Source: a virus. From it: a stretch of 64,000 nucleotides of DNA. Location of the stretch: positions 1 to 64,000 of the IMG/VR virus record IMGVR_UViG_3300032236_001613; one strand, 5' to 3'. Numbering within the stretch: position 1 is the stretch's first letter; the number at the start of each line of letters is the position of its first letter. Of this stretch, positions 1-64,000 are shown in pieces. The notes beneath the pieces are model-generated. The model was not told the origin of the DNA and ran no database searches. It saw only the letters and a program-made list of their open reading frames with translations. Made by a program: the position numbers and the translations under genes.

Positions 1-1
1 A

Positions 2-373
2 ATTGGTTATACCGGTAGTATCGGATATTATGGGTCAATTGGTTATACCGGTAGTATCGGATATTATGGTTCAATTGGTTATTACGGATCGATCGGTTAT
101 ACCGGATCGGCAAGTAGTGTAATTGGTTACACTGGTAGCATCGGTTATTATGGTAGCAGAGGGTACTCTGGTAGTATTGGTTACACCGGATCAATTGGGT
201 ACTATGGTTCAATTGGTTATACTGGTTCGGCAAGTAGTGTAATTGGTTATACCGGTAGTATTGGCTATTATGGTTCAACTGGTTACACTGGTAGTATTGG
301 TTATACCGGATCAATTGGTTACTATGGTTCAATTGGTTATACTGGTAGTCAAGGGCCTGCCGGTAGTTTAGGT
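2..373 (+). repeat. 18-bp minisatellite encoding GYTGSI/GYYGSI collagen-like triplets
   Basis: Degenerate tandem 18-nt units encode (GYT)(GSI) or (GYY)(GSI) hexapeptides, interrupted twice by GSASSVI. Units differ mainly at third codon positions. This suggests selection on the protein plus occasional unit duplication. Confidence 0.9.
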
Positions 374-736
374 ACAGCAACTTTTGCTGTTATAACTGGA
401 ACTAGTGCTAATGCTAACTATTACTTGATTTTTGCTAGTACAAATTCTGGTACAGTAGCATTAATGAGCGATCTTAGTAGTAGCTTATTTTACAATCCTA
501 ATTCTAGCATACTTACAGTTCCTAATATAACTGGAACAACTAGTATAGTTGTTACTGGTGCAACGTCTTCAACATCAACTACAACCGGTTCTCTTCAGGT
601 TAAAGGCGGAGCTGGCATAGGAGACAGTGTTTACGTAGGCAACAGAGTAGGTTGGGTCAATCCCTCAACAAACGTTAGTGCATTCTACACTTATTATAAT
701 TCAGTAACTAATAGTTTAGATACTATATTTGGATAA
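2..736 (+). CDS. Collagen-like tail fibre protein, 5'-partial
   Basis: The reading frame is open from base 2 to the TAA at 734-736, so the gene begins upstream of the window. The first ~124 residues are uninterrupted Gly-X-Y triplets (GYT, GSI, GYY, GSI) ending in GSQGPAGSLG, which is collagen-like and predicts a trimeric stalk. The C-terminal ~120 residues are a Ser/Thr/Gly-rich module ending in NSLDTIFG, closely matching the end of the fibre at 1704-3794. It probably forms part of a tail or side fibre at the virion surface. The next gene follows after only 3 nt, in the same frame. The fold call rests on the repeat and is strong; the exact fibre type is unknown. Confidence 0.85.
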   Translation: MGYTGSIGYYGSIGYTGSIGYYGSIGYYGSIGYTGSASSVIGYTGSIGYYGSRGYSGSIGYTGSIGYYGSIGYTGSASSVIGYTGSIGYYGSTGYTGSIGYTGSIGYYGSIGYTGSQGPAGSLGTATFAVITGTSANANYYLIFASTNSGTVALMSDLSSSLFYNPNSSILTVPNITGTTSIVVTGATSSTSTTTGSLQVKGGAGIGDSVYVGNRVGWVNPSTNVSAFYTYYNSVTNSLDTIFG

Positions 737-739
737 CAA

Positions 740-1684
740 ATGGGTACAGCTACTAGATTAACAAATACCGGAACATTATTCATAAGTGGTAAACTCGATG
801 AAGTGACCGGAATGACAGTTAGCTCAGGTCTATTATTAAACTTAGATGCTTCTCAAGTAGCCGGCATTCCTAAAAATACCTTAACTTGGACCGACATTGG
901 TCCTAAAAGATATGATCTATCTTTTACCACTAGTACTCAATATTCAACTACAAATTCAGGATACTATACATTTAATGGATCAAGTTATGCAAATGCTAGT
1001 GTAGACTTTGCCGATAATCCTAGTGAAATAACAGTAGCAGGGTGGATCTACACTGCAAATATTGGAGTCGCTGAAGTTATTGCAGCAAAATGTCCGAATT
1101 TAGATAACGGAACTGGGTGGGCATTATTTTTCTTTAACCCGACTGCAGGTACAACAAACAATCCTAATGCAAATCAACCTAGTTTTTTTACTCAACAAGG
1201 TACCACTGCTTATAACCAATATTTTGGTATATCCCCTACAGTAACCGCTAACGTATGGCATTATGTTGCTGCAACGTTAACTGGTGGATTAAATGGAACA
1301 ATAACATTATACCTCGATGGCGTGTCTATGACTCTATCTAATGGTAGTCTAGGAACTGTAACGTCTGCTTCTACTAGTACTAAAGTTACTGTAGGTGGTA
1401 TACTTACACAACCACAATATACATTCCTCGGTAATATTGCTGATGTACAAATCTACAATCGCGCACTTTCCGCTGCAGAAATTCTAAACAATTACAATGC
1501 TAAAGCCTCTCTCTTTGGGCTAACTCCTACGAAGACTACGCCTATAATGCGTGCCAGTACTAATACCTTATATATAAACAGATTAGATGAAAGAAGCTTA
1601 ATTGGTAACAGTACCGGTACAGTGCAGAGATTATTATCCACCGGAACACTTCAAGTAAGAAGGTTAGTAGAAACTACCTTATAA
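740..1684 (+). CDS. LamG/concanavalin-like lectin-domain fibre protein
   Basis: 314 aa. After a short N-terminal segment (RLTNTGTL...DEVTGM), residues ~30-255 form a LamG/ConA-like beta-sandwich: the YYTFNGSSYA strand, the DNPSEITVAGWIY core, and the closing signature ADVQIYNRALSAAEILNNYN are typical. This fold usually binds glycans, so a role in receptor recognition at a fibre tip is likely. The start lies 3 nt after the preceding stop (TAA CAA ATG) in the same frame, with no convincing SD or late promoter. Translation therefore depends on reinitiation or readthrough. A paralogous LamG domain occurs at 3810-5447, again downstream of a collagen-like fibre. Confidence 0.85.
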   Translation: MGTATRLTNTGTLFISGKLDEVTGMTVSSGLLLNLDASQVAGIPKNTLTWTDIGPKRYDLSFTTSTQYSTTNSGYYTFNGSSYANASVDFADNPSEITVAGWIYTANIGVAEVIAAKCPNLDNGTGWALFFFNPTAGTTNNPNANQPSFFTQQGTTAYNQYFGISPTVTANVWHYVAATLTGGLNGTITLYLDGVSMTLSNGSLGTVTSASTSTKVTVGGILTQPQYTFLGNIADVQIYNRALSAAEILNNYNAKASLFGLTPTKTTPIMRASTNTLYINRLDERSLIGNSTGTVQRLLSTGTLQVRRLVETTL

Positions 1685-1689
1685 CATGG

Positions 1690-1697
1690 TATAAATA
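1690..1697 (+). promoter_or_regulatory. T4-type late promoter TATAAATA
   Basis: Exact T4 late consensus, 6 nt before the ATG at 1704. Transcription starting 6-7 nt downstream of the box would begin at or next to the start codon. Confidence 0.8.
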
Positions 1698-1703
1698 TAG
1701 AAT

Positions 1704-3794
1704 ATGGCATATTTAAGCGACAACACAATAGTTTACGGTTCGGCAACAATATTAGGAAGCCTTGTAGTAAACGGCTCAGGAATTTTACCAGTTGATTCTG
1801 CTGGTAGTGTTCAAATTAGCAGCTCTGCAAGCACTACCTCTACCAACTCCGGTGCGTTAACTATTGTAGGCGGAGTAGGTATTGGCGGAGGATTATATGT
1901 TGGTGGAGTTATTACTGCTAGCAATATTGTTGTAACTCTTAATCCTGATAATGTTAATACTACTTGGGCAGTATACTACAATCCTACAACAAAAGCATTA
2001 ACTACCGCTAGTACATTTGTCGGATATTATGGTTCGGTTGGTTATATCGGCAGCAGAGGTTATACCGGCTCAATTGGATATACAGGTAGTATTGGTTATT
2101 ACGGTTCAATTGGATATACAGGTAGTATTGGTTATTACGGTTCAATTGGTTACACTGGTTCGGCAAGTACTGTAACTGGGTATACTGGATCAAGTGGCTA
2201 TATAGGTAGCCAAGGTGATAAAGGTGGTATGAGATATTCGTTTGATACCACGCTCGGCGGCACTCCTACTAACGGTTATATTAGATTTAGTGCAAATTCA
2301 AATCCAGGAATGCAACCGGGAATTATCTATATTAGTGCAGTTGATGTTAATGGACTTAGTTACACCGGAGTTATTCCCACCTGGGGATTAAGAACACAAT
2401 TATTACTTAAAAGTAATTCGAACTTATCGACTACAACAGTAGTACTTTCTATACAGAGCGGTATAACAACAGTAGGATCTACTCATTATACTGCAACTGT
2501 ATCTCTTTTATCAGGCGCTGTTCCGTCAACTAATGAACAACTTGTAGTTGATTATTACTTAGGTGGATTAATTGGCTATACTGGAAGTATTGGATACACT
2601 GGATCGATTGGTTATACTGGCAGTATTGGCTATTATGGATCAATTGGTTATACCGGTAGTATCGGATATTATGGGTCAATTGGTTATACCGGCAGTGTCG
2701 GATATTATGGTTCGATTGGTTATGTTGGTAGTCAAGGTCCTGCTGGAAGTTTAGGAACCTCTACATTTGCTATTATAACCGGAACTAGTGCTAATGCTAG
2801 TTATTCCATAATTTTTGCTAGTACAAGTTCTGGTACAGTAGCGTTAATGGGTGACAATGGTAATAATATAACTTACAATCCTTCCACCGATACACTTACT
2901 GTTCCTAATATAACCAGCACAAGTAGTATAGTTATTACAGGCATTGGTACATCAAATAGTACCAATACTGGCGCATTACAAGTTACCGGCGGTACAGGTA
3001 TCGGTGGTAACTTATATGTAGGCGGAAATATTGTTCAACCACTAAGCAATTCATATATTGCTTTTGGTACTACAATTAATGCACAGGCTGGTGCCAACTC
3101 ACAAGGATCTACCACAGTACCTAACTCAGTTGTACAATATACAACAGTCAGTGCTAGTTCTGCTACAACTCTTCCGATTGCAAATACCGGAACTTTAATA
3201 TTCATTGCAAACGATAATACTACTAATGCAATATCAGTATATCCTCCTTCCGGAGGAATTATTGATCAAGGTGCTGCAAATGCCGCAATATCTGTTCCGG
3301 CATTAGGAATGTGGGCAGGTGTAGCGTTAAGCACCATAAATTGGACTTCGTTTGTACCTTCACTGCAAGGAACTACAAATCAGCTTATTGTAACACAAGG
3401 AAACGGTGTAACAACGTTTAGTTTATCCCCGACTATTAGCACAACTGGTACAATTAGTATAACAAGCACTGCGAGTTCAATATCGAGTACAACAGGTGCT
3501 CTAGTTGTCACAGGAGGAGTAGGTATTGGCGGTAGTGTAAATATCGCAGGCACGTTAACTGTAGGGTCTAGTAACATTTTACTACAAGACCAAACTGGTA
3601 ATGTTAAAGTTACTGGTACAACTAATTCTACAAACACCACAACCGGTGCATTACAGGTAGTTGGCGGTGCCGGAATTGGTGGCAACATTTATACCGGCGG
3701 TCGTGTAGGATTTGTTAATCCTACTACTAATGCCAGCGCGGTATATATGAATTATAATACTGCTACTAATAGTTTAGACTTTTTATTCGGATAA
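1704..3794 (+). CDS. Large collagen-like tail fibre protein
   Basis: 696 aa. An N-terminal module (to ~residue 105) carries the GGVGIGGGLYVGG motif that recurs in all fibres here. A first Gly-X-Y block (~106-175, GYYGS/GYTGS) is followed by a globular insert (~176-290). A second Gly-X-Y block (~291-350) ends in GSQGPAGSLG. A long Ser/Thr-rich beta region then repeats the TNTGALQVTGGTGIGGNLYVGG theme and ends in NSLDFLFG. The architecture is a jointed trimeric stalk. It is expressed from the late promoter at 1690-1697 and has no SD, so a leaderless mRNA is likely. The partial gene at 2-736 is its paralogue. Confidence 0.85.
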   Translation: MAYLSDNTIVYGSATILGSLVVNGSGILPVDSAGSVQISSSASTTSTNSGALTIVGGVGIGGGLYVGGVITASNIVVTLNPDNVNTTWAVYYNPTTKALTTASTFVGYYGSVGYIGSRGYTGSIGYTGSIGYYGSIGYTGSIGYYGSIGYTGSASTVTGYTGSSGYIGSQGDKGGMRYSFDTTLGGTPTNGYIRFSANSNPGMQPGIIYISAVDVNGLSYTGVIPTWGLRTQLLLKSNSNLSTTTVVLSIQSGITTVGSTHYTATVSLLSGAVPSTNEQLVVDYYLGGLIGYTGSIGYTGSIGYTGSIGYYGSIGYTGSIGYYGSIGYTGSVGYYGSIGYVGSQGPAGSLGTSTFAIITGTSANASYSIIFASTSSGTVALMGDNGNNITYNPSTDTLTVPNITSTSSIVITGIGTSNSTNTGALQVTGGTGIGGNLYVGGNIVQPLSNSYIAFGTTINAQAGANSQGSTTVPNSVVQYTTVSASSATTLPIANTGTLIFIANDNTTNAISVYPPSGGIIDQGAANAAISVPALGMWAGVALSTINWTSFVPSLQGTTNQLIVTQGNGVTTFSLSPTISTTGTISITSTASSISSTTGALVVTGGVGIGGSVNIAGTLTVGSSNILLQDQTGNVKVTGTTNSTNTTTGALQVVGGAGIGGNIYTGGRVGFVNPTTNASAVYMNYNTATNSLDFLFG
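2022..2229 (+). repeat. Collagen-like repeat array, first block of fibre 1704-3794
   Basis: Encodes Gly-X-Y triplets (GYYGSVGYIGSRGYTGS and onward) with exact 36-nt unit duplications near 2085-2145. It ends at GDKGG. Confidence 0.85.
2574..2755 (+). repeat. Collagen-like repeat array, second block of fibre 1704-3794
   Basis: About 60 residues of GYTGSI/GYYGSI triplets ending in GSQGPAGSLG. The array is almost the same at DNA level as the array in 2-373. Confidence 0.85.
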
Positions 3795-3809
3795 TAGGAT
3801 TAATATATA

Positions 3810-5447
3810 ATGCCAGCAGTTGTTTTTACTAGCGTTTCGACTACATCGTGGACAGTACCTAATAATGTTTCTTCAATTACTATCGAAGCAATAGGCGGTG
3901 GCGGCGGTGGCGGAAATTGTACTTGCAACGGTCAAGGTGGTATTGGCGGAAATTACGCTAAAACTACTCTATCAGTTACCCCGGGATCGACCGTTTACAT
4001 CAAAGCCGGAAATAGTGCAAACCCTCAATCATCAGCTGGGGGTACTGCTGCTACTTCTGGAAACGATTCTTGGGCAAATACTGCAACTAGTACGCCGCCT
4101 ACTACTAGCACTACCGGTGTTTTAGCAAGAGGTGGCGGTAGCGTCAGCTCTTCTATTTACAAATGTATTACTTATTCAGGCGGAATTGGAGGATCTGCGA
4201 GCAGCTGCACCGGAGGTGGCGGTGGTGGAGCTGCAGGCCCTTTAGGTCCAGGAGGAAACGCTTGTAACACTAATCATGCCGGCGGAGGCGGCGGTAATGG
4301 TATTACAGGAGGTGGTGGCGCTAGCGGAATATCAGGAAGTACTGTTCCTTATTCTCCCTGGGGAGCATCTTACGGTCCGGGTAGTGGTGGTGGTGGAAAT
4401 GGTGGAAATGGAGGATTATACGGCGGCGGTGGCGCTAATCAAGCAACTGGTGCTCAAGGTATTGTTGTTATTTCCTATACTGGTATTTTAGGTAGATTAA
4501 CCAATACCGGAACATTATTGGTCAACGGTAGTTTTGATGAAATTACTAAAACTTCTACCAGCATGGATAGCACTACAATTTACGCCCCGAATACCGGAGG
4601 GTTTGACGAAGTTAGCGGAATGATCCTCAACGATAATAATTTATTATTAGATTTGAATGCTAATATTAATAGATACTACGTATCTAAAGATGCTACAACT
4701 ATATGGAATGATATTAGCAATAATCATTATAATTATACACCGTCGGCAGGTAATCCGCAATTTACTACTACTGGATCCATTGGTTATTATACATATAACG
4801 GAACTACCCAATATCATACAGTTAATAAGAATTTTGCTGACAATTTATCTAATATGACTGTAAGTGCGTGGGTTAGAAACAATCTTGGTGCAGCACAATT
4901 TAAAGTAATTGTAGGTAAAGGGTGGAACGGCACTCCTGGTACTGCGGGTTGGTTTTTAGGTGGAAATACCGGAAATATTGGTGGAACAACTGGAAATCCA
5001 AATTTCTATTTTCTTGTGCAAGATGCCGGAGGAGTACATTATAATCTAATAGCATCGCCTATTTTACCTAATTTTTCTGCATCAACATGGAGTCATGTAG
5101 TAGCTACACTCAGTGGCAGCGCAACCGGCACAATAGCATTATATTATAACGGGTTGCCGGTCGCTTCTGCTTTTGATGGATCCTCTAACAAAAATCTAAT
5201 AACTAGCTATAGCACAGGTAGTTTTGTTAGTGTCGCAAACGATAATTTATCAGAATTTTGGACAGGTGATATATCACAAGTTCAAATTTATAATCGTACA
5301 CTTAGTGCTACAGAAATTTTAACTAATTATAATTTTGATGCTGCAAAATATGGATTATCCCCTGTATCTACAGCAACTAGCTTAAGACTAACAACTTCAA
5401 CTACTTACATTGGTAATATATTTGATGAGGTTACAGGAGCTGTTTAA
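3810..5447 (+). CDS. Glycine-rich plus LamG fibre/adhesin protein
   Basis: 545 aa in three parts. Residues ~1-30 are an adhesin-like start (SVSTTSWTVPNNVSSITIEAIGG). Residues ~30-225 are dominated by poly-Gly runs with Cys (GGGGGG, CTGGGGGG). From ~225 there is an RLTNTGTL linker and a LamG domain (~290-520) ending in SQVQIYNRTLSATEILTNYN. The C-terminal half is a paralogue of 740-1684. The Gly-rich half resembles phage receptor-binding modules built of polyglycine-II helices, as in T-even gp38 adhesins; that comparison is inference. A weak late box (ATTAATAT, 3799-3806) lies just upstream of the ATG. Confidence 0.8.
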   Translation: MPAVVFTSVSTTSWTVPNNVSSITIEAIGGGGGGGNCTCNGQGGIGGNYAKTTLSVTPGSTVYIKAGNSANPQSSAGGTAATSGNDSWANTATSTPPTTSTTGVLARGGGSVSSSIYKCITYSGGIGGSASSCTGGGGGGAAGPLGPGGNACNTNHAGGGGGNGITGGGGASGISGSTVPYSPWGASYGPGSGGGGNGGNGGLYGGGGANQATGAQGIVVISYTGILGRLTNTGTLLVNGSFDEITKTSTSMDSTTIYAPNTGGFDEVSGMILNDNNLLLDLNANINRYYVSKDATTIWNDISNNHYNYTPSAGNPQFTTTGSIGYYTYNGTTQYHTVNKNFADNLSNMTVSAWVRNNLGAAQFKVIVGKGWNGTPGTAGWFLGGNTGNIGGTTGNPNFYFLVQDAGGVHYNLIASPILPNFSASTWSHVVATLSGSATGTIALYYNGLPVASAFDGSSNKNLITSYSTGSFVSVANDNLSEFWTGDISQVQIYNRTLSATEILTNYNFDAAKYGLSPVSTATSLRLTTSTTYIGNIFDEVTGAV

Positions 5448-5452
5448 ACTAG

Positions 5453-5460
5453 GATAAATA
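5453..5460 (+). promoter_or_regulatory. Late promoter GATAAATA
   Basis: Sits 7 nt before the ATG at 5468, which has no SD. Late class. Confidence 0.75.
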
Positions 5461-5467
5461 TTAAACT

Positions 5468-8245
5468 ATGGCAAAACTACTCGGCGGAACAACAATTTAC
5501 GGTACAGCAACAGTTCAATCAACACTGTATGCCTCTGGAACTACATCGGCTACTAGCACATTAACCGGTGCACTAGTAGTCACAGGCGGCGTTGGTATTG
5601 GCGGAAATTTATATGTTGGCGGCAATATTGTAGGTAACGTTGTTGGGTATGCCGGTAGTATTGGGTATGTTGGTTCTAGAGGTTATACTGGTTCAGTAGG
5701 TTATACTGGTTCAGTAGGTTATACTGGATCAATTGGTTACACTGGTAGTGCAAGTACTGTTATAGGATATACTGGATCAGTAGGTTATACTGGTTCAGTA
5801 GGTTATACTGGTTCAGTAGGTTATACTGGATCAATTGGTTACACTGGTAGTGCAAGTACTGTTATAGGATATACTGGTAGTGCAGGTAGCAACGTAGCAA
5901 CAACAACCGCAACATATGTTATCATTACTGGTACTAATGTTAATGCTAATTTAAATTTATTACTTGCTAGTACTTCATCAGGAACTGTACTTGTAGTAGC
6001 AGACTCTAATAGTGGTATTACATATAACCCTAGTACTCGTCAATTATTAGTTACAAATATTGCAGCACCGTCTGCGACATCAGGGAACGGCAGTACTATT
6101 TCTATTGTTGCAGGCGCAGGCGCTACCGGTGCTAATCGAGGCGGTACCGCTACAATTGCCGGTGGTACTGCAGGATCAACTGGTATTGGTGGTGATCTTA
6201 TTCTACGTGGAGGTGGCGGTTCGAATGCCAATTCCGGAGGGTTGATAAGATTACAATTGGCTACAGCAACAAATACATTCTTTTCTTTCATGGAAGCCAC
6301 CGGCGGCACTTCGTTTACTGCCGTGCAAATGCTTAATAATAGCTTTTTTTCACTTACTCCGGCAGTTATCAGTGCAGCAGGAACTACAATAGGCACAGCA
6401 GCATTAATGCCTGGACAGTATGTTATCGTAAATTCTTCAACAGTTGGAACAAGTGTTGGAGTTCTATTGCCAAATCTTGGTTACAACGGTGCAATGTTTA
6501 CGATTTTTAATAAAAGTTCTAATGCTATTTCTATATTTCCTCCTGGGGCCGGGATACAAATCGATTCGTTAGGTGCAGGAAACCCACTTTCTCTCGCAGC
6601 TGGGGCTCAATTACTAATTGGAACCTCAGATAATGCAAACCAATATTATTCTATCTATAATAGCGGGGTTGGCAGTCCTGCATCATTAACTATAAACAGT
6701 AGTGCCATCAGCGGCGGAACATCTGGAAGATTACTATACGACAACGCCGGCACAGCAGGCGAAACAATCGGATTAGTTTGGTCTACATCAACTGGAGTTC
6801 AAAACTTAACATTAGGTTCTTCTAGTACAGATAGATCTAATATAATAGGAATTAGTACTCTTACTGTTAGCGTTACCAATACCGGCGCCTTAATATTAGG
6901 TAACTCTGTCTCGACTAATTTGGTCGGATCATCGGTGTATATTTACGGACAGCCTACAGGCGGTGGTGGTGCTGCCGGCAGCGTTACTATACAAGCCGGA
7001 ACGTCAGTTGTCGGTGCTGGTGGCATTTTAAACTTTGCTGCTGCTGGACCGACTTCAAGTGGCGGTGGTGGGTTTTATCTTAGTATGCCTTACGGAGCTA
7101 CTAGTAGTACCGTACAAATACTTGGTGGTATTGCAGGAAACACTGGAAATATTTACTTAACTGGGTTTAATTCTACCGTCGGCGCCCAACCGCCGGGATC
7201 GATATTCCTTACCGGTGGTAATCAACTAGCTGGTGGTGCTAACGGCGGATCTATTACTCTTACCGGTGGTAATCAACTAGCTGGTGGTGCTAACGGCGGA
7301 TCTATTACTCTTGTAGGTGGTGTTAGTACTGCATCTAATGCTGGCGGATCTATTAATTTTAACGTTGCATCAACAGCAAACTCCGCAGTAGTTCAAACTA
7401 AGATGACGGTGTCGCCTGCTATTAATGGAGTACAACTACAAAATAACGCATTATTATACTTTACTAATAATACAAACATTACTGCTACTGGTACTACACT
7501 AGCCACAGCATTTACATTAACTAATCAATATAATATTGTTACTTTCACATATCCGGGTGGTTCTGGTGTGTCGTTACCAACACCGGGAGCAGCTGGAACA
7601 GATATTACTATTATTAATAAAGGTACTAACAGCCTTAGTGTTTATCCAAACTCCGCTAGCGCATCAATAGATAGCGGTGCAGCAGGTGCTGCAATTACAT
7701 TAACAGCAGGAAGCCAATTAATAGTTGTATCATCATCTACTTCGCAATGGAGTACAGTTCTCAACACTGGTAACTTAGGCGGTGGTACACCTACACAGGT
7801 AAATGCTACTTCTGCAACTACAACAGGTACTTACTATATTCTTGGTGCTAGTACTTGGGGCACTGCAGCAACTATTACTATCACTACTACTTCTAAAGCA
7901 GTATCTTTCAACCCTGCAAACGGAATAGTTCAAGCAATTGACTTTATTGCAACATCGGATGCAAGATACAAGGATGTTACTGGCAAGTTAGAAAATGCTG
8001 TTAATTCTATTAAAAAACTTAACGGTGTTAAGTATCTTTGGAACGATCTAGCTAGACAGCGCAAAGGGGTATCCACTAGCGAAAGCCAAGTAGGTCTCAT
8101 TGCACAAGATGTGCAAATAGTATTACCAGAAGCAGTCGGTGGCGAACCTGATGACCTAGGAGTTAAATACGATAAAATAGTTCCGTTATTAGTTGAGGCT
8201 ATCAAGGAACTAGCAGAACGTATAGACAGGTTAGAAAAGAGATGA
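5468..8245 (+). CDS. Tail fibre with C-terminal S74 intramolecular chaperone
   Basis: 925 aa. The N-terminal module has the shared VGGVGIGGNLYVGG motif. Residues ~60-140 are collagen-like (GYAGS, GYTGSV). A long Gly/Ser/Thr beta region follows, including a perfect 17-aa tandem duplication. The last ~100 residues are a Peptidase S74/endosialidase-type chaperone: TSDARYKD, then VGLIAQDVQIVLPEAV, then KYDKIVPLLVEAIKEL and a short coiled coil. In this family the chaperone trimerises the fibre and cuts itself off before the Ser of SDxR, so autoprocessing near residue 828 is expected. The stop overlaps the start of the glycine-rich gene at 8242 (ATGA). Confidence in the C-terminal assignment is high. 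Confidence 0.92.
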   Translation: MAKLLGGTTIYGTATVQSTLYASGTTSATSTLTGALVVTGGVGIGGNLYVGGNIVGNVVGYAGSIGYVGSRGYTGSVGYTGSVGYTGSIGYTGSASTVIGYTGSVGYTGSVGYTGSVGYTGSIGYTGSASTVIGYTGSAGSNVATTTATYVIITGTNVNANLNLLLASTSSGTVLVVADSNSGITYNPSTRQLLVTNIAAPSATSGNGSTISIVAGAGATGANRGGTATIAGGTAGSTGIGGDLILRGGGGSNANSGGLIRLQLATATNTFFSFMEATGGTSFTAVQMLNNSFFSLTPAVISAAGTTIGTAALMPGQYVIVNSSTVGTSVGVLLPNLGYNGAMFTIFNKSSNAISIFPPGAGIQIDSLGAGNPLSLAAGAQLLIGTSDNANQYYSIYNSGVGSPASLTINSSAISGGTSGRLLYDNAGTAGETIGLVWSTSTGVQNLTLGSSSTDRSNIIGISTLTVSVTNTGALILGNSVSTNLVGSSVYIYGQPTGGGGAAGSVTIQAGTSVVGAGGILNFAAAGPTSSGGGGFYLSMPYGATSSTVQILGGIAGNTGNIYLTGFNSTVGAQPPGSIFLTGGNQLAGGANGGSITLTGGNQLAGGANGGSITLVGGVSTASNAGGSINFNVASTANSAVVQTKMTVSPAINGVQLQNNALLYFTNNTNITATGTTLATAFTLTNQYNIVTFTYPGGSGVSLPTPGAAGTDITIINKGTNSLSVYPNSASASIDSGAAGAAITLTAGSQLIVVSSSTSQWSTVLNTGNLGGGTPTQVNATSATTTGTYYILGASTWGTAATITITTTSKAVSFNPANGIVQAIDFIATSDARYKDVTGKLENAVNSIKKLNGVKYLWNDLARQRKGVSTSESQVGLIAQDVQIVLPEAVGGEPDDLGVKYDKIVPLLVEAIKELAERIDRLEKR
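5645..5889 (+). repeat. Collagen-like repeat array in S74 fibre
   Basis: Two near-identical long units, each a run of GYTGSV triplets closed by GSASTVI, in exact 18-nt steps. Confidence 0.85.
7208..7309 (+). repeat. Perfect 51-bp tandem duplication
   Basis: Copies at 7208-7258 and 7259-7309 are identical. They encode LTGGNQLAGGANGGSIT twice in the S74 fibre. Identity at synonymous sites points to a recent duplication. Confidence 0.9.
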
Positions 8246-9051
8246 CAATTTCAACAACCTCTGTATCTTTACTTGCAATACAAGCGGAGTTTGGAGTATT
8301 TGGTGCAACTTCCGCTAGCAACCTATTAGCATATCAGAGATCCGCAACTACAGCATCTGGATTTTATGTAGGACCCACTCCTTATACTACTCCAATATCA
8401 ACAACTGGTCCTTTATCATTGTTTAGTTTTGGTGGAACCAGTAATAATGCTAGTACTCCTTGGGCTACAACAGCTACATCTACTGGTACCGGTACAGTTA
8501 TTATTCCTCCAGAAACTCGGTCTATTGTTATAGAAGTATGGGGAGGCGGTGGTGCGGGAGGACGAGCAAGGCTTGTTGCACCGGCTGGTTCAGGCGGTGG
8601 TGGTGGCGGTGCGGGAGCATACGCAGTGTATACTGCCACAATACCAACTCCATACTATAATTATTGGGGACAGACATTTAGCTACACAGTAGGTACAGGA
8701 GGATCAAATAGTACTACTCCTACCTCAGGCACAACATCTTCTGTTAGCTCAGGAACATACATTTCTTTCATTAAATTAAACGCCGGCGGAGGCGGGGTCG
8801 GATGTGGTGGCACTACATGTTGCACCCCAGGCGGAGCAGGTGGAACATTCAGTGGTGGCCCTGCAGGTAGTACAGGAACTGTCGGTGGACCCGGTGGGTG
8901 TGGTCGACCAGGAGTTGCCGGTGCAGCAGGTGCAAGTAGTCCGGCATTATCACCAACAGTAGCGTTTGGTGGAGCAGGTGCTCCAGCGTCTCCAATTGGA
9001 GGGTTTGGTGGCCTAGGACAAAACGGAGCAGTAAGATTTACCTGGAAATAA
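8242..9051 (+). CDS. Glycine-rich putative fibre-tip adhesin
   Basis: 269 aa. An N-terminal segment (~1-75: SLLAIQAEFG ... LFSFGG) is shared with 10687-11481. A beta segment (TVIIPPETRSIVIEVWGGG) follows, then a long Gly-rich part with several poly-Gly blocks and a Cys cluster (GCGGTTCCTPGG). It is translationally coupled to the S74 fibre by an ATGA overlap, the same relative position as the gp38 adhesin behind gp37 in some T-even phages. That supports, but does not prove, a role as receptor-binding tip. It ends GAVRFTWK, like its paralogue (LVRFTWT). Confidence 0.72.
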   Translation: MTISTTSVSLLAIQAEFGVFGATSASNLLAYQRSATTASGFYVGPTPYTTPISTTGPLSLFSFGGTSNNASTPWATTATSTGTGTVIIPPETRSIVIEVWGGGGAGGRARLVAPAGSGGGGGGAGAYAVYTATIPTPYYNYWGQTFSYTVGTGGSNSTTPTSGTTSSVSSGTYISFIKLNAGGGGVGCGGTTCCTPGGAGGTFSGGPAGSTGTVGGPGGCGRPGVAGAAGASSPALSPTVAFGGAGAPASPIGGFGGLGQNGAVRFTWK

Positions 9052-9070
9052 TCAAAATATTTTCCACCTC

Positions 9071-9100
9071 TTGACTTAATCTTAAATACCTCTGTATAAT
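9071..9100 (+). promoter_or_regulatory. Sigma70-type promoter TTGACT-N18-TATAAT
   Basis: -35 at 9071-9076 and -10 at 9095-9100, followed by the SD AAGGGG at 9107-9112. It drives the oxygenase at 9120 and is unlike the late boxes of neighbouring fibre genes. Confidence 0.75.
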
Positions 9101-9119
9101 AGATGTAAGGGGAATGTTA

Positions 9120-9815
9120 ATGAAACAAGAAACTGCCACAATCATTGGTGATGATCAAACGCAAGAAGAATTGCCAGCATTAGCTGAAATGGCTTACTTT
9201 CCATCGATGATTTATACCATGATGGCTGAAAACTTTTTAGATTCGGTATCTACAGTATCTGAAGAATATATTACCAAGGTTAAAGAAACTCGAGATTTAA
9301 ATGAAGTATATCCGGTATATATGACCGATAATTTTGCCGGCGACGAAAGAATAATTAATTTTGTACAATTTATTTCCCAAGTTGCTTGGGATATTTTAAA
9401 TCGACAAGGTTATGCAATGTCACAATATAATACTGTAACACACGAACTATGGTGTCAAGATCATCATAAATTTTCTGGAATGGATCAACATATTCACGGC
9501 AGTGGATGTCAAATATCAGGATTTTATTTTTTAAAATGTTACGAAGATGGTCCGAGAGTTGTAATTCATGATCCACGTGCAGCTAAAATGTATGCTGACT
9601 TGCCTGAACAAAATCCTTCCCTAGCTACAGTAGCTAGCCAAGCTATTAATTTTATGCCAGTTCCTGGGCAATTAATGTTTACAAATTCTTGGCTTCCTCA
9701 CTCATTTTCAAAAAATTCCTTAGAAGAATCTTTTAGATTTATACATTTTAATATTTCTCTTGTCTACAACCCTAATTATCAACCCTGCTCTTTTGAAGAA
9801 CCTACTATTATATGA
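9120..9815 (+). CDS. 2OG-Fe(II) oxygenase superfamily protein
   Basis: 231 aa. The sequence HIHGSGCQISGFYFLKCY followed later by PGQLMFTNSWLPHSF and RFIHFNIS matches the double-stranded beta-helix core of the phage 2OG-Fe(II) oxygenase family. The first His pair (H at ~122-124), the distal His (in LPHSF) and the Arg before FIHFN are the expected iron and 2-oxoglutarate ligands. The substrate is unknown. I chose the ATG at 9120 because the SD AAGGGG (9107-9112) is 7 nt upstream; the ATG at 9114 would be only 1 nt away. The gene is followed by an ATGA overlap with 9812. Confidence 0.78.
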   Translation: MKQETATIIGDDQTQEELPALAEMAYFPSMIYTMMAENFLDSVSTVSEEYITKVKETRDLNEVYPVYMTDNFAGDERIINFVQFISQVAWDILNRQGYAMSQYNTVTHELWCQDHHKFSGMDQHIHGSGCQISGFYFLKCYEDGPRVVIHDPRAAKMYADLPEQNPSLATVASQAINFMPVPGQLMFTNSWLPHSFSKNSLEESFRFIHFNISLVYNPNYQPCSFEEPTII

Positions 9816-10060
9816 ACAAATATCTAATAAGATTTAATAAAACTAGAGGAAAGCCTGGTAGAGGATCTCCGGACCATGTCTGGAGAGTGTTTGAAAATGG
9901 AAAGGAATTTTTGTTTAAACACTTAAAAATTTCTGTACCCTGTTATGATGAAGTTAGTAAAGACGGCAATGGAAACGACGATTGGAATATCGGGTGTGAG
10001 GGATATATGACGATAGATCGCGAGACCTCTACGGCTATAATTACCGACTATAAGGAATAA
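9812..10060 (+). CDS. Small protein between two oxygenases, unknown function
   Basis: 82 aa, not recognised. It reads as a compact alpha/beta protein with HVWRVFENGKEFLFKHLKI and a C-terminal GYMTIDRETSTAIITD hairpin. The start overlaps the stop of the upstream oxygenase (ATGA), and the downstream oxygenase begins 2 nt after its stop. The three genes are therefore one translational unit, and a shared pathway is plausible. Confidence 0.7.
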   Translation: MNKYLIRFNKTRGKPGRGSPDHVWRVFENGKEFLFKHLKISVPCYDEVSKDGNGNDDWNIGCEGYMTIDRETSTAIITDYKE

Positions 10061-10062
10061 AA

Positions 10063-10656
10063 ATGTCTATGTATCCATTCCCTCCAGCACCAGATTTAGC
10101 CTGTAACGAAGCTAGTTATGCGTATCAGCATAAAGCATTCAACGATGGAGAAATTGCTAGAATAATTGAGTTAGGTGAAAAATTTTATGAGCTAGGTGAA
10201 GCTGCCGTTGGTGGTAATGTTAAAAATAACGAAATTAGGCAATCACAAGTTTCGTGGATTCCTTTAAATGGGGACACGCAGTGGATTTATGATAGAATAA
10301 GAGATATAGTTGTACCTATTAACGGACAATATTTTCAATTTGATCTTTTTGGATTTGTAGAACATCTGCAATACACTGTTTATAGCGATAAGGATTCTCA
10401 TTATACGTGGCATATCGATAAAGGTCGAATGCAGACATCACCTAGAAAACTCTCTGTTGTAATACAATTAAGCGATCCTAGCGAGTATGATGGCGGCAAT
10501 TTGCAATTTATGACCGGTAATGAACCGGAAAATGCCAAAAAAGAAAAAGGCATGTTGTACGCATTTCCTAGCTGGGTCTTGCATCGTGTTACTCCAGTAA
10601 GTACAGGTACTAGACGAAGTCTAGTAGTTTGGTTATCAGGTCCTAAATTTAAATGA
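10063..10656 (+). CDS. 2OG-Fe(II) oxygenase, prolyl-hydroxylase (PKHD) type
   Basis: 197 aa, near the usual length of PKHD-type hydroxylases. The core motif is visible: YTWHIDKGR (HxD iron ligands), LSVVIQLSDPSEYDGGNLQF, then PSWVLHRVTPV (distal His) and TRRSLVVWLSGP (Arg for 2-oxoglutarate). SD AAGGA lies 6 nt before the ATG. Such enzymes are common in T4-like aquatic phages and are thought to hydroxylate a protein or other metabolite. The adjacent collagen-like fibres lack proline, so they are not obvious prolyl substrates. Confidence 0.88.
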   Translation: MSMYPFPPAPDLACNEASYAYQHKAFNDGEIARIIELGEKFYELGEAAVGGNVKNNEIRQSQVSWIPLNGDTQWIYDRIRDIVVPINGQYFQFDLFGFVEHLQYTVYSDKDSHYTWHIDKGRMQTSPRKLSVVIQLSDPSEYDGGNLQFMTGNEPENAKKEKGMLYAFPSWVLHRVTPVSTGTRRSLVVWLSGPKFK

Positions 10657-10664
10657 GGTAAATA
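10657..10664 (+). promoter_or_regulatory. Late promoter GGTAAATA
   Basis: Lies 22 nt before the ATG at 10687. The leader contains a GGAG SD at 10677-10680, so this late gene is not leaderless. Confidence 0.65.
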
Positions 10665-10686
10665 TTAGGATAATCCGGAGTAGTTA

Positions 10687-11481
10687 ATGACGGTTCCTAG
10701 TTCTCCTTATGTTAAATTAACTGATGTAATCACAGAGTTTGGTCCAACTGGTCCTGCTCCAGCAGCAAGATTTTTAGGATCATACAAAAAATCTCCCACT
10801 GGGCCTTATGTAGGAGTAACACCCGGTACTACAACTATTCCTAGTACTAACCCGGTGTACTTACACAGTTTCGGTGGCGAAGCTAAAGGAAATCCAGGCA
10901 CGTTTAGCTCGTCTACTGCCGGCTCCGGTACAGTTCCTATTCCTTCCGGAACTGTTAGTTTTATTGTTGAAGTTTGGGGTGGCGGTGGTGGTGGTGGATC
11001 GGGAAGTCAAATAAGATGTTTAAATAATGGATGTTTTATACAACAAGGTGGCGGAGGTGGAGGTGCTGGTGGTTACGCTAGAACGCCGGTCTCGATAAAA
11101 TCGAGTAACTGGGGTCAAACATTTAATTACACAGTCGGTGATGCAGGAGTCGGCGCTAATCATCCCGGAACGGTTGACGGGGGTACTAGCACAGTTAGCA
11201 TTGGTACATTTAATAGTCCATTTACTAATATAACAGCCTACGGCGGAAAACATGGCACAATTGCCAATTTCGGAGCAGGTGGAACCGCTGTAGGAGGAGT
11301 ATTTACCGCTACTGGACCTGTAGGGTGTGTAGGTGGGTGTAACACTGCAGGGTGTGGCGGTTGCGCATATGTTGGAGGAATATCGTCGCCAATAGGCGGG
11401 TACGGCGGGCCTAGTGGCATAGGTGTAGGGTCTTTCGGAGCACCGGGTACAGCAGGTTTAGTTAGATTTACTTGGACTTAA
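10687..11481 (+). CDS. Glycine-rich putative adhesin, paralogue of 8242-9051
   Basis: 264 aa. The N-terminal module (KLTDVITEFG ... GPYVGVTPGTTTIPSTNPVYLHSFGG) aligns with the start of 8242-9051. It is followed by a SFIVEVWGGGGGGG strand and several poly-Gly and Cys-rich blocks (GCVGGCNTAGCGGCAY). Both proteins end in RFTW. This is probably an alternative or additional receptor-binding tip. GGAG SD upstream. Confidence 0.72.
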   Translation: MTVPSSPYVKLTDVITEFGPTGPAPAARFLGSYKKSPTGPYVGVTPGTTTIPSTNPVYLHSFGGEAKGNPGTFSSSTAGSGTVPIPSGTVSFIVEVWGGGGGGGSGSQIRCLNNGCFIQQGGGGGGAGGYARTPVSIKSSNWGQTFNYTVGDAGVGANHPGTVDGGTSTVSIGTFNSPFTNITAYGGKHGTIANFGAGGTAVGGVFTATGPVGCVGGCNTAGCGGCAYVGGISSPIGGYGGPSGIGVGSFGAPGTAGLVRFTWT

Positions 11482-11488
11482 GTAAATA
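11481..11488 (+). promoter_or_regulatory. Late promoter AGTAAATA
   Basis: Overlaps the stop region of the upstream gene, 17 nt before the ATG at 11506, with an AAAAAGG SD in between. Confidence 0.6.
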
Positions 11489-11505
11489 GTAAAAAGGTAT
11501 AAAAA

Positions 11506-12633
11506 ATGTTTGTAACCCCAACTGGAACTGTTTATTTAGGTACTGCAACTACTATAGCGCAAGTTACCCAACCGTTAAATTATTCAGCTACACTAACTGT
11601 AGCCGGCCAAGCATATTCAAGTGGATTTATAGACTATGGATTTGGATATTTTTTAGGCAGCGGAAATAGTTATCAATTATCCACACACGGTAACATAAGT
11701 CCTAATTTAATATATCCCGGCTTGGTTATAATGTACTTTGTTGACGAATGGACATCAGGCGGAGTGGCATCGGGTAGCACCATTTACCTCAAAGGATTTA
11801 CTAGCGACCCTGGACAGTCTTTTTTTACTTCTGTTACAGCTAATGGTGTTACTTTAACTTCAGCAAGTGCCACATATACATATTTTCCCACAACCGGCAC
11901 AGCTACTAGAGGAATAGCTTCATGGAGTTGGTTAGGACAATTTGGGTTAAAAAATATTTCTTCTACTACAATAACAATAAACGGATTAACACAAAACTTT
12001 AACCAATCTATAGAAGCAGAGCTTTCTGGCTATTACCCTACACAAGGAGTAATACATCTAAACACGAGTTCGGTTAGAAGACTTGGGCAGCATTCTACTG
12101 GAACAATTAGATTAAGTGATTTACGTAATCGTGCTATAACTAATATGACTGATCGGTATATCTATGCTTATACTTACAGTCTTGCTAACTATCCTACTAC
12201 AGCAAGTTATACTGTTAATCTTGCAACAGGAGCAGTAACCGGGCAGGCACAAGTTAATGGATATTCTGCAGAAGGATATCCTATAACGTATCCACAGCAA
12301 TTATGGCAAGGGACTTTAACCGATATTAGTTTATATTCCGTGCAAGCAGTATATAATACATCGACCTCAGGAACACTAACTCCTACATCCGGTGCGTTAA
12401 ACACATGGCATCAGTTTACCTCTACTGGCGCAACTACTGCATGGGCATTAACTTCAGGTGCGGTTGCTACTAATAGTAATATTACTCTTAAAATACAAAT
12501 TAAAGAAAATTCATCGTCGTTAATTGTGGATAGCTGTTTAGTTACATTAGCAAATTATAGTGCGGTAGCACCTAGCGGTGGAGGCGGCGGCGGTGGAGGC
12601 GGCGGTGGAGGCGGAAACCTTAAGCCGTTCTAA
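11506..12633 (+). CDS. Putative tail/fibre structural protein with poly-Gly C-terminus
   Basis: 375 aa. Mostly beta-rich, Ser/Thr/Gly-rich sequence. The segment HLNTSSVRRLGQHSTG plus TIRLSDLRNR (~185-210) matches a motif often found in phage virion proteins. The C-terminus is a run of 14 glycines with one break, ending in NLKPF. The stop overlaps the end of the convergent NUDIX gene by 4 nt. It is probably a virion component of the fibre system; no specific family was recognised. Confidence 0.65.
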   Translation: MFVTPTGTVYLGTATTIAQVTQPLNYSATLTVAGQAYSSGFIDYGFGYFLGSGNSYQLSTHGNISPNLIYPGLVIMYFVDEWTSGGVASGSTIYLKGFTSDPGQSFFTSVTANGVTLTSASATYTYFPTTGTATRGIASWSWLGQFGLKNISSTTITINGLTQNFNQSIEAELSGYYPTQGVIHLNTSSVRRLGQHSTGTIRLSDLRNRAITNMTDRYIYAYTYSLANYPTTASYTVNLATGAVTGQAQVNGYSAEGYPITYPQQLWQGTLTDISLYSVQAVYNTSTSGTLTPTSGALNTWHQFTSTGATTAWALTSGAVATNSNITLKIQIKENSSSLIVDSCLVTLANYSAVAPSGGGGGGGGGGGGGNLKPF

Positions 12634-13055
12634 ATAAGTTCAACTAAAATTTCTAATTTAGTTCTTATAATTTTATTTGAAAGGCTTTTCCTAACACCTC
12701 TATGTAAAGGCTTCGGCCATGCTCCTAAGTCAACCCATGAATACCCGTTATGTTCTGAATTAAGAGTAGGAATAAATTCTTTTTCAACCAACAATACATA
12801 TGTATTGTATTGAAATTTTTGATCTGCACTAACAAAAAGTTCTAAAGGAACTACTTTTTTAACTGTTGGAGTTTTCCCAACCTCTTCTGATACTTCTCTC
12901 ATAAGAGTATTGTAGGGAGTAAGATCTCCGGGCTCTTCTTTTCCACCAACTAATCCCCAGGTGCCTAATGTCTTGGGTTGTGTTCTTAATAAAAATAAAA
13001 ATCTTTTTGTATCTTTAGCTAAAAATAATCCACCAGAACAGATTACTTCACTCAC
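12630..13055 (-). CDS. NUDIX hydrolase
   Basis: 141 aa from the chosen start. The Nudix box is clear: GGKEEPGD ... MREVSEEVGK, with one extra residue in the middle and Asp in place of the first Glu. The REVSEE core that binds the metal is intact. It likely cleaves a nucleoside diphosphate derivative; the substrate is unknown. I chose the GTG at 13053-13055 because it overlaps the gp15 stop (GTGA) and has a GGAGA SD 9 nt upstream. A TTG at 13068-13070 would add 5 residues. Position downstream of gp14 and gp15 implies late co-transcription. Confidence 0.82.
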   Translation of the reverse strand: MSEVICSGGLFLAKDTKRFLFLLRTQPKTLGTWGLVGGKEEPGDLTPYNTLMREVSEEVGKTPTVKKVVPLELFVSADQKFQYNTYVLLVEKEFIPTLNSEHNGYSWVDLGAWPKPLHRGVRKSLSNKIIRTKLEILVELI

Positions 13056-14497
13056 AGAATCATTCTCCAATTGGTGTTTTCATATATACCTTCAAAAGAT
13101 TTGGACCATTGTATGCCATCCCATTTGTACTGTATACCTGTATATGCATTAGTTATGTAAGTGGTCGATTTAGTTGTTGTTGAATTGAATAAAATAGACC
13201 ATTGATATCCATCCCATTGAATAATATCATTAGCATGCGCTATAGACGGACCAACGTAACCACTACTTCCGGTATACCCTGCCCATGCTACTGGCGCATA
13301 TGATCCTTCATTAATTGCAATATCTTCTAAAATTAAATATCTTCGATCAATATTTTGCCCAGCAACAGAGTTAGGATTAAAAGTATGAGGATTAATAATC
13401 GCATCAACAGTTCCTCTACTGTACGCATTAGTTCGATCGGTTAATATAGTATTTGCTGGGACAGTATCTATATCAACACTTAAATTCATAATTGCGTCAT
13501 TAAGAGGATTCAATGTCATGTAAGCAACAATTTCATTTCCACCGGGTTTTCCTAATCTTAATTGACTCAATCCTGGTCGAAATCCACCTGGATATAAGTC
13601 TAAGACATTTAGCCAAATAGGTCTATTAGCTGGTACTTGTTCTACATTTACCCAACTATCGCTAACTTCAGAATGGTCTTTAGGAACAAGAGCTGCCATA
13701 TTATTAAGAACTAACAAGCTAAAATCACCTGGTGTTACTACTATTCTGCCGCTTGGTGTTTTATCTCTAAATATGTCAGCTCCGAAAAATGCATCTTCAT
13801 ACGCACCGGATTTCCCTGATCCAGTTGGCTCGGCAAAAACATTTGAAATAATTTTTGTTATGATTCCCAACTTTTTAACTTTTGCCGGAGGTGTGATCCA
13901 AATAGGAGCAGTAAACTGTAACGTTGCTACACTAATATCATTATTAGTTCCTTGAGGAATCGCTCTTGATTCAAATACCGAATTCTCTGTTAATTCTAAA
14001 ACACTTAAACTAGTCCAGTCGATGTAATTATCGGTAGTTTGCAATTCCATACTAGGATTAAACAGTACAGTAATCTGTTCCCATAATTGAAATTTTTGGT
14101 CTGTATTAGTAGTCCAGATATCTGCATTAAATGTAATAGCGTAAGGAGTAGGCATTAATCTTTCGATAGTATAATTAGCACCTTGAATATTTAAATATTC
14201 ATTACCTACTGCATCAAACTCTCTTTCTCTAATATTAAGTTTGTTTACGTAAGTTGGGTCTTGAACTCGAGATCTATCATATTTTAGATCTTTTATATAA
14301 CAACTAATAAAAGGCGCAGTCTGCATAATGTTTTCACTATTCTTACTGATTATAGCAGCAGCCTGTCTGCTCATATCCCCATAACGAACAGGTACTTGTT
14401 TAACATTTCCTGATCCATCTTGTACATAAAAACTGCTCATTAATCTCATAAACTGAGTGAGATAACGTTTTATCTGAGCATCGTAAAAAAATTGCAT
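13052..14497 (-). CDS. 15: Tail sheath stabiliser / tail completion protein gp15
   Basis: 481 aa. The N-terminus (FFYDAQIKRYLTQFMRLMSS ... VPVRYGDMSRQ) and the region with IERLMPTPYAITFNADIWT and WEQITVLFNPSMELQT follow T4 gp15, which caps the tail and joins it to the neck. T4 gp15 is 272 aa. The extra ~200 residues here are C-terminal and include a stray collagen-like piece (GYTGSSGYVGPS) and two WDGxQW motifs. The gene starts 1 nt after gp14 ends, in the T4 order 14-15, and probably shares the gp14 late promoter. Confidence 0.85.
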   Translation of the reverse strand: MQFFYDAQIKRYLTQFMRLMSSFYVQDGSGNVKQVPVRYGDMSRQAAAIISKNSENIMQTAPFISCYIKDLKYDRSRVQDPTYVNKLNIREREFDAVGNEYLNIQGANYTIERLMPTPYAITFNADIWTTNTDQKFQLWEQITVLFNPSMELQTTDNYIDWTSLSVLELTENSVFESRAIPQGTNNDISVATLQFTAPIWITPPAKVKKLGIITKIISNVFAEPTGSGKSGAYEDAFFGADIFRDKTPSGRIVVTPGDFSLLVLNNMAALVPKDHSEVSDSWVNVEQVPANRPIWLNVLDLYPGGFRPGLSQLRLGKPGGNEIVAYMTLNPLNDAIMNLSVDIDTVPANTILTDRTNAYSRGTVDAIINPHTFNPNSVAGQNIDRRYLILEDIAINEGSYAPVAWAGYTGSSGYVGPSIAHANDIIQWDGYQWSILFNSTTTKSTTYITNAYTGIQYKWDGIQWSKSFEGIYENTNWRMIL

Positions 14498-14498
14498 A

Positions 14499-15674
14499 TT
14501 AATTATCTGCCTTAGGAATTAAAATTTTGCTTAGTGCCTGACGCTCAGGAACCACTGCACCGTGTATTGTAGCTGTAGTAGTATTATTAATAAAGCTAGT
14601 TTTTTGTGTTTGTCTAGTAGAATTATTAGTTAATGTCATTCTTACATTTTCTTCATACACAGTCCAATGTTTTCCATTCCAGCGAAATAGTCTATTAGGA
14701 AAATAATCTGTTCTTAAATGGAACTGTCCGATTGCACCAGGAGTAGGAAATTCTAACCCTTGTGTGAAAGGTGCACCATTTGGTGGGACACCGTCGCCAG
14801 TAAGATATCCTACATAAAAATTTCTTTTTGGAGAATTTAATATAATGCTAGCATCTAGTGCTGCAGTTTCGCTATCAACAGTATTGATTACATCACTAGC
14901 ATCTTCAACATCTACAAGTCCTGAATCTCTCGTAGGTATTACGTAATAACTCTTTGTGTTATATCCACTTAACGGAGCATCGGCTTCGGCTTGTGCTATA
15001 ACAGCATTATTAATAGCAATACTTTGATTATATGTACTTAAAATATCTTTTAATGTAGATCCATCACCATTGCCGCTGTCTAATGCAAGTATCTCTGCAA
15101 ATTCTTGGCTATCTACCATTGGAACACATTTAGCTCTAAGTAAATGAGGATACCATGTTTGACTAAATCCTGTACTAGGACGAGTAACTTCTGTAATTAC
15201 ATAATAGCGTTTTAATGCTACCATTACGTTAGGCTCGTCGAGTGCATATTCGTCTTTAAGGTGAGGTAACTCTATGACATCTCCAGTCATAACTTTTCTA
15301 CCTAACGATTCAACTGTTCCTCTTAGATGGAAATGTATTAGTATTTCTTCGTTGTTTAAAAATAAACCGAACTGGCTAAGATTAAACACAGTGTCAATCA
15401 TAGTATAAACACCACGCAATCTATATACGTTTGGTTCATAATGACGATCCCTGTTTTCCATTAATAATAAATCCTGTATTCCTAATTCAGGAACAGGATT
15501 AGTATTAATTGGCATCGACGGAGTAGCTGTACTAGTTGATGCTGGATTAACAGGACCTAGGTACTTATGGATCATGCAATCCGTACCTCCAACCTGAAAT
15601 TGTTCGTTTATTAAACGATCAATCATCTTAAAATCATTACCTTTTTCTGGTCTATATAAACTTAGGCGGGGCAT
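14499..15674 (-). CDS. 14: Neck protein gp14
   Basis: 391 aa. The central part (ENRDRHYEPNVYRLRGVYTM, then FGLFLNNEEILIHFHL and GDVIELPHLKDEYAL) matches the T4 gp14 pattern of a neck protein that closes the filled head. T4 gp14 is 256 aa. The additional C-terminal part contains an LFRWNGKHWTVYEE module similar to ones in gp15 and gp18 here. It lies directly upstream of gp15 and divergent from gp13, so the three head-tail junction genes share one promoter region. Confidence 0.8.
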   Translation of the reverse strand: MPRLSLYRPEKGNDFKMIDRLINEQFQVGGTDCMIHKYLGPVNPASTSTATPSMPINTNPVPELGIQDLLLMENRDRHYEPNVYRLRGVYTMIDTVFNLSQFGLFLNNEEILIHFHLRGTVESLGRKVMTGDVIELPHLKDEYALDEPNVMVALKRYYVITEVTRPSTGFSQTWYPHLLRAKCVPMVDSQEFAEILALDSGNGDGSTLKDILSTYNQSIAINNAVIAQAEADAPLSGYNTKSYYVIPTRDSGLVDVEDASDVINTVDSETAALDASIILNSPKRNFYVGYLTGDGVPPNGAPFTQGLEFPTPGAIGQFHLRTDYFPNRLFRWNGKHWTVYEENVRMTLTNNSTRQTQKTSFINNTTTATIHGAVVPERQALSKILIPKADN

Positions 15675-15682
15675 AGTACTGT

Positions 15683-15690
15683 TATTTATT
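15683..15690 (-). promoter_or_regulatory. Late promoter AATAAATA for gp14-gp15-NUDIX
   Basis: Reads AATAAATA on the minus strand, 8 nt before the gp14 ATG. It directly abuts the plus-strand box at 15691-15698. Confidence 0.75.
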
Positions 15691-15698
15691 GATAAATA
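15691..15698 (+). promoter_or_regulatory. Late promoter GATAAATA for gp13
   Basis: 5 nt before the ATG at 15704. It is back to back with the minus-strand box, forming a compact divergent late promoter. Confidence 0.75.
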
Positions 15699-15703
15699 TC
15701 AGC

Positions 15704-16462
15704 ATGAACGAACTAGAAAATCTACGACAAGAAGTTATCGACTATGTTAAAACCTTTTTGGGCGCCGGCATGGTGGACGTGGAATTAGATCCAATCCATT
15801 ATAATACTGCGATTGATAAAGCGTTAATGCGTTACAGACAACGAAGCCAAAATTCCACCGAAGAAAGTTTTGGATTTATTACACTTCAAGTAGATAAAAA
15901 CGAATATTTCATGCCTAAAGAAGTTATGCATGTTAGACAACTTTTTCGTCGAAGCATTGGATCACGTTCTGGTGGCGGCGATGGCGGTAGCTTATTTGAG
16001 CCGTTTAACCTAGCATATACTAATACTTACTTGTTAAGTAGTAGTAATATGGGCGGACTTGGAACATATTTTGCGTTTGCTAGTTACCAAAATCTAGTTG
16101 GTAAAATGTTTGGTAGTTTTATTAATTTTGATTTTAATCCTACAACTAAAAAATTACGTGTTGCACAACGCCCGCAAACTGAAGAAAATGTTCTAGTTTG
16201 GATGTATAATTATCGTCCGGATTTTAATTTATTCCAAGATCCATATGCAGGTGTTTGGATTAAAGATTATTCCCTAGCAATGTCTAAAATTATGCTAGGT
16301 GAAGCACGCGAAAAGTTTGCGCAAATTGCAGGCCCACAAGGCGGAACTAGCCTTAATGGTGCTGCACTTAAAAGCGAAGGCGTAGCAATGGCCGAAAAAC
16401 TCGATGAAGAACTTAAGAACTATCAAGATGGCGGACAGCCTCTTACATTTGTAATAGGTTAA
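15704..16462 (+). CDS. 13: Neck protein gp13
   Basis: 252 aa. The N-terminus (LRQEVIDYVKTFLGAGMVDVELD ... AIDKALMRYRQRSQ) is typical of gp13 of T4-like phages, which with gp14 forms the neck or head-closure collar. Internal strands such as DFNPTTKKLRVAQRP and a helical C-terminal tail follow. The ATG at 15704 was chosen over a TTG at 15689 because the late promoter box lies between them and would fall inside a longer frame. The last codons (TFVIG stop) are copied downstream of the neighbouring HNH gene. Confidence 0.8.
   Translation: MNELENLRQEVIDYVKTFLGAGMVDVELDPIHYNTAIDKALMRYRQRSQNSTEESFGFITLQVDKNEYFMPKEVMHVRQLFRRSIGSRSGGGDGGSLFEPFNLAYTNTYLLSSSNMGGLGTYFAFASYQNLVGKMFGSFINFDFNPTTKKLRVAQRPQTEENVLVWMYNYRPDFNLFQDPYAGVWIKDYSLAMSKIMLGEAREKFAQIAGPQGGTSLNGAALKSEGVAMAEKLDEELKNYQDGGQPLTFVIG
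16445..16462 (+). repeat. 18-bp direct repeat, copy 1 (gp13 3' end)
   Basis: ACATTTGTAATAGGTTAA forms the last codons of gp13. It matches 17368-17385 at 17 of 18 positions. Confidence 0.8.
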
Positions 16463-16479
16463 CCTTCATAGTAGGGTAA

Positions 16480-16487
16480 GATAAATA
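16480..16487 (+). promoter_or_regulatory. Late promoter GATAAATA upstream of HNH gene
   Basis: 5 nt before the ATG at 16493. Confidence 0.65.
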
Positions 16488-16492
16488 AAAGT

Positions 16493-17368
16493 ATGAAAAA
16501 CATACTTTTAGAAATTATTAATAACGATACTTCCTGTAATAAATCATCCACACGTTACCTAAGTAAATCTCACCCAGAATTATGGAAAGACATTTTAGAC
16601 AAAACTGATTTTTTACCTGATACAGCTAAACCTAAACAAAGAATCTGGCATATTTTAAACGATATTTGGGAAATTCCAAAGTGCCCTGTTACAGGATTAG
16701 AAGTTAAATGGTGGGAAAATAGATATCTTGAAACTGCTAACAGATCTGCTAAAACTACTTTAATGAATAAGAATGGAAAATTAAATAATCGAACTTCTGA
16801 AATAAACGAAAAACGTAGATTAGGAAATTTAAAAGCGGTTGCTAATGGAAGAAAATATCGTTCTAAGGAAACATATACAGAAGAGCAAAAAAACAAAACA
16901 AAGAAAACATGCCTTAAAAGATACGGTGTTGATAATCCTTTTTATAGTTCTGTAATTATAGAAAAAATTAAAGAGAAAAATTTGGAAAAATGGGGAGTAG
17001 AATGGGCTATACAACATCCGTTAGTACGTAAAAAGTTAAGTGACACATTAATTAACAAAGGTGCCACTCCGTTAAATCTGCGTAGCGAATTTAGGAAATA
17101 TAGAGATGAAGTTAAGAGGTTAACGGAAATATCTTATAATCAAAATAAAATTATAATTAATCCAGGTAATCTTTCTAGGAAAGAATTTAATATAGATCAT
17201 ATATATTCAATTTCAGATGGATTTAAAAATTCAATACCATTAGAGATTATAAGTCATTGGACAAATTTAAGAATGTTACTTGCTAAAGATAATCAAATTA
17301 AAAATAAAAGATCTGACAAAACTAAAGAACAATTATTTGAAGACTATAAAAACTCTAAAAAAAATTGA
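16493..17368 (+). CDS. Free-standing HNH homing endonuclease
   Basis: 291 aa, Lys- and Asn-rich. The N-terminal half carries zinc/DNA-binding-like segments (KCPVTGLEVKWWENRYL). The middle has the RYGVDNPFYSS ... LEKWGVEWA repeats common in phage HNH endonucleases. The C-terminal nuclease core is FNIDHIYSISDGF ... HWTNLRMLLAKDNQIK, with the DH, N and N-K positions expected of HNH. The gene is more AT-rich than its neighbours. It sits between gp13 and the dNMP kinase and is flanked by an 18-bp near-perfect repeat of the gp13 3' end. It is most likely a mobile intergenic endonuclease. Confidence 0.82.
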   Translation: MKNILLEIINNDTSCNKSSTRYLSKSHPELWKDILDKTDFLPDTAKPKQRIWHILNDIWEIPKCPVTGLEVKWWENRYLETANRSAKTTLMNKNGKLNNRTSEINEKRRLGNLKAVANGRKYRSKETYTEEQKNKTKKTCLKRYGVDNPFYSSVIIEKIKEKNLEKWGVEWAIQHPLVRKKLSDTLINKGATPLNLRSEFRKYRDEVKRLTEISYNQNKIIINPGNLSRKEFNIDHIYSISDGFKNSIPLEIISHWTNLRMLLAKDNQIKNKRSDKTKEQLFEDYKNSKKN

Positions 17369-17393
17369 CATTTGTAATTGGTTAAAATATAAT
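17365..17393 (+). promoter_or_regulatory. Sigma70-type promoter TTGACA-N17-TATAAT
   Basis: Consensus -35 (17365-17370) and -10 (17388-17393) with the ideal spacer. It drives the dNMP kinase gene. Confidence 0.85.
17368..17385 (+). repeat. 18-bp direct repeat, copy 2 (after HNH gene)
   Basis: ACATTTGTAATTGGTTAA lies right at the end of the HNH gene and supplies most of the spacer of the next promoter. Together with copy 1 it brackets the inserted gene. Confidence 0.8.
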
Positions 17394-17416
17394 AATTACT
17401 TATTAGGAGTTGTTTT

Positions 17417-18094
17417 ATGATCGTGGGAATTATCGGGTTTATTGGTTCTGGTAAAGATACTGCAGCAGATTACCTAGTAAATCATCACGATTTTGTAAGA
17501 GAAAGCTTTGCTAGCAATCTTAAAGACTCCGTTGCTGCTATTTTTGGATGGGATCGCACCCTCCTTGAAGGATTAACTGAAGAAGCTAGAATTTGGAGAG
17601 AACAGGTAGATACCTGGTGGGCTTCTAGATTAAACATGCCTACACTTACTCCTCGTTGGGTACTACAGCATTGGGGTACAGAAGTTTGTCGGCAAGGATT
17701 TCATGATGATATTTGGATTGCTAGTTTAGAAAACCGTCTTAAAAATACCAATCAGAATATTGTTATTTCGGATTGCCGTTTTCCAAATGAATTAACTTCT
17801 ATTAAAAATAGCGGCGGTATTTTAATTAGAGTCTGTAGAGGTGACGATCCTGAATGGTATGATCTTGCATTAAACAGCAAAGAATTAATGCCAATAGTTT
17901 ATCCTGATGTTCATACTAGTGAATGGGCTTGGATTGGAACTGACTTTGATTATGTTGTTGAAAATAACGGAAGTAAACAAGACTTGTTTAGTCAACTTAA
18001 TTCAATAATTAAAAATCCGGAGTTAGATCCCCTTGACGCCAAGGTAAATGTTGCGTATGAAGTAGCCGTTGGCAATTGGCACAGATTGACTTAA
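17417..18094 (+). CDS. 1: Deoxynucleoside monophosphate kinase (T4 gp1-like)
   Basis: 225 aa, close to T4 gp1 (241 aa). The P-loop GFIGSGKDTAADYL is at residues 7-20. Further conserved blocks are RWVLQHWGTEVCRQGFHDDIW (family-specific) and VISDCRFPNEL. The enzyme phosphorylates dNMPs, including modified ones, for phage DNA synthesis. The gene has its own sigma70-type promoter and an AGGAG SD 7 nt before the ATG, consistent with early expression among late genes. Its 3' end overlaps the convergent HNH-like gene by 86 nt. Confidence 0.92.
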   Translation: MIVGIIGFIGSGKDTAADYLVNHHDFVRESFASNLKDSVAAIFGWDRTLLEGLTEEARIWREQVDTWWASRLNMPTLTPRWVLQHWGTEVCRQGFHDDIWIASLENRLKNTNQNIVISDCRFPNELTSIKNSGGILIRVCRGDDPEWYDLALNSKELMPIVYPDVHTSEWAWIGTDFDYVVENNGSKQDLFSQLNSIIKNPELDPLDAKVNVAYEVAVGNWHRLT

Positions 18095-18344
18095 GATTAT
18101 CATAACGACAATTGTTTAAGTTTCCGTCAATATGGAATACGTTAAACTGCTCAGGCCACTTGCTAGAATACCCACATTTGTCACATTTCAATTTCTTTTT
18201 GTAACCTGCTTTAGCCCATTTTGGTATTCCGTCATGGCTAACTCTTGAGCAGTGATCACACTTAGATCTATAATGAATTTTATTATTCTTACGATAATTT
18301 ATTCCTACAGGTCGTTGACCGCAGGATTTGCATAGTTTTCTCAT
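18009..18344 (-). CDS. HNH-type zinc-finger nuclease-like protein
   Basis: 111 aa from the ATG at 18344, chosen for its AAAGGG SD 9 nt upstream; a longer frame upstream lacks one. Two CxxC pairs near the N-terminus (CKSCGQRP, CDHCSR) and a second set (CDKCGYSSKWPEQFNVFHIDG ... NLKSICANCQRLL) form the HNH/zinc scaffold. The WRQGDLTPDF tail is, as I recall, conserved in phage homologues. The C-terminal 86 nt overlap the dNMP kinase gene on the other strand. It may act as a nicking or homing nuclease, or be a decayed one; activity cannot be judged here. Confidence 0.7.
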   Translation of the reverse strand: MRKLCKSCGQRPVGINYRKNNKIHYRSKCDHCSRVSHDGIPKWAKAGYKKKLKCDKCGYSSKWPEQFNVFHIDGNLNNCRYDNLKSICANCQRLLHTQHLPWRQGDLTPDF

Positions 18345-18407
18345 AAAAACAATCCCTTTAATGCGCCCTTTGTAAAGGTATTTAACCTTGAAAAAACCAA
18401 GATAGTT

Positions 18408-18415
18408 GCTAAATA
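18408..18415 (+). promoter_or_regulatory. Late promoter GCTAAATA for tail sheath
   Basis: 30 nt before the gp18 ATG. The leader contains a GAGGAG SD at 18432-18437, so this abundant product has a conventional leader. Confidence 0.75.
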
Positions 18416-18445
18416 AAACTAGCAATCCTTTGAGGAGATCGATAA

Positions 18446-21400
18446 ATGGCAACACTTAATTCCCCTGGCGTATCAGTAGAAGTAATTAACGAAAGTTTTT
18501 ATACTCCTGCCGCCCCAGGAACAATCCCACTAATTTTTGTAGCTTCTGCTAGCAATAAATCAAATAGCAGCGGAACAGGCACTGCAGCCGGTACATTAGA
18601 ATCTAATGCAGGTAAAGTTTGGACAATCACTAGTCAACGAGACTTAGCCGATACCTTCGGAACCCCGTACTTTGAAACTGATTCCAGTAATAACCCAGTT
18701 AATGGTGGGGAGTTAAACGAATACGGATTACAAGCAGCTTATAGTTTACTTGGCGTAAGTAGTCAAGCATATATTACTAGAGCCGATGTTGATCTAAGTC
18801 AGTTAATTCCTGAAATTGATCCTCCAGGCGGATTACCAGTTTCCGGTACTTATTGGGTTGATACTAGTAATACACTATATGGCGTTAGCGAATGGGATGC
18901 TACTAACAAAGTTTTTGTTAATGTAACGCCATTAATTATCGACGATTCAAACGCTAGTACAGCCGCTAATTTAGTTGATATGGAATATGAGCCAAAATCA
19001 AGTTTTGGAACTGTTGGCAGTTATGTTATGGTTGTTACAAGTCAAGATACTAATACATTATGGTATAAGAATTCCGATAATGTATGGGTTAGAGTTGGAT
19101 CGAACTATGAGACAAACTTCCAGACTACAAATTCATTTACAAGTACAGCTTGGCAAACTAGTTATCCTGTAGTAACAGGAGGAACATTTGCGTCACCTGC
19201 TAACGGCGACTCTTTTACTATTAATAATGTACCAGTTACCTTAGGAGCAACAGTAACACCTGCTGGTGTTGCTGCAACAATTAATAGTGCAATGAGTTCT
19301 CATGGTGTTAATGCTAGAGTTCTTAGCACAGGAGTACTTGCTCTTGTTGCTGATGCTAGCGCGAAATCAAATGGAACAACATCCGACGGCGGAATTACAT
19401 TAACAGATACAACAGTAGGCAAATTAGCTAAGGTTGGATTAACTGCTGGAACTTATGGTGCTGTTGCACTAGCCGTACAACCGCATACGCAAGTTCCGAG
19501 ATTTTCTGCTAACAAAAATGCTAGCGGCAGTGTTTACATTAAAACTACTGCTCCTAACGTTGGTGCTAATTGGTCTGTTAAATATTACAACGGGTCGACA
19601 CAAAACTGGGGTAACGTTTCAGCTCCAATTTATGCATCCTCGGACGCTGCAATATACGCACTAGATAAAGCTGGAGGAAATAAGATCCCAGTCGGTACTT
19701 TGTATATCGAAAGTAACTTTGAACACGGCACTGGTGCAACCACTAGCACTCAGAAATTAGCACAATTTGCAGTACTACGTCGTGCTGCAGTATCTCCAAC
19801 TACTGTCTCTTATAGCTTGCCGACAGTATGGACAAACTTTGCAAGTGGTGGTACATTCCAAGTTTCGGAAACTTTACCGAATACTACCGGATTTTATAAT
19901 ACTGCAACTGTTACATTACTCAGTAATGCTACACTAGATAATTTTGTATCTTTAGTTAGTGCTGCTGGTCTTTCTTATGTTTCAGCTAACTATGATAATA
20001 ATTCTAGAGTAGTATCACTAAGTCACTCATTAGGTGGCGACTTTAAGTTACTCGATGGAACTAGCAGTCCTTTAACAGGTGGTGGATCCACTAAATTAGG
20101 ATTTAGTGCTTACAACATGAGTACAAAAACCGGTACAGCTAATTTATATGCAACCGGTATGTACGAAGCTGACGGGTTTACACTAAGAGCTTCTAACTGG
20201 AAACCGTTGGTATACGAAGCCAAAACAAGTGCTCCGATGACCACTCCTGCGGACGGGCAATTATGGTTTAGTCCTACAGTTGATGAAGTAGATATTCTAT
20301 ATCATAACGGCACAACTTGGGTCGGCTACCATGACGGTACTGCTTTCCCGAATACCAACCCAAATGGTCCAATTATTGCTGCAACTGCTCCTCCACAAAC
20401 CGGTGGTCAGAGTGATGGTACAGATTTAGTCAATGGTGACATCTGGATTAGCACAGCCGATATTGATAATTATGGAAAAAATGTTTATGTTTGGAATGGC
20501 GATAGTCTAAAATGGATCTTACAAGATACCACAGACCATGTAACCACTAACGGATGGCTATTTGCCGATGCACGTTGGGCTACATCAGGTAGTTCTGCAG
20601 ATGCAGCTTCTATCAAGTCGTTATTGTCAAGCAACTATTTAGATCCGGATGCTCCGGATCCTGCGTTGTATCCAGAAGGAACACGTTTATGGAATACACG
20701 TCGTAGTGGTTATAATGTTAAAAAATATGTACAAAATTATATTAACATTTATTCTAATAACGGAGTAAATCCTCGTTATAACAGTGATTCAATGGCTTCC
20801 TATAAAGTTAATCGTTGGGTAACTGCAAGTCCTAACGACGATTTTGGTGTAGGTTCTTTTGGACGACATGCACAACGAGCAATAGTTGTTGCTAGATTAA
20901 AAGAAGTTGTAGATACAAACACTGCAATCAGAGATACTGATAGATTAGTATTCAACTTAATTGCATGTCCTGGATATCCTGAGCTTACTCAGAATATGAT
21001 TGCATTTAACAACGATCGACGTCAAACTGCGTTTGTAGTTGCTGATACTCCATTCCGCTTACCGGCAAATGGTACATCATTATCCGAGTGGGGAACTAAT
21101 GTTAATGGCGCACTAGATAACAACGAAGTTGGCGCAGTAAGCTACGACAACTATATGGCAATGTATTATCCAAGCGGATATACAAATGACAATTTAGGAA
21201 ACTATATTGTTGTTCCACCAAGTCATATGGCACTACGTACTATTGCTAGAAGCGACAGTGTTAGCTATCCGTGGTTTGCACCAGCTGGACTAAGACGTGG
21301 TACAGTCGACAATGCTACAGCAGTAGGATATGTTGATTCTGTAACTGGTGAATTTGTACAAGCATCATTATACGAAAGTCTAAGAGATGTAATGGCAAAG

Positions 21401-21814
21401 AATGGACACATTAATCCAATCGCAACATTACCAGGTTCAGGGCTAACAGTTATGGGTGAATACACTCGTGCTAATGCTGCAAGCGCATTAGACAGAATTG
21501 GTGTAGCAAGATTAGTTTGCTACTTACGCAGACAGTTAGAAATTTTAAGCCGTCCATTCTTGTTTGAACCAAACGACAAGATCACTCGTGACGAAATCAA
21601 AGCTGCTGCAGAAAGTTTATTACTAGAACTAGTAGGTCAGCGTGCATTATATGACTTTATCGTAGTTTGCGATGAATCAAATAATACCTCTGCTAGAATC
21701 GATCGTAATGAACTATGGATGGATATTGCCATTGAACCAGTTAAGGCTGTAGAATTTATCTACATTCCATTAAGATTGGTTAATACTGGTGCTATCAAAG
21801 CAGGTAAGATTTAA
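18446..21814 (+). CDS. 18: Tail sheath protein gp18, enlarged
   Basis: 1122 aa against 659 in T4. The N-terminus (NSPGVSVEVINESFYTPAAPGTIPLIFVASASNK) and the C-terminal domain (ALDRIGVARLVCYLRRQLEI ... DRNELWMDIAIEPVKAVEFIYIPLRL) are typical of contractile sheaths. The extra ~460 residues lie between ~120 and ~780 and hold several surface-type modules: GTYWVDTSNTLYG, GQLWFSPTVDEVDILYHNG plus TTWVGY, and DIWISTADI ... YVWNGDSLKWIL. These are probably exposed decorations on the tail. Late promoter and strong SD upstream; gp19 follows after 30 nt. Confidence 0.95.
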   Translation: MATLNSPGVSVEVINESFYTPAAPGTIPLIFVASASNKSNSSGTGTAAGTLESNAGKVWTITSQRDLADTFGTPYFETDSSNNPVNGGELNEYGLQAAYSLLGVSSQAYITRADVDLSQLIPEIDPPGGLPVSGTYWVDTSNTLYGVSEWDATNKVFVNVTPLIIDDSNASTAANLVDMEYEPKSSFGTVGSYVMVVTSQDTNTLWYKNSDNVWVRVGSNYETNFQTTNSFTSTAWQTSYPVVTGGTFASPANGDSFTINNVPVTLGATVTPAGVAATINSAMSSHGVNARVLSTGVLALVADASAKSNGTTSDGGITLTDTTVGKLAKVGLTAGTYGAVALAVQPHTQVPRFSANKNASGSVYIKTTAPNVGANWSVKYYNGSTQNWGNVSAPIYASSDAAIYALDKAGGNKIPVGTLYIESNFEHGTGATTSTQKLAQFAVLRRAAVSPTTVSYSLPTVWTNFASGGTFQVSETLPNTTGFYNTATVTLLSNATLDNFVSLVSAAGLSYVSANYDNNSRVVSLSHSLGGDFKLLDGTSSPLTGGGSTKLGFSAYNMSTKTGTANLYATGMYEADGFTLRASNWKPLVYEAKTSAPMTTPADGQLWFSPTVDEVDILYHNGTTWVGYHDGTAFPNTNPNGPIIAATAPPQTGGQSDGTDLVNGDIWISTADIDNYGKNVYVWNGDSLKWILQDTTDHVTTNGWLFADARWATSGSSADAASIKSLLSSNYLDPDAPDPALYPEGTRLWNTRRSGYNVKKYVQNYINIYSNNGVNPRYNSDSMASYKVNRWVTASPNDDFGVGSFGRHAQRAIVVARLKEVVDTNTAIRDTDRLVFNLIACPGYPELTQNMIAFNNDRRQTAFVVADTPFRLPANGTSLSEWGTNVNGALDNNEVGAVSYDNYMAMYYPSGYTNDNLGNYIVVPPSHMALRTIARSDSVSYPWFAPAGLRRGTVDNATAVGYVDSVTGEFVQASLYESLRDVMAKNGHINPIATLPGSGLTVMGEYTRANAASALDRIGVARLVCYLRRQLEILSRPFLFEPNDKITRDEIKAAAESLLLELVGQRALYDFIVVCDESNNTSARIDRNELWMDIAIEPVKAVEFIYIPLRLVNTGAIKAGKI

Positions 21815-21815
21815 A

Positions 21816-21823
21816 GGTAAATA
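21816..21823 (+). promoter_or_regulatory. Late promoter GGTAAATA for tail tube
   Basis: Followed by the SD AAGGAG (21832-21837), 7 nt before the gp19 ATG at 21845. Confidence 0.75.
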
Positions 21824-21844
21824 AAAAGGATAAGGAGCACTTAG

Positions 21845-22471
21845 ATGGCAATTTCCAGTTTAAGTAAATTAGGAGTTCCGTTAAACGGAAACCAAAGCGC
21901 AAGCAACCAAGGCTTATTAATGCCTAAACTTGCTTATCGTTTTAGAGTATTATTTCAAAATTTTGGTGTAAGCAAGCCGACTACCGAACTAACTAAACAG
22001 GTTATTTCAGCTACTCGCCCACAACCAGAATTTGAACAGATTGTGCTAGATGTTTACAATAGTAGAATCAAACTAGCAGGCAAACCAAAATGGAACGCTA
22101 TTACAGTCGTAGTGCGTGACGATGTAAATGGATCAGTAAGTAAATTAGTTGGCGAGCAGTTACAGAAGCAATTCGATTTCTTTGAACAAGCTAGTGCCGC
22201 TAGTGGTATTGACTATAAGTTCACAACTCAAATCGAATTGCTCGACGGCGGTAATGGAGCATTCAGTCCTACTGTATTAGAAACATTTGAACTCGACGGA
22301 TGTTATATTACAAAAGCTGAATACAAAGGAACAGAGTATTCTAAGAGCGAAGCTTTAGACATTAATCTTAGTATCGATTACGACAATGCAATTCAAGTTA
22401 ACACTTCTGGTGTACCAAACGGTATTGGCGTTAATGTTGGTAGAACAATTCGTTCATTAGCTACAGGCTAA
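21845..22471 (+). CDS. 19: Tail tube protein gp19
   Basis: 208 aa; T4 gp19 is 163 aa. LAYRFRVLFQNFG at the N-terminus, RPQPEFEQIVLDVYNSRIKLAGKPKWNAI-type strands (~55-80) and the C-terminal TFELDGCYITKAEYKGTEYSK are the usual gp19 tube landmarks. It polymerises into the inner tube inside the gp18 sheath. The SD is strong, the promoter is late, and an intrinsic terminator follows, so it is separated transcriptionally from the next gene. Confidence 0.92.
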   Translation: MAISSLSKLGVPLNGNQSASNQGLLMPKLAYRFRVLFQNFGVSKPTTELTKQVISATRPQPEFEQIVLDVYNSRIKLAGKPKWNAITVVVRDDVNGSVSKLVGEQLQKQFDFFEQASAASGIDYKFTTQIELLDGGNGAFSPTVLETFELDGCYITKAEYKGTEYSKSEALDINLSIDYDNAIQVNTSGVPNGIGVNVGRTIRSLATG

Positions 22472-22490
22472 TAGGTAAAATAATACCGTA

Positions 22491-22518
22491 AAAAACCCGG
22501 AACCTTCCGGGTTTTTTT
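22491..22518 (+). terminator. Intrinsic terminator after gp19
   Basis: Stem ACCCGG/CCGGGT with flanking A and T runs and a short AACCTT loop, then seven T. The next late promoter begins 4 nt later. Confidence 0.9.
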
Positions 22519-22521
22519 ATG

Positions 22522-22529
22522 ACTAAATA
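22522..22529 (+). promoter_or_regulatory. Late promoter ACTAAATA
   Basis: 5 nt before the ATG at 22535. The stretch TAAATAATATTATG is identical to that in front of the terminase gene at 26682. Confidence 0.75.
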
Positions 22530-22534
22530 ATATT

Positions 22535-23704
22535 ATGTCTAACGCATTTGTAAACTTTTTAACTGGAGCAGCTGATGGGTCTGGTAATTTAAGATCTTAT
22601 CAACATGCAACAAGATTATACGTTGATAATAACTATCAACTTACTCCTAAAGCGGGGTGGATTTATTACATAAAAGTAAACATCAATCCCGATATTAAGA
22701 ATCTAATAACGGATACTAAATTAAAAAAAGAGTTTACTGAATGGCTTAATAGATATAAAGGTACTGTTGGATTACTAGCAAAAACTGTTGACCTTCCTAA
22801 ATTCTCAATTGAAACAGAAACTTTAAATCAATATAATCGTAAAACTGTTATACAGAAAAAAATTAATTACAATCCAATTACAATTGTATTTCACGACGAT
22901 ATGGCTAACGTTAGTTTAAATCTATGGAAAAGTTATTATCAATATTATTATGGTGATAGTTTAAATCCAACAGGTACTAGTCCTCAAGTGCTCTTTAAAT
23001 ATCAAGACAACAAATATGATAATCGTGTATTAGATGCTAATTATGGTTTAAATAACGGCGAGAGCGAACGTTTTATTAATTCTATAGACATATATCAACT
23101 ACACCAGAAAAAATTTACAAATATCAAACTTATTAATCCTATTATTAAAGAATGGTCATCAGACAATTTAGATCAAAGTCAAGGTAATAGGATGTTAACT
23201 AGTCGAATGACTGTTGAGTATGAAACTGTAATATATGATACTGCTGCAACTAATAGCATTACAAAAGATAATCCTGGCTTTAACAAAGATCATTACGATA
23301 ATACTCCAAGTCCATTAAGTATTGGTGGACAAGGTACAAATAGTGTATTCGGGCCTGGTGGGCTTGTTGCCGGTGCCTCGAGTATTTTTGGAACATTAAA
23401 TAATCCCGATGCCAGTCCTCTGGATATTTTAAACGCAGCGGTTCAAGGCAGAAATTTAATTAGGAATGCAGGTAACATTACTAAAGCAGGTCTTCTGCAG
23501 GAAGGGCAGGGTATTTTTAATAGTGTATTATCAGGAGTTTCATCATCTAACGGTGATATCACTAGCGGCGCTCTTAACGGATTAAATCAAGCAATCGCAC
23601 CTGCAGGAATTAGAGTACCGACAGGAACTCAAGCACCGGACCAAACTGTGGCAGTGCAGCGTGTGTTAGGAGCTACTCCTCCTCCACAAAATCTACAACT
23701 TTAA
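22535..23704 (+). CDS. Second tube-fold structural protein (gp48/gp54-like candidate)
   Basis: 389 aa. Residues ~60-260 read as a tail-tube-type domain: KTVDLPKFSIETETLNQYN, then KKINYNPITIVFHDDM, a WKSYYQYYYGD helix, and RMTVEYETVIYDT. The C-terminal ~120 residues are Gly/Ala-rich and low in charge. In T4-like phages such larger tube-like proteins are the baseplate-to-tube adaptors (gp48/gp54) or relatives, which is the likeliest role. I cannot decide which one. It lies directly after gp19 and has its own leaderless-type late promoter. Confidence 0.65.
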   Translation: MSNAFVNFLTGAADGSGNLRSYQHATRLYVDNNYQLTPKAGWIYYIKVNINPDIKNLITDTKLKKEFTEWLNRYKGTVGLLAKTVDLPKFSIETETLNQYNRKTVIQKKINYNPITIVFHDDMANVSLNLWKSYYQYYYGDSLNPTGTSPQVLFKYQDNKYDNRVLDANYGLNNGESERFINSIDIYQLHQKKFTNIKLINPIIKEWSSDNLDQSQGNRMLTSRMTVEYETVIYDTAATNSITKDNPGFNKDHYDNTPSPLSIGGQGTNSVFGPGGLVAGASSIFGTLNNPDASPLDILNAAVQGRNLIRNAGNITKAGLLQEGQGIFNSVLSGVSSSNGDITSGALNGLNQAIAPAGIRVPTGTQAPDQTVAVQRVLGATPPPQNLQL

Positions 23705-23721
23705 ACGCATAAAATTTTATT

Positions 23722-24099
23722 ATGACAACTACTTATACTAATATACCAATTCAAAAAACCCCCTCTAGCTCAGATCAAACTGTTGAAGTCTTTAATAATT
23801 ACTATAAACTTCCAGTAAGAATTAATAATAATGAATTAATTGCTATGACAGGATTTTTAGAAAGTAAAGGATTTGAACCTGTTAGTGCTGAATCAACTGC
23901 GATTACAATACTAACACAATCGTCTGCTGAAGGCTACAGTGCTATGCAAGTAATGGATACATTAAAGGGATTATCGTCGGTTGATATTAGCGGTGTAGTT
24001 GCCGAAATATTAAACTTTAATAGACTTAAAACTAGTTTATTAGGTATAAAACAAGACTTTAGTCCATCGGATACTATTGCCAGGAATGTTATTCCATGA
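23722..24099 (+). CDS. Conserved-looking virion-region protein, unknown
   Basis: 125 aa. FNNYYKLPVRINNNELIAMTGF ... GYSAMQVMDTLKGLSSVDI reads as a small helical protein. It resembles unnamed proteins that sit among the tail and head completion genes of T4-like phages, but I cannot name it. It is preceded by a degenerate late box (CATAAAAT, 23709-23716) 5 nt before the ATG. It overlaps gp4 by ATGA, so it is co-translated with the head-completion nuclease. Confidence 0.7.
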   Translation: MTTTYTNIPIQKTPSSSDQTVEVFNNYYKLPVRINNNELIAMTGFLESKGFEPVSAESTAITILTQSSAEGYSAMQVMDTLKGLSSVDISGVVAEILNFNRLKTSLLGIKQDFSPSDTIARNVIP

Positions 24100-24536
24100 G
24101 TTTGAAATTTAGTCAAGGATCATACAAAGTAAAAAATCCTGACAAGTATATTGGCGTAGGCGCACCTAGATTTAGATCTAGCTGGGAATTAAGCGTAATG
24201 AAGATGTGCGACGAAAACCCAGCTATAGAACATTGGGCTAGCGAAAGTGTTAAGATACCATACAGAGATCCGTTAACAGGAAAAGCTACTATATATGTAC
24301 CAGATTTCCTTGTTGTGTTTGTTGATAAAAATGGAAAGAAAAAAGCTGAGTTATGGGAAATTAAACCTAGTAATCAAGCTATAAAAGAAAGTGTTGGTAA
24401 AAACAAATACAATCAAGCTCAATATATAAAGAATGTTGTTAAGTGGGAAGCTGCTAAAAATTGGTGCAAGCAAAACAATGTACAATTTAGAATAATAACA
24501 GAAAAGGATTTATACCATACAGGTAAAAAAATATGA
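24096..24536 (+). CDS. 4: Head completion protein gp4
   Basis: 146 aa; T4 gp4 is 150 aa. The landmarks are YKVKNPDKYIGVGAPRFRSS, WELSVMKMCDENPAIEHWAS and VPDFLVV ... KAELWEIKPS. The last two form a PD-(D/E)xK-like nuclease signature with D, E and K in place. The protein finishes the packaged head before tail joining. Its stop overlaps the start of gp16. Confidence 0.88.
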   Translation: MSLKFSQGSYKVKNPDKYIGVGAPRFRSSWELSVMKMCDENPAIEHWASESVKIPYRDPLTGKATIYVPDFLVVFVDKNGKKKAELWEIKPSNQAIKESVGKNKYNQAQYIKNVVKWEAAKNWCKQNNVQFRIITEKDLYHTGKKI

Positions 24537-25006
24537 CACGTAAATTAGAAGAAGTATTAAATATCAAACCAAAAGATGAAACCATTGACCCGTCAGTAAG
24601 GAATGCTGAACCAGTGCCTGTAATTAATCTACAGGAAAAATTAGAGGAATTTGATAAAATTTCTGCAGCATTGCCTCGAGTAAAAGGACTTGGTGATATC
24701 AGCGATGCAGAGCTTGACGCACTAGCAACTAAAGCAGAGCAAGCATATGACGACTTAATGGACTTAGGTATGAATGTCGAAGCACGATATGGTGCACGCA
24801 TGTTTGAGGTCGCTGCTAATATGATGAATGCTGCTATACAAGCTAAAAGTGCTAAAATCGATAAAAAGTTAAAGATGGTTGATTTACAACTTAAAAAACT
24901 AGCTATAGATAAAAAGCACGGCGGTGAAAATAATGAAGTTGATGGTGAAGCATATATTATGACTGATCGCAACTCCATATTAGAAAAACTTAAGAATTTA
25001 AAATAA
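24533..25006 (+). CDS. 16: Terminase small subunit gp16
   Basis: 157 aa; T4 gp16 is 164 aa. The central helical pair (ISDAELDALATKAEQAYDDL ... RYGARMFEVAANMMNAAIQA, then KIDKKLKMVDLQLKK) matches the coiled-coil oligomerisation core of T4-type small terminases. These form rings that regulate the gp17 motor. An ATGA overlap couples it to gp4. The large subunit is 1.7 kb downstream, with two extra genes between. Confidence 0.82.
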   Translation: MTRKLEEVLNIKPKDETIDPSVRNAEPVPVINLQEKLEEFDKISAALPRVKGLGDISDAELDALATKAEQAYDDLMDLGMNVEARYGARMFEVAANMMNAAIQAKSAKIDKKLKMVDLQLKKLAIDKKHGGENNEVDGEAYIMTDRNSILEKLKNLK

Positions 25007-25009
25007 ATA
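25002..25009 (+). promoter_or_regulatory. Late promoter AATAAATA
   Basis: Overlaps the gp16 stop codon, 21 nt before the ATG at 25031. Confidence 0.6.
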
Positions 25010-25030
25010 AAACATAGGACAAATACAACT

Positions 25031-25642
25031 ATGAAAAATTTTAAAAGATATTTTAACGAAGTTACTGGTGCTAAAAAGTGGGATTTCCGCATTAAAATTG
25101 CCGGAGATGTTACTACAGAACAAGCTAATTTAATAAAAGCACTACTTGATAAGTATCAAGTTTCAGAATTTAAAAAAGTAGGAACTACACCAATACAATC
25201 TCTTCCTTTGGATTTTCCAAAGATTAAGAATAGCGAAGTATCTATTTTTGAAACAGTACTAGATTACCCAACTACACAATTTGAATTGAGAGATTACCTA
25301 GCTAATAGCTTAGGTGTTCCAAAAGATAATATGGTTGTACGTCGCCCTGGCGAAGATTTGGAAGTTTACCAAGAACCACACGAATCAAGAGAAGGTGCTT
25401 TGTTAAACGATAACGAATACAAAGAATCAACTAATGCAAACTTTGATGACTATTATGGTGACAAATATAATACATCGTTTTTAAAAGAATTAAACGATCT
25501 ATTAAAATTGCAAAGAAAAGCACGTGGGGAAGAAGTTCCTACAGAAGGTGCTGCTCACTATAATGTCGACGAAGCACAGAACAATACAAGTCCCATTAAA
25601 CAGTCCGGGGACCCAAGAAAAAATACCTCTAAAGGAAAATAA
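25031..25642 (+). CDS. Unknown protein with possible capsid-targeting N-terminus
   Basis: 203 aa, not assigned. The first ten residues (MKNFKRYFNE) resemble the T4 internal-protein leader MKTYQEFIAE, which the head protease gp21 removes after Glu. Residues ~18-110 look like a compact alpha/beta domain (WDFRIKIAGDVTTEQANLIK ... ELRDYLANSLGVPKDNMVV). The rest is acidic and probably flexible. It may be an internal head or core protein; that is inference from the leader and the late promoter. Confidence 0.7.
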   Translation: MKNFKRYFNEVTGAKKWDFRIKIAGDVTTEQANLIKALLDKYQVSEFKKVGTTPIQSLPLDFPKIKNSEVSIFETVLDYPTTQFELRDYLANSLGVPKDNMVVRRPGEDLEVYQEPHESREGALLNDNEYKESTNANFDDYYGDKYNTSFLKELNDLLKLQRKARGEEVPTEGAAHYNVDEAQNNTSPIKQSGDPRKNTSKGK

Positions 25643-25643
25643 A

Positions 25644-26624
25644 ATGGAAGACTTAGATAAAAATACTTTACGCTACTTAGCAGGTGTAAAACAAAAAGTT
25701 GATGAATGTATGGGGGCTATGACTACACAAATTCCTCCTACTCCTGCCAGTATCAGTGTTACAGCAGGCAGCGGCGAAGAATTATCTGGCATGCTAAAAA
25801 GTCTAATGACTTTGGCAGGAGTATCTCCTGTAACACCATCTCATATGCCTGTTGACGACCCGTCAAAAGGTCCTAGTAAAGTTATTTCTGCTCCTCCGAT
25901 GTCGCAAAGTCCAGATATGAAAACATTATTAGCAGCAATGGACGAAAAAGATGTCGAAGAAGATAGCATGAATCCTGATGATCAACACGATTGGGACAAT
26001 AGCCCAAGCGAAGAAGGGAAAGCCGTAGGCGACTGGCCAATGGATGGCGACCAGGATAATAATCTATCAGCTAACAAAGACAAGGTAGTTGATAGACACA
26101 ATGTAACTGCGGAAGGTTTATTTGCTGCTTATGAAGATTTTGTAGCAGAATCAAAAAAATCAAAATGTTGTTGCAAAGAAAAGGGTAAAAAGAAATGCCC
26201 CGTACACAGTAAAGTAGATGAAGCGTTCCACCCGTTATTGCCAAAACAGAAGGCAGCACAGAAATCAGCTGATAAACAATCTGTAGCACAAAGCGGAAAA
26301 GTTGGTGCCGGTGCTGGGCCCGAAATGAAAGGTACAGGCCGTGTTCCTATGCAATCAAAAGAAAAAACGAAATATGTAAGAGACCGAGCAGCTAAATTTA
26401 GCGAAGAACTAGAGCAAACTGAAGAAACACTTAATGTAGAAGAAGCTAAGAAGTGGGTTAAGAAGGCTGTAAAAGGAATTAAAAAAGGCGCATTACGTAA
26501 GCAAGAAGGCAAGAAAAAAGGCGAAAAGTTTAGTAAAGGCGAATTAAAAGGTCTGGCTAAATCTGGCACACCAAAAGAAAAGAAACGTGCACAATTTGCA
26601 CTTAACATTTCTAAGAAAAAGTAA
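25644..26624 (+). CDS. Unknown charged protein before terminase
   Basis: 326 aa from the ATG at 25644, chosen for its AAAGGA SD 7 nt upstream. Residues ~1-120 are neutral. Residues ~120-190 are very acidic (DEKDVEEDSMNPDD). A Cys/Lys knot follows (KKSKCCCKEKGKKKCPVHSK), and the C-terminal ~80 residues are extremely basic (KKWVKKAVKGIKKGALRK, ending ISKKK). Such tails are seen in phage proteins packaged with or bound to DNA. No function recognised. A terminator follows directly. Confidence 0.75.
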   Translation: MEDLDKNTLRYLAGVKQKVDECMGAMTTQIPPTPASISVTAGSGEELSGMLKSLMTLAGVSPVTPSHMPVDDPSKGPSKVISAPPMSQSPDMKTLLAAMDEKDVEEDSMNPDDQHDWDNSPSEEGKAVGDWPMDGDQDNNLSANKDKVVDRHNVTAEGLFAAYEDFVAESKKSKCCCKEKGKKKCPVHSKVDEAFHPLLPKQKAAQKSADKQSVAQSGKVGAGAGPEMKGTGRVPMQSKEKTKYVRDRAAKFSEELEQTEETLNVEEAKKWVKKAVKGIKKGALRKQEGKKKGEKFSKGELKGLAKSGTPKEKKRAQFALNISKKK

Positions 26625-26640
26625 TTTAATACTTTTACCA

Positions 26641-26667
26641 AATAGGCCTTTCGGGGCCTATTTTTTT
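26641..26667 (+). terminator. Intrinsic terminator before terminase gene
   Basis: Stem AATAGGCC/GGCCTATT with loop TTTCGG, then seven T. It isolates the terminase gene, whose late promoter starts 2 nt later. Confidence 0.9.
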
Positions 26668-26668
26668 G

Positions 26669-26676
26669 AGTAAATA
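26669..26676 (+). promoter_or_regulatory. Late promoter AGTAAATA for terminase
   Basis: 5 nt before the ATG at 26682, no SD. Same layout as 22522-22535 (terminator, box, ATATT, ATG). Confidence 0.75.
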
Positions 26677-26681
26677 ATATT

Positions 26682-29258
26682 ATGGGCAGTAAAAATTTAG
26701 ACGGCACTCTTGTTAAAAAAGCGCATTCGAAACAAAAGTGGACTGAAAAAGACATCGGCGAGTTAATTGAATGTCAGCACGAAACTACCGGTCCTAGTTA
26801 CTTTTTAAATCATTTTTTTCACATACAACATCCTACACAAGGGAAACTACAGTACCAAGCATACGAGTACCAAACTCATCTGTTAGACAGTTATCACGAA
26901 CATCGATTCAGCATTAACATGCTAGGACGACAAATGGGTAAGGCATTAAGTTTAGAAACTCCTATATTAACACCAAATGGATTTGTCATTTTAAAAGATC
27001 TAAAGGTAGGTGATGTTATATATGGAAGAGATGGGAAACCCACTAATATTACCTTTATTACCGAAACAATGGAGAACCGACCATGTTATGAAATTATTTT
27101 CATGCACGGCGAAAAAATTATTGCCGATGCTGAACATCTTTGGAACATTGTATTACCTAAAACTAAGGAAGAAATAACTGTTAATACGTTAGAACTACTC
27201 TCTTATTTTAATAAATTTAAAAATACTTCACAAAGTTTACATATAAAAGCATCAAACTGCATTGATTTTGAATATAAAGAAGTTCCCATTGACCCTTATT
27301 ATCTAGGGTTATGGCTCGGCGACGGAGGTACCAAAGATCTCAGAATTACTTGTACTATGGAAGATTACATTGAATATAGTAGAATTTTTACAAATAAAGG
27401 GCTCGAGATTTCGCAATTTAAATTAGATAAAAGGAGTGATAAGACAGGTACTTTTTATATTAAAGGAGGAACTAAAAAGTTTAAGGAACTAGGTGTTTGG
27501 GGTAATAAACATATACCCGATTTATACATTTTTAATAGTAAAGAAATAAGATTAGAATTATTAAAAGGATTAATGGATTCTGACGGAACTTGTGAAAAAA
27601 CTGGGGTTTCAAGATTTTATCAGAGCAATGAAAAATTTATTGATAAAGTTAGAATATTGTTATCAACTTTAGGGATCAAATCAACTAAAGGCGAAATTCC
27701 AACTACACATAAAACTGCATACACACTTTGTTTTGCTGAAAAAAAATTAGAAATTTTTAATTTGTCGAGAAAGTTAGAACGTCAAAGAAATCTTTTAGAT
27801 CACCCAAAAAATAAAAGAGTATATATAAAAGAGATCTCTTTAATAAATTCGGTTCCTGTGAGATGTTTACAAGTTGATAACCATGATCATATGTTTTTAT
27901 GTGGCGAAACTCTAATCCCTACGCACAATACAACAACAGCAGTAGGATATTTGCTCTGGTACGCTATGTTTGTTCCTAACAGTACCATTCTAATTGCTGC
28001 ACACAAGTATACCGGCGCACAAGAAATCATGCAACGTATTCGTTATGCATATGAGCTTTGCCCTGATCATATACGCTGCGGGGCCACCAGTTATAATAAG
28101 CAAAGCTTAGAATTCGATAACGGTAGTAGAATTATTGCACAAACAACAACAGAAACTACCGGTCGTGGTATGTCGGTATCTTTATTATACTGCGATGAGT
28201 TTGCTTATGTTGCACCTACTATGGCAACAGAATTCTGGACCTCTATCAGTCCTACACTAGCAACTGGTGGTAAAGCTATTATTACTAGCACTCCAAACAG
28301 CGACGAAGATCAATTTGCACAGATTTGGAACGAAGCTTGTAAACGTTTTGATGAATATGGAAACGAAACTAAGTTAGGTAGAAATGGATTTTATTCATAT
28401 AAAGCAGTGTGGAGCGAGCATCCAGACCGTGGCGAGGAATGGGCTATCACCGAAAGATCTCGCGTAGGTGAAGAAAGATTTAGACGCGAACACGAATGTG
28501 AGTTCCTAGTATTTGATGAAACATTAATTAATAGCATTAGCTTATCTAATCTAGAAGGAAGCGATCCTATAACAAAAATGGGTCAAGCACGCTGGTATAA
28601 AAAAATTAACCCTCATTCAACATATATTTTCAGTTTAGATCCCAGTTTAGGAACCGGCGGCGATTATGCTGCTATTGAAGTTTTAGAGTTACCTAACATG
28701 GTACAAGTGGCTGAATGGCACCATAATCAAACTCCTATACAAATACAAGTGCGTATTTTAAGAGATATGATTAAGTACGTTGAGGATGAATGTACAAGGG
28801 GCGGTGCTAGTAGCAGTATCTATTATTCTGTTGAAAATAATACAGTAGGCGAAAGCGCATTAATGGCTATTACCGAAATCGGAGAAGATACTTTTCCTGG
28901 ATTATTTTTAAGTGAGCCTATTAAAAAAGGGCATCTTAGAAGATTTAGAAAAGGATTTAATACGACGCATGCTTCTAAAATATCAGCATGCTCTAAGCTA
29001 AAGCAATTAATTGAAAGTAAACAAATAAAAATACATAGTAAAACATTAATTAGCGAACTAAAGACGTTTGTAGCCACCGGAATAACGTTTAAAGCTAAAG
29101 TTGGTCAGCACGACGATTTAGTATCGAGTTTACTATTAGCAATACGAATGACACTAGTTTTACAAGAATGGGATCCAACAGTATACGAAAAGATGAGGGA
29201 TCAAACCGGATTAGAAGATTACGATCTTCCAATGCCCATATTTATAAACACATATTAA
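26682..29258 (+). CDS. 17: Terminase large subunit gp17 with in-frame intein
   Basis: 858 aa precursor, predicted 529 aa after splicing (T4 gp17 is 610). The ATPase P-loop GRQMGK/TTT is split by the intein after K87. Walker B is SLLYCDEFAYV, and the coupling motif is IITSTPNS. The RNase H-like nuclease has Asp in FSLDPSLGTGGDYAAIEV, Glu in YYSVENNTVG and Asp in GQHDDLVSSLLLA. The enzyme packages and cuts phage DNA at the portal. The precursor cannot bind ATP normally until the intein is removed, so splicing is required for packaging. Late promoter, no SD. Confidence 0.97.
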   Translation: MGSKNLDGTLVKKAHSKQKWTEKDIGELIECQHETTGPSYFLNHFFHIQHPTQGKLQYQAYEYQTHLLDSYHEHRFSINMLGRQMGKALSLETPILTPNGFVILKDLKVGDVIYGRDGKPTNITFITETMENRPCYEIIFMHGEKIIADAEHLWNIVLPKTKEEITVNTLELLSYFNKFKNTSQSLHIKASNCIDFEYKEVPIDPYYLGLWLGDGGTKDLRITCTMEDYIEYSRIFTNKGLEISQFKLDKRSDKTGTFYIKGGTKKFKELGVWGNKHIPDLYIFNSKEIRLELLKGLMDSDGTCEKTGVSRFYQSNEKFIDKVRILLSTLGIKSTKGEIPTTHKTAYTLCFAEKKLEIFNLSRKLERQRNLLDHPKNKRVYIKEISLINSVPVRCLQVDNHDHMFLCGETLIPTHNTTTAVGYLLWYAMFVPNSTILIAAHKYTGAQEIMQRIRYAYELCPDHIRCGATSYNKQSLEFDNGSRIIAQTTTETTGRGMSVSLLYCDEFAYVAPTMATEFWTSISPTLATGGKAIITSTPNSDEDQFAQIWNEACKRFDEYGNETKLGRNGFYSYKAVWSEHPDRGEEWAITERSRVGEERFRREHECEFLVFDETLINSISLSNLEGSDPITKMGQARWYKKINPHSTYIFSLDPSLGTGGDYAAIEVLELPNMVQVAEWHHNQTPIQIQVRILRDMIKYVEDECTRGGASSSIYYSVENNTVGESALMAITEIGEDTFPGLFLSEPIKKGHLRRFRKGFNTTHASKISACSKLKQLIESKQIKIHSKTLISELKTFVATGITFKAKVGQHDDLVSSLLLAIRMTLVLQEWDPTVYEKMRDQTGLEDYDLPMPIFINTY
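26943..27929 (+). mobile_element. Class 3 intein with LAGLIDADG endonuclease in terminase P-loop
   Basis: 329 residues (precursor 88-416). It begins with Ala (ALSLETPILTPNG) instead of Cys/Ser and ends PTHN, with Thr as the +1 residue. The class 3 triad is present: Trp67 two residues after the block B His (AEHLWNI), Cys308 in block F (PVRCLQVDN) and Thr327 just before the terminal His-Asn. The homing endonuclease domain carries both helices, LGLWLGDGGT (121-130) and LLKGLMDSDGT (206-216), with acidic residues intact. The element therefore looks both splicing- and homing-competent. The insertion site is the catalytic P-loop, a common intein site. Confidence 0.92.
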
Positions 29259-29266
29259 CATAAATA
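29259..29266 (+). promoter_or_regulatory. Late promoter CATAAATA
   Basis: 7 nt before the ATG at 29274; starts immediately after the terminase stop. Confidence 0.7.
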
Positions 29267-29273
29267 TATTACT

Positions 29274-30944
29274 ATGGAAGCAATTGAATTAATATCCCAA
29301 GATGTTTTTGATAAAGTACGCAGTAGATTTGCAAATCTAGAACTAGGCGACGAAAACGGAAACGTTACTGTTGATCCTAGAAAAGCTCGATTCTTTGACT
29401 TTGATTTTACTGCAGAATCTCAAACATTAGGTAGAGTAAGTATAAGCCTTAATGAAAGAGGCAGCTTAAAAATATTTTATAGTCAAGGTATTTTAGAAAA
29501 CAGAGACCCAATGGACCAAGATACTTGGTTTAATTTTCTTAGAGAAATGAGAATGTTTGCTAAAAGAAGATTATTAAGATTTGATACTAGAGATATTACA
29601 AAGTCAAATCTTAATAAAGACGATTTTCAATACCTCGCTTCGACCGGATCCAAGGAACAAAATATGTCAGAAAACAAAATGTTTGGTAGCTCAAGAACTA
29701 GCTATCGCCCACTAGAAAGAACACGTTTAATTATTAGACACAACAAACCAGTCGACGAAACACAACGCGGATCGCGTAGCCGAAATATTCAAGCTTTATT
29801 TGTCGAAAATGCCGACGGCGAAAGATTTAAGTATCCTTTTATTCATCTGGCCGGCGCTAAGGCTATGCAACGTCACGTTGCTAACGGCGGAAGACCACAC
29901 GACGAATGTGGGCAAGCTATTATTAAAATGAGCGAGGAAATCGCCCAACTTAATGCATTTCAACGTCATGTCGGACGTCACGATAGTATGCAGACCGAAG
30001 CTAATCATATTATGGAAAAAACTTCTGCTAAACTCGAATCATTAAGACATCAAATTAATTCTTTAAGTAAACAAAGCCATTATGAATGTTGGAAGTCAGA
30101 TATTAAACCCCACGGCGACGATGAATTTATAATGGACCAAGCTACTATGGAAGATTATAAAAATAAATTCACTGTTTCAACATTTGCAGAAGATTTAACA
30201 CAATACTTTCCATTAATACATCGTATTATGCAAGAACACGGTGAAGTTGATCTTACTCAATTTACCGAATCGGCTAGCGAAGAAACTTGCGACGAATGCG
30301 GCATGCTCGAAAGTAGTTGCGAATGCGATCATGAAAAAGAAGTTAAAGAATTTGCCGAATTTGAAGATTGGGCAGATGATTTAACATCAGGTAACGCTTT
30401 ATCAGACGATGTTATTAATAAATTGAAAGATCTTTTATCAAACGATACCAAAGTTGGGCTCGACGGTACAAACGGAATACAATCTTTACGTGGGATAGGG
30501 CTAAGGGATCCTGATCTTGAAAAAATGGTAAGTTTAGCCGGAGCAGATGGTGATTTAAAGACAATCGTTACTATGTGGTTAAAGGAAAAAGGCGACGATG
30601 CTGTTATTAAACAATTAGAGTTAGATACAACACCAGCTCAAAACTCAGAAACTCCTGCAGATAGCGAGGATTATGAGAGAGGTAAAAACACACATAAAGA
30701 TATTAGTTTAGATGAAATAGCCGAAATGGTTCATAGCTTCTATGATTCAAAAACTGGTAAATTCCCTATCGGCGAACACGGTGTACTAACTAAAGTTAGA
30801 AAAGAACTTGGCGAAGAAGCAGGATCGTTAGCTGAAAAATTAATATCAAGATTAAGTCAGCGATATCAACAACATGCACCAGAACCTACTATGGATCAAA
30901 ATGCATTTGAAGATATATTAAGATTATCCGGCTTAAAAAAATAA
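29274..30944 (+). CDS. Large putative virion protein, unknown
   Basis: 556 aa. Residues ~1-150 contain a beta-rich segment (ESQTLGRVSISLNERGSLKIFYS) and basic helices. Residues ~150-270 include HLAGAKAMQRHVANGGRPHD, then a helical segment. A Cys cluster (EETCDECGMLESSCECDH, ~340) and an acidic C-terminal half follow. It is a late gene by promoter and lies between terminase and gp32. A structural or internal virion role is likely, but no family was recognised. A terminator and the gp32 control region follow. Confidence 0.75.
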   Translation: MEAIELISQDVFDKVRSRFANLELGDENGNVTVDPRKARFFDFDFTAESQTLGRVSISLNERGSLKIFYSQGILENRDPMDQDTWFNFLREMRMFAKRRLLRFDTRDITKSNLNKDDFQYLASTGSKEQNMSENKMFGSSRTSYRPLERTRLIIRHNKPVDETQRGSRSRNIQALFVENADGERFKYPFIHLAGAKAMQRHVANGGRPHDECGQAIIKMSEEIAQLNAFQRHVGRHDSMQTEANHIMEKTSAKLESLRHQINSLSKQSHYECWKSDIKPHGDDEFIMDQATMEDYKNKFTVSTFAEDLTQYFPLIHRIMQEHGEVDLTQFTESASEETCDECGMLESSCECDHEKEVKEFAEFEDWADDLTSGNALSDDVINKLKDLLSNDTKVGLDGTNGIQSLRGIGLRDPDLEKMVSLAGADGDLKTIVTMWLKEKGDDAVIKQLELDTTPAQNSETPADSEDYERGKNTHKDISLDEIAEMVHSFYDSKTGKFPIGEHGVLTKVRKELGEEAGSLAEKLISRLSQRYQQHAPEPTMDQNAFEDILRLSGLKK

Positions 30945-30960
30945 TATAAAGTCTTGCGAT

Positions 30961-30968
30961 TATAAATA
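30961..30968 (+). promoter_or_regulatory. TATAAATA box in the gp32 upstream region
   Basis: Exact late consensus, but it lies just before a terminator hairpin (30971-30996). Its transcript would be cut short unless readthrough occurs. Confidence 0.4.
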
Positions 30969-30970
30969 GA

Positions 30971-31006
30971 AGTGTGTATATTAACTTATACACACTTTTT
31001 CTTTTT
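30971..31006 (+). terminator. Intrinsic terminator upstream of gp32
   Basis: Perfect 10-bp stem AGTGTGTATA/TATACACACT with loop TTAACT, followed by a T-rich tract (TTTTCTTTTT). Confidence 0.88.
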
Positions 31007-31011
31007 AAGTA

Positions 31012-31038
31012 GTGGCTTAAGAAGAAGTGGCACATAAT
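31012..31038 (+). promoter_or_regulatory. Possible MotA-like middle promoter for gp32
   Basis: GTGGCTTAA (31012-31020) resembles the T4 mot box (TTGCTT core with one change). It is 12 nt upstream of a -10-like CATAAT (31033-31038), the spacing of T4 middle promoters. Suggestive only. Confidence 0.35.
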
Positions 31039-31063
31039 ACATACATAAACAAGGAGAAACATT

Positions 31064-32104
31064 ATGGCAACATTGGCAGAAATTAGGGCAAAACTACAGG
31101 CAGAGAGTCAGAAGAAGACCGACGGAAAGCCGCGCACCGGCGGTGATAACGCAATTTTTGCGCATTGGAATGCACCAGACAACAGTACTACAACAGTACG
31201 TTTCCTTCCAGATGCAGATCCAACTAACACATATTTCTGGAGAGAGCGAGGCGTTATCAAAATGCCATTCTCTGGAATCGCCGGCGAAACTAACAGTAAG
31301 AAAGTTACAGTAGAAGTTCCGTGCATGGAAATGTACGGAGAAAAGGAAGTTTGCCCATTGCTTCAAGAAGCACGTGGCTTTTATAAGCTTGAAAAGATTG
31401 AAGCAGCTAAAGGTAATCTTGACAAGGCAAAGGAATATAACGCACTCGGAAGTCGCTATTGGAAAAAGAAGAGCTATCTTTTTCAAGGATTTGTTGTAGA
31501 AACGGCACTCAACGAAGATCGTGTTCCGGAGAATCCTATTCGTCGATTTGTTATCAGTCCTCAGATTTTTCCTTTGATTCCAAAGGCATTGATGGATAAA
31601 GACATTCCAAATCTAGTTACTGACTACGTAAATGGGCTTGATTTCAGAATTACAAAGACTACTAAGCCTGGCGGAGTATTTGCTGATTATAATACTAGCT
31701 CTTGGGCGCGACGTGAACGCACACTTAACGAGGCGGAAATGGCTGCGATCCAACAGTATGGATTGTACGATCTCAAGAACTTTCTCCCAAAGCGTCCTGG
31801 TGAAGTTGAGCTTAAGGTCGCAATGGAAATGCTCGAAGCATCGATCGCTGGCGAACCATTTGATATGGCACGCTGGGGTGATTATTACAAGCCAAAGGGA
31901 GCATTCGGCAATGGCGGTGGAGCAGCAACATCTGAATATGATGTTGACGAAGAACCCGTTGCTGTTGCGCCAAAGGCAGCACCAGCTCCTTCAATTAGCA
32001 ATGACGTAGCTGCTGCAATTGTTGCAACTGCTCCGGCTAGCGGTGATGCTGCTACTCGTGCACAAGACATTCTTGCAAAGATTCGCAGTCGTAATGCACA
32101 ATAA
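31064..32104 (+). CDS. 32: Single-stranded DNA-binding protein gp32
   Basis: 346 aa; T4 gp32 is 301. The N-terminal basic helix (MATLAEIRAKLQAES), the OB-type core (DNSTTTVRFLPDADPTNTYFWRERGVIKMPF) and the acidic C-terminal tail (EYDVDEEP, then Ala/Pro linker) follow the T4 plan of cooperativity, binding and protein-contact domains. Only two Cys remain near the usual zinc site (VPCMEMYGEKEVC), so the zinc subdomain may be altered. AAGGAG SD 7 nt before ATG. It coats ssDNA for replication and recombination; UvsX follows after 14 nt. Confidence 0.93.
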   Translation: MATLAEIRAKLQAESQKKTDGKPRTGGDNAIFAHWNAPDNSTTTVRFLPDADPTNTYFWRERGVIKMPFSGIAGETNSKKVTVEVPCMEMYGEKEVCPLLQEARGFYKLEKIEAAKGNLDKAKEYNALGSRYWKKKSYLFQGFVVETALNEDRVPENPIRRFVISPQIFPLIPKALMDKDIPNLVTDYVNGLDFRITKTTKPGGVFADYNTSSWARRERTLNEAEMAAIQQYGLYDLKNFLPKRPGEVELKVAMEMLEASIAGEPFDMARWGDYYKPKGAFGNGGGAATSEYDVDEEPVAVAPKAAPAPSISNDVAAAIVATAPASGDAATRAQDILAKIRSRNAQ

Positions 32105-32118
32105 TTTAGGAGATCAAA

Positions 32119-33183
32119 ATGGCTAAGAATTTTGATATTTCTAAATTTAGAAAGAGTATTACTAAGTCTATTCCAGGTATGGGTGTCGGTTTCCGAGACC
32201 CTACTGATTGGATCTCAACTGGTAACTATGCATTAAATTATCTTATCTCAGGGGACTTCTTTCGAGGAGTCCCTCTGGGCAAGGTAACTTGTTTTGCTGG
32301 CGAATCTGGCTCAGGAAAGAGTTATATTTGTTCTGGTAACATTATTAAACATGCACAGGAACAAGGCATTTATGTTATTTTAATCGATAGCGAAAATGCT
32401 TTGGACGAATCGTGGCTACATAAGCTAGGTGTCGAAACTACCGAAGATAAGATGCTTAAACTTAATATGGCTATGCTTGATGATGTTGCTAAAACTATTA
32501 GCGAATTTATGGCAGAATACAAAACAATGCCTGAGGCAGACCGAGCAAAGGTATTATTTGTCATTGATAGCCTTGGATTCTTAATGACTCCAACTGAGGT
32601 AAATCAGTTTGAAGCCGGAGATATGAAAGGCGATATGGGTCGTAAAGCAAAAGCTCTAAAGGCTCTAGTTGCTAACTGTGTTAATATGTTCGGAGCGTAT
32701 AATGTAGGATTAGTAGCAACTAATCATACCTATGCTAGCCAAGACATGTTTAATCCAGATGATAAAATTTCCGGCGGTCAAGGTTTTATCTTCGCTAGTT
32801 CAATTGTAGTTTCGATGAAGAAACTTAAGTTGAAAGAGGACGAAGATGGCAACAAGGTATCTGATGTATTAGGTATACGTGCAGCATGCCAGGTTGTAAA
32901 AACACGTTACGCTAAACCTTTCGAAAGTGTACAAGTTAAAATTCCATATTCAACAGGTATGACTCCAACTTCGGGTCTACTAGACATGTTTGAGAAGATG
33001 GGTGTATTATTTAAAGTAGGTAATAAATTAGCTTATACAGACAGAGAAACTGGTGAGATCATTGCTGAGTTTCGCAAAAACTGGACTGAGGATAAGCTAA
33101 AGCTTATTATGGATCAGTGGGACGAATCGGTGATTAGAGCAGAAGAACCAGCGGAAAACGAAACGGAGGAAGACAATGGATGA
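32119..33183 (+). CDS. uvsX: UvsX RecA-like recombinase
   Basis: 354 aa; T4 UvsX is 391. Walker A GESGSGKSYICSG (~54-66), Walker B VLFVIDSLGFL and the DNA-binding loop region (EVNQFEAGDMKGDMGRKAKAL) are present, then ATNHTYASQDMFNPDDKISGGQG typical of UvsX. It forms filaments on gp32-coated ssDNA for strand invasion and recombination-dependent replication. AGGAG SD. The stop overlaps the next small gene by 8 nt. Confidence 0.95.
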   Translation: MAKNFDISKFRKSITKSIPGMGVGFRDPTDWISTGNYALNYLISGDFFRGVPLGKVTCFAGESGSGKSYICSGNIIKHAQEQGIYVILIDSENALDESWLHKLGVETTEDKMLKLNMAMLDDVAKTISEFMAEYKTMPEADRAKVLFVIDSLGFLMTPTEVNQFEAGDMKGDMGRKAKALKALVANCVNMFGAYNVGLVATNHTYASQDMFNPDDKISGGQGFIFASSIVVSMKKLKLKEDEDGNKVSDVLGIRAACQVVKTRYAKPFESVQVKIPYSTGMTPTSGLLDMFEKMGVLFKVGNKLAYTDRETGEIIAEFRKNWTEDKLKLIMDQWDESVIRAEEPAENETEEDNG

Positions 33184-33427
33184 TAGTTTGATTATGGAAA
33201 TTTGGGATACATTTAAAGAATATATTCCAGAAAAAAATAAAGACACTGCTGCAAAGCAATATGTTGATTACTTACTCGGAAAAGAGTTCAGAGCAAAGGA
33301 TCTTGAGGCATATATCGGATATGACCCTCACCTTGACGATGCTATAACTGAAGTAGTTGAGCATAGCGATGACGAGGATGAAGATCATTTTGAAGAGGAT
33401 TCCTTCGAAGACGACGAGGATTATTAA
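33176..33427 (+). CDS. Small acidic protein downstream of uvsX
   Basis: 83 aa, unknown. The N-terminal ~50 residues are helical (LIMEIWDTFKEYIPEKNKDTAAKQ), and the C-terminal ~25 are almost all Asp/Glu (HSDDEDEDHFEEDSFEDDED). It overlaps the uvsX 3' end and the next gene by 1 nt, so it belongs to the uvsX operon. The acidic tail might mimic DNA or contact gp32/UvsX; that is inference. Confidence 0.8.
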   Translation: MDDSLIMEIWDTFKEYIPEKNKDTAAKQYVDYLLGKEFRAKDLEAYIGYDPHLDDAITEVVEHSDDEDEDHFEEDSFEDDEDY

Positions 33428-33885
33428 TGCCTCTTTGGTACGCAAAGGTGAGTAAGGATATTACTCACCTTCCTGCTTGCATTGATCATTTTTATACAGA
33501 ACTGGAAACTGCGAAGAAAGAAGTTAAACTCCACGGAAACGTAGAGAGAGCTGCTTCGCAGCTTCCGGGTATCGTAGAACAAAGATTTAATCAATTGCAA
33601 GAAATTGAAGCTATACTAGAATATCTTAATATTGAACTTCGACGTACCCGAAGTAAAACTTTTAAAAAGTATCTCGAAAACTATCAAAGAGCATTGAGTT
33701 CAAGAGACGTTGAAAAATATGTTGACGGGGAAGCAGATGTAGTTGATATGGAAAAAATTATTAACGAATTTGCTTTACTACGTAACCAATGGCTAGGTAT
33801 AATAAAAGCCGTTGATCAGAAACAATGGCAAATAACTAACATTGTAAAACTAAGGGCAGCTGGATTAGAGGATGCATCTGTATGA
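33427..33885 (+). CDS. UvsY-like recombination mediator (candidate)
   Basis: 152 aa; T4 UvsY is 137. It is all-helical and basic, with LNIELRRTRSKTFKKYLENY, then LSSRDVEKYVDGEADV and INEFALLRNQWLGIIKAVDQ in the order and spacing of UvsY blocks, ending in IVKLRAAGLED. UvsY loads UvsX onto gp32-coated ssDNA. The position between uvsX and uvsW strengthens the call. Sequence identity to T4 UvsY is low, so a related helical protein cannot be excluded. ATGA overlap with the next gene. Confidence 0.55.
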   Translation: MPLWYAKVSKDITHLPACIDHFYTELETAKKEVKLHGNVERAASQLPGIVEQRFNQLQEIEAILEYLNIELRRTRSKTFKKYLENYQRALSSRDVEKYVDGEADVVDMEKIINEFALLRNQWLGIIKAVDQKQWQITNIVKLRAAGLEDASV

Positions 33886-35102
33886 CCGTTTATATCGAGG
33901 ACTTAATCGAAAGAATGGCCGGGTCTGGCAAGTATCTTTTTGATGCACCTATTGCATCATCGGCAACAGACCGAACACTGTTTTATAGTTTTTCAAATCA
34001 AATTATAAACTGTGGATTAACTGAAAAACAGAAAAAGTTATGTGTATCGATATTAAAAAAATACAGTAGCGCACTTTCAAAAGATCTTAACTTAGATGTC
34101 GAATACTCTATAAAAAATAATATCTGGAGAACTCCTAGTAGGAACTTATCTTCGATAAAAAAAATAGAAATCGTTAAAAAAAATGGAAAGAACTCCTATA
34201 TTAATTTCGTCTCACCGTACGATCCTAAGTTAATAGAGGTCATAAAGGCTTATAAAAAGTCTAACGAAAGTACGATAACAGGCGTATCGACTTGGAACTC
34301 TACAGATAAGACATGGACATTTCCTCTATCAGAAAACTCTATTAAGTTTTTTGCGACTACTGATATATTTGATTCTTTTGAAAAAGAACGAGAGTTACTC
34401 GAACTTTATCAAGATATTGAACATATTGAAAAAAATATAGAACAATATATACCTATGGTAAGCGAAACTCCTGATGGAGGTTTTGTTTATCTTAATGTTT
34501 CTAAAAATATTCCTCAACCAACATCGAGGAATATAATTAATGTTCTATTGCATGCAAGAAAATACGGTATCACTATATGGACCGATCGAGTAAACGAATT
34601 ATTAAAAAATTGCGATACTAATAAAATAGTTAAAAAATTTCTTGAAATTGATTACTCCGAAAAGTTGTGTCCTTCATCAGGAGAGTTTCTGCTCGACGAT
34701 TTCTCTTCAGTTATTGACGAATACGACAATATTTTATTTGTTATTCCAGTTAATCACGAGATTAAATTTATTAAAAAAACTAAAGAATATTTAATAAGGC
34801 AGGGATATAAAACAGAGCAGATGTCAGTGCTTTTTAGATTAGAAAGTATGGTTGACCTACACGGATTTAACCAATATGTTAGAGATTCTCAGTTAAACAA
34901 CGAATTATCAGATGAAATAAAATTTGTATTCGTTAGTAGTAAATTACCTAAACCACTAATGGAATCACGAAAAAAGTTTGATTTAGTAATTAATTTTGGG
35001 TTAAACTCGTCACACTATTCTTTACAAAACTTTTTAAAAGAACACCACAACGTTATTACAATGTATCCTACATCAGGAAAAGATAAACATGTCCAGCTGT
35101 AA
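33882..35102 (+). CDS. Unknown recombination-operon protein with HARP-like and helicase-C-like parts
   Basis: 406 aa. The N-terminal region (GLTEKQKKLCVSILKKYSSAL ... VSTWNSTDKTWTFPLSE, ~45-155) recalls the HARP/annealing-helicase type DNA-binding module, whose signature is W-x-W-x-PL. The C-terminal ~130 residues have alternating strands and helices (NILFVIPVNHEIKFI, IKFVFVSSKLPKPL, FDLVINFG), like the second RecA domain of SF2 helicases. There is no Walker A or DExH box, so it would not be an ATPase alone. It overlaps both neighbours, the UvsY-like gene and uvsW. Function unknown. Confidence 0.75.
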   Translation: MTVYIEDLIERMAGSGKYLFDAPIASSATDRTLFYSFSNQIINCGLTEKQKKLCVSILKKYSSALSKDLNLDVEYSIKNNIWRTPSRNLSSIKKIEIVKKNGKNSYINFVSPYDPKLIEVIKAYKKSNESTITGVSTWNSTDKTWTFPLSENSIKFFATTDIFDSFEKERELLELYQDIEHIEKNIEQYIPMVSETPDGGFVYLNVSKNIPQPTSRNIINVLLHARKYGITIWTDRVNELLKNCDTNKIVKKFLEIDYSEKLCPSSGEFLLDDFSSVIDEYDNILFVIPVNHEIKFIKKTKEYLIRQGYKTEQMSVLFRLESMVDLHGFNQYVRDSQLNNELSDEIKFVFVSSKLPKPLMESRKKFDLVINFGLNSSHYSLQNFLKEHHNVITMYPTSGKDKHVQL

Positions 35103-36567
35103 AATTATTATCAAAGACGAAGTTAATGTTAAGATTGACGGGTTAGATCTAGATACACGCAAAGACTTAGTAAAGAAATTTAAAATGGTGGATCCTACCG
35201 CTAGATTTAGACCATCATACCGTCTTGGGCGTTGGGACGGAACTGTTAGTTTCTTTGGTATTGGCGGAACTACTTATCTAAACATGTTAGATAAAGTCTT
35301 AGTCGAACTAGAAAATAGAAATTATCACATCGAAGTAGAAGATCTAAGAGAAAGCCCTCAACTAGAATTTGATAAAATTAACGAAGAGTTTTGGGGCGAT
35401 AAGTGTTGGCCGGAAGGACATCGTTTTGCAGGCGAACCCATTAGATTGCGAGACGATCAAGTAGAAGTAGTGAATACATTCCTAGCCAATCCTCAGGCAT
35501 TGCAAGAAGTCGCTACCGGTGCTGGTAAAACTATTATGACAGCAACTCTATCAAAGATTTGCGAAAAATACGGGCGTACAATTACTATTGTTCCTAACAA
35601 AAGCCTTGTAGAACAAACCGAAGAAGACTTTGTTAACGTAGGATTAGACGTAGGAGTTTATTACGGAGACAGAAAAGATCTTGGTAAAACTCATACAATC
35701 TGTACTTGGCAAAGCCTAAACATCTTAGATAAAAAATCTAAAAACTTTGAAGAAAGCAATGAACTGTTAACTTTATCAGAATTTTTAGAAGGTGTAAGTA
35801 CTGTTATTGTTGACGAAGTACATATGGCCAAAGCTGATGTACTTAAAAAACTATTAACACATAATCTAAAAAATACACCTATACGTTGGGGGTTGACAGG
35901 AACTGTTCCTAAGGAAGAGATTAATTTTCAAAATATTAAAGTTAGTCTTGGCGAAGTTGTAGGTAGAGTTAGCGCACACGATCTTCAACAAAAAGGAATC
36001 CTTAGTGAATGTCATGTAAACATTGTCCAAACCGGAGAGTGGAAAGAGTTTGCTAATTATGCCGAAGAGCTAAGATATCTTGTTACAGATCCTAAACGAT
36101 TAGAATATATTTCAGAACTAATTTCTAAAATATCTACAACAGGAAATACTTTAATTCTGGTTGACAGAATCGACTGCGGTAATGTATTATCAACTAACTT
36201 AGCAAATTTAACTAATCAACCTGTGTCTTTTATTTCAGGTGCAGTTAAGACTAAAGATCGTAAAGAGGAATACAATGAAGTTGCTACTAGCAATGATAAG
36301 ATTATTGTGGCTACTTATGGTGTGGCTGCTGTTGGTATTAATATTCCCCGTATTTTTAATCTTGTACTGCTCGAACCCGGTAAGTCGTTTGTTCGAGTTA
36401 TTCAAAGCATTGGACGCGGTATTCGAAAAGCTGAAGACAAGGATTTTGTCCAAATTTGGGATATAACTGCTGCTAGCAAATATGCTAAACGGCATCTTAC
36501 AGAACGTAAGAAGTTTTATAAAGAAGCTAAGTATGATTTTTCTATAGAAAAGGTACAATATCAATGA
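35089..36567 (+). CDS. uvsW: UvsW SF2 helicase
   Basis: 492 aa; T4 UvsW is 503. The N-terminal domain has FRPSYRLGRWDGTVSFF. Motif I is EVATGAGKTIMTATL (~143), motif II VDEVHMAKADV, motif III WGLTGTVP, and motif VI QSIGRGIRKAED. The enzyme unwinds and branch-migrates recombination intermediates and helps switch from origin- to recombination-dependent replication. It overlaps the preceding gene by 14 nt and the next by 4. Confidence 0.95.
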   Translation: MSSCKIIIKDEVNVKIDGLDLDTRKDLVKKFKMVDPTARFRPSYRLGRWDGTVSFFGIGGTTYLNMLDKVLVELENRNYHIEVEDLRESPQLEFDKINEEFWGDKCWPEGHRFAGEPIRLRDDQVEVVNTFLANPQALQEVATGAGKTIMTATLSKICEKYGRTITIVPNKSLVEQTEEDFVNVGLDVGVYYGDRKDLGKTHTICTWQSLNILDKKSKNFEESNELLTLSEFLEGVSTVIVDEVHMAKADVLKKLLTHNLKNTPIRWGLTGTVPKEEINFQNIKVSLGEVVGRVSAHDLQQKGILSECHVNIVQTGEWKEFANYAEELRYLVTDPKRLEYISELISKISTTGNTLILVDRIDCGNVLSTNLANLTNQPVSFISGAVKTKDRKEEYNEVATSNDKIIVATYGVAAVGINIPRIFNLVLLEPGKSFVRVIQSIGRGIRKAEDKDFVQIWDITAASKYAKRHLTERKKFYKEAKYDFSIEKVQYQ

Positions 36568-37067
36568 GAATTTTGACACTTGAGAATAAAACGTTTTTTC
36601 TAAACGATTTACCCGATGAAGTAGACGATGGAATGCGTTTTAGCGTGCTAGATAATAGCGATCCAACTAATAGCGATTATTTTTTTATTCCTTTAATATT
36701 CCTTGAAAGTTTTACATCACCTGCTGCTGTATTACAAATTGGTCCTTACAATATTACTATGCCACTCGATTGGTGTACAGTAGTAGGTGACCCGGAAGGC
36801 CCCGAAATGGAAGTATTACCCTTAACAAGTCTTAATGATAGAGGATTTAAAACCTTTTGTTTCAACCCACTAAGCTCTTATAGACCAACTTTTTTTGATA
36901 TAGACATTGTCGATGTTTATCAAGATGTTAAATGGTATTTTCCAAAAATGAAACCTGGTCAGCTTTTAACTACTCCGTTACACGGAGGTGAGAAGCCTAT
37001 GTGTTCTTACTTTGTTAAGGAAGTTAGTCGTCAAAGCGAAATATTAGATTATACAAAGTGCTGGTAA
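36564..37067 (+). CDS. Conserved-looking T4-like phage protein, unknown
   Basis: 167 aa. It appears beta-rich: DYFFIPLIFLESFTSPAAVLQIGPY, MPLDWCTVVGD, EVLPLTSLNDRGFKTF, DVKWYFPKMKPGQLL, YFVKEVSRQSEI. I believe close relatives lie next to uvsW in other aquatic T4-like phages, but no function is known to me. The start overlaps the uvsW stop (ATGA), placing it in the recombination and replication operon. Confidence 0.78.
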   Translation: MRILTLENKTFFLNDLPDEVDDGMRFSVLDNSDPTNSDYFFIPLIFLESFTSPAAVLQIGPYNITMPLDWCTVVGDPEGPEMEVLPLTSLNDRGFKTFCFNPLSSYRPTFFDIDIVDVYQDVKWYFPKMKPGQLLTTPLHGGEKPMCSYFVKEVSRQSEILDYTKCW

Positions 37068-37071
37068 TAGT

Positions 37072-37311
37072 ATGGGCAATCTTACTCCAGGAGCAAAATA
37101 CATTTATGAAAACGATGGAGAGAAGATCTATGCTAGAGAAGAAGGCAGTAGTGAACGCACTATTATCGGGGAAACAAATACAGGTACACGATTAAGAGAA
37201 ACGCAATTGTGGAAAGATATTCTCGAAGCAGCAAAAACTAATACTGCTTTACAATTAGCACTCGATCGTGCTAAAGTAATATATTATTTGAGTAAAGATC
37301 ATGGCACTTGA
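37072..37311 (+). CDS. Small unknown protein
   Basis: 79 aa. The N-terminal ~35 residues form a likely beta-hairpin (AKYIYENDGEKIYAREEGSS), then a helical C-terminal half (LWKDILEAAKTNTALQLALDRA). It begins 4 nt after the upstream stop and overlaps gp62 by 11 nt, so it is tightly embedded in the operon. Not recognised. Confidence 0.75.
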   Translation: MGNLTPGAKYIYENDGEKIYAREEGSSERTIIGETNTGTRLRETQLWKDILEAAKTNTALQLALDRAKVIYYLSKDHGT

Positions 37312-37759
37312 TATTAAAAGAGAAATGGCAGCAGTTGATAATAGAGATTATAATTTCTACGATAAACTCACTGACGAAGAAAAGAAGTCTTTAACCCCAT
37401 ATGTATTGATGCGGTACACTAGTAATGTTGATTCAAACAATCAAGAATTACAAGAATGGTTTTTAGAAATGACCAATGAGATGGTAAACAAAGATCATTG
37501 GACTCTAAGTAAAAATCATAAACCACTATTATGGAAACTAATGGCAGGTGTCGGCATAGGAAGTAAATATTATCATCCCTACCTAGCTGCAGGTAAAAAG
37601 GAAAAAACTCTTAAAATTGCAAAACTAATTGCAGAATTAAATCCTGCAATGAAATTAGATGAAGTTAAAATGCTAGCTAGCATGATGACCAAAGAAGATA
37701 TTAAAAAATTATTTGATGACTTAGGTTTTGATAAAAAACAAAGAAAAGAGTATGAGTAA
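37301..37759 (+). CDS. 62: Clamp-loader small subunit gp62
   Basis: 152 aa; T4 gp62 is 187. The opening MALDIKREMAAVDNRDYNFYDKL and the block LSKNHKPLLWKLMAGVGIGSKYYHPYL are characteristic of gp62 in aquatic T4-like phages. It partners with gp44 to load the gp45 sliding clamp; neither partner gene is in this window. The C-terminal third is helical. It overlaps the preceding and following genes. Confidence 0.82.
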   Translation: MALDIKREMAAVDNRDYNFYDKLTDEEKKSLTPYVLMRYTSNVDSNNQELQEWFLEMTNEMVNKDHWTLSKNHKPLLWKLMAGVGIGSKYYHPYLAAGKKEKTLKIAKLIAELNPAMKLDEVKMLASMMTKEDIKKLFDDLGFDKKQRKEYE

Positions 37760-37955
37760 AGTTGAAGATGTCTGCGAATGCTGGCAATGCATTGTTGATA
37801 ATGATATTAGAGAACCTTATAGTCAGTTTCCTTTATATCTTACTCGAGTGATAGTTTGTACGGAATGCGGAAATAAAAGATGTCCTCACGCTACTAATCA
37901 TAGACTTAAATGCACTGATAGTAACGAACCAGGCCAACCAGGAAGTAGATATTAG
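37752..37955 (+). CDS. Small zinc-ribbon-like protein with CPHATNH motif
   Basis: 67 aa from the ATG at 37752, which overlaps the gp62 stop. Two Cys pairs (CECWQC and CTECGNKRCPHATNHRLKC) are followed by the tail TDSNEPGQPGSRY. I recall this Cys/His plus SNEPGQPGS combination from many small phage and bacterial proteins of unknown role, probably zinc-binding. The stop is directly followed by the endonuclease VII start. Confidence 0.8.
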   Translation: MSKVEDVCECWQCIVDNDIREPYSQFPLYLTRVIVCTECGNKRCPHATNHRLKCTDSNEPGQPGSRY

Positions 37956-38381
37956 ATGTCAACTGATTCTTTATTTTATAAAATTTTTAACTTTGAAGGA
38001 AAAGAAGAAACTAAATTCTGTACTGATTGCAAAGAATGGTTACCTGTTTCAATGTTTGATAGAGATGGCGGAGCTAATTATCTTAGATATAATTGTAGAC
38101 CCTGCGCAAAAAAACATGCAAGAATTCTCAAAGAAATTAAGCGTACAGCTCCTAAGTTACCTGAAAATCACATTTGTCCAATATGTAAAAGAAGTGAAGA
38201 AGAAATTAAAAAAAATAATCCTACTAAAAAAGGTATTTGGTGTTGCGACCACGATCACGAAACTAGTAAATTTCGAGGGTGGATTTGCCAAAAATGTAAT
38301 TTAGCATTAGGCAATTTTAACGACGATCCGAACATTTTAGAAAATGGAAAACAATATCTTTTGCAATTTAAAAATAACTAG
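37956..38381 (+). CDS. 49: Recombination endonuclease VII (gp49-like)
   Basis: 141 aa; T4 Endo VII is 157. Zinc-binding Cys pairs (CTDC ... CRPC and CPIC ... CQKC) frame the catalytic core CCDHDHETSKFRGWICQKCN, including the DHDH motif and the NLALGNFNDDP segment typical of the family. It resolves Holliday junctions and trims branched DNA before packaging. It lies in the replication and recombination operon directly behind the zinc-ribbon gene. Confidence 0.92.
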   Translation: MSTDSLFYKIFNFEGKEETKFCTDCKEWLPVSMFDRDGGANYLRYNCRPCAKKHARILKEIKRTAPKLPENHICPICKRSEEEIKKNNPTKKGIWCCDHDHETSKFRGWICQKCNLALGNFNDDPNILENGKQYLLQFKNN

Positions 38382-38390
38382 AGAGTATTA

Positions 38391-39086
38391 ATGGTAGACT
38401 TAGTAGAACAACCTTTTAATTGTGTACATTGTAATAAGAGTTTTATGAAAGAAAATACTCTTGTTGCGCATATGTGTGAAAATAAAAGACGTGCATTACA
38501 AAAAGACGAAAAACGTGTGCAAGTCGGTCTTATGGCCTACAATCGATTTTATCAAATAACTCAAAATTCAAGAAAAAATAAAACTTACGATGAATTTTGT
38601 AAAAGCTCATACTATAACGCATTTGTTAAATTTGGCAGTTTTATTAATAATGTTAATCCCCTTTATCCAGAAAAATTTATTGAGTATGTAATTAAAAGCG
38701 GAGTTAAATTAGATCACTGGAGCAGAGACGAGCTCTACGAAAAGTATCTTTATGAAACATTAAAAACAGAACCGGTTGAATCTGCAGTACAGAGATCTCT
38801 ACAAACTATGATGGAATGGGGTGATCGAAGCCAAGCACAGTATAACCACTATTTTAAATATGTTAATCATAATCGTGCGGTGCATGATATAAGGAATGGT
38901 AAAATATCACCATGGATCATATTAAATTGTAAGAGTGGAAAAACTATGATTGAGAACTTTAATGATGAACAGCTAAACTTAATTTCACCGGCATTTGATG
39001 TACCATACTGGATTAACCATTTTAAAAAACATCCAGCTGATATTGAGTTGGTTAAAGAAATTTGTCGTGAGGCAGATATTGAATGA
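38391..39086 (+). CDS. Zinc-finger protein of the replication operon, unknown
   Basis: 231 aa. It begins with a C2H2-like finger (FNCVHCNKSFMKENTLVAHMCE, ~9-30). It is then almost all helical: AYNRFYQITQNS ... SYYNAFVKFGSFIN, then VKLDHWSRDELYEKYLYE. The size and all-helical character are compatible with a helicase-loading factor (T4 gp59 is 217 aa), but I see no decisive similarity. ATGA overlap with the DnaE-like gene. Confidence 0.75.
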   Translation: MVDLVEQPFNCVHCNKSFMKENTLVAHMCENKRRALQKDEKRVQVGLMAYNRFYQITQNSRKNKTYDEFCKSSYYNAFVKFGSFINNVNPLYPEKFIEYVIKSGVKLDHWSRDELYEKYLYETLKTEPVESAVQRSLQTMMEWGDRSQAQYNHYFKYVNHNRAVHDIRNGKISPWIILNCKSGKTMIENFNDEQLNLISPAFDVPYWINHFKKHPADIELVKEICREADIE

Positions 39087-39661
39087 GTAATAGAGGTGAT
39101 ATAGATATCGATTTTGGAAATCGAGATGATTTGTTATCTCTAATTCCGCATGTTGCTGCTGCACGTTACGAGAGAGGAGAATTAAAAAAACATAACACTG
39201 GTGTGTATCTACAAAAGATCCCAGTAAATCCGATAAGTAATGTCGCAAGCATCGATTACGAAACCGCAGAAAAACGCGGCTATTTTAAACTAGATTTTTT
39301 GAATGTTAGTGTATACAAAGATGTTAAAAGTGAAGAGCATTTAATTAAATTAATGAACAAGGAGCCACTATGGAATCTTTTACTTCAAGACGAGTTTGTA
39401 AATCTGTTATTTCATTTAAAGGGGCACGGGGAGGTATTGAGAGCAACTTGCCCGAATTCAGTGGAACAATTAGCTGCAGTCCTTGCGATGATACGCCCCG
39501 CGAAACGCTATCTGATTGGGAAAGATTGGACTACGGTGATGAAAGAGATTTGGGTGAAACCGGATAACGACGAATATTATTTCAAAAAAGCACACAGTAT
39601 TTCTTACGCAATGCTAATTGTCGTTCAAATGAACTTAATATGTGAGCAATTGGAAGTTTAA
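39083..39661 (+). CDS. Miniature DnaE/Pol III alpha-like protein
   Basis: 192 aa. Three stretches match the catalytic core of bacterial DNA polymerase III alpha in order. RGDIDIDFGNRDDLL (~4-18) corresponds to PDIDIDF with two catalytic Asp; KKHNTGVYLQKIPVNP (~36-50) to HAAGVVI; and AEKRGYFKLDFLNVSVYKDV (~62-81) to GLLKFDFLGL with the third Asp. The protein is far too short for a polymerase (DnaE >1000 aa), so it is a detached fragment fold, possibly regulatory or a nuclease-like relic. It is co-transcribed with replication genes. Confidence 0.68.
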   Translation: MSNRGDIDIDFGNRDDLLSLIPHVAAARYERGELKKHNTGVYLQKIPVNPISNVASIDYETAEKRGYFKLDFLNVSVYKDVKSEEHLIKLMNKEPLWNLLLQDEFVNLLFHLKGHGEVLRATCPNSVEQLAAVLAMIRPAKRYLIGKDWTTVMKEIWVKPDNDEYYFKKAHSISYAMLIVVQMNLICEQLEV

Positions 39662-39662
39662 A

Positions 39663-40046
39663 TTATTTTACTTTTTTAATGTTTCGAACTAGCTGGATTG
39701 ATTTTCTTTTGACTCTCTTTTCAGCTATTTCGCTTAAATTAACTATAGGCCCAAACAATATTTCTATATCTTTAGCATTAAATGTTTTAATATAGTCCCT
39801 AAAATAAATCATATCTCTTTTAAGAAAAATGCTAATAGGAATTTTTCTATTACTTTCCCACCACCAAATATCGCCTAATTCGAGTATTCTTTGTCGTTCT
39901 AAATCGTTGCGTAAACTAGAATAGTCGTACATGCTTAACACAGAATCGTCAGAATTGATAATAATACCTAAATATTCAATATCTCTGGATCTTACGCATG
40001 TAATAAATGGAAAATTTGTTTGGAATTGCTCTTTCAATATAGTCAT
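39663..40046 (-). CDS. Unknown protein, antisense to the replication operon
   Basis: 127 aa from the ATG at 40046; a TTG six bases upstream is the alternative. Helix- and strand-mixed sequence (FITCVRSRDIEYLGIIINSDD, then WWWESNRKIPISIFLKRDMIYF) with a basic tail. It sits alone on the minus strand between two plus-strand genes and ends 2 nt after the DnaE-like gene. No late box precedes it on its own strand, and no family was recognised. Confidence 0.65.
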   Translation of the reverse strand: MTILKEQFQTNFPFITCVRSRDIEYLGIIINSDDSVLSMYDYSSLRNDLERQRILELGDIWWWESNRKIPISIFLKRDMIYFRDYIKTFNAKDIEILFGPIVNLSEIAEKRVKRKSIQLVRNIKKVK

Positions 40047-40050
40047 GTAC

Positions 40051-40058
40051 AATAAATA
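40051..40058 (+). promoter_or_regulatory. Late promoter AATAAATA
   Basis: 6 nt before the ATG at 40065. The context AAATATGTAATATG is repeated at 43386-43399 before another gene. Confidence 0.72.
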
Positions 40059-40064
40059 TGTAAT

Positions 40065-40934
40065 ATGAAATTACCAGTCTATTTATATCCAAATCGTTTC
40101 GAAGTAATATTAGATTTGGATAATAACAACAGGATCATCCAAGTTATGTATCAACGCGAACTCAAATTACAAAAAGGTATTAAGAATACCATTCAATTAC
40201 AATTTAAAAATAGCGATCAAAAGCTCTTAAACGTTAGTACCTCTAACTTTGTAGTAACTCTATTTGATACCGTTAATAATCGTAACTTAATAGAAAAAGA
40301 TGTAACAATACTCGACGATGGTGTAACTCTTTCTTTGAGAGGATTAGCGTCGTTGGTATTCACTGAAAGCGATTTGGACGCTTGCGAAAGTACATACTAT
40401 AAACTAGGAATTAAAACTTTAGATAGCACCGGAAGTTATGTTCCTGCATACGCAGATACTTACTACGGCATGGCCGGAACAGTAGAAGTAAAGCACGACT
40501 TATATCCTACATTAATTCCAAGTATCGAAGTTAACGCCAATCAGTTTCAAATGTTTCCTAACTACGATATTAATGTACAACAGTACGAATATTACTCAGG
40601 AAACCTAGATGCTACTCCCCAGTTTAAATCAAATGTGGCGTTACATACTGCAGCTATCTATATGACAAACTATACCGGGCGAGTTTTACTCGAAGGAACT
40701 TTAGAAAACGACCCTAGTAGTTTCGGTAACTATGCATTAATTAGCAATACTACTTACACCGGTTTTACCGGAATTGATTACAAAAACTTTAACGGAATAT
40801 TTTCAAAAATAAGAATTAGATATATCCCAGCTAAAAACCCAGTCACAATGACTAATAGTTTATACAGCGGGCCAGATGCTGCCGCTAATCGTGCTTACGC
40901 CGGAACAGTTGACAAGGTACTATATAGAAGCTAA
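40065..40934 (+). CDS. Putative virion structural protein
   Basis: 289 aa, beta-rich. It opens LPVYLYPNRFEVILDLDNNN and continues with strands such as RELKLQKGIKNTIQLQFKN and SNFVVTLFDTVNN (~25-80), reminiscent of Ig-like virion domains. YTGFTGIDYKNFNGIFSKIRIRYI closes the fold near the C-terminus. It is late by promoter although surrounded by replication genes. A baseplate or fibre-attachment protein is plausible; no specific family recognised. Confidence 0.72.
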   Translation: MKLPVYLYPNRFEVILDLDNNNRIIQVMYQRELKLQKGIKNTIQLQFKNSDQKLLNVSTSNFVVTLFDTVNNRNLIEKDVTILDDGVTLSLRGLASLVFTESDLDACESTYYKLGIKTLDSTGSYVPAYADTYYGMAGTVEVKHDLYPTLIPSIEVNANQFQMFPNYDINVQQYEYYSGNLDATPQFKSNVALHTAAIYMTNYTGRVLLEGTLENDPSSFGNYALISNTTYTGFTGIDYKNFNGIFSKIRIRYIPAKNPVTMTNSLYSGPDAAANRAYAGTVDKVLYRS

Positions 40935-40943
40935 AATAACTGT

Positions 40944-41933
40944 ATGAATCTCATACAGTCTACACTTCAGATGGTTTTGCCATCTAAACGAAAAAACACC
41001 AGTGGAGGGTGGGTTTCGTTTAATTCCCCATGCTGCGTTAACCGTGGAGAAACTCGAGATACAAAATTAAGAGGTGGAGTTCTTTTTGAGAGTGACGGGT
41101 TTATCTATCATTGTTTTAATTGTGGGTTTAAAGCAGGGTGGAAGCCCGGTAAAAAACTAAGTAAGAACGCTAAAAATTTATTTAAATGGTGCGGAGTATC
41201 TGATGATGATGTAAATGCTTTGAGCTTTGAAGCATTCCGCAATATTAACAACGACGGAGAACCAATTAAAGAATTGGATCTTACATTAAAAGAAAGATCT
41301 TTACCCAAAGATACTTACTCTTTTGATGTATGGAATAGTTACGGATGTCAAGATGAAAATTTCATAGCTTGTAAGCAATACGTACTTGATAGGGGACTAG
41401 GGCTAGCAGATTATAAATGGCATTGGACGCCCGAACCTGGGTATCAAGATCGTGTTATAATACCCTTCTACCATGATAAGAAAATTGTTGGATATACTGG
41501 TAGAAAGATTTATCCAGGGAAGCCTAAGTATCTATCAGATAGCCAATCGGGGTATGTGTTCAATTTGGATGCTCAAACTTATGACAGAGAATTTGTTATT
41601 GTTGTAGAAGGGCAGATCGACGCAATTGCAATTAGCGGTTGCGCCATTATGACTAACGAACCTAATGAAATACAATGTATGAGAATTAACTCATTAGGTA
41701 AAAAAGTTATTGTGGTGCCTGATAGAGATAAAGCTGGAGCAAAGTTATTAGCTGCTGCAATACAAAATAACTGGGGAATGAGTTTACCTCCGTGGGATGA
41801 AGATATTAAAGACGTTGCAGATGCTGTAAAAAGGTACGGTAAGATTTATACACTTGCCACGATTGTGCACTATCAAGAAGATAATAAGATAAAAATAGAG
41901 TTACAAAAAAAGAAACTGGAGAAACTAACATAA
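40944..41933 (+). CDS. 61: DNA primase gp61
   Basis: 329 aa; T4 gp61 is 342. The N-terminal zinc ribbon is SPCCVNRGETRD ... YHCFNCGFKAGWKPG. The Toprim domain has VIVVEGQIDAIAISG (Glu) and KVIVVPDRDKAGAKLL (DxD), then WDEDIKDVADAVKRYG. It makes RNA primers with the gp41 helicase, whose gene follows with a TAATG overlap. A degenerate box (CTAAAATA) precedes the ATG. Confidence 0.93.
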   Translation: MNLIQSTLQMVLPSKRKNTSGGWVSFNSPCCVNRGETRDTKLRGGVLFESDGFIYHCFNCGFKAGWKPGKKLSKNAKNLFKWCGVSDDDVNALSFEAFRNINNDGEPIKELDLTLKERSLPKDTYSFDVWNSYGCQDENFIACKQYVLDRGLGLADYKWHWTPEPGYQDRVIIPFYHDKKIVGYTGRKIYPGKPKYLSDSQSGYVFNLDAQTYDREFVIVVEGQIDAIAISGCAIMTNEPNEIQCMRINSLGKKVIVVPDRDKAGAKLLAAAIQNNWGMSLPPWDEDIKDVADAVKRYGKIYTLATIVHYQEDNKIKIELQKKKLEKLT

Positions 41934-43387
41934 TGGATAAAACTGACTACAGCTATACTGTACAACGTTTATACTTAGAACTATTTCTAAGCGATGCGGA
42001 AACTTTTATTCGATGCCAAAATATCTTTGATCCAAAAAACTTTGATCAACGATTGAGAGCAACTGCGACTTTTATAAACGAATATGTAGACAAGTATAAA
42101 GTCATGCCCGAATCACAGATTGTTAATGCTAACTGCAAATCAGATCTGCAACCTATGGAAGTTCCAAAAGAAAACTATGAATGGTTAATGAATGACTTTG
42201 AAAATTTTAGTAGACATAAGGCTCTCGAACGAGCTATTAATGAAAGCGGCGAACTACTTATGTCCGGCGATTATGGCCCAGTAGAAAAGCTAATTAGAGA
42301 TGCTATTCAGATTAGTTTGAGCCGCGATATGGGTACAGACTATTGGTATGATCCGCGTGCTCGCTTAATGAAGCTAAAAGAAAACAATGGACAAATTTCT
42401 ACTGGTTGGCCTACTATGGATAAGAAGCTTTATGGCGGATTTAAGCGTGGTGAATTAGATATCTTTTGTGCAGGATCTGGTGGCGGTAAGAGTTTATTCT
42501 TAGCAAACCTTGCAGTAAACTTTGCAATACAAGGTCTTAATTGTATCTACTTTACTTTCGAGCTAAGTGAAGAACTTGTAGGCATGCGTATCGATAGTAT
42601 GGTTACAGGAACTAGTACTAAGGACATTTTCCGTAACTTAGATGACATCGAAATGAAGGTTCGTATGCTAGGTAAGAAGTCAGGAGGAATTCGTATAAAA
42701 TACCTCCCTTCTGGTAAGAATTGTAACGATTTGAGATCCTTTTTGAAGGAATATCAAGTCAAAACAGGCCATAAACCAGACATTATTTTAGTGGACTACT
42801 TAGACCTTATGATGCCTCTGTCGATCAAGGTAAGTCCAAGCGATCTTTTCGTTAAAGACAAATATGTCAGCGAAGAACTGCGTAATTTAGCTATGGAAAC
42901 ACAAACTGTAGTAGTTACAGCAAGTCAGTTAAATCGAGCAGCAGTTGAAGAAATTGAGTTTGATCATAGTCATATTTCCGGTGGATTAAGTAAGATTATG
43001 ACAGCAGATAACGTTATTGGTATCTTTACAAGCCGGGCTATGAGAGAACGGGGAAGCTATCAAATTCAGTTTATGAAAACACGTAGTAGTAGCGGCGTAG
43101 GCCAAAAGGTTGATTTAGAGTTTAATATCGAAACATTGCGTATTACTGATCCAGGCGAGGACGTTGAATCAAGCTTTAACCAACAACGATCAAATTCTAG
43201 CACTAGTAACATTGTAGAAAAATTTAAAAAGACTAGTACACTTAAGGATAATAATTTTGATAAAGAAACCGGCGAGGTACGAAACCCTGACCCTACTGCT
43301 GGAGTTCCTGTTGGTAAAATAAAAGCTACAACCGATAGCTCTCGTATTAGAGCAATGCTAGCAAATATCAATTCAGAAAAAGATTAA
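41933..43387 (+). CDS. 41: Replicative DnaB-type helicase gp41
   Basis: 484 aa; T4 gp41 is 475. The N-terminal helical domain is followed by the RecA core: Walker A CAGSGGGKSLFLANLAV (~178), YFTFELSEELVGMRIDS, Walker B PDIILVDYLDLMMP, then TASQLNRAAVEEIEFDHSHI with the arginine-finger region after it. It is a hexameric 5'-3' helicase working with gp61 at the fork. The C-terminal ~90 residues are low-complexity and charged. Confidence 0.95.
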   Translation: MDKTDYSYTVQRLYLELFLSDAETFIRCQNIFDPKNFDQRLRATATFINEYVDKYKVMPESQIVNANCKSDLQPMEVPKENYEWLMNDFENFSRHKALERAINESGELLMSGDYGPVEKLIRDAIQISLSRDMGTDYWYDPRARLMKLKENNGQISTGWPTMDKKLYGGFKRGELDIFCAGSGGGKSLFLANLAVNFAIQGLNCIYFTFELSEELVGMRIDSMVTGTSTKDIFRNLDDIEMKVRMLGKKSGGIRIKYLPSGKNCNDLRSFLKEYQVKTGHKPDIILVDYLDLMMPLSIKVSPSDLFVKDKYVSEELRNLAMETQTVVVTASQLNRAAVEEIEFDHSHISGGLSKIMTADNVIGIFTSRAMRERGSYQIQFMKTRSSSGVGQKVDLEFNIETLRITDPGEDVESSFNQQRSNSSTSNIVEKFKKTSTLKDNNFDKETGEVRNPDPTAGVPVGKIKATTDSSRIRAMLANINSEKD

Positions 43388-43390
43388 ATA
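43383..43390 (+). promoter_or_regulatory. Late promoter ATTAAATA
   Basis: Overlaps the gp41 stop, 6 nt before the ATG at 43397, no SD. Confidence 0.7.
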
Positions 43391-43396
43391 TGTAAT

Positions 43397-44080
43397 ATGT
43401 CAAAATTTGTAACTCCTATAGTAATACATAAAAATCTTAATCTTGCAATTTGGGATAACGATCAATTGCGCCCAGACGTTAGAAAAGCACTACTGCGTAT
43501 TGCTAAGGAGTTCTACAAATTTTTAAAAGTATCCGCACCTATACAGGATATTGTTATATACGGAAGTCAAGCTAATTATAATTTTACATCTAAATCAGAT
43601 CTTGACTTACATATTGTTTTCGATTATAATGCTATTAAATGTGATGAACCAATAGATGCTTTATTCGATACTAAAAGGAAACTTTGGAAAGAACAACACG
43701 ATATTACTATTTACGGAGTTCCAATTGAGTTATATGCAGAAGATATTCGCGTTAAACCCGTAAGTGCAAGCTATAGTGTTTTAAGAAATTCCTGGATAAA
43801 ACATCCTAATATCGATAACATTGAATGGAACAAAAACGAAGTTAAATCATCGGTAAATTTTTGGCAACAACTTATTAATTCAACAATTAAGATACAAGAC
43901 TATCACGTAGCAGAAAAACTGTTAGCTGTTTTAGTAAAGTTTAGAAAGGTTGGCCTTAAACGTAACGGTGAGTTTGGACCAGAGAACTTAACTTTTAAAA
44001 GTTTGAGAAACTCTGGCGACATTGAAAAATTAAATGTTTTTATTAACAAAGTAAAAGATCAAAATTTAAGTTTAGACTAA
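43397..44080 (+). CDS. Nucleotidyltransferase-fold protein
   Basis: 227 aa. IVIYGSQANYNFTSKSDLDLHIVFD (~51-75) is the GS...DxD signature of the nucleotidyltransferase superfamily, and a third acidic residue is probably in IELYAED (~113). The C-terminal half is helical (WQQLINSTIKIQDYHVAEKLLAV), as in MNT-type enzymes. The likely activity is transfer of a nucleotide to an unknown target. A leaderless-type late promoter separates it from gp41. Confidence 0.8.
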   Translation: MSKFVTPIVIHKNLNLAIWDNDQLRPDVRKALLRIAKEFYKFLKVSAPIQDIVIYGSQANYNFTSKSDLDLHIVFDYNAIKCDEPIDALFDTKRKLWKEQHDITIYGVPIELYAEDIRVKPVSASYSVLRNSWIKHPNIDNIEWNKNEVKSSVNFWQQLINSTIKIQDYHVAEKLLAVLVKFRKVGLKRNGEFGPENLTFKSLRNSGDIEKLNVFINKVKDQNLSLD

Positions 44081-44088
44081 GGTGTAAT

Positions 44089-44601
44089 GTGAACAAAAGA
44101 ATTTATTTGGATATGGACGGTGTACTAGCTGATTGGAACACCGGAGTTGAAGGTATTCTGGGCTATAGGCGTAAAGATGCAAATGCTCATTACGATCCTA
44201 AAGATTGGGCAAAGGTTAGACAACATCAACGAATGTATCGAGATTTACCTGTAATGCCAGACGCCGAAAGGTTAGCCGATACAGCAAGAAAGTTTAGGGA
44301 TCAGTTAGGATGGGAGTTACTGATACTAACTGCTGTTCCTAAGGATAATGATTTTAAATGGGCATTCTGGGACAAGTTTGTATGGGCAAACAAATACTTT
44401 CCGGATATTCCTGTACACTTTGGGCCATATTCAAAAGATAAACAAAAACATTGTAAGCCCGGTGATATTCTAATTGACGATCGTAAAAGCAACTGCGATG
44501 AGTGGGAAGCAAAAGGCGGTGTTGCAATTAGAGTTACTAACGAACGTGTTGATCTAGCTATCGATGAATTAGAAGCAATGTTTAAAGAGTTAAACCTTTA
44601 G
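44089..44601 (+). CDS. HAD-superfamily 5'(3')-deoxyribonucleotidase-like protein
   Basis: 170 aa. The HAD nucleophile motif RIYLDMDGVLADWNTG is at residues 4-19, motif II is LLILTAVP, and motif III/IV is KPGDILIDDRKSNCDEWEAKGG. This pattern fits 5'-nucleotidase, deoxy, type C enzymes that dephosphorylate dNMPs. The start is GTG at 44089; the ATG two bases earlier is followed by a stop. SD AAGG at 44079-44082. It overlaps the convergent small gene by 20 nt. Confidence 0.85.
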   Translation: MNKRIYLDMDGVLADWNTGVEGILGYRRKDANAHYDPKDWAKVRQHQRMYRDLPVMPDAERLADTARKFRDQLGWELLILTAVPKDNDFKWAFWDKFVWANKYFPDIPVHFGPYSKDKQKHCKPGDILIDDRKSNCDEWEAKGGVAIRVTNERVDLAIDELEAMFKELNL

Positions 44602-44800
44602 ACAGATCGTTAATCGTTTGAATAGCATCAACGCAGCTGACATGATCAGGATAAATTCCTGTTCCTGTAATACCAGATGGGGACTGCCATCTTAAAAACC
44701 AGGAGTCCCCTATCTCAGCTACTGCAATTAGCCAACCATATTTGTTTAAAATTGGTCCTATACGAAGATGTGGTACTTTTTGAAAATCGTGATCAAACAT
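44582..44800 (-). CDS. Small unknown protein
   Basis: 72 aa, probably one compact beta-sheet plus helix (GWLIAVAEIGDSWFLRWQSP, then SCVDAIQTINDLS). It follows the 453-aa gene by 6 nt on the same strand and has no visible promoter, so it is likely translated from the same mRNA. Short convergent overlap with the nucleotidase gene. Confidence 0.55.
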   Translation of the reverse strand: MFDHDFQKVPHLRIGPILNKYGWLIAVAEIGDSWFLRWQSPSGITGTGIYPDHVSCVDAIQTINDLSKGLTL

Positions 44801-44806
44801 TAATCT

Positions 44807-46168
44807 TTATGACTCGTCGTTAGGTGTTTCCGTTTCTTCTTCATTTGATTCGCCGTCGCTAGCAGGACGTTTCTTTTTAGTCATCCACCCTGCATCTATA
44901 AATTTCTGTAATTTTTTAATTTCTTCGTCAACATCATAAGTTTTTATTTTTGTATCTGAAGTTTGCAATGTAGGATCTTCGGAATTAGTTTTCATATACT
45001 CTTCAATTTCCGATTTTTGATTTTTTAATCCAGTGACTAAATCATAATAAAGGTAAGGATATTTTTCTTTGATCATTTCTTTATTAGGAGGCACATCGGC
45101 GATGTTCATAAAGTATGGTCCGCCTGCATCAAACTGATATCTTTCTTTTCCAACAATCTCTCTATCAACTCCAGCTTTTTTAATATTTTCTTCTGAAGGG
45201 TCGTAAGGATTTAATTGGAAAATCATTGCTCTAGAAGAATAATTATCAAAGTGCCCAGCATAGCTACTATTTGCTGTGCACCATGTTGTACCTAATCCCA
45301 TAGCAACATTAGCAGCTCGATTAAGTGTAGTATATATTTTATAATCGTTATTATCAACAATAATAAAAGCACGTACTGAACGTCTCATCGCAAGCACACG
45401 CATTTTTTCGTTATAGTCTTTTAATATCTGTTCATAATGGTATACTAAGTAAAATCCTAAATCTCTTATACTATCAAATTTTCCTAAATCTGTATGATTA
45501 GCATCAAGCATATTTCTATTTTTTAAGAAGTACCATTTGCTAAGATTCATATTTAACGTACCGGTTATGTCTTCCCAGTTGTGAGCACCTTTGATATATT
45601 TTTCAACAATCCATTTGCTATTAACACCATCTCGAGAATAAGGATTACCTTCGTAGCCAGTCTGTTCAATACGATCGAGATTTGATAAAAACCAATGCGC
45701 AATTTCTTGATCAGTAGCTTTAGGAATCGCTACAGTTGTTGATGGTAATGTTCGAGGAATGTTAGCTTCCTCATGCTTAGTTTTCAAGTTTTCAAATTCA
45801 GGTAGTTTCTTTAGATCATTTTCAACTTGATTAGGTTTTAATCTAAATTGTAGTCCTATTTTATCAAACTTTACTCCACTAGCATATAAGTCAGCCATTT
45901 GCTTCAAACGTTCGGCCTGTGTGTTAGCGACCTTAATTGGACGATCGATCTTTTTTGATTGCGCAGGCGGAGGAGTGTATCCGTTTACTTTTTTTATAAA
46001 ATCTGAAGGAAATGATACGGGATTGTTTTTAATATCTAATCTTACAGCATCGGCTAACTTTTGAACGAGGTTTTTATTACTAAAAACATATTGGCTCCCC
46101 TTTGTAAGAGGAGCAAACTCTTCTGTTAAAAAACTTTCTACTAAATCAATAAGATACCGTATATTCAT
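44807..46168 (-). CDS. Phage protein with WCTA-type domain; possible internal head protein
   Basis: 453 aa. It starts MNIRYLIDLVESFLTEE, an amphipathic leader with a T4-protease-like cut site (LTE|E). Residues ~90-125 look helix-turn-helix-like (ASGVKFDKIGLQFRLKPNQVE). Residues ~285-370 hold GLGTTWCTANSSYAGHFDNY, then RAMIFQLNP and KERYQFDAGGPYFMNIAD. I recall this G-T-x-W-C-T-A domain as recurring in large phage genomes without known function. The C-terminus is acidic. It is transcribed with the 688-aa gene (5 nt gap). The internal-protein role is inference. Confidence 0.72.
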   Translation of the reverse strand: MNIRYLIDLVESFLTEEFAPLTKGSQYVFSNKNLVQKLADAVRLDIKNNPVSFPSDFIKKVNGYTPPPAQSKKIDRPIKVANTQAERLKQMADLYASGVKFDKIGLQFRLKPNQVENDLKKLPEFENLKTKHEEANIPRTLPSTTVAIPKATDQEIAHWFLSNLDRIEQTGYEGNPYSRDGVNSKWIVEKYIKGAHNWEDITGTLNMNLSKWYFLKNRNMLDANHTDLGKFDSIRDLGFYLVYHYEQILKDYNEKMRVLAMRRSVRAFIIVDNNDYKIYTTLNRAANVAMGLGTTWCTANSSYAGHFDNYSSRAMIFQLNPYDPSEENIKKAGVDREIVGKERYQFDAGGPYFMNIADVPPNKEMIKEKYPYLYYDLVTGLKNQKSEIEEYMKTNSEDPTLQTSDTKIKTYDVDEEIKKLQKFIDAGWMTKKKRPASDGESNEEETETPNDES

Positions 46169-46173
46169 AGATA

Positions 46174-48240
46174 TTAATACTGGCTAGGATTTAATAAAGA
46201 ACTTCTAATAGCATCTAATATAGGTTTAAGTCCGGTTGCACTTCCTTTAGCAAGATCATACATGAATTCTGCTTTTTCTTGATCGTTCATACCTGACATA
46301 GCCGAATTAAACGCTCTATCCACAATTAATCTTAACGGACTATTATAGGAGGATACATCAAGATCACTAGTAGTGTTTAGTGCCGCTATAAATTTTTTAA
46401 TTTTTGCACCGAGTGAAGAAGCTGTCTGTGCATCATCGTAATTCTGTGCAGCATTAGCTCTATGAATTCTTGCGTTAACAACACTAATAGCATTATGACC
46501 TAATTTTGTAAGAACTGGGCGTATTCTATTAATTACAGCTGCTTTGTCTCGATCGAGATTGAGATTTTTACTAACATCAGGACGTCGTGAAGACATTTTT
46601 TCTCTGTCAACTGCACCTCTAGCAATCCACATCTGTTCTAAAGTACCTAATTGTTCTCTTAAAAGATCGAATGTATTTGGTGCACGAGGATCTGGTCTAT
46701 TTGGAATTCCCATTCTTGCTCTCATTACGCGAGGATCAACATCTCTATCAACTTCGTCGTCGTCACCGGAAAGTCTAAACAACTCAGGGTTAACTTCCTC
46801 ACCACCTTTATAAGCAAGAATCTGGAAAGGCATAGTATTGTCTCTAGCTGGATTGTATTCTTCTCTTCTTTGTGCAGCAGCCTTTGACATACGTTCGATA
46901 TGTTTCTTATCTGGTTTAACTGCAGCCATTCCGTCTCTATAGACTAAAATAACGAAATTGTCAGGATTTGATTTAAATTCCTGATTCATTAATCGTAAGC
47001 TAATGTTGTGCTTTTCGTATGGTGCTTCAGCACTAAGTTTATTACGACGGTGTAAGAAACGAATTAGATACTGACCACTTTTTCTTTGTGTTTGGCTAAG
47101 TCCAGTTTCGGGATCGCCTAGCATTTGAGTTAAAGTACTGGATTCATTAATCATAATCGATTCGATTAATTCTTCGTTCCATACTTTAAATGCTTCTTGT
47201 TCAATGCTTTCGAAAACTTGTTCTTTAGCATATTTGACTTTAAAATTCTTAAACTGCTCTGTTAAGTAGCTGGAGTTTTTCATTTTCATTTCGGTTGACT
47301 CTCTTCTTGGTAATCTTGGGCGGTCTTGGCCAATAGATCTATTGTCGTTGCCACCTCTGTTATTATTTCTACTATCCGCTTCGGGCCATGCGTAAATGTA
47401 ATAGCCCATTAAGTTATTATCCATAAAATCACGTACAACGTGGAATCGTATTCCCATTGCAGAGTATTCTCTTATTTCTGCTCTATATCCAGGGATGTTA
47501 GGATGTTCTACACCCGGATCACCTAGACGCTGTGCATTGTTTTCTAACCATCGACCAACTTGTTGCATTTCAGCCATTGATGTAAAGTTATCAGCACCTG
47601 CTCCTGGTCCTTGTGGATTAAACCCACCAGGTCCACCACGATGCCCAATCATCTGCTGCATACCGGGCTGATTGAGATGCGCAATCACTGTAATATCTTC
47701 AATTGGTGTTCTTGTTAACTGTCCAAAATGCTGGCGTCCAATAACACGCACTGCATTTTTCATATATCCAGGTAGATTTCTAACCTGATGCCATTCGATT
47801 TCACCGCCAGGTACAGTAACTTCTCTGTGTAGTATGTCTGGTAAAGTATTTGGCTCTACAGGTACTTCAGGCTCACCATACCCAGGATCATTAGCTCTAG
47901 GAGCTAACTCTGCATCGGGAATCTCGTCCTGCCCTACATCTAGCTGATCAATACGGCCAAGGTAATCACGCATTTGATCGTTAGGGTTTAGTCTTACATT
48001 GCGTGTACGTTCAGCACTGGCACGATTTAACTCAGCACGACCTCCTGCAGGAGCATCCTTTTTAGCAGGTTCCGAAGCTGCGGGCTCTGATTTCGCCGGG
48101 GCATTTTTAACGCCACCTACAACATCATTAAAATCATCAAACTCGGGAAACGGATTTATTTTTACCCGAGGTTTTTCAGCAGTAGGTTTAGCAGATGTGC
48201 TATCCGGTGCTTTCTTCTTTTTGTCATCATTATCAGGCAT
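46174..48240 (-). CDS. Large unknown protein, probably virion-associated
   Basis: 688 aa. The N-terminal ~110 residues are disordered (KKKKAPDSTSAKPTAEKP, Pro/Ala/Glu-rich). Residues ~130-300 form one domain (IEWHQVRNLPGYMKNAVRVI ... IRFHVVRDFMDNNLMGYYIYAW). A middle section (~325-375) contains NSSYLTEQFKNFKVKYAKEQ. A helical C-terminal part (~530-688) follows. AGGGG SD 6 nt before the ATG and a minus-strand late promoter. The family is not recognised; size and late promoter favour a head or core protein. Confidence 0.75.
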   Translation of the reverse strand: MPDNDDKKKKAPDSTSAKPTAEKPRVKINPFPEFDDFNDVVGGVKNAPAKSEPAASEPAKKDAPAGGRAELNRASAERTRNVRLNPNDQMRDYLGRIDQLDVGQDEIPDAELAPRANDPGYGEPEVPVEPNTLPDILHREVTVPGGEIEWHQVRNLPGYMKNAVRVIGRQHFGQLTRTPIEDITVIAHLNQPGMQQMIGHRGGPGGFNPQGPGAGADNFTSMAEMQQVGRWLENNAQRLGDPGVEHPNIPGYRAEIREYSAMGIRFHVVRDFMDNNLMGYYIYAWPEADSRNNNRGGNDNRSIGQDRPRLPRRESTEMKMKNSSYLTEQFKNFKVKYAKEQVFESIEQEAFKVWNEELIESIMINESSTLTQMLGDPETGLSQTQRKSGQYLIRFLHRRNKLSAEAPYEKHNISLRLMNQEFKSNPDNFVILVYRDGMAAVKPDKKHIERMSKAAAQRREEYNPARDNTMPFQILAYKGGEEVNPELFRLSGDDDEVDRDVDPRVMRARMGIPNRPDPRAPNTFDLLREQLGTLEQMWIARGAVDREKMSSRRPDVSKNLNLDRDKAAVINRIRPVLTKLGHNAISVVNARIHRANAAQNYDDAQTASSLGAKIKKFIAALNTTSDLDVSSYNSPLRLIVDRAFNSAMSGMNDQEKAEFMYDLAKGSATGLKPILDAIRSSLLNPSQY

Positions 48241-48267
48241 TAAAAACCCCTAAAATGTTTTATTAAT

Positions 48268-48275
48268 TATTTATC
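48268..48275 (-). promoter_or_regulatory. Late promoter GATAAATA (minus strand)
   Basis: 27 nt before the ATG of the 688-aa gene; the leader contains AGGGG. Divergent from the box at 48287-48294. Confidence 0.72.
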
Positions 48276-48286
48276 AAGGTCGTTCT

Positions 48287-48294
48287 AATAAATA
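48287..48294 (+). promoter_or_regulatory. Late promoter AATAAATA
   Basis: 5 nt before the ATG at 48300, no SD. Confidence 0.72.
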
Positions 48295-48299
48295 TTACT

Positions 48300-48755
48300 A
48301 TGCAAATACAAGAACTGCTATTAGAACTTGCTGATCAACCCTACGACTATCGATTAATCTTCCAAGATCAAACCTTGCACAAATATCGATTTTATAACGA
48401 AAAAAAGTTAATGTATTATGTATTTGTTGATAGATTACAAGAAAATCAAGTACCATACCTAGCAGTAATGTTTCAACAAGTAGATCCTAACGATTTGTGG
48501 TACTCGGGGGATAAAGTTACCGGAACAGGCGATGCTTATCGAGTATTTGCTACTGTAGCTAAAATTATTAACGATGATATAGCCAAGTACGGAGCCGAAG
48601 GACAAATGATATTTGCAGGAGAGGGCGAAAGTAGAAATAAACTCTACGATCGCATAGCTAAAAACCTAAGCCGTTATGTACCTATGTATCAACTAGATCA
48701 TGTTGAAACCGAAGGACCTACTCATGTCTACCACTTTAACAAAATCAATAAATGA
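48300..48755 (+). CDS. Unknown protein with leader MQIQELLLEL
   Basis: 151 aa. The N-terminal MQIQELLLEL belongs to the shared leader set of this region and offers a T4-protease-like site (LLE|L). The body is alpha/beta (LIFQDQTLHKYRFYNEKKLMYY, VPYLAVMFQQVDPNDLW, AYRVFATVAKIINDDI) and not recognised. It is a leaderless late gene and overlaps the FeoA-like gene by 32 nt, so the two are probably co-expressed. Confidence 0.75.
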   Translation: MQIQELLLELADQPYDYRLIFQDQTLHKYRFYNEKKLMYYVFVDRLQENQVPYLAVMFQQVDPNDLWYSGDKVTGTGDAYRVFATVAKIINDDIAKYGAEGQMIFAGEGESRNKLYDRIAKNLSRYVPMYQLDHVETEGPTHVYHFNKINK

Positions 48756-48969
48756 TCTCAAAATCGGCCAATTAGCAATAATCAAATATTCCTCTAACGT
48801 ATCATTAAACGAATTAGGATTCTTATCAGGTGAACATGTAAAAGTTATAGCTAGAGCTGCCTTTAATGGTCCTACCGCTGTTAGAGTCGGTACTAGCGTA
48901 TTTGCTTTACGTAAAGAAGAAGCTGAGACAATTAGAGTCTATAACGTCCTACACGATAAACGTTCTTAG
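48724..48969 (+). CDS. FeoA-domain protein
   Basis: 81 aa, the size of a stand-alone FeoA. INDLKIGQLAIIKYSSNVSLNELGFLSGEHVKVIARAAF, then PTAVRVGTSVFALRKEEAETIRV, follows the SH3-like FeoA fold throughout. In bacteria FeoA assists the FeoB ferrous-iron transporter, and related domains sit on DtxR regulators. The start at 48724 has the SD AAGGA 7 nt upstream. The 3' end overlaps a convergent minus-strand gene by 38 nt. Confidence 0.78.
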   Translation: MSTTLTKSINDLKIGQLAIIKYSSNVSLNELGFLSGEHVKVIARAAFNGPTAVRVGTSVFALRKEEAETIRVYNVLHDKRS

Positions 48970-49165
48970 CACCCTTTATCGGACTACCTGTAGAAATAGC
49001 ACGACCTACGTCGTTAAAGTCTACTCCTTTCTTTGTACACCAGTCTTGTAAATCGTTAATAATATACTGCTTAACAGTTTTCGTAGGATTTTTAGAATTA
49101 CAGACTTTGATCAAATACGGTAATGTGCGATCAGCATCTTCAATAAGCTTAATATATTCTCTCAT
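48932..49165 (-). CDS. Short protein duplicating the C-terminal domain of its neighbour
   Basis: 77 aa. Almost the whole protein (LPYLIKVCNSKNPTKTVKQYIINDL ... IKGAKNVYRVGRYRL) aligns with the last ~70 residues of 49175-49972, including an identical GAKNVYRVGRYRL end. It begins MREYIKLIED, one of the shared leaders of this region. SD AAGGA 6 nt before the ATG. It is a tandem partial duplication that kept the leader and one domain. Confidence 0.75.
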   Translation of the reverse strand: MREYIKLIEDADRTLPYLIKVCNSKNPTKTVKQYIINDLQDWCTKKGVDFNDVGRAISTGSPIKGAKNVYRVGRYRL

Positions 49166-49174
49166 AACAATTCC

Positions 49175-49972
49175 TTATAATCTATAACGTCCTACACGAT
49201 AAACATTCTTAGCACCACGAACAGTTTCTCCTGTTCCTAATGCTCTTATTGCAGCTTGTAAGTCTACACCCTTGCTGTTAGCCCAGGCTTCTAAATCCTG
49301 CACTACATACTGTTTACCGCTTAATCGAGAAGTATTACGAGGATTGCAGATCTGTATAAGATACCCATTATGTCCTCGATCAACGACCTTATACTCTTTA
49401 ATACTTGAACCTTTCAATTTTCGATAATCATCAGCACCCCAACTTACTTCACTATCATCGTGAGGAGTTTGATCAACTTTTACTGGGATGTTTAATTTTC
49501 GGCATTGAGACTGAAATCTTTTTAAATGTCCTCGTAATCCTCGAGTATTCCAATCCTCTTGTTTTATCCAAACTTCTTTAACGCAGCTTAATGGTATATC
49601 TCCCATGGCTCTTTCTTCTTCTTCGGAGCTATGACCGCCGGGGGCTATCTGTAGATTGTCAGGATCGTAATCACTTAATACTTCCCAGTTGAACGGTAGT
49701 ATTTTAACACGATGCCTTAATTTATTTTGATCTATAACAAAGGTAACATGTGCTGTACTTTTATCGGCCCAAAGATTAACTGCGTTCCAGTTTATATTAC
49801 TAAACCATAATCGAGGATTTCTAGTTAAACTGACACTGGTATGCGCTATAACACCGTCGTTTGAAAATGCTTTTATAAAACCAGATTTTAGTATTTCAAA
49901 AGCATTGTTTAAAGTAGTGCCATGATATAAATCTTGACGATTGTTTTCTAATAATAATTCATTTAGACGCAT
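49175..49972 (-). CDS. ADP-ribosyltransferase-like protein, possible ejected effector
   Basis: 265 aa. The leader MRLNELLLE is followed by QDLYHGTTLNNAFEILKSGFIK, HTSVSLTRNPRLWFSN, HVTFVIDQNKLRHRVKI and SSEEEERAMGDIPL. This is the order seen in ART/2'-phosphotransferase-type folds (His of YHGT, then S-x-T-R, then a late Glu). It recalls T4 Alt, an ADP-ribosyltransferase carried inside the head and also made with a removable leader. A C-terminal ~70-aa domain is shared with the neighbour at 48932-49165. The fold call is tentative. Confidence 0.62.
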   Translation of the reverse strand: MRLNELLLENNRQDLYHGTTLNNAFEILKSGFIKAFSNDGVIAHTSVSLTRNPRLWFSNINWNAVNLWADKSTAHVTFVIDQNKLRHRVKILPFNWEVLSDYDPDNLQIAPGGHSSEEEERAMGDIPLSCVKEVWIKQEDWNTRGLRGHLKRFQSQCRKLNIPVKVDQTPHDDSEVSWGADDYRKLKGSSIKEYKVVDRGHNGYLIQICNPRNTSRLSGKQYVVQDLEAWANSKGVDLQAAIRALGTGETVRGAKNVYRVGRYRL

Positions 49973-49978
49973 AATAGA

Positions 49979-49986
49979 TATTTATT
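49979..49986 (-). promoter_or_regulatory. Late promoter AATAAATA (minus strand)
   Basis: 6 nt before the ATG of the ART-like gene. Confidence 0.7.
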
Positions 49987-51025
49987 AATTGCGTCTGCCT
50001 ACACGCTCTACAGCGTTTTCAATATACTCTTCAATATCCTGATCACTATAACCTAATAACTGCCCGGCTCGTCGATGCGCCTGCTGCCAAAGACGACTAG
50101 TAGGATTATAAGTTCTATAGACATTACTAGATGTTATCTCTAAAAACTCTTTAACATCAGCTTCATGCCCGGGTAATGCTACAATAAAACGCATAAACCC
50201 ATTGAGAAGATACTGATGTATGATCCAACCGGAGTTCTGTACTAGTTCAGCAATACGCCGTCTATGCGGGGCAAACTCCTGAACGTCAAACCAAGCTAAG
50301 GGCTTTTCTCCTGCTAGCATTAACCGAAACTCTTTACCCACATGAGGCCCTATGGTTTCGTTGACACTAGATCTAAATCCTGTATAAGCATACGGATCGT
50401 TGATCACAGGCACATTACCTCTCCATAAGAGATTACCACCTATATAGTCAAAATCATCACAACTGTGCTGGCTACAAACTAACTGCTCAGTTTCAAAGAA
50501 CTTATCCCACATAGATCCAAATGGCTCAGATAGTGCAATCACTTGCTCAAGCTTCTTTCTTAAAGGCGCTTCCTTACCTAAACTCTTTAAGTGTATTTTC
50601 ATCTTGTCAATAATGGATATCTTATCACCTGAATTAACATATCTGTCCGATGGAGACTCCTGTTCAGCATAATCAGCCATAAAGTTTAGAGCACGCTTTA
50701 ATCCACGCTGCTCGGGCAGCTCATCTAACTGTTCGGTAGGTAGCCCTATATACTCTTGCCCATCTACTGTAAACTTACGCGGTGTACCAAATCTGGGTAC
50801 ATAAGGATTATTAATACGCTTGGCTACGCGATAAAATTCTAAAGGATCAAAGGTTAATCTACTGGAAAACTCTATACCAGGATATCTAGTACCATAAACT
50901 TTGAATAACCCACCATGCGGACTAAGAAAAACTGCAGCATAGCTACCCTCACCTACATAGGTATAACCGCGAGAAGTTAGAAATTCTTTAAGCTGATCTC
51001 TAGTGATTACTTCATATATACGCAT
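49985..51025 (-). CDS. Protein-kinase-like fold protein, possible ejected effector
   Basis: 346 aa. After the leader MRIYEVITRDQ, residues 21-45 give a glycine loop and Lys (YTYVGEGSYAAVFLSPHGG, then LFKVYG with K42). Residues ~185-215 give DDFDYIGGNLLWRGN and VPVINDPYAYTG, where D...N and D suit the catalytic and metal-binding loops of kinase-like folds. The C-terminal part is helical (LWQQAHRRAGQLLGY, then QDIEEYIENAVERV). The target is unknown. It follows the 122-aa gene by 3 nt. Confidence 0.6.
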   Translation of the reverse strand: MRIYEVITRDQLKEFLTSRGYTYVGEGSYAAVFLSPHGGLFKVYGTRYPGIEFSSRLTFDPLEFYRVAKRINNPYVPRFGTPRKFTVDGQEYIGLPTEQLDELPEQRGLKRALNFMADYAEQESPSDRYVNSGDKISIIDKMKIHLKSLGKEAPLRKKLEQVIALSEPFGSMWDKFFETEQLVCSQHSCDDFDYIGGNLLWRGNVPVINDPYAYTGFRSSVNETIGPHVGKEFRLMLAGEKPLAWFDVQEFAPHRRRIAELVQNSGWIIHQYLLNGFMRFIVALPGHEADVKEFLEITSSNVYRTYNPTSRLWQQAHRRAGQLLGYSDQDIEEYIENAVERVGRRN

Positions 51026-51028
51026 ATA

Positions 51029-51397
51029 TTATTCGGGCAGCATCTTTTCCGCTACACGTTTAATTAATTGACGCTGGCTAACAGTTAACTCTAATACTTG
51101 TTTAGCTACATGCGTTTTAGTTGACGAGTTAACTGTAATATACCCTTCTTGATCAACTTCGCCTACCGGCTGCTGTATACTAGGTACTGTTTGATCAGGC
51201 GAACCCGTTTCGAGACTAACTGTATAACGATACTCGGGATTACCTAGATAAGGATAAAGCGCAACATAGAATCTATACTTATTAGGATCTAGACGTCCAA
51301 CTAATAAATGCCCAATACCAGATTTAATAGCTAAGTCAGTAAAATCATGACGTACAATAGCAGAGACATTTTCTCGTAATAATTCTGTTACTCTCAT
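51029..51397 (-). CDS. Unknown protein with leader MRVTELLRE
   Basis: 122 aa. The leader (MRVTELLRE|N) is followed by a small beta-rich domain: LLVGRLDPNKYRFYVALYPY, then YRYTVSLETG and EGYITVNSSTKTHV. The C-terminus is a helix (QVLELTVSQRQLIKRVAEKM). ATGA overlap with the upstream Tat-motif gene indicates co-translation. Not recognised. Confidence 0.7.
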   Translation of the reverse strand: MRVTELLRENVSAIVRHDFTDLAIKSGIGHLLVGRLDPNKYRFYVALYPYLGNPEYRYTVSLETGSPDQTVPSIQQPVGEVDQEGYITVNSSTKTHVAKQVLELTVSQRQLIKRVAEKMLPE

Positions 51398-52281
51398 TGT
51401 TTATGCTTCTTACTGTGCACAGCATCCTTCTCTGGCTCACTGTCTACGTCAAAATCAAATCCATGTTTGTCATCAGATCGATCAGGTAATGCTAAGGGTT
51501 CTTCTTCAGTGTCTAAATCAGCTAATCGATTACGCATAGCTTTTACTTGATCAGGACTCATTTGATCAGTCTCTGACTTATCCGATACTCCGGATAATGC
51601 TTTGACTCCTGCTAACTGTGCTAATCTATCTAACCCAAACTCTGCAGCACTGTGCGCTGCTGCCTTTGTAGCAATATCAGCAGCTTGAGGTTCTTGACTA
51701 TCTTTAGGTTCGTCATCTAGTGTACCTGCAACTCTTTGATCTACATAAGATCCTACATCGGTTTCGTCAACTATATTTCCTTCTTCATCTGCGGTAGAAT
51801 CTACGCCATATGTTTGCGGATCGTACTCAAGACTTACAGATTCGAATTTTTTGGTGTTAGGATCTTGATAAGTTAATAAAGCTTCATAGGGATTTTCATC
51901 ACCAAACGATGTGTGTAACCACGGTACTCCACCTTCGCTGACTCCCGTTTCAAAATGTGAACCCCAGGGCATAGTTCCATGCGGCCCGTTACCAATCTCG
52001 GTTACATCATTTACACCAGGTTGCCATTCTTCAAACTCGGGTGCTTCACTATAACTAGAATCCAAATAAAGCGTACCCATATTCTTTACAGTCCAACTAG
52101 TAGCTGCAGCTACTAGTCCATCGATCATTGAACCGGCTTCAACTGCTGAAGCAGCAGCCGCTGTAGCAGCCACAGGCTCCGCAGCAGTACCTACAGGCAA
52201 CTTAGCACCTGTGGCCGCAGCTATTCCTGCTGCTCCTAGACCTTTGAGAAAATCTCTACGGGAAATTTCATATATACGCAT
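51394..52281 (-). CDS. Acidic protein with twin-arginine-like N-terminus
   Basis: 295 aa. The leader MRIYEI runs directly into SRRDFLKGLGAAGIAAATG, a textbook twin-arginine (Tat) motif plus hydrophobic segment (residues 7-25). An Ala-rich stretch and a second hydrophobic patch follow. The rest is very acidic (DSTADEEGNIVDETD, LADLDTEEEPLALPD) and ends HSKKHKQ. Tat signals are not expected on phage head proteins, so either it is exported in the host or the segment serves to cross or insert into the membrane. Minus-strand late promoter 7 nt before the ATG. Confidence 0.72.
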   Translation of the reverse strand: MRIYEISRRDFLKGLGAAGIAAATGAKLPVGTAAEPVAATAAAASAVEAGSMIDGLVAAATSWTVKNMGTLYLDSSYSEAPEFEEWQPGVNDVTEIGNGPHGTMPWGSHFETGVSEGGVPWLHTSFGDENPYEALLTYQDPNTKKFESVSLEYDPQTYGVDSTADEEGNIVDETDVGSYVDQRVAGTLDDEPKDSQEPQAADIATKAAAHSAAEFGLDRLAQLAGVKALSGVSDKSETDQMSPDQVKAMRNRLADLDTEEEPLALPDRSDDKHGFDFDVDSEPEKDAVHSKKHKQ

Positions 52282-52288
52282 AATGTTT

Positions 52289-52296
52289 TATTTACC
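52289..52296 (-). promoter_or_regulatory. Late promoter GGTAAATA (minus strand)
   Basis: 7 nt before the ATG at 52281. It starts the minus-strand set 52281 to 49985. Confidence 0.7.
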
Positions 52297-52350
52297 GGCA
52301 ACACAGACCTTTTCGCGCGAAGCGCCGAGCGCAGATTTTTTTATAACCCC

Positions 52351-52358
52351 GATAAATA
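52351..52358 (+). promoter_or_regulatory. Late promoter GATAAATA
   Basis: 8 nt before the ATG at 52367, divergent from 52289-52296. Confidence 0.7.
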
Positions 52359-52366
52359 CCCAGACA

Positions 52367-52714
52367 ATGCATATCAAAGAACTGGTTACCTTAGACGAAC
52401 ACTGGCTACAAACAGCAGCTCAACAACTACAACCCGAACAACTACGTCAACGTTTACAAAACCTTGAACAATGGTTCTCCGACGAAGGCTCAGCTGCTGC
52501 AGATATGATCGAAACTTATAACGAATGGATACAGGGCACGGCAGATCCAGAATCAGTCCAAATGGCTAATCAACAACTGGTACGCTTGCTAAAATACTTG
52601 GGACTGGCCGGAATCGCTGTACTACCAGGTAGCACTTTCTTACTACCAGTCTTGATTAAAATAGCTCAACATTACGGCATAAAACTAATACCCGACCCTA
52701 TTAAACCACACTAA
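52367..52714 (+). CDS. Small protein with leader MHIKELVTLDE and hydrophobic C-terminus
   Basis: 115 aa from the ATG behind the late box; a longer frame would contain the promoter. The leader MHIKELVTLDE is followed by a Gln-rich helix (LQTAAQQLQPEQLRQRLQNL). The C-terminal hydrophobic stretch (LGLAGIAVLPGSTFLLPVLI, ~82-102) could insert into a membrane; the PGSTFLLPVLIKIA part loosely recalls LETM1-like sequences. Its leader places it with the presumed internal head proteins. Confidence 0.72.
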   Translation: MHIKELVTLDEHWLQTAAQQLQPEQLRQRLQNLEQWFSDEGSAAADMIETYNEWIQGTADPESVQMANQQLVRLLKYLGLAGIAVLPGSTFLLPVLIKIAQHYGIKLIPDPIKPH

Positions 52715-52721
52715 AATTTGA

Positions 52722-52752
52722 TTGACAATCTTGATTATATTATAGTATATTA
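52722..52752 (+). promoter_or_regulatory. Sigma70-type promoter TTGACA-N19-TATATT
   Basis: -35 at 52722-52727. The best -10 is TATATT at 52747-52752; alternative AT-rich hexamers overlap it. It ends 6 nt before the ATG at 52759, so the mRNA may be leaderless. Confidence 0.6.
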
Positions 52753-52758
52753 CAATAT

Positions 52759-52956
52759 ATGATAATACGATATCTGGAAAATCCACATACTGGACTACTT
52801 ACACTGGTACGACACAACGATTTAGATTTAAAATGGGCTAGAAGATTAACTACATTGATTATACACGAGTTTGAACAAAATAGCCCAGAACATACTATGT
52901 TCTTACTACGCAACTTTAATCGACTACATAACAACGACATCGAAGATTGGACTTGA
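52759..52956 (+). CDS. Small unknown protein
   Basis: 65 aa (MIIRYLENPHTGLLTLVRHN ... MFLLRNFNRLHNNDIEDW), probably alpha/beta. It has its own sigma70-type promoter and no SD. It ends 2 nt before the convergent GIY-YIG gene. Not recognised. Confidence 0.6.
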   Translation: MIIRYLENPHTGLLTLVRHNDLDLKWARRLTTLIIHEFEQNSPEHTMFLLRNFNRLHNNDIEDWT

Positions 52957-52958
52957 TA

Positions 52959-53237
52959 CTAAAAACTAATACCATTGTCAACAAAATACCCTTCAACAAT
53001 GTTTCGAACTAATTGCGGGTGACAATGCACATACTCACTGCGTACCGTAAACCTGTCCTTTATTATGCTTAATATCCTGCTTTCATGCAACCGATCAGGT
53101 ATACTATACGTTTTTAAAAAATAACAACTGGGGTTGGCTGTCTTATATGCTCTTAGCCTACTACTGGGATTGCCTGTGATTCCTAACTTACAACGGTGCG
53201 GCTTGTCTGGATCTACCATGATATAATAATAAAGCAT
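52959..53237 (-). CDS. GIY-YIG-superfamily (T5orf172/MUG113-like) protein
   Basis: 92 aa. YYYIMVDPDKPHRCKLGITGNPSSRLRAYKT gives the YI strand, then the KLGIT ... R positions of the GIY-YIG nuclease core. LHESRILSIIKD supplies the helix, and SEYVHC plus NIVEGYF the closing Glu region. The protein is short, so it is only the nuclease module. It may be a small endonuclease; the target is unknown. Late promoter ATTAAATA 6 nt before the ATG. Confidence 0.72.
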   Translation of the reverse strand: MLYYYIMVDPDKPHRCKLGITGNPSSRLRAYKTANPSCYFLKTYSIPDRLHESRILSIIKDRFTVRSEYVHCHPQLVRNIVEGYFVDNGISF

Positions 53238-53243
53238 ACGGCT

Positions 53244-53251
53244 TATTTAAT
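53244..53251 (-). promoter_or_regulatory. Late promoter ATTAAATA (minus strand)
   Basis: 6 nt before the ATG of the GIY-YIG-like gene. Confidence 0.65.
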
Positions 53252-53297
53252 ACTAGAATCACTATAACTACCCAAAAAAATTACTGCGCAAAATTTT

Positions 53298-53594
53298 TTA
53301 TGGTGGGAAATTTTTGAATGAGGCAGTTTTGACCCATGCATCAGGCACCATACGATGCTTGCTGACAAATAAATCATGCAATTGATCACCTGTGACATTA
53401 TAACGACGACAGACTTTTTGCATGATTTGATCAATTATGTCATAGTTAAACTTGAGCCCTTGACTGTGTCTGACCCTTAATGCACGCTCTAAAGCAGCTA
53501 CAGCTTTACTGGGATGAGGGGTTCCTGAAACATGTGCAGGCTTCATGGACTGTTGAGAATCAAATAGGTCGATTAAAGATCTTAAGGAACGCAT
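53298..53594 (-). CDS. Unknown protein with leader MRSLRSLIDLFD
   Basis: 98 aa from the ATG at 53594, 5 nt behind an exact TATAAATA box. The leader-like start (MRSLRSLIDLFDSQQ) is followed by a Pro/Ser linker and a helical domain (SKAVAALERALRVRHSQGLK ... VCRRYNVTGDQLHDLFVSKH). I believe the C-terminal domain occurs alone in other T4-like phages, function unknown. It marks the edge between the late cassette and the early region. Confidence 0.72.
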   Translation of the reverse strand: MRSLRSLIDLFDSQQSMKPAHVSGTPHPSKAVAALERALRVRHSQGLKFNYDIIDQIMQKVCRRYNVTGDQLHDLFVSKHRMVPDAWVKTASFKNFPP

Positions 53595-53599
53595 ACGAA

Positions 53600-53607
53600 T
53601 ATTTATA
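53600..53607 (-). promoter_or_regulatory. Late promoter TATAAATA (minus strand)
   Basis: Exact consensus, 5 nt before the ATG at 53594. Last late-type box before the early region. Confidence 0.78.
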
Positions 53608-54182
53608 TACATTGTAGAGAGGCCTATAGTACACGCAAAAAATTGCGCTGCAAAAAATAAAGACCACGCAGATCTCGGGGCCTGGTGGTTTTACGACCCC
53701 GGGGTATGGTTAGCAAGCCCCAACAGCAGCACAGCACGCAGCTGAGCACTATATACCTCCCGTGGGGTCTATATGCCTCCCACCTGAGCCGGCCGGCACA
53801 GCTGCCCCGGAAAATTTTTTCTTTTAGTTTTCCGAGAAAAAGATAGCTTATTGTGCCGTTGGGAGAGCCTCGCAATAAAAAAGCACGGGCTAGGGTTTTT
53901 GTAATTAGATAATAGTACAGTTGTGCTATATTATATACGCTGTTAGTAACCTGTGCATAGTAATATAACTGTAACGCAAATGCTAAGTTATTGTTTTTGT
54001 TAGCATTTTTTTAATTGCGTTACTACACAGGTTCCCGTTAATTAAAAAAGCGCAGTGCAGTTTGTGTGCACGGGGTAGTCCCCGTGTTAATAAAAATACA
54101 CAGTTGCAGTACCTGCAGCAACGCAGTGGGAGGTGCCCCTCGATTACATCAGCTGCTGTGCAGATTTTTTAGTGGGGTCTGG
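53608..54182. other. Non-coding, structure-rich start of the early region
   Basis: No convincing gene. It contains several G/C palindromes (CACGGGG-TAGT-CCCCGTG at 54069-54086), AT-rich promoter-like stretches near 53915-53935, and the nested hairpin at 53948-54033. Confidence 0.6.
53948..54033. repeat. Large nested inverted repeat
   Basis: Three stems are nested in order: AACCTGTG/CACAGGTT (8 bp, 53948-53955 and 54026-54033), GTAACGCAA/TTGCGTTAC (9 bp, 53971-53979 and 54015-54023) and ATGCTAA/TTAGCAT (7 bp, 53980-53986 and 54000-54006). A T-rich apical loop and asymmetric bulges separate them. Confidence 0.85.
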
Positions 54183-54210
54183 TTGACAGAGTTAACTTAA
54201 CTGTTAAACT
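54183..54210 (+). promoter_or_regulatory. Sigma70-type promoter TTGACA-N16-TAAACT
   Basis: The sequence GGTTGACAGAGTTAACTTAAC is nearly repeated at the promoter of 58203. Its transcript runs into the repeat-rich stretch 54217-54440, where no clear gene follows. Confidence 0.7.
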
Positions 54211-54426
54211 TAACATATGCAAACAGCAGCACATACAACACGCAGTCAACAACAGCAGGAGCAGGGTGTGTGCGTGCGCTGCTGGGAGGTCTCTCGCAAA
54301 GCAGTCTTTAAACTGCGCTGTGCGTTACTGGGAGAATCCCGTGTTTGCAAAAGCAGCGCACACGTTTGTGCAATTGGGAGAATCCCTAGTTTGTTGCTGC
54401 TGCACGCAAAAGTGCACCAGTGGGAA
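54211..54426 (+). other. Transcribed repeat-rich stretch without clear gene
   Basis: Holds three or four decayed units, each with a small palindrome (CTGGGAGGTCTCTC, ACTGGGAGAATCCCGT, TTGGGAGAATCCCTA) followed by GTTTGCAAA-like sequence, ~55 nt apart. A 76-codon frame spans it but has no SD and repeat-derived composition. Confidence 0.5.
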
Positions 54427-54504
54427 GATTACAAAAACTTAATCTAATAGTGCTTGCAACTGCTGTTGCCGGCGCTATACTACATAACGTAGCAATAGTG
54501 CTAC
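54427..54504 (+). promoter_or_regulatory. Early promoter module, copy 1
   Basis: Box GATTACAAAAACTTAAT (54427-54443), 10 nt, -35 TTGCAA (54454-54459), N16, -10 TATACT (54476-54481), then leader hairpin GTAGCA-ATAG-TGCTAC (54489-54504). The same layout recurs at 55541 and 56021. Confidence 0.82.
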
Positions 54505-54528
54505 AGCACGCACAATAGGAATCTGTAT

Positions 54529-54816
54529 ATGCCCTCGTATCGTATTCGTTTGCTTGCCAATGGCGAAGTTGAGATTGCTGTCAACAGCCGCCGCGCACGT
54601 GGTCGTGTAGTAGCTGAAAAGACTGTTGAGGTTGAAGAGCCCGCAGCAGCAAAGCGTCAGACCAAAGCAGCGCAAGTGCGCGACAAGATCCGTCAAGTCA
54701 AGCCTGTAATGGGTGATGCTGGGCGCCGCGTTGTTAGCGCATGGGCACGCACAAAGTTGGGTATGAATCCTAGCATGGCTGCTACTTATGTGAAAAACAA
54801 CTGGACCTGCTGCTAG
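54529..54816 (+). CDS. Small basic early protein, possibly nucleic-acid binding
   Basis: 95 aa. The N-terminal beta-like segment (SYRIRLLANGEVEIAVNSRR) resembles a small strand-hairpin. The middle is strongly basic and Ala-rich (AAAKRQTKAAQVRDKIRQVK), and the C-terminus is helical (RVVSAWARTKLGMNPSMAAT), ending CC. It is expressed from early module copy 1; AGGA lies 8 nt before the ATG. A stable hairpin follows the gene. A host-takeover role is a guess from position; no family recognised. Confidence 0.78.
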   Translation: MPSYRIRLLANGEVEIAVNSRRARGRVVAEKTVEVEEPAAAKRQTKAAQVRDKIRQVKPVMGDAGRRVVSAWARTKLGMNPSMAATYVKNNWTCC

Positions 54817-54828
54817 TTTACAGCAGAA

Positions 54829-54858
54829 GAGAGCAGTAGCATTAGTGCTGCTGCTCTC
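54829..54858 (+). terminator. Strong hairpin after the 95-aa gene
   Basis: 13-bp stem with one G-T pair and loop TTAG (GAGAGCAGTAGCA/TGCTGCTGCTCTC). No T-run follows, so it may stabilise or pause rather than terminate. Confidence 0.5.
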
Positions 54859-54958
54859 ACCAGTTGTATTCTAAGAGTTGGGTTTGGGCCGGCGGGGTTT
54901 GACCCCATAGCAGTTTCTGCAATGCTAAGGCCTTTAGCGGGGTATTCAAGAATAAAGG

Positions 54959-54986
54959 TTGATCTGTAGATAACTACTGTTATACT
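54959..54986 (+). promoter_or_regulatory. Sigma70-type promoter TTGATC-N16-TATACT
   Basis: Preceded by the dispersed motif TAGCGGGGTATTCAAGAA (54935-54952). Drives the three-gene micro-operon at 55017. Confidence 0.78.
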
Positions 54987-55016
54987 AACAGCGTTAAGCA
55001 CGCTAAGGAGTTTGTT

Positions 55017-55127
55017 ATGGCTCGTGTTAAGAAGAATGGGTGCCTAATGGCACGTAAGACCCGACAAGTTAAACATGCCGGATATAAGTGCGCTGCAACT
55101 GGGCGCTGGCGCCGAGGGTTCAAATAA
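55017..55127 (+). CDS. 36-aa basic microprotein
   Basis: MARVKKNGCLMARKTRQVKH is the first part; it ends WRRGFK. One third of the residues are Lys or Arg, with two Cys. It has a perfect AAGGAG SD 6 nt before the ATG and a sigma70-type promoter, and it overlaps the next small gene by one base (TAATG). These features make it a real gene despite its size. It may bind nucleic acid; function unknown. Confidence 0.75.
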   Translation: MARVKKNGCLMARKTRQVKHAGYKCAATGRWRRGFK

Positions 55128-55225
55128 TGGCTAAGGTACGGCGTCCTCGTAATCAACAGCGTGTGTTGCAGCAGCGAATTGCCTGCAGCCGTGTGGGCGG
55201 ATGTCGTCCAAAACGGAGCCGCTAA
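55127..55225 (+). CDS. 32-aa basic microprotein
   Basis: MAKVRRPRNQQRVLQQRIAC begins the protein; it ends GGCRPKRSR. Very Arg-rich with two Cys, like its neighbour. It is joined to both flanking genes by TAATG overlaps, so translation is coupled. Unknown function. Confidence 0.72.
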   Translation: MAKVRRPRNQQRVLQQRIACSRVGGCRPKRSR

Positions 55226-55362
55226 TGTTAATCGACGATGAATCCGAAGACTATTACGAGCGTCGTGTGGCTCGTGCTGATGCTGCTTTCGATCTCTTTA
55301 TTGATTGGACTAGTGTTGCAGCCATGATTGGGATCGTGTTATATTTGTTGCTGCGTTGTTAA
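55225..55362 (+). CDS. 45-aa single-pass membrane microprotein
   Basis: An acidic, charged N-terminal half (MLIDDESEDYYERRVARADA) is followed by one hydrophobic helix (VAAMIGIVLYLLLRC, ~31-45). Third gene of the micro-operon, TAATG-coupled and followed by a strong terminator. It may act at the host inner membrane. Confidence 0.72.
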   Translation: MLIDDESEDYYERRVARADAAFDLFIDWTSVAAMIGIVLYLLLRC

Positions 55363-55389
55363 ACGTTTTCCTGTGTGTTGTGCATGGTT

Positions 55390-55418
55390 GGGCGGAGTTC
55401 GCATCCGCCCTTTTTTTT
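55390..55418 (+). terminator. Intrinsic terminator of the micro-operon
   Basis: GGGCGGA-GTTCGCA-TCCGCCC then eight T. Confidence 0.93.
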
Positions 55419-55540
55419 AGCTGGCTGCGGTCTCGGGGTTCCTCCCACTAACAGCGTTTTGGTATAATACTCCTGCTGCAGTATGTGTTGGGAGGCGCCC
55501 CAGTGTTTAAAATGTTTGTGCGCTATTTTCTTATTGGGAT

Positions 55541-55618
55541 GATTACAAAAGCTTAATGTTAAAGTGCTTGCTTTATTTTTGTGTGTGCTTATAATAGCAA
55601 TTGTAGCAATAAAGCTAC
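55541..55618 (+). promoter_or_regulatory. Early promoter module, copy 2
   Basis: Box GATTACAAAAGCTTAAT (55541-55557), 10 nt, -35 TTGCTT (55568-55573), N16, -10 TATAAT (55590-55595), leader hairpin GTAGC-AATAAA-GCTAC (55603-55618). Confidence 0.82.
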
Positions 55619-55638
55619 GCATAAAATAAGCACGCACT

Positions 55639-55875
55639 ATGTACACATTGGAAGTTAGCTATCCGTTGACGCTGTATTGGAACAGCATTAACGTAGATCG
55701 GGAGATCTCTGAAGCTGTTAATGCTACGAGCACAGGCAGCGGAGCGGGATTTGGGCAACGTGATCTCACGTTCCGCTTTACAACTGCAGAGGCTGCTAAT
55801 GCTGCTGCAGAGCGAGCACGACGTATACACGCTAGCATCTCGTGCAACGTGTCTGCTGACGCTTACTACGCTTAA
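55639..55875 (+). CDS. Small early protein, unknown
   Basis: 78 aa. Strands (YTLEVSYPLTLYWNSINV, DLTFRFTTAEAANAAAER) and one Ala-rich helix suggest a compact alpha/beta fold. It is expressed from early module copy 2 but lacks an obvious SD. The leader hairpin lies 20 nt before the ATG. A stable hairpin (55891-55913) follows. Confidence 0.7.
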   Translation: MYTLEVSYPLTLYWNSINVDREISEAVNATSTGSGAGFGQRDLTFRFTTAEAANAAAERARRIHASISCNVSADAYYA

Positions 55876-55890
55876 ACAACTGCCTCGTTA

Positions 55891-55913
55891 CGCACAGCTG
55901 AAAATGCTGTGCG
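55891..55913 (+). terminator. Hairpin after the 78-aa gene
   Basis: Perfect 8-bp stem CGCACAGC/GCTGTGCG with loop TGAAAAT, no T-run. Possible terminator or processing signal. Confidence 0.5.
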
Positions 55914-56020
55914 TGCAGGCGGGGTCAGAATCCCAGGAAGAAAAAATTGCAAAGCTCGATGCAGGGGTGGGGTCAGATCCCGTGCAAACTTTTACGCAAA
56001 CTTTTGCAAGACAGTGAGAT

Positions 56021-56099
56021 GATTACAAAAACTTAATGCAAAAACAGGTTGCAACTGCTACTAGACTTGCTATGCTACATAACGTAGCGATACTGCTAC
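56021..56099 (+). promoter_or_regulatory. Early promoter module, copy 3
   Basis: Box GATTACAAAAACTTAAT (56021-56037), 11 nt, -35 TTGCAA (56049-56054), N16, -10 TATGCT (56071-56076), leader hairpin GTAGCG-ATAC-TGCTAC (56084-56099). Confidence 0.82.
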
Positions 56100-56120
56100 A
56101 GCACGCACAAAGGGTTAGAT

Positions 56121-56423
56121 ATGAACGAGATTGCTAAAGCCCTAATCACACTCGCTAGCGAGATTAAGGAGCAGGCGGGCCCTGTCTCACTGATCTTCCA
56201 TGCAGCAGGAAGTCAGGGCGACTTTGAGACCGCGTTGTACATCTTCAACGACAAGAGTCTCTTCAACGCTACTTACTTCACTGAAGAAGAGCTTGAGAAG
56301 TTTAACCTCATCATGCCCGCTATTGCAGATGGGCTCAACAAGTTGCAGAAGTTTGACGAGCAAATTGCTGCATTAGATGCCGCTAAGTACCACTCAGCAG
56401 ACTATCTCAAAGCAGTTAACTGA
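56121..56423 (+). CDS. Small early protein, unknown
   Basis: 100 aa, mostly helical (NEIAKALITLASEIKEQAGP ... KFNLIMPAIADGLNKLQKFD) with a short central strand (SLIFHAAGS, TALYIFND). AAAGGG SD 6 nt before the ATG, early module copy 3 upstream and an intrinsic terminator downstream, so it is a self-contained gene. Not recognised. Confidence 0.8.
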   Translation: MNEIAKALITLASEIKEQAGPVSLIFHAAGSQGDFETALYIFNDKSLFNATYFTEEELEKFNLIMPAIADGLNKLQKFDEQIAALDAAKYHSADYLKAVN

Positions 56424-56433
56424 CACATAGCCG

Positions 56434-56465
56434 GCGCATAGTAGGGAACTGCTATGCGCTTTTTT
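56434..56465 (+). terminator. Intrinsic terminator
   Basis: GCGCATAG/CTATGCGC stem with a 10-nt loop, then six T. Confidence 0.9.
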
Positions 56466-56580
56466 GTTGCCGTTAAGAACCCCGCAGAAGGTTTTTACGC
56501 ACATGTATATAAAGTCTCGGGGTAGCCCCAAGGACTGCAGCCGCAAACGTGAACGAGGTCTAGCGGGGTATTTAAAAAGG

Positions 56581-56609
56581 TTGACGGGCTGTAGTTGTGT
56601 CTGTATGCT
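56581..56609 (+). promoter_or_regulatory. Sigma70-type promoter TTGACG-N17-TATGCT
   Basis: Directly preceded by TAGCGGGGTATTTAAAAA, as at 54935. It serves the 35-aa gene. Confidence 0.75.
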
Positions 56610-56631
56610 TGTGCTGCTAAAGGAGCACGCA

Positions 56632-56739
56632 ATGAACTTTAAGTACTTCGCACCATGGCTTTTTGCATTCATCTTATTACTGTTGGGACACTTTACTGCT
56701 GCTATCTGCATTGCCGTGTTGATCTTGCTCTGCAGCTGA
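56632..56739 (+). CDS. 35-aa hydrophobic membrane microprotein
   Basis: After MNFKYFAPW it is almost entirely hydrophobic (LFAFILLLLGHFTAAICIAV ... LLCS), enough for one long or two short membrane helices. The start was set by the AAAGGAG SD 6 nt upstream; longer frames cross the promoter. It is followed at once by the next promoter. Holin-like size, but too short for typical holins. Confidence 0.72.
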   Translation: MNFKYFAPWLFAFILLLLGHFTAAICIAVLILLCS

Positions 56740-56759
56740 AAAATCTTTGTGAGGCAGAG

Positions 56760-56787
56760 TTGACAGCGTTGTTGCAACGTGTAAACT
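56760..56787 (+). promoter_or_regulatory. Sigma70-type promoter TTGACA-N16-TAAACT
   Basis: Drives the three-gene operon 56821-57445. Confidence 0.75.
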
Positions 56788-56820
56788 ACTAATGTAGAAC
56801 TAATAACAAGGATCTCATTT

Positions 56821-57024
56821 ATGCACGCTAAGTTCAAAATTGTAGATCGTAAGACTGGAGTTGTACTCTACGACCAAGTGCACGGAGTCGGTCGCGCCAC
56901 GCACTTGCTGTATGGTGCTCGTGCAAGTAATACGCGAGTGTTCAAGACTGATGAGCGAGGCTCGCGTGAAATTACTCTCAACTTTAATATTTGGCAGCTG
57001 GAAAACGGCTTACGGGAGGCTTAA
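56821..57024 (+). CDS. Small early protein, unknown
   Basis: 67 aa, beta-rich (AKFKIVDRKTGVVLYDQVHG ... REITLNFNIWQLE), with AAGGA 8 nt before the ATG. TAATG overlap with the next gene. Not recognised. Confidence 0.75.
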   Translation: MHAKFKIVDRKTGVVLYDQVHGVGRATHLLYGARASNTRVFKTDERGSREITLNFNIWQLENGLREA

Positions 57025-57203
57025 TGGCTATGCTACAGCGTTACCGTTGCTCGGGCATTGACGGTATGGACAAGGACCATCAGGGAGATTGGGTTCGTTA
57101 CGAAGACTATCTCTCACTGTTACAGAAGTTGGATGAAATCCGCATAAATCTTCTCCAGCTTCGCGATCCACGTTATCGGGACATCCAAAAGGAATTCAAA
57201 TGA
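57024..57203 (+). CDS. Small early protein, unknown
   Basis: 59 aa. Start chosen at the TAATG overlap. The C-terminal two thirds are helical and charged (YLSLLQKLDEIRINLLQLRD). It overlaps the next gene by ATGA, so the three are translated together. Confidence 0.7.
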   Translation: MAMLQRYRCSGIDGMDKDHQGDWVRYEDYLSLLQKLDEIRINLLQLRDPRYRDIQKEFK

Positions 57204-57445
57204 AAACCAATGACATTAAGAAAGGTCAGCGTATCCAGCAACGTAATGGCTGGTACGGGACTATGTTTGATGACAAGAAGGGCAACATCCGTTGCGTTGA
57301 AGTTGAAGGTGACTTCAAAGAGATTGGGAGTGTTTACGCACACGAGATTATTCGTGCGCAGGATGCTAACGGTGTTTGGCACACAGTCGAACACACCGAA
57401 GCTCAGATGAAACTTAAGTCCAAGTTGGGTGCCATGGGGTGGTAA
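57200..57445 (+). CDS. Small early protein with beta-barrel-like sequence
   Basis: 81 aa. DIKKGQRIQQRNGWYGTMFD, then NIRCVEVEGD and SVYAHEIIRAQD, is the strand-turn pattern of small SH3-like phage proteins that bind nucleic acid or protein; this is pattern resemblance only. Last gene of the operon. Confidence 0.72.
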   Translation: MKTNDIKKGQRIQQRNGWYGTMFDDKKGNIRCVEVEGDFKEIGSVYAHEIIRAQDANGVWHTVEHTEAQMKLKSKLGAMGW

Positions 57446-57477
57446 CACCTTTGTACAGGTACTGTTGATCTTCACAG

Positions 57478-57507
57478 TAGACAAAAGGTTGGCGAACTCT
57501 TTATAAT
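57478..57507 (+). promoter_or_regulatory. Promoter TAGACA-N18-TATAAT inside an inverted repeat
   Basis: The -10 lies between the arms GCGAACTC (57492-57499) and GAGTTCGC (57512-57519), an operator-like arrangement. It drives the 32-aa gene. Confidence 0.65.
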
Positions 57508-57539
57508 AGAGGAGTTCGCTAATCCTATGGAGATCAGAG

Positions 57540-57638
57540 ATGTTTGGTCGTCGAAAGGCTACTGTGCGAAAGGTTCGTTCAACGCCTCGTTCGCGTGCTG
57601 CTTACGGTTCTACTACGACTCGCCGCCGTAAGCGTTAA
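57540..57638 (+). CDS. 32-aa Arg-rich microprotein
   Basis: MFGRRKATVRKVRSTPRSRA begins it and TTTRRRKR ends it: more than one third Arg/Lys, no acidic residue. GGAG SD 7 nt before the ATG, promoter with operator-like repeat upstream, strong terminator downstream. Protamine-like composition suggests DNA or RNA binding. Confidence 0.75.
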   Translation: MFGRRKATVRKVRSTPRSRAAYGSTTTRRRKR

Positions 57639-57673
57639 TGATTTTGCGTGCTGCCGCAATGATGCGGCACTTT

Positions 57674-57711
57674 GGGCAATCGTGTTTAGCACCTCGATTG
57701 CCCTTTTTTTT
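57674..57711 (+). terminator. Intrinsic terminator
   Basis: GGGCAATCG/CGATTGCCC stem, 12-nt loop, eight T. A second hairpin (TGCCGC-AATGAT-GCGGCA) lies just upstream. Confidence 0.92.
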
Positions 57712-58141
57712 ATCTGTTGATTCTGCTGCGGGGTATTCCCACTGGCTAAACAATCTACCTATATATACCAGTGCACTATAAGTGAGAACAAGAGCTTAGA
57801 CTGATCTTAATCTACATAAGCCTTACACACCGACGATTTCGTAGTTTTTGGCTTTGTAAGTCATTGATTCTAAACACTGCCCCGACATCTAGTAGAGTAG
57901 TTCTGCATACAGCAAACACCGACTCGGGGCAGTTTCGCTACAAGCCGCTGTAGACTATACAGATGAAAACCACTAGGGGTTAAGTCATTGATTTCATTAG
58001 AGTGGAACTACCGATCAAATAGATTAAAAAGATTAGATGATGAAAGAGTTGGTCTTAGTTTTCCGGCCGGGGTTGCCCCGTGATCTAATAATAGCACGGT
58101 TTGGTCGAGATCTGTTTACATTCTTTAAAGACGGGGCCAGG
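57712..58141. other. 430-nt intergenic region with paired repeats
   Basis: No gene seen. It contains two copies of TAAGTCATTGATT (57857-57869 and 57981-57993) flanking a 10-bp inverted repeat ACTGCCCCGA/TCGGGGCAGT with ~40 nt between arms. A GGGGTTGCCCC palindrome lies near 58070. It could encode a structured RNA or be a protein-binding locus. Confidence 0.6.
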
Positions 58142-58170
58142 TTGACAGATTTAACTTAACGCATTAATAT
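58142..58170 (+). promoter_or_regulatory. Sigma70-type promoter TTGACA-N17-TAATAT
   Basis: Contains TTGACAGATTTAACTTAAC, similar to 54183. Serves the 48-aa gene. Confidence 0.78.
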
Positions 58171-58202
58171 TGGCGTTGTAAACAATAATTGGAGCAGCTG
58201 AG

Positions 58203-58349
58203 ATGCTGGTTTATGTAGAATTGGCTTTAGTTGTGGCTTATATTGCATGGGTCGCACGGTTGTCGCTGAATGCAATGAAAACGGATGCCAGGGACGAACT
58301 GCGTAAGAGCTTTAAGGAGTTCCGCCGAGCGTTTGAAGATCTGCACTAG
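58203..58349 (+). CDS. 48-aa membrane-anchored microprotein
   Basis: An N-terminal hydrophobic helix (LVYVELALVVAYIAWVARL, 2-20) is followed by a charged cytoplasmic-type tail (KTDARDELRKSFKEFRRAFE). GGAG SD 8 nt before the ATG, and its own promoter. It has the layout of a small inner-membrane protein; function unknown. Confidence 0.75.
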   Translation: MLVYVELALVVAYIAWVARLSLNAMKTDARDELRKSFKEFRRAFEDLH

Positions 58350-58364
58350 TACAGCCGGTGGGGT

Positions 58365-58409
58365 GGTTCTCACAGACTGATGCGCTGCATCAAAAAGTCT
58401 GTGAGAACC
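58365..58409 (+). terminator. 14-bp perfect stem between two early genes
   Basis: GGTTCTCACAGACT/AGTCTGTGAGAACC with an inner GATGC-GCTG-CATC-type loop, ending 2 nt before the next -35. Possible terminator plus insulator; no T-run. Confidence 0.6.
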
Positions 58410-58411
58410 GG

Positions 58412-58439
58412 TTGACAACTGCTCTGCAGCGTTTATAAT
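58412..58439 (+). promoter_or_regulatory. Sigma70-type promoter TTGACA-N16-TATAAT
   Basis: Full consensus hexamers. Serves 58471 and following genes. Confidence 0.85.
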
Positions 58440-58470
58440 AGAATACACACGCAACCACCATAGGTGATTT

Positions 58471-58761
58471 ATGGCTACTACGAATGTGATCCGCATTGCT
58501 TTAGACGAGCGTATTGTTGAACGCTTGAAGAAGCCAATCCTCAAGGTTTGGCAGCAGGTCAGTCACGATGTCATGCGAGATGCTGAAGATATGGGCGAAC
58601 GCATTGACAATGAGAGCGCCATAGAGTGCTGCATTGATGCAGATCGTTTGCGCTATGAGGCTAACGATCGCGCTGCAGACGACTTTTTTAATATGATTTG
58701 CACCGAGCACGGCTATCCAGCTGTTCTCACGTTCCTTTCCAAAAAGATACGATTGGTTTAA
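58471..58761 (+). CDS. Small early protein, unknown
   Basis: 96 aa, helical (RIALDERIVERLKKPILKVW, then QVSHDVMRDAEDMGERIDNE) with a Cys pair (ECCIDADR). AGGTG SD upstream. First gene of a run of four tightly packed small genes. Not recognised. Confidence 0.75.
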   Translation: MATTNVIRIALDERIVERLKKPILKVWQQVSHDVMRDAEDMGERIDNESAIECCIDADRLRYEANDRAADDFFNMICTEHGYPAVLTFLSKKIRLV

Positions 58762-58765
58762 TGAG

Positions 58766-58945
58766 ATGATCATAGAAGTTATTAAAGCTGTCTACAACAG
58801 CCGAACGGGACAGCTGAATGTTACACTCAGCGACGGTGCCCGCCAGGTTGTGGTAGAAGGTGTAGAAAACATCGAGCGGGATTACCTGCTACGCGAGTTT
58901 TACAGTCTCGCACGTTGGTCTGCTGCAAACGTGAACAAGGTCTAG
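58766..58945 (+). CDS. Small early protein, unknown
   Basis: 59 aa. MIIEVIKAVYNSRTGQLNVT followed by a beta-rich part and a C-terminal helix (DYLLREFYSLARW). It starts 4 nt after the preceding stop and lacks a strong SD, so coupling is likely. The last codons overlap the dispersed repeat GCAAACGTGAACAAGGTCTAG, also present at 56544. Confidence 0.62.
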   Translation: MIIEVIKAVYNSRTGQLNVTLSDGARQVVVEGVENIERDYLLREFYSLARWSAANVNKV

Positions 58946-58956
58946 CGGGGTATTAT

Positions 58957-59118
58957 ATGGATATAGAACGAGAACAACTGCACGCACGTATACAACAACT
59001 GAAAACTCGTGCAGCAGCCGCAGAAGCATTACTGCTGAAGATCGAAGTCACCCTATGGGATCGTTCGGAAGCTAAAGACATTCAAGATCTCATACACAAC
59101 TATTTCAAGAGGGACTAG
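58957..59118 (+). CDS. Small coiled-coil protein
   Basis: 53 aa from the ATG whose SD is the GGGG of the dispersed motif AGCGGGGTATT, 6 nt upstream. Heptad-like helix (REQLHARIQQLKTRAAAAEA) and a second helix (KDIQDLIHNYFKR). The 100-aa membrane gene follows after 1 nt. Confidence 0.68.
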   Translation: MDIEREQLHARIQQLKTRAAAAEALLLKIEVTLWDRSEAKDIQDLIHNYFKRD

Positions 59119-59119
59119 T

Positions 59120-59422
59120 ATGCGCTACCGTCCAAGTCAAGAAACTATTGATGCTATTCTAAAGAAACAAATGACTGATGAGGATATTGCTCGCTACCGA
59201 CGTGCCTCACGCTTATACAAGATCTCGGGTGTTGTTGCTATTACTATCTGGCTGGGATGGATCGTAACTGGCTTCTTACACTTCAACAAAGCCAACGATA
59301 TCTTGTTTGAAGGCTTGTGGGCATCGTTGTTCTTTTGGGGTTACAGCATTTGGTTCGGTAACTGCGATCTACATCGTATGGATTACGTAGATCGTTTAGA
59401 TCGCAAAAAGCGTTCTCAGTAA
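59120..59422 (+). CDS. Two-helix membrane protein
   Basis: 100 aa. A charged N-terminal part (SQETIDAILKKQMTDEDIAR) precedes hydrophobic helices at ~38-55 (GVVAITIWLGWIVTGFL) and ~63-80 (ILFEGLWASLFFWGYSIWFG). The tail is basic (RLDRKKRSQ). GAGGG SD. Probably an inner-membrane protein of early infection; no family recognised. Confidence 0.75.
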   Translation: MRYRPSQETIDAILKKQMTDEDIARYRRASRLYKISGVVAITIWLGWIVTGFLHFNKANDILFEGLWASLFFWGYSIWFGNCDLHRMDYVDRLDRKKRSQ

Positions 59423-59504
59423 TGCAAACGAAAGCTGGACGTAACCGGCCGTGGGGCTAATCCCAAGACTACAAACGCGAAGCTGGAGACAGGTTCTTGG
59501 GAAA

Positions 59505-59550
59505 ATAGCACGACCGTACTATAAAACGACCGTGCTAATAGCACGACCGT
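59505..59550 (+). repeat. ATAGCACGACCGT repeats with inverted copy
   Basis: Direct copies at 59505-59517 and 59538-59550. ACGACCGTGCT (59526-59536) between them forms AGCACG/CGTGCT pairing. Lies ~50 nt upstream of the next promoter; operator-like. Confidence 0.65.
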
Positions 59551-59601
59551 TTGATCCCATGACTACAAACTTGCGCAAGCTCTTTGACCTAGTGGGAGAG
59601 G

Positions 59602-59630
59602 TTGACAACCCGTTTGCAGCCTCTTATAAT
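59602..59630 (+). promoter_or_regulatory. Sigma70-type promoter TTGACA-N17-TATAAT
   Basis: Perfect hexamers and spacer, serving 59662. Confidence 0.88.
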
Positions 59631-59661
59631 GTATTTGTAGAGTTAACATAAGGCGGTTGAT

Positions 59662-59931
59662 ATGATTAAATTCAACAAGCACTTTGTCTCGAATGGCACT
59701 TTGCGTGCTCGTTGCTGGTATACTGTGGACAATCGTATTGATGGACGTCGATGCGTCTCAATATACGCTAAAGACTACGGACACCAATTGGCTCAGGTTA
59801 TTACCACTGCAGAGTACAAGAACGATACAGACATCTCAACGGATTACTTTGAAAAAGGTAAGATTGTTTTGTTTGATGATCATCCTCTGTACTCAGAAGC
59901 GCGAAAGCGTGCCTTAGCCAACGAACGCTAA
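59662..59931 (+). CDS. Small early protein, unknown
   Basis: 89 aa, alpha/beta (LRARCWYTVDNRIDGRRCVS, GHQLAQVITTAEYKN) ending EARKRALANER. AAGGCGG SD, consensus promoter and a perfect terminator make it a self-contained unit. Not recognised. Confidence 0.78.
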   Translation: MIKFNKHFVSNGTLRARCWYTVDNRIDGRRCVSIYAKDYGHQLAQVITTAEYKNDTDISTDYFEKGKIVLFDDHPLYSEARKRALANER

Positions 59932-59940
59932 GTCGTTCTA

Positions 59941-59970
59941 ATACGCAGGCTCAAGTCCTGCGTATTTTTT
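59941..59970 (+). terminator. Intrinsic terminator
   Basis: ATACGCAGG-CTCAAGT-CCTGCGTAT followed by T-run. Confidence 0.93.
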
Positions 59971-60220
59971 AACAATTGGAAACCCCAGTGAACTACGTGC
60001 ACGCACGTGATTGCCCGTGGGGTAGCCCCAAGATCTGGTTCTTTGGCCATAGAAGAAGGTTTTTTTACTGTCTTGGGGTTGCCCCACTTTTAGCCGCTGC
60101 AGGCTGCCGTATTTGATAGCGGGGTATTTAAAATCCCACTATAAAAGAGCTACAGCTGGCAACAGGATCTTGTGGTCACAACACTTTTTTAATATTATCA
60201 AAAATATTTTTAAGATTATG
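59971..60220. other. Intergenic region with repeated G/C palindromes
   Basis: No gene seen. Holds GTGGGGTAGCCCCAAG (~60007) and TTGGGGTTGCCCCA (~60074), the motif ATAGCGGGGTATTTAAAA (~60115), and an AT-rich tract before the next promoter. Confidence 0.6.
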
Positions 60221-60248
60221 TTGACTTCTCGATAGATTGTGTTAAATT
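60221..60248 (+). promoter_or_regulatory. Probable promoter TTGACT-N16-TAAATT
   Basis: Downstream of an AT-rich block; serves the 29-aa gene at 60300. Confidence 0.55.
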
Positions 60249-60299
60249 AGTACACAGAGCCGAACAGGGCGGCTTAACTTAACTAGGGGAGTTCCATTG

Positions 60300-60389
60300 A
60301 TGTTACTGCAATCTAAAACTCTCACCACCAGAAACTGGGCAAAAGCTCAGCATCCGGTGGGAACTGCTCTCAGTCGTTGTCGAAACTAA
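60300..60389 (+). CDS. 29-aa microprotein (candidate)
   Basis: MLLQSKTLTTRNWAKAQHPV begins it; it ends LSRCRN. AGGGGAG SD 8 nt before the ATG and a promoter upstream support it. It is the last plus-strand gene before the convergent HD hydrolase gene. Confidence 0.5.
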   Translation: MLLQSKTLTTRNWAKAQHPVGTALSRCRN

Positions 60390-60398
60390 AACCATAAA

Positions 60399-60944
60399 CT
60401 AGACTGGGATGTAAAGCAACTCCTCGCCGGGTGGGACTACTAAATCCCTGGCCCTCCTCACCAAATCAGGATCCGCTAGCGTGAGAACATCCAACAACGC
60501 AGTCTTCTCCTCAAGGTAAACACGAGCAAACTTCGGATCATACCTTGTGATTGTGGCAGAATTGGAAATCATGTCCGCAACTTTGATCGTCTGCGCCGCC
60601 GCAGGCGCTCGACTCAAATGCTCACGATCAATGGCTTTACGTGCACGTCGATTACCGTCCGTGGGCCTAGATACATCTGTAAGCCAATGCACAAGGTTAG
60701 CCACCGCCTCTCCAAACTCCTCATAAAGCACATCATAGGTGACACTAGTGTCTTCCAAAACATCATGCAACCAAGCTGCTGCCAACATTTCATCCGTGTG
60801 CTCAACTGATTGCACAATACCCACAACTTCTGCTGGATGCACAATATAAGGCTCGTTTGTGTACTTACGACGCTGCCCAACAGCAGCATGAGCAGCAGTA
60901 GCAAAGATACGAGCATGATTCACCAATGGGTTTGTTTTGTTCAT
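60399..60944 (-). CDS. Mesh1/SpoT-type HD-domain (p)ppGpp hydrolase-like protein
   Basis: 181 aa, the size of small alarmone hydrolases (Mesh1 ~179). The landmarks are AAHAAVGQRRKYTNEPYIVHP (His near 19 and 36), AAAWLHDVLEDT (HD 60-61, ED 64-65), FGEAVANLVHWLTDVSRP and QTIKVADMISNSATI (Asp 124). These are the metal-binding and substrate-loop positions of the SpoT hydrolase fold. No synthetase domain is present. It would degrade alarmone or a related nucleotide during early infection. Start at 60944: the promoter -10 lies 6 nt upstream, so a longer frame is impossible and the mRNA looks leaderless. Confidence 0.82.
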   Translation of the reverse strand: MNKTNPLVNHARIFATAAHAAVGQRRKYTNEPYIVHPAEVVGIVQSVEHTDEMLAAAWLHDVLEDTSVTYDVLYEEFGEAVANLVHWLTDVSRPTDGNRRARKAIDREHLSRAPAAAQTIKVADMISNSATITRYDPKFARVYLEEKTALLDVLTLADPDLVRRARDLVVPPGEELLYIPV

Positions 60945-60950
60945 GAGCAC

Positions 60951-60979
60951 ATTATAACAGCAAATCCACGACCCGTCAA
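60951..60979 (-). promoter_or_regulatory. Sigma70-type promoter TTGACG-N17-TATAAT (minus)
   Basis: -10 at 60951-60956 and -35 at 60974-60979. The -10 is only 6 nt from the ATG of the HD hydrolase. Confidence 0.85.
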
Positions 60980-60984
60980 TCAAT

Positions 60985-61055
60985 CGATAGCGGGGTATTT
61001 AAAGACCCCACTACTACTGGGGCATATATAGCTAGGCCGATAGCGGGGTATTTAA
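60985..61055. repeat. Two copies of the AGCGGGGTATTTAAA motif
   Basis: GATAGCGGGGTATTTAAA at ~60987 and CGATAGCGGGGTATTTAAAA at ~61038. Between them lies CCCC-ACTACTACT-GGGG. Confidence 0.8.
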
Positions 61056-61063
61056 AAGGAATA

Positions 61064-61088
61064 GCTGTGCACCCAAAGAGTGCACAGC
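61064..61088 (-). terminator. Terminator-like hairpin after 61096 gene (minus)
   Basis: Perfect stem GCTGTGCAC/GTGCACAGC with a 7-nt loop. On the minus strand it is followed by TATTCCTTTT. Confidence 0.7.
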
Positions 61089-61095
61089 ATATCTA

Positions 61096-61512
61096 TCAAA
61101 CAATTACTTGGTAGGGCTTCCGCCAACTGCCTACGTGAATGCTGCAGTAGTATGCAGTATCAAAGTAGTCGATCTCACTGCGAGTATTGTCGTACCATTC
61201 AGCTGACTTGAGAGCTGCTAACAACTCTTCCAACGCCGTACGAGCAACACCTTCATAGTGGTCATGAATCCAATAGACGTTAACATCCTCATAGCCACTA
61301 GTATTGGGCCGAAAACCATGCATCTGATAACGCTGGTTCTGCCCACAGAACTCATTGCTGTTGCCGATAAAGTCGATAGGTCCCGAAGTCAACTTCAACT
61401 GAATAGTGCTGTGATTGCCAACACTGAGAGAACCCTTGAGCCCATACTTCTTCAACACGGGCTTGACAGCTGCTGCGATAACAGCTTTCTTCTCTTGATT
61501 CATATAAGCCAT
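61096..61512 (-). CDS. Conserved-looking phage protein of unknown function
   Basis: 138 aa. MNQEKKAVIAAAVKPVLKKY, LKGSLSVGNHSTIQLKLTSG, VNVYWIHDHYEGVA and WYDNTRSEIDYFDTAYYCSI follow a pattern I recall from many phages, always unnamed. Alpha/beta, soluble. AGGAG SD 6 nt before the ATG. It lies behind a terminator-like hairpin of the upstream gene. Confidence 0.82.
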   Translation of the reverse strand: MAYMNQEKKAVIAAAVKPVLKKYGLKGSLSVGNHSTIQLKLTSGPIDFIGNSNEFCGQNQRYQMHGFRPNTSGYEDVNVYWIHDHYEGVARTALEELLAALKSAEWYDNTRSEIDYFDTAYYCSIHVGSWRKPYQVIV

Positions 61513-61530
61513 TGCATGCTCCTAAACAAA

Positions 61531-61556
61531 GGGCGACAGCACTATTGCTGCCGCCC
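61531..61556 (-). terminator. Terminator-like hairpin (minus)
   Basis: GGGCGGCAGCA-ATAG-TGCTGTCGCCC on the minus strand, followed by TTTGTTT. Confidence 0.75.
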
Positions 61557-61566
61557 ATGCAATATA

Positions 61567-61794
61567 CTACTCTTCCCAACCGTAGTCGATCTCGCTAGTG
61601 GTATCAAAAGTCCACTGCAAACGATCACGGAAGTTAACAGAACGCACACGATCACGCTCACGATCCTGCAACTCAATGTCTGCAGCATCTTCCTCGTCAT
61701 CGGTGATATCAGCTTCGAGCTCAGCATCATCTGGCAACTCGATATCCATACGCTCATCAGCGTCCAAAACATCAGCAATGGTAAAACGGCTCAT
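61567..61794 (-). CDS. Small very acidic protein
   Basis: 75 aa, ~40% Asp/Glu in the middle (DADERMDIELPDDAELEADI, DDEEDAADIELQ), with a basic/aromatic C-terminal part (RLQWTFDTTSEIDYGWEE). AAAGGAG SD and a sigma70-type promoter. A DNA-mimic-like composition is notable, but function is unknown. Confidence 0.78.
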   Translation of the reverse strand: MSRFTIADVLDADERMDIELPDDAELEADITDDEEDAADIELQDRERDRVRSVNFRDRLQWTFDTTSEIDYGWEE

Positions 61795-61829
61795 CTCAAG
61801 TGCTCCTTTGCACTAACTCTACAGCTCTA

Positions 61830-61857
61830 AGTATACGCTCTGCGTACTATAGGTCAA
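61830..61857 (-). promoter_or_regulatory. Sigma70-type promoter TTGACC-N16-TATACT (minus)
   Basis: Serves the acidic 75-aa gene. Confidence 0.75.
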
Positions 61858-61877
61858 CCGTTTTTAAAAAGAAAAGT

Positions 61878-61900
61878 TGGGCAGTTTTGAGTGTTGCCCA
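61878..61900 (-). terminator. Terminator-like hairpin (minus)
   Basis: TGGGCA/TGCCCA stem with an 11-nt loop. The minus strand continues ACTTTTCTTTTT. Confidence 0.7.
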
Positions 61901-61916
61901 GCACCGGAGCAGCCTG

Positions 61917-62132
61917 TTAAACTGGCAGCTTGATCTCAAGGATCTGAGCCTGCTCGCTCACAAAGTTATTGCGAACGATGCCCGTCCAAAACGCAGTCTC
62001 AGTGATGTGATAACGCAAACCGCCCGAGGCAGTGCCATTGCCCGAAAGCATACGAGCTACAGCACGCACACTCTTGAACGTGCGGCGCTCGCCCGAAGGA
62101 AAAGTAACGTCAATCTTGATTGCCTTGTTCAT
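61917..62132 (-). CDS. Small early protein, unknown
   Basis: 71 aa from the ATG at 62132 (AGGAG 8 nt upstream). MNKAIKIDVTFPSGERRTFK and SVRAVARMLSGNGTASGGLR suggest a small DNA-binding-like alpha/beta protein, but I do not recognise a family. Own promoter and terminator. Confidence 0.75.
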   Translation of the reverse strand: MNKAIKIDVTFPSGERRTFKSVRAVARMLSGNGTASGGLRYHITETAFWTGIVRNNFVSEQAQILEIKLPV

Positions 62133-62178
62133 GTCATTTGCTCCTGTTTGTGATGACATTTACTAACTCAACGCATGT

Positions 62179-62207
62179 AGTCTACAGTCTTTTATCCAAC
62201 CTGTCAA
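62179..62207 (-). promoter_or_regulatory. Sigma70-type promoter TTGACA-N17-TAGACT (minus)
   Basis: Serves 62132. Located just downstream of the tRNA gene. Confidence 0.75.
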
Positions 62208-62239
62208 CTACTTTTTACCAACTTTCTTCAAACAATTTT

Positions 62240-62314
62240 TGGTAGGACCGGAGAGATTCGAACTCTCGACCAACGGATTAAAAGTCCGCTGCTCTACCGC
62301 TGAGCTACGATCCC
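62240..62314 (-). tRNA. tRNA-Lys (anticodon TTT), CCA encoded
   Basis: Cloverleaf read on the minus strand: acceptor GGGATCG/CGGTCCT (G-T pair at the end), D arm GCTC/GAGC with AGCGGTA loop, anticodon loop CTTTTAA, T arm GAGAG-TTCGAAT-CTCTC, discriminator A and genomic CCA. It decodes AAA/AAG, which suits an AT-rich, Lys-rich phage proteome. It probably comes from the same transcript as the GTG-start gene upstream. Confidence 0.96.
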
Positions 62315-62336
62315 ATTCGAAACTAGTGTATACTAC

Positions 62337-62504
62337 TTAATAAGCGTCTGTAACCTCGCGGTCCGTACGCCAGTTGTAGCGCAATTCCCGCTCATGGTCC
62401 TTGGCACTCTTGTGTGTACGAGGACGGTTAAATGTGTTAAGATTGCGGGCTACAGGATTGCTCTTGCGGCGCCGGTTCTTGTCCAAATAGTTGTGATCGT
62501 TCAC
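62337..62504 (-). CDS. 55-aa basic protein with GTG start
   Basis: MNDHNYLDKNRRRKSNPVAR begins it and WRTDREVTDAY ends it; charged, Asn- and Arg-rich. GTG start with AGGAG SD 6 nt upstream and a sigma70-type promoter. The tRNA-Lys starts 22 nt after its stop. Not recognised. Confidence 0.75.
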   Translation of the reverse strand: MNDHNYLDKNRRRKSNPVARNLNTFNRPRTHKSAKDHERELRYNWRTDREVTDAY

Positions 62505-62536
62505 TGTCTGCTCCTGGCAGCGTTTAGTGTCTATAC

Positions 62537-62565
62537 AGTATACGCAGCCCGTGGGGTAAGGTCAA
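62537..62565 (-). promoter_or_regulatory. Sigma70-type promoter TTGACC-N17-TATACT (minus)
   Basis: Serves the GTG-start gene and probably tRNA-Lys. Confidence 0.8.
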
Positions 62566-62967
62566 CCACTCCCCAAGAAATATTTTTTTAAGCTTGAACT
62601 AGGTCGTGGGGCAGGATCCCAAGATTTGGATCTCATGATTCTTGACATCTTGTGGGGCAAAATCATATAATATAGGCTGAAATTTGTGGCAAAAGTGCCA
62701 CAAAATCGGAGGTTCTCTTGACCATTTCTTGAGATTTTGAGAGGAAAAGTTTAGAAAATTTTGGGCAAAATTGAGGTTGACCTCCTCGGGGATGAGAGGC
62801 TATGCTAGAATACTTCTCTCACCTTTCGCCATCATTCTGGCCATTTTTTCGTCATTATTTCAGATGTTTTGGCCATTTTTTCTCATTGTTCTCATCAGAA
62901 TTTCTACACACGGAGAGTGTGTATAGATTCAGAGTTTTATCGTTGTTAGTCGATGATGAGTCTACTG
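62566..62967. other. Gene-poor region with two plus-strand promoters and hairpins
   Basis: TTGACA-N18-TATAAT at 62642-62671 is followed within ~12 nt by hairpin TTTGTGGCA-AAAG-TGCCACAAA (62683-62704) and GGAGG (62708-62712), but no open frame. A second promoter (TTGACC-N18-TATGCT, 62777-62806) follows. TGGCCATTTTTTC occurs twice (62840-62885). May encode a small RNA. Confidence 0.55.
62642..62671 (+). promoter_or_regulatory. Orphan sigma70-type promoter TTGACA-N18-TATAAT
   Basis: Consensus hexamers pointing into a region without a plus-strand gene. Confidence 0.72.
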
Positions 62968-63201
62968 TTAATCAAAGTTACCAATGGATAGAGTCACGCT
63001 TGAACGGATTACGCGAGCCAAGAGTAGGATTGCAGCAGTATGTTGGATATCAAGCTGTTGAGTAGTCCAATGATAGTAGTTAACCACAGCCCAGTTCCAT
63101 AGTTGACTAACCAGTACAGCAGCGAATAGTACAGCTACGATTGTTAGAGCTGTGCGTAAGAACAGTTCGTTCCAGGAGGGTAGTTTGTTTGTGTCTAACA
63201 T
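62968..63201 (-). CDS. Small membrane protein
   Basis: 77 aa with one long hydrophobic helix (LTIVAVLFAAVLVSQLWNWA, ~19-38) and a C-terminal half that may hold a second (TAAILLLARVIRSSVTL). AAGGAT SD 9 nt upstream and a sigma70-type promoter. Unknown. Confidence 0.68.
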   Translation of the reverse strand: MLDTNKLPSWNELFLRTALTIVAVLFAAVLVSQLWNWAVVNYYHWTTQQLDIQHTAAILLLARVIRSSVTLSIGNFD

Positions 63202-63237
63202 AGTGATCGGATCCTTATGTGTTAGTGTGTAGAGAGT

Positions 63238-63266
63238 ATTGTACGAGGGTTAGTTGGAGATGTCAA
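63238..63266 (-). promoter_or_regulatory. Sigma70-type promoter TTGACA-N17-TACAAT (minus)
   Basis: Serves 63201. Confidence 0.78.
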
Positions 63267-63330
63267 GTGTTAGTAAAAAATCTGCGCGATACGCTAGTGC
63301 GTAGTATTCTACAGCGGGGTATTATGGTCG

Positions 63331-63588
63331 TTAGGCAAAAGTATGTATCCAACGCCAGTCGCTGTACTTAAGTAGCAATAGAGTGTATTCTGGTGGAGTG
63401 TGTATAGTTAGCAGTTCGATATCGCCTCTTTCTATTAGAGGAGCTGCCACTTTGTATTCGCGTCGTCCAGGAGGGAGTTCTTTAACACAGTAGTGGGCAA
63501 ATGTCAGTTGATGATAGCCGCCCACTTCCTGTATGTAACATAACAAGTGATCGATTTTAAAGTATCTAGGCCAATTAGTTGCGATCAT
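63331..63588 (-). CDS. Small early protein, unknown
   Basis: 85 aa from the ATG at 63588. NWPRYFKIDHLLCYIQEVGG, FAHYCVKELPPGRREYKVAA and a C-terminal YTLLLLKYSDWRWIHTF suggest a folded soluble protein. It overlaps the upstream membrane gene by 14 nt and relies on coupling. Confidence 0.68.
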   Translation of the reverse strand: MIATNWPRYFKIDHLLCYIQEVGGYHQLTFAHYCVKELPPGRREYKVAAPLIERGDIELLTIHTPPEYTLLLLKYSDWRWIHTFA

Positions 63589-63766
63589 CGCGAGATAGTG
63601 CAAACAAGCGGTAGATATTGTAGACAGTAATCACTGCTGCTGCTGTAAAAATGATCTTCAGTAGGACTGCGCCCGCAGGTGGGTAGAGGTAAGCCACTAC
63701 GAAAACTGCAAAAATAGTAGCCAATAACAGGGCTGTCTTAGCAGCCGCAACCATATCGATATTCAT
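63575..63766 (-). CDS. Small two-helix membrane protein
   Basis: 63 aa. Hydrophobic helices at ~8-28 (AAKTALLLATIFAVFVVAYL) and ~32-50 (AVLLKIIFTAAAVITVYNIY), then a charged tail (LSRDDRN). AAAGGAG SD 9 nt upstream and a consensus promoter. Confidence 0.75.
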   Translation of the reverse strand: MNIDMVAAAKTALLLATIFAVFVVAYLYPPAGAVLLKIIFTAAAVITVYNIYRLFALSRDDRN

Positions 63767-63795
63767 AATCTTCTGCTCCTTTTTAAAGTGTGTAC

Positions 63796-63824
63796 ATTAT
63801 ACTAGAGTTAGAGTCGGCTGTCAA
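63796..63824 (-). promoter_or_regulatory. Sigma70-type promoter TTGACA-N17-TATAAT (minus)
   Basis: Perfect hexamers and spacer. The -35 overlaps the stop codon of the upstream partial gene. Confidence 0.88.
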
Positions 63825-64000
63825 CGACGCTGCAGCAGCTCGGTCAAGCAGCGGGCCAAGTAGTAGTCTTCGTGCTCAATAGCACGTACAGCCAAACTTT
63901 TGACATTAGCCCAAAGATCGGGTTGACTGTCCTCTGCAGCGTAGTGTTCTTCGACCTGCACACCACGAGTCTTCAACTGCTCAATCAACTCTGGATAGGC
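63821..64000 (-). CDS. Unknown protein, 5' end beyond the window
   Basis: The frame is open from the window edge to TGA at 63821-63823, giving the last 59 residues: YPELIEQLKTRGVQVEEHYA ... LAVRAIEHEDYYLARCLTEL, ending LQRR. Helical. Not recognised. Confidence 0.65.
   Translation of the reverse strand, partial: AYPELIEQLKTRGVQVEEHYAAEDSQPDLWANVKSLAVRAIEHEDYYLARCLTELLQRR

Follow-up and report, generated by a model that had tools for sequence, protein, structure and literature searches.

A repeated box-promoter-hairpin module in front of small genes of an uncultured jumbo phage and its relatives, with a putative RNA stem-loop at the 5' end of the transcript

Three small genes in the genome of an uncultured phage are each preceded by the same arrangement: a 17-nt box, a promoter core, and, just past the -10 element, a short inverted repeat. 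This raises the question of what the arrangement is for and whether its inverted repeat acts as DNA or as RNA. The stretch that we analyzed (the window) comprises bases 1 to 64000 of the 328,068-bp IMG/VR virus record IMGVR_UViG_3300032236_001613. By terminase identity, the source is an uncultured jumbo phage and a distant relative of the RaK2/K64-1/EJP2 group; its large terminase is ~43% identical to those of RaK2, K64-1, EJP2, and related jumbo phages. We found no DNA match to the module region in the named phage records searched.

Two large genes of this phage are recorded here as separate observations. The large terminase gene (26682-29258) carries an in-frame insert of ~330 aa, which begins after roughly residue 87, ends near residue 416, and is missing in many relatives. 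The insert matches Hint and LAGLIDADG_3 domains, has an HN/T junction at its C terminus, and is very probably an intein. A 4340-aa ORF at genome positions 271134-284156 (L256) matches phrog_10938, a virion structural protein; a sequence search gave no match between it and any solved structure.

RESULTS

Three modules share one layout

A first-pass annotation of the window had listed three copies of a box, a -35, 16 nt, a -10, and a hairpin at 54427, 55541, and 56021, and we found these coordinates and spacings to be exact. In all three copies, the box (GATTACAAAA[A/G]CTTAAT) is followed by 10 or 11 nt, TTGC, 16 nt, TAnnnT, 7 nt, and GTAGC-N6-GCTAC. The gap from the box to the -35 is 10, 10, and 11 nt in modules A, B, and C, respectively. 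The -35/-10 pairs are TTGCAA/TATACT (A), TTGCTT/TATAAT (B), and TTGCAA/TATGCT (C), always with a 16-nt spacer, and the hairpins, which start at 54489, 55603, and 56084, lie exactly 7 nt past the -10 each time. The features are as follows.

54330..54386, + strand: module A, two GGGAGAATCCC elements upstream, starting at -159 and -113 from the hairpin start
54427..54443, + strand: module A, 17-nt upstream box
54454..54459, + strand: module A, -35 TTGCAA
54476..54481, + strand: module A, -10 TATACT, 16-nt spacer
54489..54504, + strand: module A, leader hairpin GTAGCA-ATAG-TGCTAC, 7 nt past the -10
54529..54816, + strand: gene A, 95 aa, no confident family (weak, below-cutoff DUF1110 match)
55390..55410, + strand: intrinsic-terminator-like stem-loop followed by T8, closing the unit upstream of module B
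55435..55501, + strand: module B, two GGG..CCC elements upstream, starting at -168 and -113 from the hairpin start
55541..55557, + strand: module B, 17-nt upstream box
55568..55573, + strand: module B, -35 TTGCTT
55590..55595, + strand: module B, -10 TATAAT
55603..55618, + strand: module B, leader hairpin GTAGC-AATAAA-GCTAC, inner A-A unpaired
55639..55875, + strand: gene B, 78 aa, no family
55921..55981, + strand: module C, two GGG..CCC elements upstream, starting at -163 and -115 from the hairpin start
56021..56037, + strand: module C, 17-nt upstream box
56049..56054, + strand: module C, -35 TTGCAA
56071..56076, + strand: module C, extended -10 TGC-TATGCT
56084..56099, + strand: module C, leader hairpin GTAGCG-ATAC-TGCTAC
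56121..56423, + strand: gene C, 100 aa; homologue in L024/G041 87% identical, behind the same module type
56433..56460, + strand: intrinsic-terminator-like stem-loop with a T run, 3' of gene C

The downstream genes had been called unrelated, and we detected no similarity when the proteins of genes A, B, and C were compared with one another. Because terminator-like sites stand before module B and after gene C, each gene appears to be transcribed as an independent unit of its own.

Across all 328 kb of the genome, we found only three matches to the box (0 mismatches) and only three to GTAGC-N6-GCTAC, in both cases at these same places; the module is thus present at the three positions given above and nowhere else. 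First-order Markov genomes held a mean of 0.23 hairpin matches and 0.0 box matches. We attributed a fourth hairpin-like repeat, at 62047, to chance: although it shares GCTACAGCACGCAC, it has no promoter core and is located opposite an 80-aa gene (61917-62159).

The module recurs in related jumbo phages

Its layout, copy number, conservation, and base pairing can be read from a comparison of genomes. Searching with gene C, we reached contig G041/L024, in which the gene C homologue sits behind the same layout. We found further good copies, four in G041 and six in a second genotype (the near-identical contigs G042/G043), and one copy recurs in G004. Our comparison set holds 13 copies from three phage genotypes, 12 of them with a recognizable box. 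When aligned, the 13 copies read TTG, 16 to 18 nt, -10, 6 to 7 nt, and hairpin, with the ATG 35 to 40 nt from the hairpin start. They precede unrelated genes, and up to about eight genes in each related phage have such a module. The geometry is therefore conserved in related uncultured jumbo phages, which is where the annotation had suggested looking.

We scanned ~460 kb, both strands, with a weight matrix that runs through the -35 and leaves out the hairpin, together with a -10 matrix. Box-bearing copies scored 16 to 51, the next-best site scored 13.2, and the hairpin was present in every box-bearing copy retrieved. Copy E of G041 has the hairpin and a poor box. Copy H (G041, 19085) lacks the box and was treated as decayed or unrelated, although it has TTGCAG, GTAGA...GCTAC, and a plausible -10. 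A covariance model gave matches at E <1e-7 in G000 (three), G004 (one), G041 (four), and G042 and G043 (six each); the remaining matches all fell at E 0.0175 to 0.054, and one of these is a real diverged homologue in G035. A search of IMG/VR for the exact box plus TTG found none because the box differs between phages, and DNA-pattern scans of IMG/VR also gave many chance matches inside coding sequence. A hairpin-plus-GCAC pattern found none in 40 TerL relatives; this pattern was too strict, and the copies were found by the covariance model and geometry scans.

The hairpin goes with a TTGC promoter class

Clear copies have the core TTGC(A/T).., 16 or 17 nt, and TAnnnT, and one copy has a spacer of 18. 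An extended -10 (TGn) is present in 8 of 12 aligned copies and, among modules A to C, only in C. Neither a cellular-type RNA polymerase beta-subunit domain nor a sigma factor was found in the record, in a search whose cellular-type profile could miss diverged jumbo-phage polymerases.

Near-consensus TTGACA-16/17-TATAAT promoters, with short leaders and AAGGAG sites, are abundant in the same genome region. They generally lack the box, and almost none has a hairpin past the -10. We therefore rejected the idea of a 5' hairpin at every promoter here. By this comparison, the hairpin is a mark of the TTGC module class and not of the region's transcripts in general.

We also made several observations on the surroundings. 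From 58439 to 64238 and on to genome position ~80491, dozens of TTGACA-16/17-TATAAT promoters with AAGGAG stand one per small gene in DNA of raised G+C, and 58439 to ~80491 is probably an early region. Short GGG[G/A]-n-[C/T]CCC inverted repeats are concentrated within 53764-62622 (21 of the genome's 37) and are mostly intergenic. They recur at repeated distances, ~50 nt apart and ~113 nt before leader hairpins. Before modules A to C, they start 113 to 115 and 159 to 168 nt upstream of the hairpin start, and copies in four relatives have similar elements 105 to 112 nt upstream. A second repeated box, [A/T]GCGGGGTATT, occurs on the + strand at 54936, 56562, 57727, 58944, 60118, 60989, 61042, and 63313 and also at genome position 84439; at 54936 and 56562, it is upstream of TTGATC/TTGACG promoters. 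In L024, the promoter that serves a homologue of the gene at 57200-57445 has its -10 overlapped by a perfect 10-bp inverted repeat (~3430-3456; G041 ~21425-21450; CGTGCACAGT-gctat-ACTGTGCACG), which looks like an operator. Two minus-strand ORFs at 49985-52281 have near-identical starts (MRIYEV and MRIYEI) and a repeated 41-nt start region, possibly a common N-terminal targeting or propeptide sequence.

The box is kept within a phage and changes between phages

Among modules A to C, the box is 93% identical and the 16-nt spacer is 29% identical, so box conservation does not merely reflect recent duplication. Box identity is 80 to 93% within each phage (within-phage value, 0.91). Between the three closest phages, it is ~65%, even before orthologous genes (C/G, D/I, and F/O). 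This suggests that the box evolves in concert within a phage, either by selection from a common factor or by recombination between copies. More distant phages have other sequences in its place, and the hairpin is far more conserved than the box. Repeated boxes of their own are found in G035 (GTAGAAAAAAAGTGTGTGGCACAAAAA; L166:2795 and 3282) and in G016 (TTGTAAAGATATGTAAAG; L202; 326740, 327425, and 328477-328582, minus strand), in both cases before TTGC or TTGTGC promoters.

Every box is rich in A/T and positioned where alpha-CTD binds, and the proximal linker is often AAAAAAA. From this we infer that the box is an UP-like element. The annotation had placed an UP element or activator site here; its position upstream of an extended promoter stands, with the geometry kept in relatives, but the box sequence itself is much less well conserved between phages than the hairpin. 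We also consider, tentatively, that the box may bind a phage-specific activator instead of being an UP element, which would be compatible with an RNA hairpin downstream. Such an activator would account for boxes that are near-identical within a phage and differ between phages even before orthologous genes, and for the phage-specific boxes of G035 and G016. However, the A/T-rich composition at the alpha-CTD position and the A-rich linker point to an UP element, gene conversion between copies would homogenize the boxes too, and we have no candidate activator gene.

Distant relatives have different stems at the same place

We found that the arms GTAGC/GCTAC are invariant in the 13 closest copies. 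The inner pair had been said to covary, and this did not hold up: it is A-T, A-A, and G-T in modules A, B, and C, and over the 13 copies it is A-U in five, G-U in one, and broken in seven. The outer pair is unpaired in 6 of 13, and we found no covariation beyond shuffles in this set. Predicted folds have the 5' hairpin in 13 of 13 leaders, most with little other structure; leader minimum free energies are about -6 to -13 kcal/mol with modest stem energies, and for modules A, B, and C and copy E, shuffled leaders fold almost as well (z above -1).

More distant relatives have other stems. The G035 copy, the weakest covariance match (E 0.054), reads GCAGC-AACAAC-GCTGC and has a C/A-rich leader. 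In G016, TTGCAC-18-TATAAT-7 nt-TGCGCTGC-AATAAT-GCAGCGTA, with the stem GCTGC/GCAGC, stands before a homologue of gene E (blastp, 2e-35, 44% in the alignment) that had no match in named phage records. We located G011 and L248 by protein homology alone. G011 has two leaders, TGCACAAATTTGTGCA and TACATAAATTTATGTA, with stems TGCAC/GTGCA and TACAT/ATGTA that show paired changes; each lies 8 nt past TATAAT (by eye), and the repeats are perfect 16-bp palindromes. L248 has several GTAGC/GCTAC leaders and one with AGCAAGC/GCTTGCT (CAAGC/GCTTG). Homologues in L247 and L249 have no hairpin, nor do one related promoter in G035 and several in G016. We counted seven distinct stems, all paired and at the same place, with pair changes that keep pairing at 5 of 5 positions. 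Shuffled 3' arms matched that pairing in 5 of 20,000 trials, a descriptive figure since several stems were noticed because they pair. The stem begins 6 to 9 nt past the -10 (7 in modules A to C), where +1 is expected.

The loop is 4, 5, 6, or 7 nt long in the closest phages and up to 11 nt in L248. That paired stems of different sequence occupy one position, that loops vary in length, and that a single phage can have more than one stem all favor an RNA stem-loop, as the annotation had proposed for the leader. These comparisons are best explained by an RNA stem-loop at the very 5' end and poorly by a dimer operator or an N4-type promoter. Rfam curated covariance models gave no family match to the module, only a tRNA match and a subthreshold plastid match.

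A small-gene array in L248:4000-9000 was observed separately. Each gene in it has a TTGC promoter and a 5' hairpin, several have a GCAAGC..GCTTGC-T7 terminator, and the coding sequences have a strikingly A- and C-rich look.

Alternative roles for the inverted repeat

Module leaders pair weakly with the anti-Shine-Dalgarno sequence, at a median of -0.55 versus -5.8 kcal/mol for the region's ORFs, which are uncurated (one-sided Mann-Whitney P = 0.0005). Many relatives' module leaders have no Shine-Dalgarno sequence; genes A and C carry partial ones (AGGA and AAAGGG), and the other ORFs of G041 are likewise Shine-Dalgarno poor (median, -1.2). The hairpin, together with the C/A-rich leader, could be recognized as RNA by a sequence-specific phage or host protein or by the ribosome standby apparatus, so that translation of the whole gene set is switched or boosted and the Shine-Dalgarno sequence is partly replaced. 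Besides this weak pairing, two features speak for such a role: 13 copies keep the same arms while other positions have changed, and the hairpin-to-AUG distance hardly varies. In copies whose spacers have diverged widely, such invariance exceeds what a purely structural hairpin would need, which hints at a sequence-specific partner. Nonetheless, the stems are wholly changed in G035, G016, and G011, the partial Shine-Dalgarno sequences of genes A and C and the poor ones of G041 weaken the contrast drawn from uncurated ORFs, and we have no candidate binding protein. We regard this role as unlikely. A more specific form of it seems to us quite unlikely: the 5' stem-loop and the C/A-rich, Shine-Dalgarno-poor leader of fixed length would together be a dedicated translation-initiation element, recognized in trans by an RNA-binding protein of the phage or the host, so that takeover genes are translated without a Shine-Dalgarno sequence and ordinary genes use AAGGAG.

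An inverted repeat just past the -10 is in the classical operator position. It could be a DNA operator at the transcription start through which a dimeric repressor or activator controls the promoters together; the invariant arms in the closest phages and the palindromes of G011 agree with this. A dimer would call for fixed half-site spacing and two-fold symmetry. Instead, the arm spacing ranges from 4 to 11 nt, and loop and flanks are not two-fold symmetric: in 12 of 13 copies the loop opens with A, in 12 of 13 it closes with T or C, and in 6 of 13 the outer pair is broken. L248 and G011 each have different stems within one phage. We therefore disfavor an operator and find it very doubtful.

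N4-type promoters, in which DNA extrudes as a hairpin that a single-subunit RNA polymerase from the virion recognizes, would suit a phage with very large virion genes, and N4 early promoters likewise center on conserved inverted repeats (PMC4496689), but we find them scarcely credible here, as the loops are 4 to 11 nt and not N4's 3 bases with defined identities, a full sigma70-like core stands at a fixed distance upstream, the 4340-aa ORF has no solved match, and a single-subunit polymerase family was not found in a search that is weak because it recovered no control.

DISCUSSION

A proposed reusable cassette with a putative protective hairpin

We conclude that the modules are probably host-sigma70 promoters with an UP-like box whose transcripts start with a 5'-terminal stem-loop that hinders 5'-end-dependent decay; this is our preferred reading of the comparative evidence, held with some reserve. 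According to this model, the phages reuse the module as a cassette for expressing individual small genes. The TTGC/TAnnnT core, which in many copies includes an extended TGn -10, would be read by host sigma70 RNA polymerase with the help of the A/T-rich box in the UP-element position. With a start ~7 nt past the -10, the RNA would begin at or within 1 to 3 nt of a 5- to 8-bp stem-loop. Such a stem-loop would leave almost no unpaired 5' end, which would slow decay by RppH and then RNase E and give longer-lived short mRNAs. The C/A-rich, mostly unstructured stretch past the hairpin would then carry the start codon, 35 to 40 nt from the hairpin start. The promoters are probably early.

Comparing several uncultured jumbo phages defines the module as a compact, portable phage part (box, core, 5' hairpin, and short leader). 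The genes that it marks are probably expressed early, and those tested matched no known family. The copies also form a natural series for asking whether phages protect short mRNAs with 5' hairpins, with different stems at the same position and many relatives without a Shine-Dalgarno sequence.

Comparison with known systems

T4 early promoters are built from UP, -35, TGn, and -10 elements (PMC2988021). Like them, the modules are predicted to be of the extended host-sigma70 type, with A/T-rich sequence at the UP position and -35/-10 hexamers at 16- to 18-nt spacing before many small genes; a TGn -10 is present in 8 of 12 aligned copies. Unlike them, the modules have a TTGC -35, one conserved box per phage, and a 5' stem-loop at a fixed distance. 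The likeness is one of architecture, and we claim no relation of promoter sequence.

N4 virion RNA polymerase (vRNAP) early promoters have conserved inverted repeats with a 3-base hairpin loop of defined bases (PMC4496689). The modules share the conserved inverted repeats near early (here, predicted) starts and differ in loop size, in having a sigma70 core, and in that vRNAP was not detected.

The 5'-terminal stabilizing stem-loops of ompA and papA (Emory 1992 and Bricker 1999, as cited in PMC3997798) and the T4 gene 32 leader hairpin (as cited in PMC8948821) are comparable in another way. As in those mRNAs, the transcript would open with the hairpin or carry it very close to its 5' end, and a short single-stranded stretch would separate it from the start codon; we found a conserved base-paired stem (seven distinct paired stems, partly ascertained by pairing). 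In contrast to them, a whole gene set in one genome has the hairpin as part of a promoter cassette, and stabilization here is putative. The module hairpin is not a CUUCGG tetraloop.

The PeSL cassettes of T4-type phages, attributed to Arbiol 2010 and Comeau 2014, are reportedly small intergenic units of an early promoter and a stem-loop by variable small genes, with a stem-loop said to be a terminator and high homogeneity among copies. The modules resemble them as homogeneous promoter-plus-stem-loop units that recur near small genes. Unlike in PeSL cassettes, the module hairpin follows the promoter as part of the leader, has no T run on the coding strand, and is separate from the terminators. 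PeSL cassettes are among the work cited in PMC4503421. Each element of the module has precedents, in T4 early promoters and in the ompA, papA, and T4 gene 32 hairpins, and their combination is a variant.
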